Assembly: GCA_023374045.1 (NCBI GenBank)
Contig: CM041777.1
Coordinates: forward strand, 88,034,300 to 88,098,299
Length of the DNA: 64,000 nt
Direction of reading: 5' to 3'
Origin: Limonium bicolor
Taxonomy: Eukaryota > Streptophyta > Magnoliopsida > Caryophyllales > Plumbaginaceae
Below are positions 1 to 64,000 of this stretch, in pieces. The translations under genes and the position numbers were made by a program. The notes under the pieces were generated by a model that did no database searches, had not been told where the DNA came from, and was given only the letters and a program-made list of their open reading frames with translations. The stretch's first letter is position 1. Every line of letters begins with the position of its first letter.

Positions 1-746
1 AAAAGTGTTGTTATGTGGTGTATGTGGATCATGGATATGAATCCCAGCTTATAAAAGAGACGTTTATGGATAACCCGATTATTAGGTAAGTGTCGTCTAT
101 TAAGGAAGTAGCTCCACTAGAGGAGAACCTTCTAGGGTTAATTAACACAATGAGTAACTTATCAATTAAGGATGTGTTATCTGTTTGTTGAGCCCATTGT
201 GGTGGAATGTGATGTGTTGTGTGTTGATAGTTTACATGCATGATTCAAATATAATCAACCGCATGCTAAGACGACAATTAGTTGTGCGTGGCCCGGTAGC
301 ATGCGGGCTGTAGGATTACCATACCAGCAAAGGTGCTGAGCCCCTGGGGGGCCACCCTTTTCTCTTCTTTTTCCTATTTCAGGTACAAGGAGCTGGAAGC
401 CGTTCGAGAGTAGGACGGGGTAGTCGCTTGTACATGGGTAATCATTTAAGTTATATATGTACAATACAGTAGGTGTAGTAAGACCGAAATTGTTATCGGC
501 GTTAGTTTGTGAATACTCGGTACAGTTGGAAGCTATGTGTATGTTTTTATTGTTATTGGAAAGGGATAGTAATGTGCAGTCGTCTCGGGAATCTAGTCCA
601 TCAGACCGATACAATGTATGTGTAATAGCCTTGTTAGCCACGTGGGTGGTTAACGGCATGTAACACCAACGAGTTAAGTAATGTGATGAAGTATGTTTTC
701 TGCTGCAGTTTTTGTTAAGTGTGTTAATGTTGGATGGGGTGTTACA
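1..746 (+). repeat. Element A: 3' part of a diverged LTR
   Basis: This stretch matches, with many differences, the last 720 or so bases of the element F LTR (53880-54602) and the reverse complement of the starts of the B and D LTRs. It ends in GGATGGGGTGTTACA, the same LTR 3' terminus as in F. No primer binding site follows: the bases after 746 lack TGGTATCAGAGC, so the LTR has been joined to other sequence or the 5' interior was deleted. Its left end lies outside the window. Reading frames here, including a long one on the minus strand from 1031 to 255, have no recognisable domain and overlap LTR homology, so I treat them as chance. Confidence 0.75.
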
Positions 747-1769
747 ATTATGAACTTGACATGAAATAATCCTAAGATGGACAGGTAAGTAGTAATATAT
801 CATGAAAGTGCCCCACATGCGAAGGCGACTAGTGTGAAGAACAGGGGAAATAATCAACACTGTAACTAAAAACAGCAATGGAAACTCTGTTAAGAGCAAG
901 GCGTCTACCTCAGTAATGATGACGAGAAAGATCTCAGTAAAATCACTGTCATAAACAGCTAACAGGGAAAAGCTTACAGGCACAAAACAACCAAGTAAAA
1001 CTTGAAAAGATCTCAATGATGAAGAATTCAAAATCGGAGGCGAACTCTAATACAGTATATGTCACATAGAGGAAACCACAGACTATAATTACCCAAGGAG
1101 GATACTAGAAGATGCATGTCATACACATGAGCATCACAAGCAGGGGAAACCTTACAATATTATTGGCAGCCCGACGTACAGTAATGGAATATACAATAAA
1201 AAATACCAAGCAATGTTGCAACTAACAAATACTTAGAAACAAGGCAATGTGGAGCCGTGGCATAACCCGATATATCAATGAATACATGAACCAGAACGTC
1301 TCGAGATGTAAGGGACAAATGCATCATGCACTAAGTAATAACCGTAGAGATATACAGATGGGAAGTCAATCAGAAAAGACAAGGAAGCAATTGGAAGTGT
1401 GCTACACATGTATATGAACCAGAATCCATAGACCTTATGGTCGACCCGACAGTTTAAACAAGCCATGAGTTAATATCGGCAATGAACAGAATGGAAAATC
1501 ACCCTCACCCGTACATACAGATTCAACATAAAAGCATATTAATGCACTACAAAACATGTTAGAGAATGCATAGGCACTTGGGGGCCATACCCCGTAAACG
1601 GACACAAGTCCAGACAAGACCAGAAATGACAATCAATTGAAGGTGATGAGGAACATAACTCATCAACCCTATATACGTACATTAATGAACTTAAACATAC
1701 CACCTACGAAGCACATTTAGACTATTCCAGAATGATTGGACATTACTTAATCAGAGTCGCGCAACGGAA

Positions 1770-1900
1770 GCGGGTGGACCCATCAGTTAAATTTACCTAC
1801 TGAGACCAAGGGGAATGCACAACGTATTTCACGTATCTTAACCAAAAATATGTACCCTACCCCCCTAAAGTCTTACAGCCCGAGAGGCTATCTTTAAAAC
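1770..1900 (+). pseudogene. Remnant of Ty3/gypsy pol C-terminus
   Basis: Translation gives a broken match to the end of chromovirus pol after the integrase core. A VGP segment, then HNVFHVS, then after a stop KYVP and LQPERL, mirror the VGPAAYRLDL...DVFHVSQLKKYVP...LQPERLE stretch of element C pol near 21475-21570. Several stops and frame changes interrupt it. It shows that element A derives from a coding chromovirus-like element. Nothing of gag, protease, RT or RNase H remains around it. Confidence 0.7.
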
Positions 1901-1985
1901 TAATCATGAGTTCAAAATGAGAGTGAAGATTTCTTCACTATTTACCGACTAGTTATACTAGTCTAGGGTACGTGGGCGTACCCCT

Positions 1986-2008
1986 CTTTTAAGGGGGGGG
2001 GGGGGAGA
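1986..2008 (+). promoter_or_regulatory. Extra polypurine-tract-like run, element A
   Basis: CTTTTAA followed by an uninterrupted G run lies about 500 bp upstream of the true PPT at 2497. The preceding GTGGGCGTA is close to GTGGGTGTA before the matching tract of element F (58254-58270), so the two are homologous. Whether it primes plus-strand synthesis is unknown. Confidence 0.5.
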
Positions 2009-2134
2009 GCCTACTGCGTTTTAGCATTTTTTAACATAGATGTACACTTTCGTTGTACTGTTACACTGTGATCCGTATGTTTACATGTGTGACTCTGTGA
2101 TTACTCTGTGATTCTATGAGCTTTACTTGCCAAT

Positions 2135-2335
2135 GTGTACTAGGTTACACTGTTATGAATGGATTATGTGTACTATGTTACACTATATTGAAGTTACTTG
2201 GGTACTACGAGATTATGTGTACTACGTTACACTATATTGGAATTACTCTGTGAGTGTGTGATATGTACTGTACTACACTACTATGAATGAATTATGTGAA
2301 CTACATTGCACTACGTTGAAGTTATTATTGGTGAT
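2135..2335. repeat. Degenerate tandem repeat of about 55-60 bp
   Basis: Three to four degenerate copies of a unit containing ATTATGTGTACTACGTTACACTA followed by a TTGAAGTTA-like segment. It is AT-rich, non-coding and lies inside the decayed interior of element A. Confidence 0.5.
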
Positions 2336-2496
2336 GACCTTTCATTATCATTACATGATATATTATGTTGTATATATACTACGAACTTAAAAGTAGTGAA
2401 ACTTGGGACTTGATCCCTAAAATACAATATGCTTAACGGAACTTGTTTTCCTCACAACCATTTGAACTTAGATATGAGACTTCGGGGCGAAGTCCA

Positions 2497-2512
2497 TTTT
2501 AAGGGGATAGAT
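2497..2512 (+). promoter_or_regulatory. Polypurine tract (PPT) of element A
   Basis: TTTTAAGGGGATAGAT sits directly before the LTR start TGAAATACCCC at 2513, as in elements C and F. A short hairpin (GACTTCG, loop GGG, CGAAGTC; 2478-2494) lies just upstream, also as in C and F. This tract would prime plus-strand DNA synthesis in reverse transcription. Confidence 0.8.
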
Positions 2513-5500
2513 TGAAATACCCCAAATCTAAATAACTCGTTAAACTATCAAATAATGAAGAATTAATTTAAGTACAAATCATTTCACGTACGCATGCTCA
2601 TTCCTGCATGCAAACGTTTACGTAAATATTATTACGCGTGTGCATGCAAACTCACGCATGCAAACGTCACGTAAAAATAGTTGTTTTTACCATAAACGCT
2701 AACAGGCGTAATTTTACTAAACATATTAACGTACTCGTACAAAACAGTTATGTACGATTATTAACAAGGATTAAACTCCTTACATAATGAGCTCGATAGA
2801 GAGAGCGTCAACAAGGAAAGATCAATACGAGCGTGTATACAAACGAGCAACGAAAAAAATTTTATGAATCCTAAGCAATTATAAATGCTAAAATAAATTG
2901 ATATACACATTTAAACAAATGTAAAAACGTATGTTACACCTATTATATATGTCATAAAAACATAAGAACTCATCAAAGGTCAAAAATACGCACTAAACAT
3001 CTTAACGACAAGAATGTTTTTAAAACGCCTTAAAAACGTGCGTTAAGCGTGACCTTGTATGACCTTTTAAACTCAAACCAAATGTCCATACCCTCATTAT
3101 ATGACTATAAGAACATAGTCCCCATGCCATAGTTAGTTAAAAACGCAAAGTGCCCAGGAGTGCTCCGCACGCCTCTTAAAGCACGAGAAGCCCCGGAGAC
3201 CCCGGAAATGCATTCTAAGTGGGTATAACTTAGTTTTCTTTACTCCAAATGATTAGTTGACCATTATTCAATATTTATAAGAGGATCCCTACGCCACTTT
3301 TTCATTTAAACACAAAGTGCTCGGGAGAAATTCTTAACGCTCCTGTTTTGGTCCGGGAGTGTCCTGGTAGCCCGGGAATTGTGTCATGAGTTAATATAAA
3401 CCCATATAACTCAATGTAACACCTTAGTATACCATAATGGACCTTAAAAAATTTCTATAACTCTTGGAACTTGTTTTAACAATTTATTTTCCAAAATGTC
3501 CTTAGAGCACAAAAACGCACCTTTCGGGTACCGAAAAAATGCGTTTTACACATTTAACTTGTAGAATGATTAGCTACGATTTTATAAAATTAAAAGGACC
3601 TAAGTTTAATATATTAATCAGGGGATAACAAGGATGACTCACCCTCCCTATACCTGCCGATTTTGACTACAAAAGAGACATGATTTTCATGTCTTTAAAT
3701 CACTTTCTCACTTAATGTTACCACATTGTCAAATTTGTCTAATTCCTATAATCATGGCCGGTTGATCCTTGTCCCATGGGATCCGTTTTCAACACATCAT
3801 CCCACAAATTAAGGCATTAGACTTTGTTGCCTTCTCTTTTGACTAAAATGCCTTCTTTTCACCTAACCTTGACAATTAATGAGACTTGTCTCTTCTTCCT
3901 CTTCTAAGTGCCGAGTTCAGTCCCTTTCTCCTTCCCTTACTCATGCCAAAACTCCCTCCTTCCAGACTTGGTAAGTTCCATTGGTAAGAGCTCTCATTTC
4001 TTAAGTTAATCTAGTTATATTTTCATGCCATTTTCAAGATATTTTCGGTTCCTAGCTCCAAGGGAGTTCTTCTAATCCATTCCATTGATCTAGAACAACA
4101 TCAATCATCACTCAAGATAGGAATTTCGTGGCTAATCAAAGGAAACACCTAAGAAAGGTTCTTAAAGGCTTAAGGTAAGAAAAATGCCTTAAAACCTTAT
4201 TTTCTTCCAAGACAAGTTCATGGACGAAATTGTCTTGTTTTCTTCTCTTTATTAACTTCTTTTTCTCCATGGTTTGACAAGTTATTCACCCTTACTCATT
4301 CAAGGCGTGAGCCTACACCAAATTCCTTAAGGTAAATCTTTGATTTTAAGGTTTACAAGAGTTATTTCTAAGTTATAAGCTTAGATCTCTTCAAGAGCTA
4401 ATTTATTTCCCCCTCCTTGTCAAGGCCAAATTTATAGGGTTCTTGAACTCCACTTTGATTCAACAAGGTAAATCCTAATCTTTAATACAAATTTTGTATA
4501 TAATACCTTAGTAAATTTCTTAAGGTTTAGTTAGGAATTCAAGGTTTAACATAAGGTATCTTTGTCCTAATATTTGAGGCACCTACAAAGGAGTGTAGAT
4601 CAAGGTTGTGTGGCCCAAGATCCAAGGAGAAACCAAGGGAAAAATCATTTCCTAAGAGGGTAAGTAATTTATCTAAGTATATATATGTAGATCTATGGTT
4701 TAAACTATGTTTTATAACATTAAACCATTAATTACCCTTATATAAAATTTAAGCCAAAATTAATGAGAGTTTAAATATGTGTTTTGATAAATTAAAGATG
4801 GGATTAAGATTTAAAAATTGATTTAAGGAATTTTAAGGTAATTATTTGATTATATATATATAATTACCAAAATTTCAAGGATTAAATTGGTATATTATAG
4901 CTTAATACTATATGTTAAGATGTTATATAATATTTGGATAGGTTAATTAGGTATTTTAATACCTAAGATATTAAGTTTATAAGTTTAAAGGTAAAATATG
5001 TAATTTACCAAAACTTGGTGGCTAGATTAAATTATGGCCAAAAATCATATATTAAATTTGGTGAATTTTGATATAATATAGTGTATGAACTCATATTAAT
5101 AATTTTGGATAAGTTAGATAAATATTAAGGAGTTAAATATACAATTTAATAAGTTTTGGGGCTATTTTGTAATTTCTGGAAAATTTGGTGTATAACCGAA
5201 TTAAGAATGATTTGCTGGGTACAATAATGTATTAAGTATGAAATTAGGCTTTGGTCAAAGTGTTGACCAAAAACCTAGAGTTAAAATGAATTAAGACATA
5301 AAAGATTAAGTTTATAAAAGTTTTGGGGTGAAATTGTAATTTATAAAAATTTATATGTAAATCTGGAATTTAAATAGGGGCGGATGCAAATTAGTAGAAA
5401 TATAAGGTCCACTTGGTTATTAAGGAAATTAAATATTAAAACTATAGTTTATAAGTTAATATATAACTATTATAAAGTTTTGGGGGTTAAAATGTAATTA

Positions 5501-5841
5501 TAAGAAGATATATGTTAAAGGCCGGAAATTTATGTGGCCATTTGGTAATTTATAAAAGTTAAGGTGTCCAAATTATAATTACCGAATTTATAGTGGTGGT
5601 TTTGTGAAATATTAATTAAGAAAATAAAACTAAGTAATATAAAGTATTTTGGAGTATAATGTAGTTTAAAAATATTTGGGGTTATATTGTAATAACCGAG
5701 AATATAAGGGTGTTCATTGGAATTAAAAAAATGTTATTAGGTCCTATGTGGATATTTGGTGGGATTAGAAAAGAAATTGTGATTTAAGGAATTAAGAATT
5801 AAAACTATATGTTATAAAGGTATAAGTAATTTATTAGTAAA

Positions 5842-5850
5842 GAAATAATA
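5842..5850. repeat. Left 9-bp target-site duplication of the Mutator-like element
   Basis: GAAATAATA directly precedes the element and is repeated at 7889-7897. The duplicated block at 33150 has the same flanks with a single GAAATAATA and no element, which confirms this as the insertion target. Confidence 0.93.
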
Positions 5851-6256
5851 GGGAATTTTCATGAGATGCCCCTGAGGTTTGACCGAATTTCATCAAATAC
5901 CCCTACCTTTTTAGAATTACTATGAGATACCCTTGAGATTTAGTTTTTAATACGAGATACCCTTCCGTCTATTTTCTCAGTAAACGTCCGTTAACTTTTT
6001 CAATTTCTTGCCATTTTACCCTTAATCCAATTTTTCATGAGATACCCCCACATATTTGTAACGACTACTTTCACCAGATACCCTTGCATGTTTCAAATGG
6101 CTAGTTTCACCAGATACCCCTGTAACGGGTACTTTCACCAGATACCCCTGTAACGAGTATTTTCACCAGACACCCTTGTAACATAAAACAGCTAGTTCTG
6201 GCCTATAAAATCAGAAAAAACACAACATTTTGACATTATAGTTTCATAATGTGACA

Positions 6257-6545
6257 ATGTCTTCCTCACAATCAAGTTACTCGGTCACTACTGTTGCTGA
6301 AGGTAGAAGATGCAATTGTGGAAGAGAAGCTAACGTCCTTGTTTCAAGAAAAAAACACTTCATCCGGAAGAATGTACTACAAATGCTTACATTGCAATAG
6401 ACGGATAGATTGGGCAAAACCACAACTAATCAACAGATTCCAATGGCATAACAACATTATATCCCCAACCAACAGAGCTTAGAAGCAGTGCAACATGAGC
6501 TGATGAAGATCAAGGAGGAAGTGAAGGACTTGAAGATGCAAAGTT
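6257..6545 (+). pseudogene. GRF-type zinc-finger protein fragment (left arm)
   Basis: From an ATG at 6257 the frame reads a Ser-rich start, then RRCNCGREANVLVS. After a one-base shift in an A run it reads SGRMYYKCLHCN and then DWAKPQ. That is the Cys-x-Cys-Gly ... Gly-Arg-x-Tyr-Tyr-x-Cys-x2-Cys pattern of the GRF zinc finger. Further on, past another break, comes a short heptad-like stretch (LEAVQHELMKIKEEVKDLK), the coiled-coil tail usual for small plant GRF proteins of unknown function. The frameshift and the copy in the opposite arm indicate a captured fragment carried by the MULE, not a resident gene. Confidence 0.75.
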
Positions 6546-6549
6546 CAAT

Positions 6550-7180
6550 GAGGTGAGGGTAGGAGTATTTATATGCATATTCTATTTATTGTTGCTGCTG
6601 AAAATGTAACCAAATGTTAGAAATGTATTGTTGCTGCTGAAAATGTAACCAAATGGCATAACAACATTATATCCCCAACCAACAAAGCTTAGAAGCAGTG
6701 CAACATGAGCTGATGAAGATCAAGGAGGAAGTGAAGGACTTGAAGATGCAAAGTTCAATGGGGCGTAGGATTATTTATAAGCTGAAATATTAGTTGCTGG
6801 AACTATGTAAATGCACTAGCTTAATGTGTAAGCTGCTGCAACTTTGTGAAATAATCAAGCTCAAAAGTAACAGCTTTATTATACTTCTGATTTTTTTTTT
6901 ACATTTCTAACATTTGGTTACATTTTCAGCAGCAACAATACATAGAATATGCATATAAATACTCCTACCCTTACCCCCATTGAAACTTTGCATCTTTCAA
7001 TTCCTTCACTTCCTCCTTGATCTTCATCAGCTCAATGTTGCCGCTTCTAAGCTCTGTTGTTGGGGATATAATGTTGTTATGCCTTTGGTTTTACATTTTC
7101 ATCAGCAACCATCCTTTCTAACATTTGGTTACATTTTCAGCAGCAAAAAACAATACCTAGATATCTGCATATAAATACTC
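6550..7180. repeat. Central direct and inverted repeats of the MULE
   Basis: The block GCTGCTGAAAATGTAACCAAATG plus the coiled-coil-coding segment (AGCAGTGCAACATGAGCTGA) occurs twice in plus orientation (6480-6560 and 6590-6760) and twice in minus orientation (6905-7070 and 7110-7260). The arms were therefore enlarged by an internal duplication. No other coding content is seen. Confidence 0.7.
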
Positions 7181-7209
7181 CTACCCTACCCCCATTGAAC
7201 TTTGCATCT

Positions 7210-7485
7210 TCAAGTCCTTCACTTCCTCCTTGATTTTCATCAGCTCATGTTGCACTGCTTCTAACTCTGTTGGTTGGGGATATATGTTTTATGCCATTGG
7301 AATCTGTTGATTAGTTTTGTGGTTTTGCCCAATCTATCCGTCTATTGCAAGTAAGCATTTGTAGTACATTCTTCCGGATGAAGTGTTTTTTTCTTGAAAC
7401 AATGACTTCAGCTTCTCTTCCACAATTGCATCTTCTACCTCCAGCAACAGTAGTGACCGAGTAACTTGATTTGTGAGGAAGACAT
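7210..7485 (-). pseudogene. GRF-type zinc-finger protein fragment (right arm)
   Basis: Reverse-strand counterpart of the fragment at 6257-6545. It starts at an ATG at 7485 and has the same CNCGRE cysteine pair and the same A-run frame problem before SGRMYYKC. It differs from the left copy by scattered substitutions and small indels, so the arms have diverged since they formed. Confidence 0.7.
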
Positions 7486-7888
7486 TGTCACATTATGAAA
7501 ACTATAATGTCAAATGTTGTATTTTTTCTGATTTTATAGGTCAGAACTAGCTTTTTTTATGTTACCGTGGTGTCTGTTAAATACCCGTTACAGGGGTATC
7601 TGGTGAAAGTACCCGTTACAGGGGTATCTGGTGAAACTAGCCATTTGAAACATGCAAGGGTATCTGGTGAAAGTAGTCGTTACAAATATGTGGGGGTATC
7701 TCATGAAAATTGGATTAAGGGTAAAATGGGTAATAAATTGAAAAAGTTAACGGACGTTTACTGAGAAAATAGACGGAAGGGTATCTCGTATTAAAAACTA
7801 AATCTCAAGGGTATCTCATAGTATTTCTAAAAAGTAGGGGTATTTTGATGAAATCGATCAAACCTCAGGGACTCTCATGAAAATTCCC

Positions 7889-7897
7889 GAAATAATA
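7889..7897. repeat. Right 9-bp target-site duplication of the Mutator-like element
   Basis: GAAATAATA, identical to 5842-5850, followed by TTATTCGGGG, which continues the interrupted flank exactly as in the empty site at 33150. Confidence 0.93.
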
Positions 7898-7953
7898 TTA
7901 TTCGGGGTTAGTTTGTAATTAATAGAAGTTTTTGGAAATTCTAAGTCCTTGAG

Positions 7954-10900
7954 TGTAACCCCCATCCAACATTAACACACTTACAACAAACTGCAGCGGA
8001 AAACATACTTCTCACATTACTTAACTCGTTGGTGTTACACGCCGTTAACCACCCACGTGGCTAACAGGCTATTACATACACATTGTATCGGTCTGATGGA
8101 CTAGATTCCCGAGAGACTACACATTACTATCTCTTTCCATTAACAACAAGACACTACACATACCTTCCAACTATACCGAGTATTTACAAGCTGATGCCGA
8201 TAACAATTTCGGTCTTACTACACCTACTGTACACATACAACTTAAGTGATTACCCATGTACAACGACTACCCCCCGTCCTACTCTCGAACGGCTTCCAGC
8301 TCCTAGTACCTGAAATAGGAAAGAAGAGAAAGGGTGGCCCCCCAGGGGCTCAGCACCTTTTTGGTATGGTAATCCCGCAGCCCGCATGCTACCGGGCCAC
8401 GCACAACTATTTGTCGTCTAAGCATGCTTTGATTTTATTTAAATCATGCACATAAACTACAAATACACAACACATTACACTGCACAACAATGGCTCAATA
8501 AAACAGCCAACACATCATCACTTAATAAATCACTCATTGTGATCTTTAACCCCTAGAGTGTTTCTCCTTTAATGGAGTTATTTCCTTAATAGACGACATT
8601 TGCCCACCAATCGGGTTATTCCCAAACGCCTCTTACATAAAACTGGAGTTCATATCCATGATCCACATACTCCACATCTTAACAACATATAACATCACAT
8701 CGCAATAGAATTACAGCACAACAATAATACTTAACATAACGGGAACGGTTCCCTTTTACGAACCGGCCCAAACATAGTCAGTTCACTTGTAGAGCCTAGA
8801 GAATGTTGCTAGACTCATGATAAGCTCGTTACATAACTCGTTACCCCGTCTCGTTAAATGAACACCGGATAACTTAACACCAAGGTGCGTCGGATATAGT
8901 AACCCAAGCACCGAACAAACATAGTATGCCCCTGTGGCCCGTGTGAGTCAGTAAAAGGAGCTTTGGTTAAGCTAAAGGGAAGAATTGGAACCAAGTGGAA
9001 ACAAACCATAACATACAGAGAGGATCGAACCTGATATGACAACGACCCCCATACTCCCACGTGGGCCGAAACAGACCGGACTCCTCACTCCCCGGTTAGC
9101 ACTTGTTAGGAGTCCCTTTATTGGACTTAGTACATTAATTCTCAAATAGATGGTTAGGTCTAGTTAGACACACACAAGGGAGGTTCATACATTCACACAC
9201 AAACATCACACACAAACATCACATGACTAACTCACGCATAGCCGGGTTAGAACATTCCTTAGGTTGGAAACGTTATTACCGGGATACCGTTCTCTTACGT
9301 TTACCTAATAATGGTTAACTAGCCTTCCGTGCGCATTTGAGGTTACCGGTATCGGTACGCAAACACACAACAACAATACGACTGTAAACTCGTTTCATGA
9401 TTTATCTATAACGTGGCAAACATACAGAAAAACACATTGGCATACAAGCGGTGTAATCCGGTAGGACACAGGTTGCAAGAAAACCATACCTTGGCCCTTG
9501 CTGCATACGACCGCCAAACGTAGTTCCTAAACATGATTAGTAATGTCGGTTATTAAATAATTATTTAACTTTTGAATACTAAGTGTTTTAACATGATTAT
9601 ATGTCATGTTTCCTTACTTAATTCACACTTGATTATCCTTGTTATACCCACTAGGGTTTACTACTTAAGTCACTCTTGTTTTGTTGTTTGTTTTTTTTTA
9701 CAAGTTTTGGTCCGACCGACCTTACACAAGGTCGGTCCATTCCAGAACACATTACCGTCAAAAATTCTACTCCGGCCGACCTTGCAAGTTCGGTCCACAA
9801 GGTCGGTCCATTCCAGAAACAATTTCCGTTCAAAAATTTAGACACGACCGGCCTTGCAAGTCCGGTCCAAGGTCGGTCCATTCCAGAAACTTAATTCGTA
9901 CCAAAAATATAAACCCGACCGACCTTGCAAGTCCGGTCCCCAAGGTCGGTCCATTCCAGAAACTCTTTCCGTAGTGTAAAACTGAGCTCGACCAACCTTA
10001 CAAGTCTGGTCCTAAGGTCGGTCGGCTCTAGACCTTTGTTTCTACATTCCCATTTGACTCCAAACTTCACCTCATGTATCCTAGTATGTTCTAACCACAT
10101 TTGGCCACCTCAAACACACCTTAAGACCTCCATTAAACTCCTTAAATTACCCATTAAAGATCTTCCTCAAGCATTACACAATTCTTATAAATACTAACAC
10201 TTGTAGTGTTTTTCCTTAGATTTCTAAGTGGTGTTTTATACTTATGACAATCACTATCCTACAATGTTTCCTTACCACCATTATCACTACTCCAAAGGCA
10301 TATTTTTTCTTTGATCACCAAAACTTGCACAAGACTTAGCATTTCATACCACATAACTTTAGTGTGTTTACAACACCCATTTGATTTCTAAATCCTCCAA
10401 GACTATGCCCAAGGCATCATAACACTTAAGAACACCATATTTCACTTGTTTCACCATATAACACTTAACAAATTCCTAATACCTTATAGGTCATAAAATC
10501 CCATTAGAATACATGAACTCCTTTGTTTGTCGACTAAATTTTTGCCATAGCTTCTCTTGTATATTCTCACACCCAAACACTTAGGTTTTCACTTTTAATC
10601 ATTCAAGAACTCTTAAATCCATCTAGAACCTTCTCTCACACAAACTTCACCAAATTTACACTACATCACAATATAGTGCATAAACAAATTGCTTGGCACT
10701 TAGGCCCTTAAATAACATGGCTCTTAGGCCCTTAAATTGCATAAACCATAAACACTGAATTTCCCATGTATATATTGCCTTTGACCTGCAAATACACCCA
10801 ACAATACATAGGCCCTAATAAACTCCTTGAGAGCATTTTACTAGCTCATTTGCCATTGGCTCCTTAGGTATTTTATTAAGCAAATCAAGCTCATTTTTCC

Positions 10901-12394
10901 TAGGTTTAAACTACATTGAGATAGTTTGTTTACCTCTTTTCTTCAAGATTTTTACTTGAACACTCTTGTTCTTCCTTGTTTGGAAATCGGCAAGAGTACT
11001 TGGCTACTTGTCAATGTTCTAATCAATACACAAGTAAAACCGATGAGCATTCAAGCTTCATGCTAAAACTCATTGTAAACCCTAGGTCATATATATTGTT
11101 TATACACTTTAGGATAGTTGTTTTACCTTGGAAACAAAAGAGAGATTGAATAAGCATCAAGAGAGGACACCTCCTTGTCTTTAAAGATTGAAATGGGGCT
11201 ATGGAAGAACAAGAGAAGACACCATTAATGGTGAATTTTCGGACATGTAATAAAAAATGAAGGAAATGTTGTTTTCTTTGGTTATTCCTTACCTTGAAGC
11301 AAAGAAGAATAACATGGCATGAAAATATGAGCTCAAGCTCCTTCAATGGTGAATCTCCATGGCACCAAAATGGAGTTCTTGAAGATTTGAAAAGATAGAA
11401 GTGTAGAGCTTGGTCTAACTAAGACAATATGGTCTTAGGATTTGATTTGGAGCATGGAGTTGGATTTGGCAAGGAAATGAAGATGGAGAAGAGAGGTTAC
11501 TATAGCCCATCGTTTTTGAAGAAGAGAGGAGAGGATGAAGACGGTGGGAACAAGGAGAAAAGAAGAGAATGAGGTGAGAGGTCTACCTTTGTTTAGATAT
11601 TTATGTAATAAAGTAGAATAGTACTTTACTTTATGTCTTCCTTTCTTTAATTGATTTGCAAATGGTGGTGACTCACCTTACAAAAACTGGACCCCTTATA
11701 TTACTTAGGGGTGTTTTGGTCTTTGTTGACCATTTAACTTACTTATATTGACTTATGTCATAAACTAGCATATTTTAGTTACTATTCAAAAAAACAAGGC
11801 ACATACTTGTGAAATTTTTGATTTCCCATTGATTTAGACTTCCAAATGTGATACTAAGTAGTACACATGTTAATTAAAGAGTAATGATGGACATTTAGCC
11901 ATTCAAAACTCATTTACAAGACAATTTTCAAAAATGTGCTTTAAGACTCCTTAAAACACATTTTGTGTTTTAACTTGTTTTCAAGCTTGGTTTTCTTTGG
12001 TAATTGGTTTATATGTTCATTAACATATAATTAAGGTATAGGTATGACCTTTAGGTCTTATGCAAACTTATCTCAAGCTTAGAGCACATTTTTGCCCATA
12101 TTGACTTTAAGGTATTTATATGTGTTTTATTTGGTTTAATCGTCTACCAAGGTTTCCTAAGGACTTAATTAGCGTTATTAAATCATAATTGACTATTATT
12201 TAGTCTTGTTAGGTTCTTTGGGTCCCAACCAAGTTCACTCCAAGCTTAGAGCATGTTTTTGCTCAAAACGTATTCATGGTACTTATTGTTTTCACCATGG
12301 TTTAAATTGTACACTGATTTTCTAAGAGCAATTTTTAGCCTTTAAATATCATAGTTAGTATTTAAAAAAATATATCAAGGTTTGGGGTATTTCA
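7954..12394 (-). repeat. Element B: 3' LTR (4.44 kb, minus strand)
   Basis: Reads TGTAACCCCCATCC at the low end and GGGGTATTTCA at the high end, the inverse of the TGAAATACCCC...GGGGTGTTACA termini. It is followed by the inverse PPT and matches the element F LTR along its whole length. It contains the 71-80-bp GGTCGG repeat array at 9705-10028. There is no protein-coding capacity; open frames in the array are repeat artefacts. The five bases before it, TTGAG, would be one half of a target duplication, but the other LTR is missing so this cannot be checked. Confidence 0.9.
9705..10028. repeat. GGTCGG-rich tandem array in LTR of element B
   Basis: About five units of 71-80 bp. Each has an inverted pair (CGACCGACCTTGCAAG / CAAGGTCGGTC) followed by CATTCCAGAAAC and a variable AT-rich spacer. 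The same array sits at the same place in the LTRs of D and F, so it is a fixed part of the LTR. Confidence 0.85.
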
Positions 12395-12411
12395 ATCTAC
12401 CCCCCTTAAAA
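12395..12411 (-). promoter_or_regulatory. PPT of element B
   Basis: On the minus strand TTTTAAGGGGGGTAGAT, directly before the LTR start TGAAATACCCC. The upstream hairpin AACTTCG/CGAAGTT is also present. Confidence 0.88.
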
Positions 12412-12551
12412 GAACTTCGTCCTCGAAGTTCCACACTTCCCACACATTATTTGGATTAGAACACGGGGATCACTTGGAAATAAACTTCCATAACAAAACA
12501 TTACTTTACATCACACCCCCGGACTTAATGGTCCGGGTAACATATCACATC

Positions 12552-12585
12552 CATAACATAACATAACATAACATAACATAACACT
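12552..12585. repeat. (ATAAC)n microsatellite
   Basis: Six to seven perfect copies of a 5-bp unit. Shorter versions occur at the equivalent places in D (about 37828-37848) and F (about 59457-59476), so copy number varies among family members. Confidence 0.9.
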
Positions 12586-13760
12586 TACATGATAATCTCG
12601 GACTTAGTGGTCCGGGTACCTTAATCAACATTATACTTACATAACAATCCTTAGACTCTCAGGTCTGGGTAACACAACAACATTTAGACACATAGGTCTA
12701 GGTAACATAACAACATTTAGACATATAGGTCTAGGTAACATAACGACTTTCGGAACTCAACCACATTAGGACTCAAGTTCAAAATAGTATTTATTTCACA
12801 TACCACACAACATGTCATAGCATGTATAACAATCAAAAATATCTTTTACATATACTGTGATCCCGCAGAACCTGGTCGCGATGGACACCTTCCGTCCCCG
12901 TTCCTTTGGGAGATCAAAACAATCACTTAATCTTTAACACATATGCTTCCCATGTCACCGGGCAAGTACTACAAGAATATCTTTGTTAAGGTTAAGTAAA
13001 AGTACTTCCATAATGTAAGGTATCTATCTACGCTTTATAAATACCAATTCAAAATCCTTTTGAAAACACATACAACTCCAAGTCCAACTTATGCTCTTTG
13101 CTTCTTTCTTAGTGTGGTTATTTGTGACCACTTACAGGGAGCTTCAAGAATCATCCAACCTTGATGTGATCAGCATCAGTGTCGAACTATCCTTCCACCC
13201 CAATTTGTGTTCGGCTTCCTTGATTGCATGCAAATCAAGTTCCACTTCCCACTTCATTTTCAAGCATCAAGTAATACACTCATTTCCAATTTCTATCTTT
13301 TAGTCTTTTAGTCATAATCATTACATCTCCAAAGGATAGAACTCTGTCTACCAGTTATCTCCATTCACTTTAATCTTGTTACCTAGGGAATCTTATTCTC
13401 ACTAGGTTCTATGTCGGTTTCATACCCTTTTCATGAATCACTATATTGTATACATACACTATATTTTATCAAAATACAACACACCATTTTCACATTTATT
13501 CACTGTCGGGGTTTTTTGTTCCCCGGGAGTTTCTTTACTCCCTACACTTGTACTATCTCACATAACTGTTAACAAATAAACACACTTATCACAATCACAA
13601 TGGTATTTCGCATCTTCTGTGCAAAATTACCACAATTAAACCATGAATGAATGCGTATGTTTATGTAACGCACGCACCAATCATCCAAACAAATTATTTT
13701 GTGCTATGCAAACATAGTTCACGTACTCTTGTACGGTAAAACACACTAAGCGGTTTGCGC

Positions 13761-13777
13761 TCTACCCCCCTTAAAAG
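13761..13777 (-). promoter_or_regulatory. Extra PPT-like tract, element B
   Basis: On the minus strand CTTTTAAGGGGGGTAGA, nearly identical to the true PPT but about 1.37 kb inside the element. It is present in D and F as well. Confidence 0.55.
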
Positions 13778-16700
13778 GGATTACACCCACGTAATCAATC
13801 ACTAAATCATTGGTTTAAAACGTTCTGCCGTCGTGAAGTACTTTATCTTCCATGCGGTCTATTATACAATGCATTCTAATTAGAGGATCTTAACCATATT
13901 GGCGGTTTAGTTCCTAACCAAGAATTCTCATTGGAGTTTGCTTTCACTCTTAACTGGTTTCGGTTCTGGCCTGTGTGGCTTCTAGGCGTTAATAATTAGC
14001 CATTCACTCCTGTTCACTATGCACATTCAACACTTGAATCGTTGGCTCACTAGTTTCTACTGCGAAACTATAATAACTGTAGGCCTTAGTTTGCCCCCAT
14101 TCATTATTCTTACTGTATTGTACATCCCCATTTATCACTTTTATCTTGGTAATAACGATTTCTCAACTGATGCGTGGTATTTCTGACCGTGAGCAAATTC
14201 GGTGAGTTTCAAAGCTTCCATCCACTTCTCTAATAATTTACTGTGTATACCGTTATGTGTTTCACAATGATTGACTTGTTTCCTTCCGACTTACTGTCGG
14301 TTGGGATTAAGCTACCACCTAATGTGTAGTGCTCTTTCTGTTTTTCTCCACACTTGAGGTATATTCCATACTGATATCTAGTATTTAGTGCTACTGTAGT
14401 CACTTACTGTTAATCATGCCTCCACATTTGGTTTTGTACATGTACTCTTTCATTGGTACGTCCTTGCATTTCCCATGCATCGGTCATTATAGCGTTATAA
14501 GTCTCTTTCTACTTCCACCACCATTAACATTTCCCAAGTCCTAGCTATCCCACTCGATCATCACTGCGCAAATGCAATACCAAAACAATCAGTCATACAG
14601 AGTGAGAGGCGTAAACTCTTGGCAGTAAATCTCTTATGCGATTGCAATAGGAATTTACACTGTGTTTCACTGAGATTTTTATCTCATAGTACTAGCTACC
14701 GGCTTATTGCCCAGTCTATTTATCATCACTTCCCTTGCATCTCCACTGAGTTTACTCATAACTGGTCTGATCTGCCATAGTATTATTCAACAACACTTAT
14801 ACAACGGTCGCTTGCTGCATACCGTGCTCTTACTCACTATATAACATCTACTTATATGGTATTCACTGTCATTTTAGCTTCCACACATATAGTTACATCA
14901 CTCGTATTATGGTTCGCCACTCATTTGGCTGATTGTTGAATATTCTAGTCTTTTGAGTCTTAATGCTCCTTGAGCACTGTCCATTACTCATTTAGCGTCA
15001 CACATCTATGGTGGTTGCTATTAGACTTGTTACTCTTCCGGTCTCCACAAGTGGTATAAACACTACTTTCGTATCATTCCCATTCAAATCCTCCTCCGGT
15101 AATAACCATATTGGTCCACCCTTAACATATTCCCTGAACTTAGTTCACCTAACTACCACTGTTGCGGTCTCACAATATTAGGAGGTATCCCCACTCTTAA
15201 AGCAGTGGTTCATTCTCCGCTCTGTCTACTTCTACAACATAAACTTCTACAATTGATTAAGTTATATAACATATCCTGTTGTGGCTTATAGGCCTTATTG
15301 CCTTGAGCTCCGCTCATTGTAGGCTGTTTACAACATTTACATCTCTGTACCACATTACATGGTTTGGATATCATATTGGGCTCCATGACAGGGTCGTTGC
15401 ATCACGCTTGTTTTCATGGGATGCCCCTTCAAGGACGTCAGTCCGTCTCCTGACAACTTATGTCTAAACTGGGTGTTAGTTTCAACCCTTGTGTTTCTGT
15501 CACGTTATTTCGTTCAACTATCGTTGATGTGAAAACCCTTCAAGGATTGCTCCTGGGTGTTGCTAAGTTATGCCATTACATCTGGTTCGCACTTATTGGT
15601 ATATTCAGTTAGCCACGCCGTTTGCGTTCTTAACTGGCTTATTATCCTCTTCTGTGAAGATCAACATTTCCTGGTAGTGTAGGTACTCATTCTGGGAGTT
15701 TCATCCCGTTCATTGCACATTAATGTGTCTACATTAGGCATCTGCTTGCCAGGCACAGGCTGGGTCACCATTCCAGCTATCATGTTTACCCCTCGGGATC
15801 TTAAGACATATGTGATGTCTTTACATAATAGTTAGTGCACTTCATATTCCCTGACTCTTAAACATTTCCTTGAAACAAATTCACTAACTCCTTTAGTCTC
15901 GTTAAATTAACTAAGTTCCATTACTTCAACCATTCTCGGTAATCCTTTGCTCTTGATTGACTTACACTGCTGACCGTAGTACGGAGTCGACTACCTCCAG
16001 TGTTCCGGACTCTACTCGTATACATATGTGGGGTACCATGCTGATACATTGCTACTTACCCAACTAACCCATAAGTAGGTCTGTCAGGCCCACAAGCTCC
16101 TATCGGAGTGCGGTCGTCCCACATTACAGCTGGTACACTCGTAGTGTTCGTCACACGCCTAGGTGAAGTATTCTGTTGTCAACTCCCTTATACTGTCCCG
16201 TGACAATATGGATTCCGTGCTTCCCGAACTTAATCGAGGGAAAGTTTATCACTGTTGTATCTTTATCAACTGCCCTTGGTTTTTACTGGATTGGTTTAGA
16301 AGAAGGTTAGAAAGAAGTATTGGTTTGAAAGAAAATCTGGTTTTGAAAGAAAAGAGTTTGAAATAAATCTAAGCTTGAAAGAAAAATTCTCATGGTTTCA
16401 CAACGCCTTCTTGCCTTAACCAAGTCTAGCTCTTGCTGACTGGTGTACTTCCAATTACAACGGTTAGGCTATCAAGCCCTTCCATGGTCATGATGATCTC
16501 ACTTAACTTCATGGTAGTTTACTAAGTTCTTCGTATTTGTTAAACTTCCCCGAACAACCTGTTATAGCAGCACTTGCCATTGCCATGCTAACTGGCTATC
16601 GGTTCAACACATACCGGTTATGGTATTGTTTTTACCCGCACTGTCATCAGTGGCCTTGTTGGCCCTCACTTGATCTTACAGTCTTGACAATTAACCCTCT

Positions 16701-17224
16701 GGGCAACTTCTCACTGTATTCACATGATAATCATCAGCTAGGGTGTCTCCCATTCTTGGAGACCCCTTTTTACTTAGTACTGTATCTTCTTCGTAGCCCG
16801 TTCCACACATTTGTCGTGGTTACTGAGACTTGTCTCTCGTTTGGGCACTACGTTGTAGTTCTTTGTCAGTTGGTATACCGTCGGTGTATCATTTAACAAC
16901 TATGGTCCCGTAGACACTCGTCTCGGGTTTCATTAATCCACTTCTTGCCTGTTGCACGGTCGGTGCGTTGCAAGCTGGTTATTCTCGACTGCTCAGCATG
17001 TCGACCCAGGTTGCCGGAAATTCTATTCTTCTATACACAAGATTCTTCATTCTTCGCTATTAAATGTGGTTAACATTGTTCAGATGGAAACCGTCTCCGG
17101 GATTCCCAGTTTTCGGGATCTACCGTTTGATAGGTTCTCCGTACCTTTAGAGGTATTTAATAACAGCCAGATCGGGTATTCCCGAGTAAGAGAGGACTTC
17201 CATCTCTCTGGCATTGTTTCCCAA

Positions 17225-20200
17225 TGTAACGCCCCTATTTATCACAAATGCAGCGGAAATAAAATACTAAGGCGATTACAGACCATCGGGTTCCAAGCAC
17301 CCGGCACCAAACCTCACCAATTACAGCTTATGATATTACAAATGCTACGGTCTGAACTCGAGAAAACATAACATAAAAGTAATAATAACAAAATACAATA
17401 GCTTTCCAAAATTCCTAATTCCCATCCCATACACTCACTCTCTTCGTGGCCACCTGTATAACAATTCGTACCTGCAAGATGAAACCAAGCAGCCCACCCC
17501 GGGAGGGGTGAGTCAGTTCCCTGGAATGGAACTGGTACAACTCTCCAAAACAAAGGTTTAAAACAGAACGCTTGAATAAACAATAACTTGAAGTCAAATG
17601 CTTAAAACAAAAACAGAATAAGAAGGCACCTCCAAATCACCAAGTCAAAGGTAACAAGTCAAAGATAGAGATAAATAACAGGAAGGTAAAGTTAGGCAAT
17701 TTAAAAGAAACCACACCATAAGTTAGTGAACATCCATTGCTTGTGTTAGATTCAGTTCCAATTAGGAGTAGAAAGACCCAAGTAGTCACAAGGACTAGGA
17801 ATGAAAGAAGAGATCCAAGACCCATAACTCAAGAGTGGAATAAAGTCAATTGGGAGAGATGGCCCCCACCGCCAGTCAGTTGTCACAAGGACGAGGTAAA
17901 CAGACCCTCCGCTGTCAGTTGTCCACTTGGACGAGGTATAGCAGACCTCCGCTGCCACCGACCGATTCTCAGTCATCGGTGAAAAGTGTGTGCACCACTT
18001 AATAGAAAGAATTCATACCCAATATATACCAAGATTGACATTTTCCCATATTCCCACTAGACTATTAACTACACGAGTGCAATACCAAACACTCAGTCCT
18101 ACAGAGTGCAGAAGCGTAAACCCTCAGCAGTTAATATCCAATGAGACAACCAGAAAGGAGGAACCAATAATCATGAAAGTTGTACATTCAAGGCTCAGTC
18201 GGTCACAACAGGCTGAGTTAGTCACACAAACAATTTCCTTTCAAGATTCATTCAAACTCATTTAGCGTTTCTCAAGACATTCCATAAAATTCGTCACCAA
18301 AAGCATCTGAGTACGAGAAATCGTACCTGGTATATGTAGTAGCAGTAACCAAACTTGAAAATGCGAACTAGTTCCACTAATCACCTATAATTAGAGTATT
18401 CCAAGCATTGATTAGTTAAGGTACTATAATGCTACACATCCTCCATTCCTATTAGTCTATAGTTCTGTTTTACAGTTACTCCCTCCTAGGGGTCTGGCTA
18501 GATCTCGTAATTAAAACTTTAATGCATACTTAACTTATTCCATTTACCCACTCCTGATTATAGGTTTAGTTTAATTAAACCCTTTGGTTACGCTTGGCTA
18601 ACTTACTTGATCACCTATTCAAGGTTTAAGGTATGTATTTCCCCCTAATAGTCCACCTAGATGTCACATTAACATTTGATATATATATATATATATTTTT
18701 AAGTGTCACGTATGAATAAGGTTTATCCCAATTTTTCCCTCTTAATACGTTTCCCACAAGGTATGTTACTACTTTTATTTACTTCTAATGTATTTATATA
18801 CACTTATATTTTCCTTAGGATTTATCCAAAACATTCTTTAAGAAATTACTTATTGTATTTAATTATATTCATACTTTTAGACATATCCACAACTGATATA
18901 TGGTTTATAAAATAAAGTGTTTGCCCTCGTTTAATTAAGCATATTAACCTCAATAATAATAATATGTAGTTTAGTTTAATACCTCGATTTAACATAAGTT
19001 CCTATTTTATTTTCTCATATAAGTATATTTATATTGTAAACAATTTTACTTCACCTAAAAGATAATACCCAAAATATTTATACATACTGATGTAAAATTT
19101 AATTTAGGTTTAATTATTTTCCCCAACCTAAAAGCTTATTAACAAACCATACTTTAATTTTTGTTACATTCAAAACCATATATTATAAGTTATTCTTATG
19201 AAAATTCCATAAACATAATTTTAAACCTATTTACCCTTTTCCAAAAATTCCCAAATTTAATATATAATAACTATAACATTTTATACATATTATAAAATTT
19301 TTATTTCATAAAAATATCTTTTTAAATTACCTAAATAATTCCATAATACTCGTAATTGCAAAAATCATAACTTATGTTTAAAAACTCAAAACCCATATTA
19401 ATTTACATCAAAATAAACTAGATTAAATAAGGAATCTATGGTTAAAATTTCAAGTCAAAATACATTCGGGAAGATATTTAATTAACCCAACAAGTTAAGA
19501 CTATTTACTGGAATTTTATAAACCTTTATAACTTATTCTGGAATGTTTTAATCTCGGCCGTCCAATCTCTTAAAGCGAGATCGGACGGCCCCTGTACTCC
19601 GAGTTCATCAGTGAAGGTAATAGGGGATCGAGTACTAAATCTCGTTTTTCTCACAATCTACAGAACGAAATCGAGTGATTCTTGTTCCTATCGATTCGTA
19701 ATCAAATTCCGGTTCTAATGGTACCGATTTCCCCAATTATAATGCAGTATACATCAAGTTTCGAAATCGATGGAGAGTTAGGGTTTATTTCGGTACAGAA
19801 TTTAATTCGATTGCAATTCATACAAATTCTCCCATTGTAATGCATAATAGACTAAATTGCATGTGGGTTTGATCGGTGATGAAATTTCGAATGGCATCAT
19901 GGAGCAATTTGATCAGAAACTTACCGGAATTGCATTAACGGGGTGAAACCAAATCGAGAATTCTGGAAATCGGTATTTTATGTGTGGTTCAGGTATGCCT
20001 CTTCTCGAATCAACTCGCACCAACTGAGAGAGATTTGATTCATGGAACCTATCACAATCCAAACTAGACATGTAACTCTAGATGTTAGTGGAAGAATCAT
20101 TGATTTTGATGAACTAGGGAGAAAGTTACAGATCCCACAAGATCCGTGTTTACCTAGTTGGTTTCGGGATGAACTGGGCAGAATTACCACCGTGATCGAG

Positions 20201-21056
20201 TAGGCAACTTTAGACAGATTTATCTCCCAAACCAGTGCGAATCAGCCTTGGCCATCAACATGAAAGTTATAGAGGGATTAGAGATCTTCAAAACAAGCTA
20301 AAGAACACGAAATTTGGATGAGAAATGAAGAAGTTATGGCGTGACGAAGTTTACCCGATCTCGGGAAAAACCGGAATTCTGGGTTACGAACTCGCGAGGA
20401 GGCAACTTTGGATCAACTTTCCGATCATTGTAGAAGGAGTTAGATGGTGTGTGAGTAATGGTTGGAAAGAGGAAAGATAGGAGAATCGAATGAAACAAAC
20501 GGCATACCAAATGGTGGAGTAGGGAAAAAGATATAGGTGTCTAAAGATCGCCCCATGACATGCCAAAACCGCTGGAAACTCAACCGATTGAGTGACCCGG
20601 TGCTGACTGGGCGCGACACGTGTCCCTAGCCCTGGACACGTCAGCATCCTTCAAAATTTTGGCTCTAAACTTCAATTTATCATAACTTTGGCTAGGATGA
20701 TCCGTTTTTAACGTTCTTTTTATCGATCTTCTTGGTTTTCCATAACCTTTTTATTGGTATAGTTTTCATGGCCTGATTTGACCATTCTCAAAAAGTCAAT
20801 CCTAGCAAGGCTTTTGAAGCTTTAAGGTTTCTATGATTTTATTTTGACTTTTAAGCCTTAAATCAATGTTCAAAGTATTTCTAAAATCTTTATAATATAA
20901 TTGGAGTGTCTTGAAATTTTCCCAAGATTTATTGACTTATAAATCTCACTATTAAATTCATAATACCATATAATAAATTAATATTTAATAGTTTCATTTA
21001 GGGTTTACCAAAAGAAATCCCCTAAATTAATTTAAATTAATTTATGGGGTATTTCA
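17225..21056 (-). repeat. Element C: 3' LTR (3.83 kb)
   Basis: Low end TGTAACGCCCCTATTT, high end GGGGTATTTCA, then the inverse PPT. It aligns with 27314-31053 over its full length with scattered substitutions and small indels. It has about 75 bp near 19690-19770 that are missing from the other LTR. It is non-coding, with a (TA)n run at 18679-18696. Open reading frames here are mirrored in the other LTR only in broken form. Confidence 0.93.
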
Positions 21057-21072
21057 GTCTACCCCCTTAAAA
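21057..21072 (-). promoter_or_regulatory. PPT of element C
   Basis: On the minus strand TTTTAAGGGGGTAGAC, ending at the LTR start. An 8-bp hairpin (AAACTTCG, loop TCC, CGAAGTTT; 21074-21092) lies right next to it. Confidence 0.9.
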
Positions 21073-21273
21073 GAAACTTCGTCCCGAAGTTTAACGCCAA
21101 CTAGTAGCTACTCACACCACATCAGGTGTGCTGTCAAGAATCCAGAATGTTCATCAATCCCCCCCCATAAAGGAAGAGTATGCACTTGACCCCCCCCCCC
21201 CCCGAAAAGAGCCAAGGTACGCCCTCGTACCGCTATGAACAAGAACCCAGTAAAGGCAAGAATACAAGAAATA
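21073..21273 (-). other. Element C: pol-to-PPT untranslated segment
   Basis: Short non-coding stretch between the end of pol and the PPT, with a cytosine run at 21190-21203 and the PPT-side hairpin. Nothing else is recognised. Confidence 0.6.
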
Positions 21274-22158
21274 TCATGGGAATAGGTGTGGGTACTTCAC
21301 TCTCATAGAGTCCTCAGTCTCCCAAGTAGCTTCTTCAACCCCATGATGCTCCCAAAGAACCTTCACTAGCTTGACTGATCTGCCTCTCGTTTCCCGGACC
21401 TTCGTGTCCAGGATCTGAATGGGAGTCTCCTCATATCTCAGTGTAGGTTCAATCTCTAATCTCTCTGGTTGTAGCACGTGAGAAGGGTCAGGTACATACT
21501 TCTTCAGCTGAGATACATGAAACACGTCATGTAGGTCTAGTCGATATGCTGCTGGGCCCACGCGCTCCGTAATCCTGTACGGACCAACATACTTAGGGCT
21601 TAGCTTTCCTCTCATCCCAAATCTGAAGATACCTCTCATCAGACACTCGTAGGAAAACATATCACTGATCTGAAATTCAAGCTCTCTGGTACGCTGATCC
21701 CCGTAAGATTTCTGCCTAGACTGCGCTGCCCTCATGTGCTGCTGAATAACTCTGATGTCATCCTGTAGTCTCTGAATATACTCTGGACCAATCAAAACTG
21801 TCTCAGCAGGGTCACTCCATGATAAAGGTGTCCGGCACGGTCTGCCATACAGAGCTTGAAATGGGGCCATGCCGATAGACGAGTGATAGGAGTTGTTGTA
21901 GGAGAACTCTACCAAGTGTAGACGCTCCACCCAACTCCCCTGATAGTCTAAGGCGACCGCTCTCAACATATCTTCCAGTGTCTGAATCGTCCTCTCGGTC
22001 TGCCCATCTGTTTGAGGGTGGAAGGCTGTGCTAAGTCGCAACTGAGTACCAAATGCCTCCTGCACCTGACGCCAAAATCTACTAAGGAAACGTGCATCAC
22101 GATCGGAGACGATCGTCTTCGGTACCCCATGGTACCGGATGTGCTCCGTGGTGAACAC
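21274..22158 (-). pseudogene. Integrase core C-terminal half plus chromodomain-like tail (element C pol)
   Basis: 294-residue open segment. Near its start SDRDARF carries the second catalytic Asp (residue 19) and GQTER carries the Glu (residue 55), the D-x35-E spacing of retroviral-type integrases. The GKLSPKYVGPY segment (about residues 182-192) is the usual integrase C-terminal motif. The last 55 residues, with the VLWEHHGVEEATWE motif, match the divergent chromodomain of plant chromoviruses, thought to guide integration to heterochromatin. The first part of the core lies in the next upstream fragment in another frame. The short stretch DMFSYECLMRG looks locally out of frame compared with the family. 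Confidence 0.93.
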
Positions 22159-22417
22159 CAGCTAGTTTGGGCACCTTCCATGTGTCCTTTATAGGTATGA
22201 ACTTAGCTGTCTTAGTTAACCTATCCACTATCACCCAAATTGTGTTCAATCCACCTCTAGCTGGAGGGAGACCGACCACAAAATCCATACTAATATCGTC
22301 AAACTTCCAGCACGGTACCGGTAATGACTGAATCTGGCCTCCTGGTCGCCGATGCTCGAACTTCACCTTCTGACAGGTGAGACATCGCGAGACGAAGTCT
22401 GCTACATCCCTCTTCAT
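22097..22417 (-). pseudogene. Integrase N-terminal part (element C pol)
   Basis: Holds the Cys pair of the integrase zinc finger (CLTCQK; residues 12 and 15) and the first catalytic Asp in VIVDRLTK. It is in the same frame as the RNase H segment but separated from it by the stop TAG at 22427-22429, where a Tyr codon is usual. It runs out of frame after VPKLA near 22165, where about two bases are missing, and the core continues in the segment starting at 22158. Confidence 0.9.
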
Positions 22418-22426
22418 CCCGCTCCA

Positions 22427-23515
22427 CTAGAATAACTTCTTTAAATCCTTGTACATCTTGGTGGCTCCAGGATGTACTGACAATGTAGAGGAATGAGCTT
22501 CAGAGAGAATCCTGGTCTGAAGTTCTGTCGCATCCTGAGGAACGCAGAGTCTGTCTCTGACTCGAAGGTGTCCCTCGCTGTCTAGCTCGTAGTCATACTT
22601 CAGACCATCAGTCAACCCATCTGCTAATCTCTGCCTGATACCCTGCAGATACACATCACTGTCCTGAGCTGCATATACCTCCTCAGCTATCGTGGTCGTC
22701 TCTATGAGAGCAAGAAGTGAGTGTGCTCTTCTGCTCAGAGCGTCTGCCACGACATTACCTTTACCCTCAGTGTACTGGAGGTCGATATCATAATCAGCTA
22801 GTAGCTCGATCCACCGTCGCTGTCTCAAGTTCAGCTCCTTCTGGGTCCAGATGTATTTCAAACTCTTATGATCTGTCATAATTCGGACCGTGGCTCCATA
22901 CAGGTAGTGTCGCCAGATCTTCAAGGCAAAAACTATGGCGAGGAGCTCAAGGTCATGTGTGGGATAATTTCCTTCGTGCTTCTTCAGCTGTCGAGAAGCG
23001 TAAGCCACGACTCTGCCATTTTGCATCAATACTCCACCGATCCCCTTGCCTGAAGCATCACAGTAAACCTCGAATCCCTCATTTCCCTCGGGGATCACCA
23101 ATACAGGAGCTGTGGTCAGAGCATCCTTCAGTGCCTGAAAGGAGACCTCACATGCCTCTGTCCATACAAACGGGCTATCCTTCTTCATCAGAGAGGTTAA
23201 GGGCTTGGCTAGCCTGGAGAAATCCTTCACAAAGCGTCTATAATAGCCAGCCAACCCAAGGAAGCTCCGAATCTCAGTCACTGAGCGAGGTCTGTGCCAG
23301 CTCTTCACCGCCTCAATTTTAGCTGGGTCCACTGAAACTCCCTCAGCTGAGATCACATGACCAAGAAATGATACCTTGTCCAGCCAGAATTCACACTTGC
23401 TGAACTTGGCATAGAGTTGCCTCTCTCTCAGAGTCTCCAAGACTGTTCTCAAATGCTGCTCATGTTCCTCCCTACTCTTGGAGAAGATCAGAATATCGTC
23501 TATGAATACGACCAC
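22427..23515 (-). pseudogene. Reverse transcriptase C-terminal part and RNase H (element C pol)
   Basis: 362-residue open segment beginning at the RT active site (FIDDILIF, residues 4-11; the paired Asp are 6 and 7). RNase H follows, with the first Asp in [12 protein letters not shown] (about 150), Glu in LELLAIV (about 190), Asp in [10 protein letters not shown] (about 214) and the family motif DALSRR. The end [15 protein letters not shown] starts the integrase zinc finger. It is joined in the original frame to the segment ending at 23524, with a one-base shift between them, and ends at a nonsense codon. Confidence 0.93.
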
Positions 23516-23523
23516 TGACTTGT

Positions 23524-24568
23524 CTAGCTGGGCTTGAAGACCCTCTGCATCAGATCCATGAATCTCGCTGGTGCGTTAGTCAGTCCAAACGGCATCACTG
23601 TGAACTCGTAGTGGCCGTATCTGGTTCGGAACGCTGTCTTCTCTATATCTGGCTCAGCTACTGCTATCTGATGATATCCGGAACGCAGATCGATCTTGGA
23701 GAACACCCTCGCTCCCTTCAGCTGGTCAAATAAGTCATCGATCCTGGGCAGTGGGTACTTGTTCTTGATCGTGACATTATTCAACTCCCTGTAGTCAATA
23801 CATAATCTCATGCTTCCGTCCTTCTTCTTGACGAACAGCACAGGTGCACCCCAAGGTGAGACACTAGGTCGGATGAAACCCTTATCTAGTAACTCCTGCA
23901 GTTGTTTCTTCAATTCCGCCATCTCCGCAGGGCCCATCCGGTAGGGTGCTTTGGCAATCGGTCCTGTACCAGGTATGAGGTCGATGTTGAACTCAACCTC
24001 CCTCAATGGTGGTAGTCCAGGTAACTCCTCCGAAAAAACGTCGGGGTACTCCGACACAACAGGTATGTCACTCTTGAACTTTGGATCTGTCCTCAGATCC
24101 TGGGCATAACAGTAGTAGGCGGTCGCTCCCTTGGACACCTCCTTCATCAGGGATAATGCCGATACAACCTTCACAGTCGGCTGCTTGGGCTGCATTCGGT
24201 ATGATACTGTGATCCCTGTAGCTGACTTCAAGAGGAGACGATGCTCTGCACAGTGAAGCCTACCTCTGTATCGCTGTAGTGTGTCCATGCCCACAATTAT
24301 GTCGAACCCCATGCCAGGGAAGACAATGGCATCAAAGAGGAAATCTGCTCCCTTGATGCGTATATTCAAGTCCTTACATTGCTTACTGCACTTGATTAAC
24401 TCTCTGGATGGCAATAAAACTGAGCAGTCATGGATATCCTCTGTAGGGGCATCTATCTTAGCATGGAATGCCTGGGATATGAATGAATGGGAGGCTCCAG
24501 AATCAAACAGAACAATGGCTTCCACCTCATTAATTAAGAACGTGCTGAAACCGCAGAGTAAATTCTAA
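23524..24568 (-). pseudogene. Aspartic protease and reverse transcriptase N-terminal part (element C pol)
   Basis: The open frame from 24525 encodes 333 residues; the codons just upstream (FLINEV) are also in frame. [12 protein letters not shown] near the start is the protease active site. RT fingers and palm follow: [37 protein letters not shown] (first catalytic Asp) and [12 protein letters not shown]. The frame stops at RVFKPS just before the FIDD motif because of a one-base deletion near 23525. A cluster upstream (24695-24617, ending in GMVITG) is the usual lead-in to protease, separated from it by a 73-bp intron-like segment. Confidence 0.93.
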
Positions 24569-24617
24569 GATTCTCAGGCATTACTTCCAAGGTAATAAAT
24601 CAGGCTAGTAGTTATAC
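24545..24617 (-). other. Intron-like 73-bp segment between the pol lead-in and protease
   Basis: On the minus strand it starts GTATAAC after ATCACAG and ends GCGGTTTCAG before CACGTTC. It contains stops, while the peptide on each side (VITG and TFLIN) looks like one continuous family segment. Exact GT-AG removal would leave the frame one base off, so this is either a decayed intron or a plain insertion. Confidence 0.35.
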
Positions 24618-24789
24618 CTGTGATGACCATCCCATTGCTCTTCGCTTGAGCCTGGTTCAACACAGTCAACCTGATCTCTGAGTTCCCAACCCCTACAACG
24701 ACGAAACAAACTTATAAGATTTCCACTCTTATTAAGGTCTTCATGAGCATTTTAATGATTACAATGCTGAAATTGCATAAATTACAAGG

Positions 24790-25527
24790 CTAGATCTGTC
24801 TAAAGGTCAGGTTTAAACGGCCAGGTTTCATGTGGGTCTGGTTGATGATGGATGTGGGGGCTGTGTGGGGCTTAATTCTCTTCACCCCATGGTAGATAAG
24901 TCTGGCTGCTCCCCCGAAAATCAGCACATCACCCGACTTCAGGAGGATCTTTGTAGCAAGATCCATTCTCTTCTGATCTCCAAATAGGAATTCCGCGTCG
25001 TCTCCAAGTGATATGGACACCACTGGAACTCCTCTGGTGATGGACTCCAGAGACTCGTCCCTATCCTGATGCATTCCTAGCTTACCTTCTTTCCCATAGA
25101 AGTTGATGATGCACACGTCTGAGGTTAGGTCTGGGACTGGCTCATCCTCCAATTCCTGGGCTGTTTTAACTGCAGCTCCAATGATGGTCTGCAACTCTCC
25201 TGGAATTGGTGGCACCTCCACCTCCTCATAGCTTCTAGTGGTGTGGTCCCACTTCTTACCTAGGCACATGATCTTCACCTTCATGGTTGCACCGTTCTTG
25301 AAGGTAGGGGTGTAAAAGTTTCCTCCTTTCACACCTAATTCTCTGATCTTGAGGATCAATGCATATTGGTCAGCTGGGGTCAAAAATTCTCGTAATAAGA
25401 CCATCCCAGGTCTCAATATCTCACACTTCTCTGGTGGGTGTGGTTTGGCTTCAAAGGGAATGGTAGGTGTGGAAATAGGCAATACAGGAAAGCAAATCGA
25501 AAGCTGAACGAAAACAACAATTGCCAT
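24790..25527 (-). CDS. AlkB-like 2-oxoglutarate/Fe(II)-dependent dioxygenase inside element C
   Basis: Intact 245-residue ORF between gag and protease in the element's own orientation. Members of this fold remove methyl groups from nucleic acid bases by oxidative demethylation. Visible residues: NFY (142-144), Fe(II) ligands H153 and D155 in GMHQDRDE, H213 in YHGVKRI, and 2-oxoglutarate-binding R237 and R243 in GRLNLTFRQ. The pattern, with FYTPTFKNGA, CLGKKWD, DQKR and SGDVLIFGG, is that of plant ALKBH1-type proteins, especially the shorter cytosolic/nuclear-type paralogs; the domain is essentially complete. The first 20 residues are hydrophobic and may not belong to the ancestral protein. 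An in-frame stop lies a few codons upstream, so M1 is the first possible start. A TATAAAT box lies about 60 bp upstream. The frame is uninterrupted and intron-free, unlike cellular plant homologs. The substrate cannot be told; RNA or DNA are both possible. Confidence 0.93.
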   Translation of the reverse strand: MAIVVFVQLSICFPVLPISTPTIPFEAKPHPPEKCEILRPGMVLLREFLTPADQYALILKIRELGVKGGNFYTPTFKNGATMKVKIMCLGKKWDHTTRSYEEVEVPPIPGELQTIIGAAVKTAQELEDEPVPDLTSDVCIINFYGKEGKLGMHQDRDESLESITRGVPVVSISLGDDAEFLFGDQKRMDLATKILLKSGDVLIFGGAARLIYHGVKRIKPHTAPTSIINQTHMKPGRLNLTFRQI

Positions 25528-25584
25528 TAAGTGAACAAGTCAAGGTTCAAACTGGTCTTAGCACAAAGATGTAAAAGAAAGAGG

Positions 25585-25597
25585 GATTTATAGTTCA
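25585..25597 (-). promoter_or_regulatory. TATA-like box and pyrimidine tract upstream of the AlkB ORF
   Basis: The minus strand reads ACTATAAATCCC, then a pyrimidine-rich stretch (CCCTCTTTCTTTTACATC) ending in TGCTAAG, about 60-30 bp before the ATG at 25527. It could be an internal promoter or an acceptor region for a spliced message, or neither. Confidence 0.3.
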
Positions 25598-25651
25598 TCC
25601 CTTTACAATGCAGAGGAAAAATTACTTGAAGAAATAAAGCAAAACGAAGGT

Positions 25652-27026
25652 CTAAGCTTCTTCAGTAGGAAAGTATTCCTCACCAGGCGAACTCGGGTCA
25701 TCACTCGCTGATTCGACACGGTCCACCAGGTTGAGAGCTGGTGCTTTGCCTGGCCTCTGAGGGTAGTTCTGGGCAGGGCGATGGGTAGATGGTCCAGCAC
25801 CTCCGGTGCCACCTCTACCTCCTCCTCCATTCGTATTAGTAGCTGGGGCTTTAGTCGCTGACCCGGTGCGTGGCTTGTAGTTCCTGGAAGAATCCGGGTT
25901 TGAGAAGCACTCTAAGGATCTATGCCCCTTCCTGCCACAGTGGTGACACGTCCCAGAGTTCCGTCACACCTCCTTCCTGGATGGTCCCTCTCACTACTTC
26001 CTGCGAAGTATCTTCTTACGGGTGGTTTTCCTGTTCCAATTCAAGGTCAGTGACGTGATAGCAATATGTAACCACATTGTAGATTATGTTTATCTTACCA
26101 CTAGGTGCTGGGAGCGGATTGGCTCAGCATCGGTATGTAAAGGGACTATGGCCTTTTCATTCTTCCCCTTTGTAGAACTTGCCCTTCCTCTCATAGTTCT
26201 GGGAAGATTTTCCTCCACTACCTCCTCCAGCATCTCCCTCTCCTCTTGCCTAGCACAGAATCCTGATAGGCAATGGTGGTTTCGCAGTCGTTTGCATCAT
26301 CAGCTAGTTCCTGTCGTTACAATATGTGTTAGTGGGAAAATCTTATCGAACCTAAATTCCAAAGTCATATTCCATACCTGTAAAGTCTTTCCCCTGGTGG
26401 AACCGATCATGGTCATGATCCTGAAGTTCAAGCCAGTATGAAATTTATCCACCAGGTACCCGGAGCGTAAGCTCCCTCTCCAATGACAGCAGCAACTCCA
26501 CAAACTTGTCATAGTACTCAGCAACAGAAGAAGTCCCTTGCTTCAGCTGCTCAAATTCACTTCTCATTCTCTTTTGTAGGTAGGATGGGTAGAACTTAGC
26601 TCTCAGGGCCACCAGAAAAGCTTGGAAATCAAGTTCGCTTGGGTGTCAGCTTGGCTCTGGCTGTCTGCCACCATCGATGAGCTGGCCCTTGGAGAAAGTA
26701 GGCCGCTATGTCCACTTGGCGATCTGCTGGGACATGTAGAGAGGTAAAAGCCTTTTGAATCTCAGCGATGTATTTCTCCAGAGCTTTTGGTACTGGCTGG
26801 CCCTCATAGGCTGGGGACGAAGATCGTTGACCGCTTTCAACCAGTTAAACTCTCGTGGACCGTTGGGTGGTGGTGGCGGTGGTTGAGGGATCTGAGCCTG
26901 CTGCTGAGCTAATGCAGCGGTAACAATCTGAGCTATGACCTCAGGGGTAACAGCATCGGGTCCGTAACCACCTGGGGGTTCCGCTCCCTCTCCTCCTCTT
27001 CCTCCGCGTCCTCCTCTTTGAGACAT
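25652..27026 (-). pseudogene. gag (element C), multiply frameshifted
   Basis: Starts MSQRGGRGGRGGEGAEPPGG at 27026, with a Pro/Gln-rich stretch next. The retrotransposon gag core appears in pieces (AEIQKAF-like, RWWQTARAKL, LRAKFYPSYLQKRM, SVAEYYDKFVELL) across at least three frames, with breaks near 26815, 26640 and 26455. The CCHC zinc knuckle CHHCGRKGHRSLEC lies at 25948-25907. The last frame runs through a Pro-rich region to EEYFPTEEA and a TAG at 25654-25652. Gag forms the virus-like particle and binds RNA. Gag ends in its own stop, 124 bp before the AlkB ATG, whereas related elements usually fuse gag to pol. Confidence 0.88.
26031..26098 (-). other. Intron-like 68-bp segment within gag
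   Basis: On the minus strand GTAAGATAAAC follows CACCTAGTG, and GAATTGGAACAG precedes GAAAACC. The borders look like plant splice sites, but 68 bp is near the lower limit for plant introns, and gag is too decayed here to confirm the reading frame on either side. Confidence 0.25.
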
Positions 27027-27296
27027 TTAGCTGCTAAGGATGTGTTTGTTGTTCAGAAGTTGTATGTTAAATCTAGACATCTATGCAGTAACGTGCAAAG
27101 TGTTTCATAACTACCCAGGGACGGTATGTAGTTAGAGTGTTCATGAGTAATGTAAATAAGGTCAAGTATGGGGTAAGGGTATCGTACCTTTCAGGAATCC
27201 TCACTTCCCAATTCTACCCCGATTCCCCAGTTTTAAGGACACCTATATTCTAAGTATTTCACTCGGCTTGTTTTCTCGGGCTCAGAGCGTAACTAC
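27027..27296 (-). other. Element C: leader between PBS and gag
   Basis: About 270 bp of untranslated leader. No further motif is recognised apart from the second arm of the PBS hairpin at 27282-27289. Confidence 0.6.
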
Positions 27297-27308
27297 GCTC
27301 TGATACCA
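27297..27308 (-). promoter_or_regulatory. Primer binding site of element C
   Basis: On the minus strand TGGTATCAGAGC, complementary to the 3' end of initiator Met-tRNA, five bases (GAAAG) after the LTR end TGTTACA. Its 3' half forms an 8-bp hairpin with the following bases (TCAGAGCG, loop TAGTTA on the sense strand, CGCTCTGA). Confidence 0.95.
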
Positions 27309-27313
27309 CTTTC

Positions 27314-30300
27314 TGTAACACCCCTATTTATCATAATGCAGCGGAAATAAAATACTAAGGCGATTACAGACCATCGGGTTCCAAGCACCCGGCACCAAAC
27401 CTCACCAATTACAGCTTATGATATTACAAATGCTACGGTCTGAACTCGAGAAAACATAACATAAAAGTAATAATAACAAAATACAATAGCTCTCCAAATT
27501 CCTAATTCCCATCCCATACACTCACTCTCTTCGTGGCCACCTGTATAACAATTCGTACCTGCAAGATGAAACAAAGCAGCCCACCCCGGAGGGGTGAGTT
27601 AGTTCCCTGGAATGGAACTGGTACAACTCTCCAAAACAAAGGTTTAAAACAGAACGCTTGAATAAACAATAACTTGAAGTCAAATGCTTAAACAAAAACA
27701 GAATAAGAAGGCACATCCAAATCACCAAGTCAAAGGTAACAAGTCAAAGAGAGATAAATAACAGGAAGGTAAAGTTAGGCAATTAAAAAAAACCACACCA
27801 TAAGTTAGTGAACATCCATTGCTTGTGTTAGATTCAGTTCCAATTAGGAGTAGAAAGACCCAAGTAGTCACAAGGACTAGGAATGAAAGAAGAGATCCAA
27901 GACCCATAACTCAAGATTGGAATAAACCAATTGGGAGAGATGGCCCCCACCGCCAGTCAGTTGTCACAAGGACGAGGTAAACAGACCTCCGCTGTCAGTT
28001 GTCCACTTGGACGAGGTATAGCAGACCTCCGCTGCCACCGACCCGTTCTCAGTCATCGTGTGAAGTGTGTGCACCACTTAATATAAAGAATCCATACCCA
28101 ATATATACCAAGATTGACATTTTCCCATATTCCCACTAGACTATTAACTGCACGAGTGCAATACCAATACACTCAGTCCTAAAGAGTGCAGAAGCGTAAA
28201 CCCTCAGCAGTTAATATCCAATGAGACAACCAGAAATGAGGAACCAATAATCATGAAAGTTGTACATTCAAGGCTCAGTCAGTCACAACAGGCTGAGTTA
28301 GTCACACAAACAATTTCCTTTCAAGATTCATTCAAACTCATTTAGCGTTTCTCAAGACATTCCATAAAATTTGTCACCAAAAGCATCTGAGTACGAGAAA
28401 TCGTACCTGGTATATGTAGTAGCAGTAACCAAACTTGAAAATGCGAACTACTTCCACTAATCACCTATAATTAGAGTATTCCAAGCATTGATTAGTTAAG
28501 GTACTATAATGCTACACATCCTCCATTCCTATTAGTCTATAGTTCTGTTTTACCGTTACTCCCCTCCTAGGGTCTGGCTAGATCTCGTAATTAAAACTTT
28601 AATGCATTAACTTATTCCATTTACCCACTCCTGATTATAGTTTAGTTTAATTAAACCCTTTGGTTACGTTTGGCTAACTTACTTTATCACCTATTCAAGG
28701 TTTAAGGTATGTATTTCCCCCTAATAGTCCACCTAGATGTCACATTAACTTTGATATATATATATATATATATTTAAGTGTCACGTATGAATAAGGTTTA
28801 TCCCAATTTTCCCCTCTTAATACGTTTCCCACAAGGTATGTTACTACTTTTATTTACTTCTAATGTATTTATATATACACTTATATTTTCCTTAGGATTT
28901 ATCCAAAACATTCTTTAAGAAATTCTTATTGTATTTAATTATATTCAATACCTTTTAGACATATCCACAACTGATATATGGTTTATAAAATAAAGTGTTT
29001 GCCCTCGTTTAATTAAGCATATTAACCTCAATAATAATATATGTAGTTTAGTTTAATATCTCGATTAACATAAGTTCCTATTTTATTTTTCTCATATAAG
29101 TATATTATGTGTAAACAAATTTTACTTCACCTAAAAGATAATACCCAAAATATTTATAACATACTGATGTAAAATGTTAATTTAGGTTTAATTATTTTCC
29201 CCAACCTAAAAGCTTATTAACAAACCATACTTTAATTTTTGTTACATTCAAAACCATATATTATAAGTTATTCTTATGAAAATTCCAAACATAATTTTTA
29301 AACCTATTTACCCTGTCCAAAAATCCCAAATGTAATATATAATAACTATAACATTTTATACATATTATAAATTATTATTTCATAAAACATCTTTTTAAAT
29401 TACCTAAATAATTCCATAATACTCGTAACTTGCAAAAATCATAACTTATGTTTAAAAACTCAAAACCCATATTAATTTACATCAAAATATACTAGATTAA
29501 ATATGGAATCTATGGTTAAAATTTCAAGTCAAAATACATTCGAGAAGATATTTAATTAACCCAACAAGTTAAGACTATTTACTGGAATTATAAAAACCTT
29601 TATAAACTTATTCTGGAATGTTTTAATCTCGGCCGTCCAATCTCATAAAGCGAGATCGGACGACCCTGTACTCCGGAGTTCATCAGCGAAGGTAATACGG
29701 GGATCGAGTACTAAATCTCGTTTTTCTCACAATCTACAGAACGAAATCGAGTGATTCTTGTTCCTATCGATTCGAGAGTTAGGGTTTATTTCGGTACAGA
29801 ATTTAATTCGATTGCAATTCATACAAATTCTCCCATTGTAATGCATAATAGACCAAATTGGCATGTGGGTTTGATCGGTGATGAAATTTCGAATGGCATC
29901 AACGGAGCAATTTGATCAGAAACTTACCGGAATTGCATTAACGGGGTGAAACCAAATCGAGAATTCTGGAAATCGGTGTTTTATGTGTGGTTCAGGTATG
30001 CCTCTTCTCGAATCAACTCGCACCAACTGAGAGAGATTTGATTCATGGAACCTATCACAATCCAAACTAGACATGTAACTCTAGATGTTAGTGGAAGAAT
30101 TATGATTTTGATGAACTAGGGAGAAAGTTACAGATCCCACAAGATCCGTGTTTACCTAGTTGGTTTCGGGATGAACTGGGCAGAATTACCACCGTGATCG
30201 AGTAGGCAACTTTAGACAGATTTATCTCCCAAACCAGTGCGAATCAGCCTTGGTCATCAACATGAAAGTTATAGAGGGATTAGAGATATTCAAACAAGCT

Positions 30301-31053
30301 AAAGAACACGAAATTTGGATGAGAAATGAAGAAGTTATGGCGTGACGAAGTTTACCCGATCTCAGGAAAACCGGAATTCTGGGTTACGAACTCGCGAGGA
30401 GGCAACTTTGGATCAACTTTCCGATCATTGTAGAAGGAGTTAGATGGTGTGTGAGTAATGGTTGAAAGAGGAAAGATAGGAGAATCGAATGAAACAACGG
30501 CATACCAAATGGTGGAGTAGGGAAAAAGATATAGGTGTCTAAAGATCGCCCCATGACATGCCAAAACCGCTGGAAACTCAACCGATTGAGTGACCCAGAG
30601 CTGACAGGGCGCGACACGTGTCCCTAGCCCTGGACACGTCAGCATCCTTCAAAATTTTGGCTCTAAACTTCAATTTATCATAACTTTTGCTAGGATGATC
30701 CGTTTTTAACGTTCTTTTTATCGATCTTCTTGGTTTTCCATAACCTTTTTATTGGTATAGTTTTTCATGGCCTGATTTGACCATTCTCAAAAAGTCAATC
30801 CTAGCAAGGCTTTTGAAGCTTCAAGGTTTCTATGATTTTATTTTGACTTTTAAGCCTTAAATCAATGTTCAAAGTATTTCTAAAATCTTTATAATATAAT
30901 TGGAGTGTCTTGAAATTTCCCAAGATTTATTGACTTATAAATCTCACTATTAAATTCGTAATACCATATAATAAATTAATATTTAATAGTTTCATTTAGG
31001 GTTTACCAAAAGAAATCCCCTAAATTAATTTAAATTAATTTATGGGGTTTTCA
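27314..31053 (-). repeat. Element C: 5' LTR (3.74 kb)
   Basis: Low end TGTAACACCCCTATTT next to the PBS; the high end GGGGTTTTCA has lost one base relative to GGGGTATTTCA of the other LTR. Compared with 17225-21056 it differs by scattered changes and a deletion of about 75 bp near 29770. It has a (TA)n run at 28755-28774. It is non-coding. Confidence 0.92.
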
Positions 31054-31561
31054 CCGCCGCCGGAGCCGCCACCCGCCGCCACCAACCACCGCCGGCCACC
31101 ACCACGGAAAAATTTTCCAGTGAGTTTTTCGAATTTTTTTTTGCAACTTATAGATTTGGGTGTCCTGAGTATGAATTCGGTGTTAGTTTTTTGAAATTCA
31201 ACATCATTTGAGCTAGATCTAGCATGAAAAATTCGAAAATATTCAAAAAAAAAAACCCAGTCGAGCACCACCGCTGCTCTACCCGGAGACAGGCGAGAAC
31301 CGGCGCTGCTCGCTCCAGACGCTAGCAAGGACTGGTGGTGCTCGAGTTCATCACCGGCGAGGACCCCTGGTGCTCGCGTCCTCTTCTGCGCGCGCCCGAA
31401 GACGGTGCCGAGGACCGCTGCTGCTCGCGTGTGGTGGAGGCGAGGACCGGCGCTACTCTTGGCAGGCGATGGCGAGGAACTGGTCTACTCGACCCAGGCG
31501 ACGGCGAGGAGCGGGTCTACTCGACCCAGGCGACGACGAGGAGCTGTGCTCCTCGAACCAA
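31054..31561. other. GC-rich segment of unknown origin
   Basis: Begins abruptly at the end of the C LTR with CCGCCGCCGGAGCC-type triplets and a short A-rich stretch. It continues with GC-rich repeats of CTGCTCG and a 33-bp tandem (GGTCTACTCGACCCAGGCGA) near 31480-31550. Base composition is unlike every neighbour. Several overlapping frames are open because of the composition, and none shows a known domain. It may be the 5' end of another transposon or a captured gene. Confidence 0.5.
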
Positions 31562-31810
31562 TTTGTTTTTTTTTAATTCTAATATTTGGAATGATTTTTT
31601 AAATGTTTAATTTGTTTATTTTTTAATTCTAATATTGTGAATGATTTTTAAATGTTTTAATTTGTTATTTTTTTAATTCTAATATTGTGAATGATTTTTA
31701 AATGTTTTAATTTGTTATTTTTTTGAATTCTAACTAATATTGTGAATGATTTTTAAATGTTTTAATTTGTTATTTTTTTGAATTCTAACTAATATTGTGA
31801 ATGATATGAT
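31562..31810. repeat. AT-rich tandem repeat of about 50-60 bp
   Basis: Four to five copies of a unit with TTTTTTTAATTCTAATATTG, then TGAATGATTTTTAAATG, then TTTTAATTTGTTA. The last two units carry an extra GAATTCTAACTAATATTG variant. It is found only here in the window. Confidence 0.85.
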
Positions 31811-31873
31811 TATAAATGTTTGAATTTTTATGTTATGAATGAGGAATATAACTATGTGATATTCGTATGCAGT

Positions 31874-32151
31874 GATGGATCGTTTGAAAAAAGCAGTGAG
31901 ACATGTCACGAAGAGGAAGAATAAAGACCGGGGTGTGAGCAGGCTATGACGGCCTCGTACCGTCGTCGTGCACATGCTCCTGGTGAAGGGCCGAGTAATC
32001 CTGCCCCCCGCATGGAAGCAGCACGCCATTCATCTTTCCATCCGGGTCAATCTTCCAACGACCCGGCGTTTCAAGTACCAGCACCACCAATGGTAGCGGA
32101 GGATGACTCGGCGGTGTTCAATATACCGAGGAGACGCATGCCAGTGTTGTC
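31874..32151 (+). pseudogene. Unrecognised coding-like fragment
   Basis: After a plausible acceptor site (TATTCGTATGCAG at about 31860-31872) an ATG opens MDRLKKAVRHVTKRKNKDRG, which stops after 24 codons. The +1 frame then stays open to 32171 (ATG at 31946), giving a basic, Pro- and Ser-rich peptide with FQVPAPP and FNIPRRRMP. Codon-like composition and the splice-like start suggest the beginning of a gene or transposase with one frameshift, cut off at about 32151 by repeat sequence. I do not recognise the family. Confidence 0.35.
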
Positions 32152-33217
32152 ATATAATATTTGGATAGGTTAATTAGGTATTTTAATCTTCCAAATTAAA
32201 TTGGTATATTATAGCTTAATACTATATGTTAAGATGTTATATAATATTTGGATAGGTTAATTAGGTATTTTAATACCTAAGATATTAAGTTTATAAGTTT
32301 AAAGGTAAAATATGTAATTTACCAAAACTTGGTGGCTAGATTAATTATGGCCAAAAATCATATATTAAATTTGGTGAATTTTGATATAATATAGTGTATG
32401 AACTCATATTAATAATTTTGGATAAGTTAGATAAATATTAAGGAGTTAAATATACAATTTAATAAGTTTTGGGGCTATTTTGTAATTTCTGGAAAATTTG
32501 GTGTATAACCGAATTAAGAATGATTTGCTGGGTTCAATAATGTATTAAGTATGAAATTAGGCTTTGGTCAAAGTGTTGACCAAAAACCTAGAGTTAAAAT
32601 GAATTAAGACATAAAAGATTAAGTTTATAAAAGTTTTGGGGTGAAATTGTAATTTATAAAAATTTATATGTAAATCTGGAATTTAAATAGGGGCGGATGC
32701 AAATTAGTAGAAATATAAGTGTCCACTTGGTTATTAAGGAAATTAAATATTAAAACTATAGTTTATAAGTAATATATAACAATTATAAAGTTTTGGGGGT
32801 TAAAATGTAATTATAAGAAGATATATGTTAAGGCCGGAAATTTATGTGGCCATTTGGTAATTTATAAAAGTTAAGGTGTCCAAATTATAATTACCGAATT
32901 TATAGTGGTGGTTTTTGTGAAATATTAATTAAGAAAATAAAACTAAGTAATATAAAGTATTTTGGAGTATAATGTAGTTTTAAAATATTTGGGGTTATAT
33001 TGTAATAACCGAGAATATAAGGGTTTCATTGGAATTAAAAAAATGTTATTAAGTCCTATGTGGATATTTGGTGGGATTAGAAAAGAAATTGTGATTTAAG
33101 GAATTAAGAATTAAAACTATATGTTATAAAGGTATAAGTAATTTATAGTAAAGAAATAATATTATTCGGGGTTAGTTTGTAATTAATAGAAGTTTTGGAA
33201 ATTCTTAAGTCCTTGAG
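32152..33217 (+). repeat. Second copy of the element A flank (empty site for the MULE)
   Basis: Matches 4884-5850 plus 7889-7953 almost base for base. A stretch of about 36 bp (ATATAATATTTGGATAGGTT and on) appears twice, at 32152 and about 85 bp later, marking a rearranged junction. At 33150 it reads GAAATAATA once, without the 2-kb MULE. It is AT-rich and non-coding. Confidence 0.88.
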
Positions 33218-36200
33218 TGTAACACCCCATCCAACATTAACACACGTACAACAAACTGCAGCGGAAAACATACTTCATCACATTACTTAACTCGTTGGTG
33301 TTACACGCCGTTAACCACCCACGTGGCTAACAAGGCTATTACATACACATTGTATCGGTCTGATGGACTAGATTCCCGAGAGACTACACATTACTATCTC
33401 TTTCCATTAACAACAAGACATACACATACCTTCCAACTATACCGAGTATTTACAAGCTGATGCCGATAACAATTTCGGTCTTACTACACCTACTGTACAC
33501 ATACAACTTAAGTGATTACCCATGTACAAACGACTACCCCGTCCTACTCTCGAACGGCTTCCAGCTCCTAGTACCAGAAATAGGAAAAGAAGAGAAAGGG
33601 TGGCCCCCCAGGGGCTCAGCACCTTTGCTGGTATGGTAATCCCGCAGCCCGCATGCTACCGGGCCACGCACAACTATTTGTCGTCTAAGCATGCTGTTGA
33701 TTTTATTTAAATCATGCACGTAAACTACAAATACACAACACATTACACTGCACAACAATGGCTCAATAAAACAGCCAAACATCATCACTTAATAAATCAC
33801 TCATTGTGATCTTTAACCCCTAGAGTGTTTCTCCTTTAATGGAGTTATTTCCTTAATAGACGACATTTGCCCACCAATCGGGTTATTCCCAAACGCCTCT
33901 TACAATAAACTGGAGTTCATATCCATGATCCACATACTCCACATCTTAACAACATATAACATCACATCCCAATAAGATTGCAGCACAACAATAATACTTA
34001 ACATAACGGGAACGGTTCCCTTTTACGAACCGGCCCAAACATAGTCAGTTCACTTGTAGAGCCTAGAGAATGTTGCCAGACTCATGATAAGCTCGTTACA
34101 TAACTCGTTACCGTCTCGTTAAATGAACGGATAACTTAACACCAAGGTGCGTCGGATATAGTAACCCAAGCACACCGAACAAACATAGTATGCCCTTGTG
34201 GCCCGACGTGAGTCAGTAAAATAGCTTTGGTTAAGCTAAAGGGAAGATTGGAAACCAAATTGGAAAACAACCATAACATACAGAGAGGATCGAACCTGAT
34301 ATGACAACGACCCCCATACTCACACGCGTGGCCGAAACAGACCGGACTCCTCACTCCCCGGTTAGCACTTGTTAGGAGTCCCTTTATTGGACTTAGTACA
34401 TTAATTCTCAAATAGATGGTTAGGTCTAGTTAGACACACACAAGGGAGGTTCATACATTCACACACAAACATCACACACAAACATCACATGACTAACTCA
34501 CGCATAGCCATGGTTAGAACGTTCCTTAGGTTGGAAACGTTATTACCGGATACCGTTCTCTTACGTTTACCTAAATAATGGTTAACTAGCCTTCCGTGCG
34601 CATTCGAGGTTACCGGTATCGTACGCACACACACCACAACAATAACGACTGTAAACTCGTTTCATGATTTCTTATAACATGGCAAACATACAGAAAAACA
34701 CATTGGCATACAGCCGTTTAATCCGGTAGGACACAGGTTGCAAGAAAACCATACCTTGGCCCTTGCTGCATACGAGTCCCGGCCAAACGTAGTTCCTAAA
34801 CATGATTAGTAATGTCGGTTATTATTATTTAACTTTTGAATACTAAGTGTTTTAACATGATATATGTCATGTTTCCTTACTTAATTCACACTTGATTATC
34901 CTTGTTATACCCACTAGGGTTTACTACTTAAGTCACTCTTGTTTTTTTTTTTTTTACAAGTTTTTGGTCCGACCGACCGTACCGACCGACCTTACACAAG
35001 GTCGGTCCATTCCAGAACACATTACCGTCCAAAAATTCTACTCCGGCCGACCTTGCAAGTTCGGTCCACAAGGTCGGTCCATTCCAGAAACAATTTCCCG
35101 TTCAAATTTAGACACGACCGGCCTTGCAAGTCCGTCCCAAGGTCGGTCCATTCCAGAAACTTAATTCGTACCAAAATATAAACCCGACCGACCTTGCAAG
35201 TCCGGTCCCCCCCAAGGTCGGTCCATTCCAGAAACTCTTTCCGTAGTGTAAACTGAGCTCGACCAACCTTACAAGTCCGGTCCCTAAGGTCGGTCGCTCT
35301 AGACCTTTGTTTCTCTACTTCCATTTGACTTGACTCCAACTTCACCTCATGTATCCTAGTATGTTCTAACCACATTTGGCCACCTCAAACACACCTTAAG
35401 ACCTCCATTAAACTCCTTAAATTACCCATTAAGATCTTCCTCAAGCATTACACAATTCTTATAAATACTAACACTTGTAGTGTTTTTCCTTAGATTTCTA
35501 AGTGGTGTTTTATACTTATGACAATCACTATCCTACAATGTTCCTTACCACCAGTATCACTACTTCAAAGGCATTATTTTTTCCTTTGATCACCAAAACT
35601 TGCACAAGACTTAGCATTTCATACCACATAACTTTAGTGTGTTGACAACACCCCTTTGATTTCTAAATCCTCCAAGACTATGCCCAAGGCATCATACACT
35701 TAAGAACACCATATTTCACTTGTTTCACATCCACACACTTCACTAACAAATTCCTAATACCTATAGGTCATAAAATCCCATTAGAATACATGAACTCCTT
35801 TGTTTGTCGACTAAATTTTTGTCATAGCTTCTCTGTATATTCTCACACCCAAACACTTAGGTTTTCACTTTAAATCATTCAAGAACTCTTAAATCCATCA
35901 AGAACCTTCTCACACACAACTTCACCAAATTTACACTACATCACAATATAGTGCATAAACAATTGCTTGGCACTTAGGCCCTTAAATAACATGGCTCTTA
36001 GGCCCTTAAATTGCATAAACCATAAACACTGAATTTCCACATGTATATATTGCCTTTGACCTGCAAATACACCCAACAATACATATGCCCTTAATAAACT
36101 CCTTGAGAGCATTTTACTAGCTCATTTGCCATTGGCTCCTTAGGTATTTTATTAAGCAAATCAAGCTCATTTTTCCTAGGCATTTAAACTACATTGAGAT

Positions 36201-37669
36201 AGTTTGTTTACCTCCTTTTCTTCAAGATTTTTACTTGAACACTCTTGTTCTTCCTTGTTTGGAAATCGGCAATACTTGGCTACTTGTCAATGTTCTAATC
36301 AATACACAAGTAAAACCAATGAGCATTCAAGCTTCATGCTTAAACTCATTGTAAACCCTAGGTCATATATATTGTTTTAACACTTTAGGATAGTTGTTTT
36401 ACCTTGGAAACAAAGAGAGCTGAATAAGCATCAAGAGACAACACCTCCTTGTCCTTTAAAGATTGAAATGGGGCTATGAAAGAACAAGAGAAGACACCAT
36501 TAATGGTGAATTTTGGACATGTAATAAAAAATGAAGGAATGTTGTTTTTTTTTTTTTGGTTATTCCTTACCTTGAAGCAAAGAGAATAACATGGCATGAA
36601 AATATGAGCTCAAGCTCCTTCAATGGTGAATCTCCATGGCACCGAAATGGAGTTCTTGAAGATTTGAAAAGATAGAAGTGTAGAGCTTGGTCTAACTAAG
36701 ACAAATATGGTCTTAGGATTTGATTTGGAGCATGGAGTTGGATTGGCAAGGAAATGAAGATGGAGAGAGAGGTTACTATAGCCCATCGTTTTTGAAGAAG
36801 AGAGGAGAGGTTGAAGACGGTGGGAACAAGGAGAAAAGAAGAGAATGAGGTGAGAGTCTACCTTTGTTTAGATATTTATGTAATAAAGTAGAAGTACTTT
36901 ACTTTTTTCTTCCTTTCTTTAATTGATTTGCAAATGGTGGTGACTCACCTTACAAAAACTGGCCCCCTTATATTACTTAGGGGTGTTTTGGTCTTTGTTG
37001 ACCAATTAACTTACTTATATTGACTTATGTCATAAACTAGCATATTTTAGTTACTATTCACAAAAAAACAGGCACATACTTGTGAAATTTTTTATTTCCC
37101 ATTGATTTAGACTTCCAAATGTGATACTAAGTAGTACACATGTTATTTAAAGAGTAATGATGGACATTTAGCCATTCAAAACTCATTTACAGACAATTTT
37201 TTCAAAAATGTGCTTTAAGACTCCTTAAAGCACATTTGTGTTTTAACTTGTTTTCAAGCTTGGTTTCTTTTGTAATTGGGTTTATATGTTCATTAACATA
37301 TAATTAAGGTATAGGTATGACCTTTAGGTCTTATGCAAACTTATCCCAAGCTTAGAGCACATTTTTGCCCATATTGACTTTAAGGTATTTATTTGTGTTT
37401 TATTTGGTTTAATTGTCTACCAAGGTTTCCTAAGGACTTAATTAGCCTTATTAAATCATAATTGACTATTATTTAGTCTTGTTAGGTTCTTTGGGTCCCA
37501 ACCAAGTTCACTCCAAGCTTAGAGCATGTTTTTGCTCAAGCCGTATTCATGGTACTTATTGTTTTCACCATGGTTTAAAATTGTACACTGATGTTTCTAA
37601 GGCACTTTTTAGCCTTTAAATATCATAGTTTAGTATTTAAACAATATATCAAGGTTTTTGGGTATTTCA
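33218..37669 (-). repeat. Element D: 3' LTR (4.45 kb, minus strand)
   Basis: Same family, orientation and left flank (CCTTGAG) as the element B LTR at 7954-12394, with small differences throughout. Ends are TGTAACACCCCATCC and GGGTATTTCA. Because B and D share the same insertion point they descend from one insertion that was duplicated. It is non-coding. Confidence 0.92.
34967..35297. repeat. GGTCGG-rich tandem array in LTR of element D
   Basis: About five units of 71-80 bp equivalent to 9705-10028, with small length changes such as an extra GTACCGACC at the start and an added C run at 35205-35212. Confidence 0.85.
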
Positions 37670-37686
37670 ATCTACCCCCCTTAAAA
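37670..37686 (-). promoter_or_regulatory. PPT of element D
   Basis: Minus strand TTTTAAGGGGGGTAGAT next to the LTR, with the AACTTCG/CGAAGTT hairpin upstream. Confidence 0.88.
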
Positions 37687-39036
37687 GAACTTCGTCCTCG
37701 AAGTTCACACTTCCCACACATTATTTGGATTAGAACACGGGATCACTTGGAAATAACTTCCATAACAAACATACTACTTTACATCACACCCCCGGACTTA
37801 ATGGTCCGGGTAACATATTCACATCCATACATAACATAACATAACACAACATACTTACATGATAACCTCGGACTTAGTGGTCCGGGTACCTTAATCAACA
37901 TTATACTTACATAACAATCCTTAGACTCTCAGGTCTGGGTAACACAACAACATTTAGACACATTGGTCTAGGTAACATACAACATTTAGACATATAGGTC
38001 TAGGTAACATAACGACTTTCGGAACTCAACCACATTAGGACTCAAGGTCAAAATAGTATTTATTTCACATACCACACAACATGTCATAGCATGTATAACA
38101 ATCAAAAATATCTTTTACATATACTGTGATCCCGCAGAACCCGGTCGCGATGGACACCTTCCGTCCCCGTTCCTTTGGGAGATCAAAACAATCACTTAAT
38201 CTTTAACATATGCTTCCCATGTCACCGGCAAGTACTACAAGAATATTCTTTGTTAAGGTTAAGTAAAAGTACTTCCATAATGTAAGGTATCTATCTACGC
38301 TTTATAAATACCAATTCAAAATCCTTTTGAAAACATATACAACTCCAAGTCCAACTTATGCTCTTTGCTTCTTTCTTAGCGTGGTTATTTGTGACCACTT
38401 ACAGGGAGCTTCAAGAATCATCCAACCCTGATGTGATCAGCATCAGTGTTGAACTATATCCTTCCACCCCCAATTTGTGTTCGGCTTCCCTTGATTGCAT
38501 GCAAATCAAGTTCCACTTCCCACTTCATTTTCAAGCATCAAGTAATACACTCATTTCCAATTTTCTATCTTTTAGTCTTTCTAGTCATAATCATTACATC
38601 TCCAAAGGAGAGACTCCGTCTACCAGTTATCTCCGTTCACTTTAATCCTGTTACCTAGGGAATCTTATTCTCACTAGGGTTCTATGTTGGTTTCATACCC
38701 TTTTCATGAATCACTATATTGTATACATACACATATATTTTATCAAAATACAACACACCGTTTCACATTTATTCACTGTCGGGGTTTTTTGTTCCCCGGG
38801 AGTTTCTTTACTCCCTACACTTGTACTATCTCACATAACTGTTAACGAATAAACACACTTATCACAATCACAATGGTATTTCGCATCTTCTGTGCAAAAT
38901 TACCACAATTAAACCATGAATGAATGTGTATGTTTTATGTAACGCACGCACCCATCATCCAAACAAATTATTTTGTGCTATGCACAACATAGTTCATGTA
39001 TTCTTGTACGGTAAAACACACTAAGCGGTTTTGCGC

Positions 39037-39053
39037 TCTACCCCCCTTAAAAG
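39037..39053 (-). promoter_or_regulatory. Extra PPT-like tract, element D
   Basis: Minus strand CTTTTAAGGGGGGTAGA, 1.37 kb inside the element, matching 13761-13777 and 58254-58270. Confidence 0.55.
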
Positions 39054-41844
39054 GGATTACCCCCGTAATCATCATCACTGAATCATTGGTTTAAAACGTT
39101 CTGCGTCGTGAAGTACTTTATCTTCCATGCAGTCTATTATACAATGCATTCTAATTAGAGGATCTTAACCATATTGGCGGTTTAGTTCCTAAACCAAGAA
39201 TTCTCATTGGAGTTTGCTTTCACTCTTAACTGGTTTCGGTTCTGGCCTGTGTGGCTTCTAGGCGTTAATAATTAGCCATTCACTCCTGTTCACTATGCAC
39301 ATTCAACACTTGAATCGTTGGCTCACTAGTTTCTGCTGCGAAACTATAATAACTGTAGGCCTTAGTTTGCCCCCCATTCATTATTCTTACTGTATTGTAC
39401 ATCCCCATTTATCACTTTTATCTTGGTAATAACGGTTTCTCAACTGATGCGTGATATTTCTGACCGTGAGCAAATTCGGTGAGTTTCAAACTTTCCATCC
39501 ACTTCTCTAATAATTTACTATGTATACCGTTATGTGTTTCACAATGATTGACTTGTTTCCTTCCGACTTACTGTCGTTGGGATTAAGCTACCACCTAATG
39601 TGTAGTGCTATTTCTGTTATTTCTCCACACTTGAGGTATATTCCATACCAATATCTAGTATTTAGTGCTACTGTAGTCACTTACTATTAATCATGCCTCC
39701 ACATTTGGTTTTGTACATGTACTCTTTCATTGGTACGTCCTTGCATTTCCCATGCATCGGTCATTATAGCGTTATAGTCTCTTCTACTTCCACCACCATT
39801 AAAATTTCCCAAGTCCTAGCTATCCCACTCGATCATCACTGCACAAATGCAATACCAAAACAATCAGTCATACAGAGTGCAGAGGCGTAAACTCTTGGCA
39901 GTAAATCTCTTATGCGATTGCAATAGGAATTTACACTATGTTTCACTAAGATTTTTATCTCATAGTACTAGCTACCGGCTTATTGCCCAGTCTGTTTATC
40001 ATCACTTCCCTTGCATCTCCACTGAGTTTAACTCATAACTGGTCTGATCTGCCATAGTATTATTCAACAACACTTATACAACGGTCGCTTGCTGCGCACC
40101 GTGCTCTTACTCACTGTATAACATCTACTTATATGGTATTCACTGTCATTTTAGCTTCCACACATATAGTTACATCACTCGTATTATGGTTTCGCCACTC
40201 ATTTGGCTGATTGTTGAATATTCTAGTCTTTTGAGTCTTAATGCTCCTTGAGCACTTTCCATTACTCATTTAGCGTCACACATCTATGGTGGTTGCTATT
40301 AGACTTGTTACTCTTCCGGTCTCCACAAGTGGTATAAACACTACTTTTCGTATCATTCCCATTCAAATCCTCCTCCGTAATAACCATATTGGTCCACCCT
40401 TAACATATTCCCTGAACTTAGTTCACCTAACTACCGCTGTTGCGGTCTCACAATATTAGGAGGTATCCCCACTCTTAAAGCAGTGGTTCATTCTCCGCTC
40501 TGTCTACTTCTACACTTCTACATAAACTCTACATTGATTAAGTTATATAACATATCCTGTTGTGGCTTATAGGCCTTATTGCCTTGAGCTCCGCTCATTG
40601 TAGGCTGTTCACACATATTTACATCTCTGTACCACATTACATGGTTTGGATATCATATTGGGCTCCATGACAGGGTCGTTGCATCACGCTTTTTCATGGG
40701 ATGCCCCTTCAAGGACGTCAGTCCGTCTCCTAACACTTATGTCTAAACTGGGTGTTAGTTTCAACCCTTGTGTTTCTGTCACGTTATTTCGTTCAACTAT
40801 CGTTGATGTGAACACCCTTCAAGATTGCTCCTGGGTGTTGCTAAGTTATGCCATTACATCTGGTTCGCACTTATTGGTATATTCAGTTAGCCACGCCGTT
40901 TGCGTTCTTAACTGGCTTATTATCCTCTTCTGTGAAGATCAACATTTCCTGGTAGTGTAGGTACTCATTCTGGGAGTTTCATCCCGTTCATTGCACATTA
41001 ATGTGTCCACATTAGGCATCTGCTTGCCATGCACAGGCTGGGTCACCATTCCAGCTATCATGTTTACCCCTCGGGATTCTTAAGACATATGATGTCTTTA
41101 CATAATAGTTAGTGCACTTCGTATTCCCTGACTCCTAAACATTTCTTTGAAACAAATTCACTAACTCCTTTAGTCTTGTTAAATTAACTGAGTTCCTTTA
41201 CTTCACCATTCTCGGTAATCCTTTGCTCTTGATTGACTTACACTGCTGACCGTAGTACGGAGTCGACTACCTCCCGTGTTCCAGACTCTACTCGTATACA
41301 TATGTGGGGTACCATGCTGATACATTGCTACTTACCCAACTAACCCATAAGTAGGTCTGTCAGGCCCACAAGCTCCTATCGGAGTGCGGTCGTCCCACAT
41401 TACAGTTGGTACACTCGTAGTGTTCGTCACACGCCTAGGTGAAGTATTCTGTTGTCAACTCCCTTATATTGTCCCGTGACAATATGGATTCCGTGCTTCC
41501 CGAACTTAATCGAGGGAAAGTTTATCCACTGTTGTATCTTTATCAACTGCCATTGGTTTTACTGGTTTGGTTTAGAAGAAGGTTAGAAAGAAGTATTGGT
41601 TTGAAAGAAAATCTGGTTTTGAAAGAAAAGAGTTTGAAATAAATCTAAGCTTGAAAGAAAAATTCTCATGGTTTCACAACGCCTTCTTGCCTTAACCAAG
41701 TCTAGCTTCTTGCTGACTGGTGTACTTCCAATTACAACGGTTAGCTATCAAGCCCTTCCATGGTCATGATGATCTCACTTAACTTCATGGTACTTTACTA
41801 AGTACTTCGTATTTGTTAAACTTCCCGAACAGCCCGTTATAGCA

Positions 41845-41864
41845 GCACTTGCCATGGCAAGTGC
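41845..41864. repeat. Perfect 20-bp palindrome in element D
   Basis: GCACTTGCCATGGCAAGTGC, self-complementary along its whole length. It is also perfect in F (55437-55456) but broken in B (about 16567-16585), where one arm is changed. Confidence 0.85.
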
Positions 41865-42639
41865 GCCATGCTAACTGGCTATCGGTTCAACACATACCGG
41901 TTATGGTTGTTTTTTTTCACCGCACTGTCATCAGTGGCCTTGTTGGCCCTCACTTGATCTTACAGTCTTGACAATTAACCCTCTGGGCAACTTCTCACTG
42001 TATTCACATGATAATCATCAGCTAGGGTGTCTCCCATTCTTGGAGACCCCTTTTTGCTTAGTACTGTATCTTCTTCGTAGCCCGTTCCACACATTTGTCG
42101 TGGTTACTGAGACTTGTCTCTTGTTTGGGCACTACGTTGTAGTTCCTTTGTCAGTTGGTATACCGTCGGTGTATCATTTAACAACTGTGGTCCCGTAGAC
42201 ACTCGTCTCGGGTTTCATTAATCCACTTCTTGCCTGTTGCACGGTCGGTGCGTTGCAAGCTGGTTATTCTCGACTGCTCCGCAAACCATAATGCCAAAAA
42301 TCCAGCAACGCTGAGTAAAATCAAAGCTACCATAAATGAATAGTATATCAAAATAGCCACTGATCATAGCCACTCTTAATCATTTAATAGCTCAAGTAAT
42401 ATTCAGAATAGACCAAGTACTTATCATGATAATTCAAGTATTAACAATAACAGTTTGAGTACAACAATAAGCCATCAGATATATTTAGTTTCATAACCCA
42501 CCAATATATATCAAGTAGGATAATTAACCACCCAAATACTCAAGTAATAACAGCATGGTGTCCAAGTATGCTTAGATAGGATATATCCAATTCATTATTT
42601 GATTATCCATTCAACTCCCCTCCATTTCTATCCAAACCA

Positions 42640-42826
42640 GTTCAAGGGACGAATCCCGATCTTTAAGGCGATCCAACCTTTAATCGGTTCAAGGGACGAA
42701 TCCCGATCTTTAAGGCGATCCAACCTTTAAATTTCGGGCAATGGACGAATCCCGATCTTTAAGGTGATCCAACCTTTAATCGGTTTCAAGGGACGAATCC
42801 CGATCTTTAAGGCGATCCAACCTTTC
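42640..42826. repeat. 46-47-bp tandem repeat, four copies
   Basis: Unit starts GGTTCAAGGGACGAATCCCG and continues ATCTTTAAGGCGATCCAACC. The inner GGGACGAATCCCG-type segment is partly palindromic. The other LTR of the same element has only three copies (46746-46880). Confidence 0.9.
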
Positions 42827-45234
42827 CCAAACACACTCCAGGGCCCTAAAGATGTGCACACCCTCCATAGTAACTTTAAACTATAGTGTAGGAAACCATG
42901 AAGCATCTCATGGAGCCCAAGGCATACCATGAGTCCAATTTCATAAGAAGGCAGTTACTGCTCAAGTTCCACATATGGTCAAATATCTCAACAACCCATT
43001 CCAATGAGTTACTCATTGAATCCTCATTAATCAGAATATAACATAAAATTTAAGTATAACAAGAATCAACAGTCAAGTCATTTAACAAAGCCCTTTTCAT
43101 AATTTCAAACACAAGGAACATAACAAGAATCAAACAACACTTAAGGAAAGGCTATGATCACATAATATTACATGGCAACTTCGGCCAGGTCACACAGCAT
43201 CAAATATCTCAGCTTAACAACTCAAACAACCATAAATCATACCTTAATACAAGGACATACTCATCCAAGTACTCACCCATCCGTTTGGCCATAAAATACA
43301 CCAATCATTATAATAACTTAGCAAAACAAATAACCATTAATCATACCTTGAAACAAGGTCACAATTATCCAAACAATCAAGACCTATACGGCCTTATTAT
43401 TAACTCATCAAATCATATTGATTTCAAAGTATAAACAACCATAGTTAACTTCTTAAAACAAACTCTAATGAGTTACTAATACATTCTGCTTTAACAACAC
43501 ATAAGTGATCAAACTAGTTCAGAAGTTCTTACAACCATCATTAATCTCCTAAGACAATTCATATAGGTTTCTAATATATTAGATCCTAAGACCTTAAGTC
43601 CTAGTTTAGTTACACCATCAACTTCATCATAAACACACATTAAAGACATTAATAATCCCTTAACCCATTGGTCATGTGAAGTTATCAACAACCAGATTAT
43701 ACTACCAACCTTATCTTAACCCCAGAATACATCTTTACTCATGTTAAGTAATCCCTAATCAATTCGGATACAAAGGCTAATCAATGGGTCAGATTAGTTT
43801 AACAATCACACCTAAGATCTTAAATAACTCTTGAAACCATCACATCATTCGCCCGTGTTACTAAGACATCTTCTAGGTTAGTTAAGCACCTAATACACCT
43901 GATTATTCTTAGAATTATTCCTACAAAACTTGTGTTCAAACAAAGTTCTTAGGACATCATTTTTCTTAGATTATAACACACACCAGATTAGTCTAATTAC
44001 TACCCAAAACAATCATAATAACTTTTAGATTATTTCCACTTACTAAACAGAAACAAAACATCATTAACAAACTCTTAAGCATTCAGTAATCAAAGGCAGG
44101 TTGCAAACACATCCTTTTCTTCCTTAAAACACTTTTCCAACTCTTATAGTTTTAGGCTCATAAATACCTACGAATTCAATCAGATTATATAGAGGTAATA
44201 CTCTTGTAAAACATGTAGATTTGTTAAAGAATGGTCACCATGAAGTTACACCAAACAAACCATAACAATTTCAGCCTCAATAACACACCTATATCCAGAT
44301 AAGTTTCAAGATCAATTAAGCTTATAAACCATGCTTAAGCATCACAAATCAACTCCCATGTATTTGGTTATATAGGTTAGGTCTTTAAGGCACCTTTTTA
44401 TTCCTTAAAGCTTATTTCCAACTCAATGGTTTTGTACCCCAAAATACCAACGAATTTACATAATCCATAAAGAGGTACTAGTCTTTGAAAACATATAGAT
44501 TTGTGAAGGGATAGTAACCTTGAAGTTACCTTCAGAATTGAAGAAGAAACCTTCCCTAAAACCTTGAAAACTCTTGTTAGAAGCTAGGACACCTTAGACA
44601 ATCTTGGAGCACCAAATTGGGTTCTCCTCTGATTTTCGACCACCATCAGCTAGGAATGGATGGAGAACTTCTATGAACACCATACTTCAAGGATTGGAAT
44701 TGGATAGAGCTTTCTCCCCCTCCTTCCTTTCTCGGCCTAAGCTTTCTTCCTACATGGGTTTCTTTCCTTCTTTGCATTCTTCTTACTGATTACAAAGGAT
44801 TTAAGTGGTGGATGAATGATTTGGAAAGGTAAATGGTACAAGGATCTCTCTCTCTCTTCTTTGCTCTCAGCCAAGATAAGAACAACAAGGTAAGCTTTAT
44901 TTCTCTTCTTCCCTAATGAAGGACGAAATATTGATGTTGGATAGAGTATTTTGGAGTTGTGGCTGATGGTATTATAGGCAAGGGCTGATCCTTGTCAATT
45001 TCCTCCTTGATTAAGTAAACTTCTAAGTGGTGACACCTTAGGCTCCATTTGCTAGCTTCTGATTGGCTCAAAAAAGGCTTAATATAAGAAAGACAACACA
45101 TGGGCTGACTAAGGGAGGTGGGCAGCAGCCTATTCTCATTGGACCAAGGTGTGGTCTAATAGTGTGGTGACACCTCCTACTAGGCTGCATAGGTGTCGGG
45201 CTCCTATTGGTCCTAGTGTTAACCAATGTTAATT

Positions 45235-45310
45235 TGACACCTCGTGCTTGCCACCTCGTGCCTTGCCATCTCATGCTTGCCACCTCATGCTTGCCACCTC
45301 GTGCTTAAAG
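45235..45310. repeat. Short tandem repeats CTTGCCACCTCGTG
   Basis: Four to five degenerate 15-16-bp copies, followed to about 45480 by AGCTTGCTAGCTTGCTGAGTC-like direct repeats. The same lies at about 49296-49550 in the other LTR. Confidence 0.75.
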
Positions 45311-45681
45311 ACGTCCTACTTGCCTACTAGCTTGGTCGTGCTTAAGACGTCCTACTAGCTTGCTAGCTTGCTGAGTCACCTACTTTCTTACTAGCTTGAT
45401 GAGTCACCTACTTGCTTGCTAGCTTTCCCAAGCAGCTGCATCACCTACTTGTGTGTTTACTACATAAGCTAGCTGCTGCATCACCAACCAACTAGCTTGG
45501 TTGTCACAATGTTATTGAAGCATTCTAGCTAGCTACTTTTAAAACAATACAAGAAGTGTTATTAAGGACTTTTCTGGTCCTAATATGTACTTATGCCAAT
45601 ATTAGGGTTTAAAAGTGCTTTATAGCTTATTAAGACTTAAACAGCAACATAAATCATTCCTTAGAAACTTGGGGATTTACA

Positions 45682-45700
45682 TTCACTCCCTCCCTCTTCA
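45682..45700 (-). promoter_or_regulatory. PPT of element E
   Basis: Minus strand TGAAGAGGGAGGGAGTGAA directly before the LTR start TGTAAATCCCC. A short inverted pair AGCTTC/GAAGCT is adjacent at about 45705-45720. Confidence 0.85.
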
Positions 45701-46048
45701 GAAAAGCTTCAACCCCGAAGCTCCAACTATTCCCAACACATTCAACCAATATGATCAAGACATAGCCAATAACCACAATATGAACCACCATTAAGGTCAA
45801 GACATAACCAATATTCACTTATGTATTCATTCATAGCAAAAATCCAAACATAAGCAAAAATCCAAACATAAGCAAAAAACATTCCTTAATCATTCAAAAC
45901 AAAGCACACATCTCATACCTCACTTTACAAGCCTCGTATCAAAATCTGCAAGTTAGTTTAACAAATATGCAAGGAAACAACGTGCCTTACTCTCCAACCC
46001 ATTCAACCCATCCTAGGTTCATTTTAATCCTTAATCAAGAGCGTCCTT

Positions 46049-46060
46049 GCTCTGATACCA
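46049..46060 (-). promoter_or_regulatory. Primer binding site of element E
   Basis: Minus strand TGGTATCAGAGC, three bases (AAG) after the LTR end GTTACA. It is followed by GCTCT, which pairs with its AGAGC part. Confidence 0.92.
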
Positions 46061-46063
46061 CTT

Positions 46064-49000
46064 TGTAACGCCCCAAAATTCCTACACCTTCTTATCATAT
46101 TAAAACATATTAATCATCAAGCATTTAGTAGCGGAAGCATTTAAACTAGCGGGCCGCTACCGCCACGTACGTACTTCTTACCGCCACGTTCACAACTTCT
46201 ATGAACGCTAAGGCTTAATAACTTACATATCCAAATTTTAACAAAGTTTACAAACTGACTTTAAAAAATAAAACCAAAACTCCAGAAGACTAGGTGAAAG
46301 TCTCTAATCCCTTAGCCCACATCTCGAGCTCCTTTAAGTCATCTTCATTTCCTGTATCTGTGGTCATTCAAACAATCACAGAGAAGGGACCACAGGGCAT
46401 AATGCCAAAAATCAACAACGCTGAGTAAAATCAAAGCTACCATCAAAAGAAATAGTATATCAAAATAGCCACTGATCATAGCCACTCTTAATCATTTAAT
46501 AGCTCAAGTAATATTCAGAATAGACCAAGTACTTATCATGATAATTCAAGTATTAACAATAACAGTTTGAGTACAACAATAAGCCATCAGATATATTTAG
46601 TTCATAACCAACCAAATATACCAAGTAGGATAATTAACCACCCAAATACTCAAGTAATAACAGCATGGTGTCCAAGTATGCTTAGATAGGATATAATCCA
46701 ATTCATTTATTTGATTATCCATTCAACTCCTCCATTTCTATCCAAACCAGTTCAAGGGACGAATCCCGATCTTTAAGGCGATCCAACCTTTAATCGGTTT
46801 AAGGGATGAGTCCCGATCTTTAAGGCGATCCAACCTTTAATCGGTTCAAGGGACGAATCCCGATCTTTAAGGCGATCCAACTTTCCCAAACACACTCCAG
46901 GCCCTAAAAGATGTGCACACCCTCTATAGTAACTTTAAACTATAGTGTAGGAAACCATGAAGCATCTCATGGAGCCCAAGGCATACCATGAGTCCAATAA
47001 TTCATAAGAAGGCAGTTACTGCTCAAGTTCCACATATGGTCAAATATCTCAACAACCCATTCCAATGAGTTACTCATTGAATCCTCATTAATCAGAAATA
47101 ACAATTTAAAGTATAACAAGAATCAACAGTCAAGTCATTTAACAAAGCCCTTTTCATAATTTCAAACACAAGGAACATAACAAGAATCAAACAACACTTA
47201 AGGAAAGGCTATAATCACATAATCTTACATGGCAACTTCGGCCAGGTCACACAGCATCAAATATCTCAGCTTAACAACTCAAACAACCATAAATCATACC
47301 TTAATACAAGGACATACTCATCCAAGTACTCACCCATCCGTTTGGCCATAAAATACACCAATCATTATAATAACTTAGCAAAACAAATAACCATTAATCA
47401 TACCTTGAAACAAGGTCACAATTATCCAAACAATCAAGACCTATTTGGCCTTATTATTAACTCATCAAATCATATTGATTTCAAAGTATAAACAACCATA
47501 GTTTACTTCTTAAAACAACTCTAATGAGTTACTAATACATTCTGCTTTAACAACACATAAGTGATCAAACTAGTTCAGAAGTTCTTACAACCATCATTAA
47601 TCTACTAAGACAATTCATATAGGTTTCTAATATATTAGATCCTAAGACCTTAAGTCCTAGTTTAGTTACACCATCAACTTCATCATAAACACACATTAAA
47701 GACATTAATAATCCCTTAACCCATTTGGTCATGTGAAGTTATCAACAACCAGATTATACAACCAACCTTATCTTAACCCCAGAATACATCTTTACTCATG
47801 TTAAGTAATCCCTAATCAATTCGGATACAAAGGCTAATCAATGGGTCAGATTAGTTTAACAATCACACCTAACATCTTAAATAACTCTTGTAACCATCAC
47901 ATCATTCGCCCATGTTACTACGACATCTTCTAGGTTAGTTAAGCACCTAATACACCTGATTATTCTTAGAATTATTCCTACAAAACTGGTGTTCAAACAA
48001 AGTTCTTAGGACATCATTTTTCTTAGATTATAACAACACCAGATTAGTCTAATTACTACCCAAAACAATCATAATAACTTTTAGATTATTTCCACCTACT
48101 AAACAGAAACAAAACACCATTAACAAACTCTCAAGCATTCAGTAATCAAAGGCAGGTTGCAAACACATCCTTTTCTTCCTTAAAACACTTTTCCAACTCT
48201 TATAGTTTTAGGCTCATAAAAACCTACGAATTCAGTAAGATTATATAGAGGTAATACTCTTTTAAAACATGTAGATTTGTTAAAGAATGGTAACCATGAA
48301 GTTACACCAAACAAACCATAACAATTTCAGCCTCAATAACACACCTATATCCAGATAAGTTTCAAGATCAATTAAGCTTTCAAACCATGCTTAAACATCA
48401 CAAATCAACTCCCATGTATTTGGTTATATAGGTTAGGTCTTTAAGACACCTTTTTATTCCTTAAAGCTTATTTCCAACTCAATGGTTTTGTACCCCAAAA
48501 TACCAACGAATTTACATAATCCATAAAGAGGTACTAGTCTTTGAAAACATATAGATTTGTGAAGGGATAGTAACCTTGAAGTTACCTTCAGAATTGAAGA
48601 AGAAACCTTCCCTAAAACCTTGAAAACTCTTGTTAGAAGCTAGGACACCTTAGACAATCTTTGAGCACCAAATTGGGTTCTCCTCTGATTTTTGACCACC
48701 ATCAGCTAGGAATGGATGGAGAACTTCTATGAACACCATACTTCAAGGATTGGAATTGGATGGAGCTTTCTCCCCCTCCCTTCCTTTCTCGGCCTAAGCT
48801 TTCTTCCTATATGGGTTTCTTCCTTCTTTGCATTCTTCTTACTGATTACAAAGGATTTAAGTGGTGGATGAATGATTTGGAAAGGTAAAGATGGTACAAG
48901 GATCTCTCTTCTTCTTCTTTGCTCTCAGCCAAGATAAGAACAACAAGGTAAGCTTTATTTCCTTCTTCCCTAATGAAGGACGAAATATTGATGCTGGATG

Positions 49001-49735
49001 GAGTATTTTGGAGTGGTGGCTGATGGTATTTATAGGAAAGGGCTGATCCTTGTCAATTTCCTCCTTGATTAAGTAAACTTCTAAGTGGTGACACCTTAGG
49101 CTCCATTTGCTAGCTTCTGATTGGCTCATAATAAGGCTTAATATAAGAAAGACAACACATGGGCTGACTAAGGGAGGTGGGCAGCAGCCTATTCTCATTG
49201 GACCAAGGTGTGGTCTTATCGTGTGGTGACACCTCCTACTAGGCTGCATAGGTGTCGGGCTCCTATTGGTCCTAGTGTTAACCAATGTTAATTTAACACC
49301 TCGTGCTTGCCACCTCGTGCTTGCCATCTCATGCTTGCCACCTCATGCTTGCCACCTCGTGCTTAAAGACGTCCTACTTGCCTACTAGCTTGGTCGTGCT
49401 TAAGACGTCCTACTAGCTTGCTAGCTTGCTGAGTCACCTACTTGCTTACTAGCTTGATGAGTCACCTACTTGCTTGCTAGCTTTCCCAAGCAGCTGCATC
49501 ACCTACTTGTGTGTTTACTACATAAGCTAGCTGCTGCATCACCAACTAGCTTGGTTGTCACAATGTTATTGAAGCATTCTAGCTAGCTACTTTTAAAACA
49601 ATACAAGAAGTGCTATTAAGGACTTTTCTGGTCCTAATATGTACTTATGCCAATATTAGGGTTTAAAAGTGCTTTATAGCTTATTAAGACTTAAACAGCA
49701 ACATAAATCATTCCTTAGAAACTTGGGGATTTACA
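46064..49735 (-). repeat. Element E: 5' LTR (3.67 kb, complete)
   Basis: Ends TGTAACGCCCC at 46064 and GGGGATTTACA at 49735. Carries three copies of the 46-47-bp tandem repeat at 46746-46880 and the CTTGCCACCTCGTG repeats near 49296-49370. A minus-strand frame at 49327-48857 is open but has no known domain, and the same frame is broken in the other LTR, so I do not call it a gene. Confidence 0.93.
46746..46880. repeat. 46-47-bp tandem repeat, three copies
   Basis: Same unit as 42640-42826, one copy fewer; the middle copy reads GGGATGAGTCCCG. Confidence 0.9.
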
Positions 49736-50181
49736 GACATGTTGTATTTATCCAAATGACAAAACAACTATAAATCCGTCAATGACCTTTATTGGTCACG
49801 TTTACTCAATTCTCCTCATAACTTTAAATATAATATACTCTAATCCCAAATATTGTTTGGTGGTTATATACTCTCATTATTCATGTGAGGTTTTAACTTA
49901 ATGCTTAGTTAATTTCCTTAACCTCCTAACCTTATTATAATCAAGGTATTTGTTCATATATTTTAAAGTATGTAGTCTTAAATTATAAGACTTATATTGA
50001 GTGGGATTTCCTTTAAATTACCTTATGATTTTATGTACATCATATTATATTATTTTCTTGGATTTACTTTAAAATCCTTTGAGGTATTTATTTACACATG
50101 TAATATTTATAATACATGTTTATATTTGTCTAAGTAATATTTCAACTTATTAATTCCTTATATTTTCAGATAGTCACTCAA
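49736..50181. other. AT-rich spacer between elements E and F
   Basis: 446 bp that match nothing else in the window. No open frame or repeat is seen. Its first five bases GACAT and last five CTCAA are the flanks of E and F. Confidence 0.7.
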
Positions 50182-53100
50182 TGAAATACCCCAAACCTTG
50201 ATATATTGTTTAAATACTAAAATATGATATTTAAAGGCTAAAAAGTGCCTTAGAAACATCAGTGTACAATTTAAACCATGGTGAAAACAATAAGTACCAT
50301 GAATACGGTTTGAGCAAAAACATGCTCTAAGCTTGGAGTGAACTTGGTTGGGACCCAAAGAACCTAACAAGACTAAATAATAGTCAATTATGATTTAATA
50401 AGGCTAATTAAGTCCTTAGGAAACCTTGGTAGACAATTAAACCAAATAAAACACAAATAAATACCTTAAAGTCAATATGGGCAAAAATGTGCTCTAAGCT
50501 TGGGATAAGTTTGCATAAGACCTAAAGGTAATACCTATACCTTAAATATATGTTAATGAACATATAAAACCAATTACAAAAGAAAACCAAGCTTGAAAAC
50601 AAGTTAAAACACAAAATGTGCTTTAAGGAGTCTTAAAGCACATTTTTGAAAAATTGTCTTGTAAATGAGTTTTGAATGGCTAAATGTCCATCATTACTCT
50701 TTAATTAACATGTGTACTACTTAGTATCACATTTGGAAGTCTAAATCAATGGGAAATAAAAAATTTCACAAGTATGTGCCTTGTTTTTGTGAATAGTAAC
50801 TAAAATATGCTAGTTTATGACATAAGTCAATATAAGTAAGTTAATTGGTCAACAAAGACCAAAACACCCCTAAGTAATATAAGGGGGCCAGTTTTTGTAA
50901 GGTGAGTCACCACCATTTGCAAATCAATTAAAGAAAGGAAGACATAAAGTAAAGTACTATTCTACTTTATTACATAAATATCTAAACAAAGGTAGACCTC
51001 TCACCTCATTCTCTTCTTTTCTCCTTGTTCCCACCGTCTTCATCCTCTCCTCTCTTCTTCAAAAATGATGGGCTATAGTAACCTCTCTTCTCCATCTTCA
51101 TTTCCAAATCCCATTGCCAAATCCAACTCCATGCTCCAAATCAAATCCTCAAGACCATATTTCGGTGCCATGGCGATTCACCATTGAAGGAGCTTGAGCT
51201 CATATTTTCATGCCATGTTATTCTTCTTTGCTTCAAGGTAAGGAATAACCAAAGAAAACAACATTTCCTTCATTTTTTATTACATGTTCGAAAATTCACC
51301 ATTAATGGTGTCTTCTCTTGTTCTTTCATAGCCCCATTTCAATCTTTAAAGGACTAGGATGAGTCCTCTCTTGATGCTTATTCAAGCTCTTTTTTGTTTC
51401 CAAGGTAAAACAACTATCCTAAAGTGTATAAACAATATATATGACCTAGGGTTTACAATGAGTTTAAGCATGAAGCTTGAATGCTCATTGGTTTTACTTG
51501 TGTATTGATTTGAACATTGACAAGTAGCCAAGTACTCTTGCCGATTTCCAAACAAGGAAGAACAAGAGTGTTCAAGTAAAAATCTTGAAGAAAAGAGGTA
51601 AACAAACTATCTCAATGTAGTTTAAATGCCTAGGAAAAATGAGCTTGATTTGCTTAATACAATACCTAAGGAGCCAATGGCAAATGAGCTAGTAAAATGC
51701 TCTCAAGGAGTTTATTAAGGGCATATGTATTGTTGGGTGTATTTGCAGGTCAAAGGCAATATATACATGTGGAAATTCAGTGTTTATGGTTTATGCAATT
51801 TAAGGGCCTAAGAGCCATGTTATTTAAGGGCCTAAGTGCCAAGCAATTTGTTTATGCACTATATTGTGATGTAGTGTAAATTTGGTGAAGTTTTGTGTGT
51901 TAGAAGGTACATGATGGATTTAAGAGTTCTTGAATGATTAAAGGTGAAAACCTAAGTGTTTGGGTGTGAGAATATACAAGAGAAGCTATGGCAAAAATTT
52001 AGTCGACAAACAAAGGAGTTTATGTATTCTAATGAGATTTTATGACCTAGAAGGTATTAGGAATTTGTTAAGTGTTAAGATGGTGAAACAAGTGAAATAT
52101 GGTGTTCTTAAGTGTTATGATGCCTTGGGCATAGTCTTGGAGGATTTAGAAATCAAATGGGTGTAGTAAACACACCAAAGTTATGTGGTATGAAATGCTA
52201 AGTCTTGTGCAAGTTTTGGTGATCAAAGGAAAAAATAATGCCTTTGGAGTAGTGATAATGGTGGTAAGGAAACATTGTGGGATAGTGATTGTCATAAGTA
52301 TAAAACACCACTTAGAAATCTAAGGAAAAACACTACAAGTGTTAGTATTTATAAGAATTGTGTAATGCTTGAGGAAGATCTTTAATGGGTAATTTAAGGA
52401 GTTTAATGGAGGTCTTAAGGTGTTTTTGAGGTGCCCAAATGAGGTTAGAACATACTAGGATACATGAGGTGAAGTTTGGAGTCAAATGGGAATGTAGAAA
52501 CAAAGGTCTGGAGCCGACCGACCTTAGGGACCGGACTTGTAAGGTCGGTCGAGCTCAGTTTACACTACCGGAAAGAGTTTCTGGAATGGACCGACCTTGG
52601 GGACCGGACTTGCAAGGTCGGTCGGGTTTATATTTTTGGTACGGGTTAAGTTTCTGGAATGGACCGACCTTGGGACCAGACTTGCAAGGTCGGTCGTGTC
52701 TAAATTTTTGAACGGAAATTGTTTCTGGAATGGACCAACCTTGTGGACCGAACTTGCAAGGTCGGTCGGAGTAGAATTTTTGACGGTAATGTGTTCTGGA
52801 ATGGACCGACCTTGTGTAAGGTCGGTCGGTAAGGTCGGTCGGACCAAAACTTGTAAAAAAAAACAAAAACAAACAAGAGTGACTTAAGTAGTAAACCCTA
52901 ATGGGTATAACAAGGATAATCAAGTGTGAATTAAGTAAGGAAACATGACATATAATCATGTTAAAACGCTTAGTATTCAAAAGTTAAATAAATTAATTAA
53001 CCGACATTACTAATCATGTTTAGGAACTACGTTTGGCGGGACTCGTATGCAGCAAGGGCCAAGGTATGGTTTTCTTGCAACCTGTGTCCTACCGGATTAC

Positions 53101-54602
53101 ACCGGCTTGTATGCCAATGTGTTTTTCTGTATGTTTGCCACATTAAAAGATAAATCATGAAACGAGTTTATAGTCGTTATTGTTGTTGTGTGTTTGCGTA
53201 CCGATACCGGTAACCTCGAATGCGCACGGAAGGCTAGTTAACCATTATTAGGTAAACGTAAGAGAACGGTATCCGGTAATAACGTTTCCAACCTAAGGAA
53301 CGTTCTAACCACGGCTATGCGTGAGTTAGTCATGTGATGTTTGTGTGTGTTTTGTGTGTGAATGTATGAACCTCCCTTGTGTGTGTCTAACTAGACCTAA
53401 CCATCTATTTGTGAATTAATGTACTAAGTCCAATAAAGGGACTCCTAACAAGTGCTAACCGGGAAGTGAAGAGTCCGGTCTGTTCCGGCCACGCGTGTGA
53501 GTATGGGGGTCGTTGTCATATCAGGTTCGATCCTCTCTGTATGTTATGGTTGTTTTCCAATTTGGTTTCCAATCTTCCCTTTAGCTTAACCAAAGCTATT
53601 TTACTGACTCACGTCGGGCCACAAGGGCATACTATGTTTTTTCGGTGTGCTTGGGTTACTATATCCGACGCACCTTGGTTTAAGTTATCCGTTCATTTAA
53701 CGAGACGGTAACGAGTTATGTAACGAGCTTATCATGAGTCTGGCAACATTCTCTAGGCTCTACAAGTGAACTGACTATGTTTGGGCCGGTTCGTAAAAGG
53801 GAACCGTTCCCGTTATGTTAAGTATTATTGTTGTGCTGCAATTCTTATTGCGATGTGATGTTATATGTTGTTAAGATGTGGAGTATGTGGATCATGGATA
53901 TGAACTCCAGTTTATTGTAAGAGGCGTTTGGGAATAACCCGATTGGTGGGCAAATGTCGTCTATTAAGGAAATAGCTCCATTAAAGGAGAAACACTTTAG
54001 GGGTTAAAGATCACAATGAGTGATTTATTAAGTGATGATGTGTTGGCTGTTTTATTGAGCCATTGTTGTGCAGTGTAATGTGTTGTGTATTTGTAGTTTA
54101 CGTGCATGATTTAATAAAATCAACAGCATGCTTAGACGACAAATAGTTGTGCGTGGCCCGGTAGCATGCGGGCTGCGGGATTACCATACCAGCAAAGGTG
54201 CTGAGCCCCTGGGGGGCCACCCTTTCTCTTCTTTTCCTATTTCCGGTACTAGGAGCTGGAAGCCGTTCGAGAGTAGGACGGGGTAGTCGTTTGTACATGG
54301 GTAATCACTTAAGTTGTATGTGTACAGTAGGTGTAGTAAGACCGAAATTGTTATCGGCATCAACTTGTAAATACTCGGTATAGTTGGAAGGTATGTGTAT
54401 GTCTTGTTGTTAATGGAAAGAGATAGTAATATGTAGTCTCTCGGGAATCTAGTCCATCAGACCGATACAATGTGTATGTAATAGCCTTGATAGCCACGTG
54501 GGTGGTTAACGGCGTTAACACACCAACGAGTTAAGTAATGTGATGAAGTGTTTTCCGCTGCAGTTTGTTGTAAGTGTGTTAATGTTTGGATGGGGTGTTA
54601 CA
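50182..54602 (+). repeat. Element F: 5' LTR (4.42 kb)
   Basis: TGAAATACCCCAAACC at the start, GGATGGGGTGTTACA at the end, PBS right after. The upstream flank is CTCAA. It lacks about 80 bp near 51155-51170 relative to the 3' LTR (60593-60670). It holds the GGTCGG array at 52515-52852. No coding sequence is recognised. Confidence 0.95.
52515..52852. repeat. GGTCGG-rich tandem array in 5' LTR of element F
   Basis: Five units of about 71-80 bp. Each begins ACCGACCTT, then ACTTGCAAGGTCGGTCG, a variable middle and TTTCTGGAATGG. Each can form a short stem between ACCGACCTT and AAGGTCGGT. The final unit is shortened with three GGTCGGTCGG-like repeats in a row. Confidence 0.88.
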
Positions 54603-54607
54603 AAAAG

Positions 54608-54619
54608 TGGTATCAGAGC
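54608..54619 (+). promoter_or_regulatory. Primer binding site of element F
   Basis: TGGTATCAGAGC five bases (AAAAG) after the LTR end. It is part of a perfect 9-bp hairpin, ATCAGAGCG (54612-54620), loop AAGTAT, CGCTCTGAT (54627-54635). Confidence 0.95.
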
Positions 54620-55436
54620 GAAGTATCGCTCTGATGACTGAATCACCGAAATTAGGAAGTACCGAGTTAGGATTTTAGTACTTTGGGTTAAGGGTTGAGT
54701 GATAGCGTGAGAGATACGCTAGTTAGGAATTACCAGTGAATAATGAAAACCTACTATATCCATCCCGCCCTCCACAGCCCCTGTTTTATAACTTGGGAAA
54801 CAATGCCAGAGAGATGGAAGTCCTCTCTTACTCGGGAATACCCGATCTGGCTGTTATTAAATACCTCTAAAGGTACGGAGAACCTGTCATACGGTAGATC
54901 CCGAAAACTGGGAATCCCGGAGACGGTTTCCATCTGAACAATGTTAACCGCATTTAATAGCGAAGAATGAAGAATCTTGTGTATAGAAGAATAGAATTTC
55001 CGGCAACCTGGGTCGACATGCGGAGCAGTCGAGAATAACCAGCTTGCAACGCACCGACCGTGCAACAGGCAAGAAGTGGATTAATGAAACCCGAGACGAG
55101 TGTCTACGGGACCACAGTTGTTAAATGATACACCGACGGTATACCAACTGACAAAGGAACTACAACGTAGTGCCCAAACAAGAGACAAGTCTCAGTAACC
55201 ACGACAAATGTGTGGAACGGGCTACGAAGAAGATACAGTACTAAGCAAAAAGGGGTCTCCAAGAATGGGAGACACCCTAGCTGATGATTATCATGTGAAT
55301 ACAGTGAGAAGTTGCCCAGAGGGTTAATTGTCAAGACTGTAAGATCAAGTGAGGGCCAACAAGGCCACTGATGACAGTGCGGGTAAAAACAATACCATAA
55401 CCGGTATGTGTTGAACCGATAGCCAGTTAGCATGGC

Positions 55437-55456
55437 GCACTTGCCATGGCAAGTGC
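55437..55456. repeat. Perfect 20-bp palindrome in element F
   Basis: GCACTTGCCATGGCAAGTGC, identical to 41845-41864 of element D. Confidence 0.85.
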
Positions 55457-58253
55457 TGCTATAACAGGGCTGTTCGGGGAAGTTTAACAAATACGAACTT
55501 AGTAAAGTACCGAAGTAAGTGAGATCAGATCATGACCATGGAAGGGCTTGATAGCCTAACCGTTGTAATTGGAAGTACACCAGTCAGCAAGAAGCTAGAC
55601 TTGGTTAAGGCAAGAAGGCGTTGTGAAACCATGAGAATTTTTCTTTCAAGCTTAGATTTATTTCAAACTCTTTTCTTTCAAAACCAGATTTTCTTTCAAA
55701 CCAATACTTCTTTCTAACCTTCTTCTAAACCAAACCAGTAAACCAATGGCAGTTGATAAAGATACAACAGTGGATAACTTTCCCTCGATTAAGTTCGGGA
55801 AGCACGGATGGATAATATTGTCACGGGACAATATAAGGGAGTTGACAACAGAATACTTCACCTAGGCGTGTGACGAACACTACGAGTGTACCAACTGTAA
55901 TGTGGGACGACCGCACTCCGATAGGAGCTTGTGGGCCTGACAGACCTACTTATGGGTTAGTTGGGTAAGTAGCAATGTATCAGCATGGTACCCCACATAT
56001 GTATACGAGTAGAGTCCGGAACACGGGAGGTAGTCGACTCCGTACTACGGTCAGCAGTGTAAGTCAATCAAGAGCAAAGGATTACCGAGAATGGTTGAAG
56101 TAAAGGAACTCAGTTAATTTAACAAGACTAAAGGAGTTAGTGAATTTGTTTCAAAGAAATGTTTAGGAGTCAGGGAATACGAAGTGCACTAACTATTATG
56201 TAAAGACATCACATATGTTAAGAATCCCGAGGGGTAAACATGATAGCTGGAATGGTGACCCAGCCTGTGCATGGCAAGCAGATGCCTAATGTGGACACAT
56301 TAATGTGCAATGAACGGGATGAAACTCCCAGAATGAGTACCTACACTACCAGGAAATGTTGATCTTCACAGAAGAGGATAATAAGCCAGTTAAGAACGCA
56401 AACGGCGTGGCTAACTGAATATACCAATAAGTGCGAACCAGATGTAATGGCATAACTTAGCAACACCCAGGAGCAATCCTTGAAGGGTGTTCACATCAAC
56501 GATAGTTGAACGAAATAACGTGACAGAAACACAAGGGTTGAAACTAACACCCAGTTTAGACATAAGTTGTTAGGAGACGGACTGACGTCCTTGAAGGGGC
56601 ATCCCATGAAAATAAGCGTGATGCAACGACCCTATCATGGAGCCCAATATGATATCCAAACCATGTAATGTGGTACAGAGATGTAAATATGTGTGAACAG
56701 CCTACAATGAGCGGAGCTCAAGGCAATAAGGCCTATAAGCCACAACAGGATATGTTATATAAACTTAATCAATTGTAGAAGTTTATGTTGTAGAAGTAGA
56801 CAGAGCGGAGAATGAACCACTGCTTTAAGAGTGGGGATACCTCCTAATATTGTGAGACCGCAACAGCGGTAGTTAGGTGAACTAAGTTCAGGGAATATGT
56901 TAAGGGTGGACCAATATGGTTATTACCGGAGGAGGATTTGAATGGGAATGATACGAAAAGTAGTGTTTATACCACTTGTGGAGACCGGAAGAGTAACAAG
57001 TCTAATAGCAACCACCATAGATGTGTGACGCTAAATGAGTAATGGAAAGTGCTCAAGGAGCATTAAGACTCAAAAGACTAGAATATTCAACAATCAGCCA
57101 AATGAGTGGCGAACCATAATACGAGTGATGTAACTATATGTGTGGAAGCTAAAATGACAGTGAATACCATATAAGTAGATGTTATACAGTGAGTAAGAGC
57201 ACGGTGCGCAGCAAGCGACCGTTGTATAAGTGTTGTTGAATAATACTATGGCAGATCAGACCAGTTATGAGTTAAACTCAGTGGAGATGCAAGGGAAGTG
57301 ATGATAAACAGACTGGGCAATAAGCCGGTAGCTAGTACTATGAGATAAAAATCTTAGTGAAACATAGTGTAAATTCCTATTGCAATCGCATAAGAGATTT
57401 ACTGCCAAGAGTTTACGCCTCTGCACTCTGTATGACTGATTGTTTTGGTATTGCATTTGTGCAGTGATGATCGAGTGGGATAGCTAGGACTTGGGAAATG
57501 TTAATGGTGGTGGAAGTAGAAAGAGACTTATAACGCTATAATGACCGATGCATGGGAAATGCAAGGACGTACCAATGAAAGAGTACATGTACAAAACCAA
57601 ATGTGGAGGCATGATTAACAGTAAGTGACTACAGTAGCACTAAATACTAGATATTGGTATGGAATATACCTCAAGTGTGGAGAAATAACAGAAATAGCAC
57701 TACACATTAGGTGGTAGCTTAATCCCAACCGACAGTAAGTCGGAAGGAAACAAGTCAATCATTGTGAAACACATAACGGTATACATAGTAAATTATTAGA
57801 GAAGTGGATGGAAAGTTTTGAAACTCACCGAATTTGCTCACGGTCAGAAATACCACGCATCAGTTGAGAAACCGTTATTACCAAGATAAAAGTGATAAAT
57901 GGGGATGTACAATACAGTAAGAATAATGAATGGGGGCAAACTAAGGCCTACAGTTATTATAGTTTCGCAGCAGAAACTAGTGAGCCAACGATTCAAGTGT
58001 TGAATGTGCATAGTGAACAGGAGTGAATGGCTAATTATTAACGCCTAGAAGCCACACAGGCCAGAACCGAAACCAGTTAAGAGTGAAAGCAAACTCCAAT
58101 GAGAATTCTTGGTTTAGGAACTAAACCGCCAATATGGTTAAGATCCTCTAATTAGAATGCATTGTATAATAGACTGCATGGAAGATAAAGTACTTCACGA
58201 CGGCAGAACGTTTTAAACCAATGATTCAGTGATTGATTACGTGGGTGTAATCC

Positions 58254-58270
58254 CTTTTAAGGGGGGTAGA
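58254..58270 (+). promoter_or_regulatory. Extra PPT-like tract, element F
   Basis: CTTTTAAGGGGGGTAGA, differing from the true PPT only at its edge, 1.37 kb upstream. Conserved in B and D and recognisable in A. Confidence 0.6.
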
Positions 58271-59620
58271 GCGCAAAACCGCTTAGTGTGTTTTACCGTA
58301 CAAGAATACATGAACTATGTTGTGCATAGCACAAAATAATTTGTTTGGATGATTGGTGCGTGCGTTACATAAACATACACATTCATTCATGGTTTAATTG
58401 TGGTAATTTTGCACAGAAGATGCGAAATACCATTGTGATTGTGATAAGTGTGTTTATTCGTTAACAGTTATGTGAGATAGTACAAGTGTAGGGAGTAAAG
58501 AAACTCCCGGGGAACAAAAAACCCCGACAGTGAATAAATGTGAAACGGTGTGTTGTATTTTGATAAAATATATGTGTATGTATACAATATAGTGATTCAT
58601 GAAAAGGGTATGAAACCAACATAGAACCTAGTGAGAATAAGATTCCCTAGGTAACAGGATTAAAGTGAACGGAGATAACTGGTAGACGGAGTTCTATCCT
58701 TTGGAGATGTAATGATTATGACTAGAAAGACTAAAAGATAGAAAATTGGAAATGAGTGTATTACTTGATGCTTGAAAATGAAGTGGGAAGTGGAACTTGA
58801 TTTGCATGCAATCAAGGGAAGCCGAACACAAATTGGGGTGGAAGGATAGTTCAACACTGATGCTGATCACATCAGGGTTGGATGATTCTTGAAGCTCCCT
58901 GTAAGTGGTCACAAATAACCACGCTAAGAAAGAAGCAAAGAGCATAAGTTGGACTTGGAGTTGTATATGTTTTCAAAAAGGATTTTGAATTGGTATTTAT
59001 AAAGCGTAGATAGATACCTTACATTATGGAAGTACTTTTACTTAACCTTAACAAAGAATATTCTTGTAGTACTTGCCCGGTGACATGGGAAGCATATGTG
59101 TTAAAGATTAAGTGATTGTTTTGATCTCCCAAAGGAACGGGGACGGAAGGTGTCCATCGCGACCGGGTTCTGCGGGATCACAGTATATGTAAAAGATATT
59201 TTTGATTGTTATACATGCTATGACATGTTGTGTGGTATGTGAAATAAATACTATTTTGACCTTGAGTCCTAATGTGGTTGAGTTCCGAAAGTCGTTATGT
59301 TACCTAGACCTATATGTCTAAATGTTGTTATGTTACCTAGACCTATGTGTCTAAATGTTGTTGTGTACCCAGACCTGAGAGTCTAAGGATTGTTATGTAA
59401 GTATAATGTTGATTAAGGTACCCGGACCACTAAGTCCGAGGTTATCATGTAAGTATGTTATGTTATGTTATGTTATGTATGGATGTGAATATGTTACCCG
59501 GACCATTAAGTCCGGGGGTGTGATGTAAAGTATGTTTTGTTATGGAAGTTTATTTCCAAGTGATCCCCGTGTTCTAATCCAAATAATGTGTGGGAAGTGT
59601 GAACTTCGAGGACGAAGTTC

Positions 59621-59637
59621 TTTTAAGGGGGGTAGAT
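59621..59637 (+). promoter_or_regulatory. PPT of element F
   Basis: TTTTAAGGGGGGTAGAT ends exactly at the 3' LTR start. The hairpin GAACTTCG, loop AGGA, CGAAGTTC (59601-59620) is adjacent. Confidence 0.93.
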
Positions 59638-62600
59638 TGAAATACCCCAAACCTTGATATATTGTTTAAATACTAAACTATGATATTTAAAGGCTAAAAA
59701 GTGCCTTAGAAACATCAGTGTACAATTTAAACCATGGTGAAAACAATAAGTACCATGAATACGGCTTGAGCAAAAACATGCTCTAAGCTTGGAGTGAACT
59801 TGGTTGGGACCCAAAGAACCTAACAAGACTAAATAATAGTCAATTATGATTTAATAAGGCTAATTAAGTCCTTAGGAAACCTTGGTAGACAATTAAACCA
59901 AATAAAACACAAATAAATACCTTAAAGTCAATATGGGCAAAAATGTGCTCTAAGCTTGGGATAAGTTTGCATAAGACCTAAAGGTCGTACCTATACCTTA
60001 ATTATATGTTAATGAACATATAAACCAATTACAAAAGAAAACCAAGCTTGAAAACAAGTTAAAACACAAAATGTGCTTTAAGGAGTCTTAAAGCACATTT
60101 TTGAAAAAATTGTCTTGTAAATGAGTTTTGAATGGCTAAATGTCCATCATTACTCTTTAAATAACATGTGTACTACTTAGTATCACATTTGGAAGTCTAA
60201 ATCAATGGGAAATAAAAAATTTCACAAGTATGTGCCTTGTTTTTGTGAATAGTAACTAAAATATGCTAGTTTATGACATAAGTCAATATAAGTAAGTTAA
60301 TTGGTCAACAAAGACCAAAACACCCCTAAGTAATATAAGGGGGCCAGTTTTGTAAGGTGAGTCACCACCATTTGCAAATCAATTAAAGAAAGGAAGACAT
60401 AAAGTAAAGTACTATTCTACTTTATTACATAAATATCTAACAAAGGTAGACCTCTCACCTCATTCTCTTCTTTTCTCCTTGTTCCCACCGTCTTCAACCT
60501 CTCCTCTCTTCTTCAAAAACGATGGGCTATAGTAACCTCTCTTCTCCATCTTCATTTCCTTGCCAAATCCAACTCCATGCTCCAAATCAAATCCTAAGAC
60601 CATATTTGTCTTAGTTAGACCAAGCTCTACACTTCTATCTTTTCAAATCTTCAAGAACTCCATTTCGGTGCCATGGAGACAATTCACCATTGAAGGAGCT
60701 TGAGCTCATATTTTCATGCCATGTTATTCTTCTTTGCTTCAAGGTAAGGAATAACCAAAGAAAACAACATTTCCTTCATTTTTTATTACATGTCCAAAAT
60801 TCACCATTAATGGTGTCTTCTCTTGTTCTTTCATAGCCCCATTTCAATCTTTAAAGGACAAGGAGGTGTCTCTCTTGATGCTTATTCATGCTCTCTTTTG
60901 TTTCCAAGGTAAAACAACTATCCTAAAGTGTATAAACAATATATATGACCTAGGGTTTACAATGAGTTTAAGCATGAAGCTTGAATGCTCATTGGTTTTA
61001 CTTGTGTATTGATTAGAACATTGACAAGTAGCCAAGTACTCTTGCCGATTTCCAAACAAGGAAGAACAAGAGTGTTCAAGTAAAAATCTTGAAGAAAAGA
61101 GGTAAACAAACTATCTCAATGTAGTTTAAATGCCTAGGAAAAATGAGCTTGATTTGCTTAATAAAATACCTAAGGAGCCAATGGCAAATGAGCTAGTAAA
61201 ATGCTCTCAAGGAGTTTATTAAGGGCATATGTATTGTTGGGTGTATTTGCAGGTCAAAGGCAATATATACATGTGGAAATTCAGTGTTTATGGTTTATGC
61301 AATTTAAGGGCCTAAGAGCCATGTTATTTAAGGGCCTAAGTGCCAAGCAATTTGTTTATGCACTATATTGTGATGTAGTGTAAATTTGGTGAAGTTTTGT
61401 GTGTGAGAAGGTTCTTGATGGATTTAAGAGTTCTTGAATGATTTAAAGTGAAAACCTAAGTGTTTGGGTGTGAGAATATACAAGAGAAGCTATGACAAAA
61501 TTTAGTCGACAAACAAAGGAGTTCATGTATTCTAATGGGATTTTATGACCTATAAGGTATTAGGAATTTGTTAAGTGTGAAGATGTGAAACAAGTGAAAT
61601 ATGGTGTTCTTAAGTGTTATGATGCCTTGGGCATAGTCTTGGAGGATTTAGAAATCAAAGGGTGTTGTCAACACACTAAAGTTATGTGGTATGAAATGCT
61701 AAGTCTTGTGCAAGTTTTGGTGATCAAAGGAAAAAATAATGCCTTTGAAGTAGTGATAATGGTGGTAAGGAAACATTGTAGGATAGTGATTGTCATAAGT
61801 ATAAAACACCACTTAGAAATCTAAGGAAAAACACTACAAGTGTTAGTATTTATAAGAATTGTGTAATGCTTGAGGAAGATCTTTAATGGGTAATTTAAGG
61901 AGTTTAATGGAGGTCTTAAGGTGTGTTTGAGGTGGCCAAATGTGGTTAGAACATACTAGGATACATGAGGTGAAGTTTGGAGTCAAATGGGAATGTAGAA
62001 ACAAAGGTCTAGAGCCGACCGACCTTAGGGACCGGACTTGTAAGGTTGGTCGAGCTCAGTTTACACTACCGGAAAGAGTTTCTGGAATGGACCGACCTTG
62101 GGGACCGGACTTGCAAGGTCGGTCGGGTTTATATTTTTGGTACGAATTAAGTTTCTGGAATGGACCGACCTTGGGACCGGACTTGCAAGGCCGGTCGTGT
62201 CTAAATTTTTGAACGGAAATTGTTTCTGGAATGGACCGACCTTGTGGACCGAACTTGCAAGGTCGGCCGGAGTAGAGAATTTTTGACGGTAATGTGTTCT
62301 GGAATGGACCGACCTTGTGTAAGGTCGGTCGGTAAGGTCGGTCGGACCAAAACTTGTAAAAAAAAAAAAACAAGAGTGACTTAAGTAGTAAACCCTAGTG
62401 GTATAACAAGGATAATCAAGTGTGAATTAAGTAAGGAAACATGACATATAATCATGTTAAAACACTTAGTATTCAAAGTTAAATAACTTAATTAACCGAC
62501 ATTACTAATCATGTTTAGGAACTACGTTTGGCGGGACTCGTATGCAGCAAGGGCCAAGGTAGGTATGGTTTTCTTGCAACCTGTGTCCTACCGGATTACA

Positions 62601-64000
62601 CCGGCTTGTATGCCAATGTGTTTTTCTGTATGTTTGCCATGTTATAAGATAAATCATGAAACGAGTTTACAGTCGTTATTGTTGTTGTGTGTTTGCGTAC
62701 CGATAACGGTAACCTCGAATGCGCACGGAAGGCTAGTTAACCATTATTAGGTAAACGTAAGAGAACGGTATCCGGTAATAACGTTTCCAACCTAAGGAAC
62801 GTTCTAACCATGGCTATGCGTAGCGTGAGTTAGTCATGTGATGTTTGTGTGTGTGTGATGTTTGTGTGTGAATGTATGAACCTCCCTTGTGTGTGTCTAA
62901 CTAGACCTAACCATCTATTTGAGAATTAATGTACTAAGTCCAATAAAGGGACTCCTAACAAGTGCTAACCGGGGAGTGAGGAGTCCGGTCTGTTTCGGCC
63001 ACGCGTGGAGTATGGGGGTCGTTGTCATATCAGGTTCGATCCTCTCTGTATGTTATGGTTGTTTTCCAATTTGGTTTCCAATCTTCCCTTTAGCTTAACC
63101 AAAGCTATTTTACTGACTCACGTCGGGCCACAAGGGCATACTATGTTTGTTCGGTGTGCTTGGGTTACTATATCCGACGCACCTTGGTGTTAAGTTATCC
63201 GTTCATTTAACGAGACGGTAACGAGTTATGTAACGAGCTTATCATGAGTCTGGCAACATTCTCTAGGCTCTACAAGTGAACTGACTATGTTTGGGCCGGT
63301 TCGTAAAAGGGAACCGTTCCCGTTATGTAAGTATTATTGTTGTGCTGCAATTCTTATTGGGATGTGATGTTATATGTTGTTAAGATGTGGAGTATGTGGA
63401 TCATGGATATGAACTCCAGTTATTGTAAGAGGCGTTTGGGAATAACCCGATTGGTGGGCAAATGTCGTCTATTAAGGAAATAACTCCATTAAGGAGAAGA
63501 AACACTCTAGGGGTTAAAGATCACAATGAGTGATTTATTAAGTGATGATGTGTTGGCTGTTTTATTGAGCCATTGTTGTGCAGTGTAATGTGTTGTGTAT
63601 TTGTAGTTTACGTGCATGATTTAAATAAAATCAACAGCATGCTTAGACGACAAATAGTTGTGCGTGGCCCGGTAGCATGCGGGCTGCGGGATTACCATAC
63701 CAGCAAAGGTGCTGAGCCCCTGGGGGGCCACCCTTTCTCTTCTTTTCCTATTTCAGGTACTAGGAGCTGGAAGCCGTTCGAGAGTAGGACGGGGTAGTCG
63801 TTTTGTACATGGGTAATCACTTAAGTTGTATGTGTACAGTAGGTGTAGTAAGACCGAAATTGTTATCGGCATCAGCTTGTAAATACTCGGTATAGTTGGA
63901 AGGTATGTGTATGTCTTGTTGTTAATGGAAAGAGATAGTAATGTGTAGTCTCTCGGGAATCTAGTCCATCAGACCGATACAATGTGTATGTAATAGCCTT
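59638..64000 (+). repeat. Element F: 3' LTR, partial at window edge
   Basis: Matches 50182-54480 or so with small differences; the window ends at GTAATAGCCTT, which is at about 54486 in the 5' LTR. The terminal part and any target duplication lie outside. Confidence 0.95.
62012..62352. repeat. GGTCGG-rich tandem array in 3' LTR of element F
   Basis: Same five-unit array as 52515-52852, with a few base changes that restore or break the GGTCGG pairs (for example GGCCGGTCG at about 62189). Confidence 0.88.

Follow-up and report, generated by a model that had tools for sequence, protein, structure and literature searches.

Ty3/gypsy elements bearing an AlkB domain were reported in 2022 from two Phalaenopsis species, and the available part of that report names no other plant in its 121-genome screen as a carrier (PMC9289625). 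The orchid element Gypsy_Pa_2799 resembles the locus that we describe here from Limonium bicolor, in that both are plant Ty3/gypsy LTR elements with an AlkB ORF that keeps its cofactor-binding residues, but the two also differ, as far as the accessible portion of the source goes (PMC9289625). The AlkB of Gypsy_Pa_2799 is an ALKBH5-like m6A RNA demethylase, whereas that of the Limonium element is of ALKBH1 type. The orchid reverse transcriptase (RT) falls within Tat, beside Ogre, while the Limonium element is likely a chromovirus; the primer binding site (PBS) corresponds to tRNA-Arg in the former and is of tRNA-Met type in the latter; and the orchid element measures 25.5 kb with dual RNase H, compared to 13.8 kb for the Limonium element. 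In Gypsy_Pa_2799, gag and pol form a single ORF and AlkB a separate ORF2, whereas in the Limonium element AlkB lies between gag and protease. As the two differ in the family of the AlkB, in the element lineage and in where the gene sits, the Limonium capture was likely independent of the orchid one.

An earlier sequence-only reading of the locus could not say whether such elements had been described. They have, as ALKBH5-like forms in orchids according to the available text (PMC9289625), and no ALKBH1-type case was found: among the titles and abstracts listed from the open PMC literature, there was no other AlkB-bearing plant LTR element. An AlkB-bearing plant LTR element is thus already known, and an ALKBH1-type protein in a likely chromovirus is likely a second, independent case. 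Other comparisons concern gene arrangement. In Ogre and EVADE, as described in the parts of the sources at hand, intron splicing sets which products arise, as we predict here, but the predicted intron of the Limonium element would itself hold a gene (PMC6317226, PMC12786077). Group 2 Tekay elements of sunflower are chromoviruses with an extra ORF, which lies 5' of gag-pol and is reported, in the accessible text, without similarity to a known domain (PMC11728184).

On balance, we cautiously favour the reading that the locus is a decayed, likely chromoviral element with an ALKBH1-type AlkB in its gag-protease spacer, and that this AlkB is an inherited gene of the element lineage, predicted to demethylate adenine in element nucleic acid. 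If this is true, AlkB has entered plant LTR elements on two or more occasions, with different AlkB families as source and different element lineages as recipient. Convergence of this kind would strongly support adenine methylation of retroelement nucleic acid as a plant defence, and would broaden the question from RNA m6A to DNA 6mA.

Architecture and decay of the element

Within the window (the whole 64-kb stretch of DNA that was analysed), the AlkB ORF lies inside a 13,829-bp Ty3/gypsy element at 17225-31053. The element is on the minus strand, as are all of its features given below. Both LTRs have TG...CA ends. The 3' LTR in element sense (17225..21056, 3832 bases) was delimited with the repeat families of a self-comparison, and the 5' LTR covers 27314..31053 (3740 bases). 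The pair shows 98.2% identity over 3724 aligned bases (K2P 0.018), with 43 gap openings besides; at plant substitution rates, this divergence corresponds to an insertion about 0.7-1.3 My ago. A PBS of initiator tRNA-Met type (27297..27308), which presumably pairs with the 3' end of tRNA-Met, is found 5 nt past the LTR, and a polypurine tract (21057..21068) adjoins the 3' LTR. The proposal of a 13.8-kb element with two LTRs, PBS and polypurine tract is therefore borne out, with the latter two at the expected places.

The internal region retains recognisable gag and pol sequences. By six-frame reading, a gag remnant is spread over several frames at 25652..27026, with its tail stop at 25652. A gag piece at 26406-26705, read with stops as X, matches Pfam Retrotrans_gag (E 1.9e-9). 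A zinc knuckle is seen at 25907-25948, and the gag tail piece matches zf-CCHC at 0.0053 and 17.2 bits, against a Pfam cut-off of 20.8 bits. Protease and the first part of RT occupy 23524..24690 (RVP_2 1.2e-25 with stops as X; RVT_1). The remainder of RT, RNase H and the start of integrase follow in a different frame at 22427..23575, which terminates at a stop, and the integrase core to C-terminus lies at 21274..22161 (SH3_Tf2-1 1.3e-15), including a chromodomain-like end at 21298-21417. The pol domain order of protease, RT, RNase H and integrase fits a Ty3/gypsy chromovirus. The integrase C-terminus matches Pfam Chromo (PF00385) with E 8.7e-4 and 19.6 bits, below the cut-off of 25.1 bits. According to the accessible part of one source, tRNA-Met primes most chromoviruses and is not used by non-chromoviruses (PMC6317226). 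The element is of Ty3/gypsy type, and the chromovirus label given from the sequence alone becomes a likely one, judging from the PBS together with a chromodomain match below the Pfam cut-off.

The AlkB ORF (24790..25527, 245 aa) encodes an ALKBH1-type 2OG-Fe(II) dioxygenase that matches Pfam 2OG-FeII_Oxy_2 with E 2e-43. It lies on the same strand as, and between, the gag tail (stop 25652) and protease. These flanks agree with the original description as to the gag stop and an open protease-RT stretch (23524-24525) reaching 24525, but the pol reading seems to begin farther upstream, near 24690. Between 25652 and 24565, the sense strand stays free of stops for up to 249 codons. In 300 dinucleotide shuffles of this segment, the longest run averaged 78 codons and never exceeded 171, so the open AlkB frame is not a product of chance. 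The claim of an open 245-residue AlkB ORF in gag/pol orientation is confirmed, as is that of the catalytic residues in AlkB order. H153, D155 and H213, the HxD...H iron triad, are invariant across a 14-row alignment, and R237 and R243 (RxxxxxR, 2OG) are nearly so, with one of the 14 rows truncated there. The catalytic domain is open from end to end. At its start, however, the ORF translates a T-rich tract for eight residues, and 'FDIC', a motif of plant ALKBH1 proteins, is divided between two frames; the natural start is possibly not the ATG at 25527. Many plant ALKBH1 proteins have a long N-terminal part, which the element AlkB lacks.

The rest of the element is in poorer condition. Gag is frame-broken and scattered across several frames. 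Pol shows at least three breaks, with frame shifts near 23.55 and 22.1 kb and a stop at 22427 between them. Immediately upstream of the protease motif, a 72-nt in-frame stretch (24544-24615) contains two stops; it has intron-like GT...AG ends, although splicing it out would break the frame. The original description mentions neither the broken frames of gag and pol nor the split N-terminal motif of AlkB. To judge from its reading frames, this copy no longer works as an element but preserves, as a fossil, the order of its genes. As the LTRs have diverged by only about 1.8%, the openness of AlkB is no evidence of selection after insertion.

ALKBH1 affinity and predicted function

The resemblance to plant ALKBH1-type proteins was upheld by both sequence and structure comparison. 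The best PDB sequence match is rice OsALKBH1 (5xeg, 4.8e-64), and among the 21 PDB matches this one is joined by 15 named AlkB, five named ALKBH1 and none named ALKBH5. An AlphaFold2 model built from a 32-row alignment had a mean pLDDT of 88.8. Its top Foldseek match was again OsALKBH1 (TMq 0.83), followed by E. coli AlkB, while ALKBH5 chains reached TMq 0.53 at most among the 50 matches listed. Identity to the rice structure (5xoi, 5xeg) is 47%. The element protein shares its predicted fold and catalytic residues with OsALKBH1, but has residues found only in its own clade and sits in a retroelement. By sequence and predicted fold, we conclude that the element AlkB is of ALKBH1 type. An ALKBH5-type origin was set aside on the PDB sequence matches and the fold ranking; the trees presented below contained no ALKBH5/9/10 rows, placing the split between ALKBH1 and ALKBH5 outside their scope. 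A viral origin was also set aside. Viral AlkB domains, including those of plant RNA viruses, likewise combine a mobile genome with AlkB, but their structural match falls far below that of OsALKBH1 (viral models TMq ≤0.61 and ≤23% identity among the 50 matches listed).

We propose that an ancestor of the element took up an intron-free ALKBH1 gene long before the present insertion, and that the AlkB reading would lie inside a gag-pol intron. One RNA could then give three products: gag from the unspliced form, a gag-joined AlkB from one splice, and gag-pol from another. A gag-tied AlkB would enter the particle and act there on the single-stranded cDNA or RNA-DNA hybrid of reverse transcription. 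Since reverse transcription yields both, a gag-tied ALKBH1-type protein would meet such substrates. Of the candidate substrates, these two come closest to the ones reported, in the available part of a study, for rice ALKBH1, namely 6mA in R-loops and in DNA that is unpaired or single-stranded; the rice protein also counters PRC2 binding (PMC10469495). The element AlkB may have an anti-silencing role, as the sequence-only reading proposed.

Candidate splice sites for this scheme can be placed. The predicted donor in the gag tail (first intron base 25683) agrees with five of seven consensus positions, a score of at least 5 being reached by 13 of 326 GT sites; two others lie farther upstream in gag and one right after the gag stop, making 25683 the sole 5/7 donor between the zinc knuckle and that stop. 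One predicted acceptor has its last intron base at 25504, two bases ahead of the split FDIC, and ranks top for T content among 80 YAG sites. The other, where the pol reading starts (last intron base 24693), ranks second among the 80, tied in T content with 24767. A splice from 25683 to 24693 preserves the gag frame into pol, while in this copy one from 25683 to 25504 misses the AlkB frame. The Pfam protease match begins at profile position 17 and stops short of the predicted first pol exon. Local shuffles yield an acceptor as good as 25504 in 36% of cases and one as good as 24693 in 23%. Over the whole internal region, three sites have at least nine T against a shuffle mean of 2.3, and three or more occur in 38% of 300 shuffles; the antisense strand has four such sites. 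The best acceptors fall at the places that the splicing scheme calls for, but their positions were already known before the acceptors were scored. As comparable sites are common in shuffles, we do not take these sites as strong evidence, and splicing remains a prediction.

AlkB enzymes often act on RNA as well as DNA, and for an ALKBH1-type protein, single-stranded-DNA adenine methylation and RNA would be equally plausible targets, the substrate being unpredictable from the fold. It is quite possible, though short of probable, that the AlkB is an element gene but serves as an RNA m6A eraser as in orchids, freeing element mRNA from m6A-dependent sequestration or decay. The orchid element AlkB demethylates m6A in single-stranded RNA in vitro, according to the accessible text (PMC9289625), and the host protein ALKBH9B frees ONSEN RNA, as stated in the part of a review at hand (PMC12786077). 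Sequence and predicted fold argue against such a role, as they group the protein with ALKBH1. Returning to the adenine demethylase that we favour, its most specific form is a chromovirus lineage with its own ALKBH1-derived enzyme, encoded in an alternatively spliced, gene-bearing gag-pol intron and delivered with gag into the particle, that would erase 6mA on R-loops and single-stranded cDNA; this DNA-methyl eraser would have evolved apart from the RNA eraser of orchids. We consider this detailed version rather doubtful.

Descent of the AlkB lineage

Relatives of the window AlkB were sought among 5.8 billion proteins. In the best 120 of 1668 matches, the top three rows are P0001, P0002 and P0003, with 52%, 58% and 57% identity, respectively, and a shorter protein in row 43 (P0043) has 56%. 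All four derive from raw ENA or Logan contigs. A second search gave no additional close clade member among the 120 matches listed; its query alignment included the four proteins, which accounts for their ranking first in it. In a tree of 50 hand-chosen rows, the window AlkB and these four form a clade with support 100/99, whose stem measures 0.78 changes per column. The clade sits inside flowering-plant ALKBH1 at a fork supported at 95/85; its sister group is weakly placed, and the long stem may mislead. A tree with host ALKBH1 proteins had been suggested as a check, and the window protein does fall in a clade nested among those of flowering plants. The same clade was recovered with support 99 in a tree of 182 rows, built from 304 database proteins, which were trimmed to the domain and thinned at 80% identity, together with the window AlkB. 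None of the other 177 rows, many of which are annotated plant proteins, falls within it. All members of the clade share ten residues that each occur in fewer than 5% of those 177 rows.

The separation is also seen in pairwise identities. The best identity of the window AlkB is 53% outside its clade and 58% overall (best 120 of 1668 matches), compared to a median best match of 73% among the 177 rows, which were thinned at 80% and include algae and mosses. Seven of the 177 have a best match of 59% or less, including a clubmoss, a moss and a daisy-family row, so a low best identity is by itself no proof. Where conservation across the 177 rows reaches 98% or more, the window AlkB keeps 38 of 40 columns; the two lost are G70, a glycine in practically all rows, and one other. 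It keeps 17 of the 88 columns conserved below 70%, where low scores are expected of any row. Where columns are conserved in both the 177 rows and P0001-P0003, 45 of 50 are kept. The chance of this is about 2e-8 with a per-site retention derived from the mean terminal branch of 0.64, and 7e-4 at a flat retention of 0.7. This indicates purifying selection during much of the separate history of the lineage, which need not mean residence in the element for all of that time. Overall, the distinct clade, its long stem and the kept conserved columns point to an old, constrained lineage rather than a fresh host copy.

Such a lineage might instead be that of a host ALKBH1 paralog which has diverged and is poorly annotated in some plants, and from which the element acquired AlkB more recently. 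The four relatives of the window AlkB come from raw contigs, which is compatible with this origin; one contig is 1151 bases long, those of P0001 and P0002 measure about 26.6 kb each and that of P0043 10 kb. However, none of the other 177 rows in the larger tree joins the clade (the searches covering the best 120 matches each), and we regard a host paralog as unlikely. Gene annotation usually masks transposons, and an element-borne clade would for that reason be missing from annotated proteins. The gene arrangement is known here from one element copy, and P0001-P0003 and P0043 as protein sequences alone.

It was also suggested that the element had captured a processed host message. The ORF is indeed intron-free, and only for that reason can a processed message be spoken of; a recent capture does not agree with a best identity of 58% (best 120 of 1668). 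The same figure weighs against a one-off capture, whereby a host AlkB retrocopy would be a passenger in a single element copy and no element gene. An insertion only about 0.7-1.3 My old predicts a close living plant gene, yet the best match falls well below the 73% median of the other rows. A young insertion with a remote AlkB match argues against capture in this copy alone. In favour of a passenger, one copy was examined, it is decayed, and the ORF start looks accidental; the argument from divergence is also weaker if the host species and its kin are unsampled. Taking these points together, we think a one-off capture quite improbable, and prefer an AlkB inherited within the element lineage.

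Long AlkB proteins were scanned for element domains. One of 106, P0154 from Cinnamomum micranthum, has a gag domain, and none has a protease, RT or integrase domain. P0154 shares 87% identity with an avocado protein over most of its length (334/385), and 83% over its first 30 residues (25/30); it shares 48% identity with the window AlkB. Its Ty3-type gag match lies between the avocado-like parts. A gag-AlkB fusion was rejected for P0154 since the sequence on either side of the gag match is avocado-like, as in a host gene model, and the protein is likely to reflect the insertion of an element into an ALKBH1 gene, judging from that sequence. If so, it illustrates one possible route of capture. 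Further AlkB ORFs were seen on raw ENA contigs, namely P0010 (which represents 15 sequences), P0063 and P0116. P0010 and P0063 pair at 100/98 next to grasses on a separate stem, and the three are possibly a second mobile AlkB set.

Contig collections were also searched. In the viral collection, the AlkB search gave two stretches and the protease-RT search 15, none of them confirmed, while the AlkB clade alignment gave four loci at 31-36% identity out of 100 stretches. The 14-row AlkB alignment against the genome contig collection gave 15 stretches, again with none confirmed. No plant element was recovered from the viral and prokaryote collections by the AlkB or protease-RT searches.

Insertion junctions and neighbouring repeats

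The left end of the element cuts into a large repeat at 17224..17225; another, related copy of this repeat near 54793 runs on unbroken at the corresponding point. No target-site duplication is present between the two flanks of the element. The right flank neither repeats the left flank nor resumes the interrupted large repeat, which suggests loss or rearrangement at the right end. These junctions, in a window dense in large repeats, could suggest an assembly artefact or unrelated nesting in which AlkB is no part of the element, but AlkB lies between matching LTRs, near the gag tail and protease and on their strand, and the self-comparison has no repeat boundary around it, making this explanation very improbable.

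Rfam and tRNA scans across the 64-kb window gave no matches each. The window further contains a two-kilobase palindrome (5851-7888, 89%) and a direct repeat of about 3.4 kb with 96% identity (42287-45681 and 46398-49735). Large repeats resembling LTRs of about 4.4 kb are found at 50182-54602 and 59638-64000, with inverted copies at 7954-17224 and 33218-42283. The internal regions between them are without ORFs of at least 180 codons, and these repeats may represent big non-autonomous elements. A stretch at 54594-54634 is like the PBS/LTR junction of the AlkB element (90% over 41 bases).
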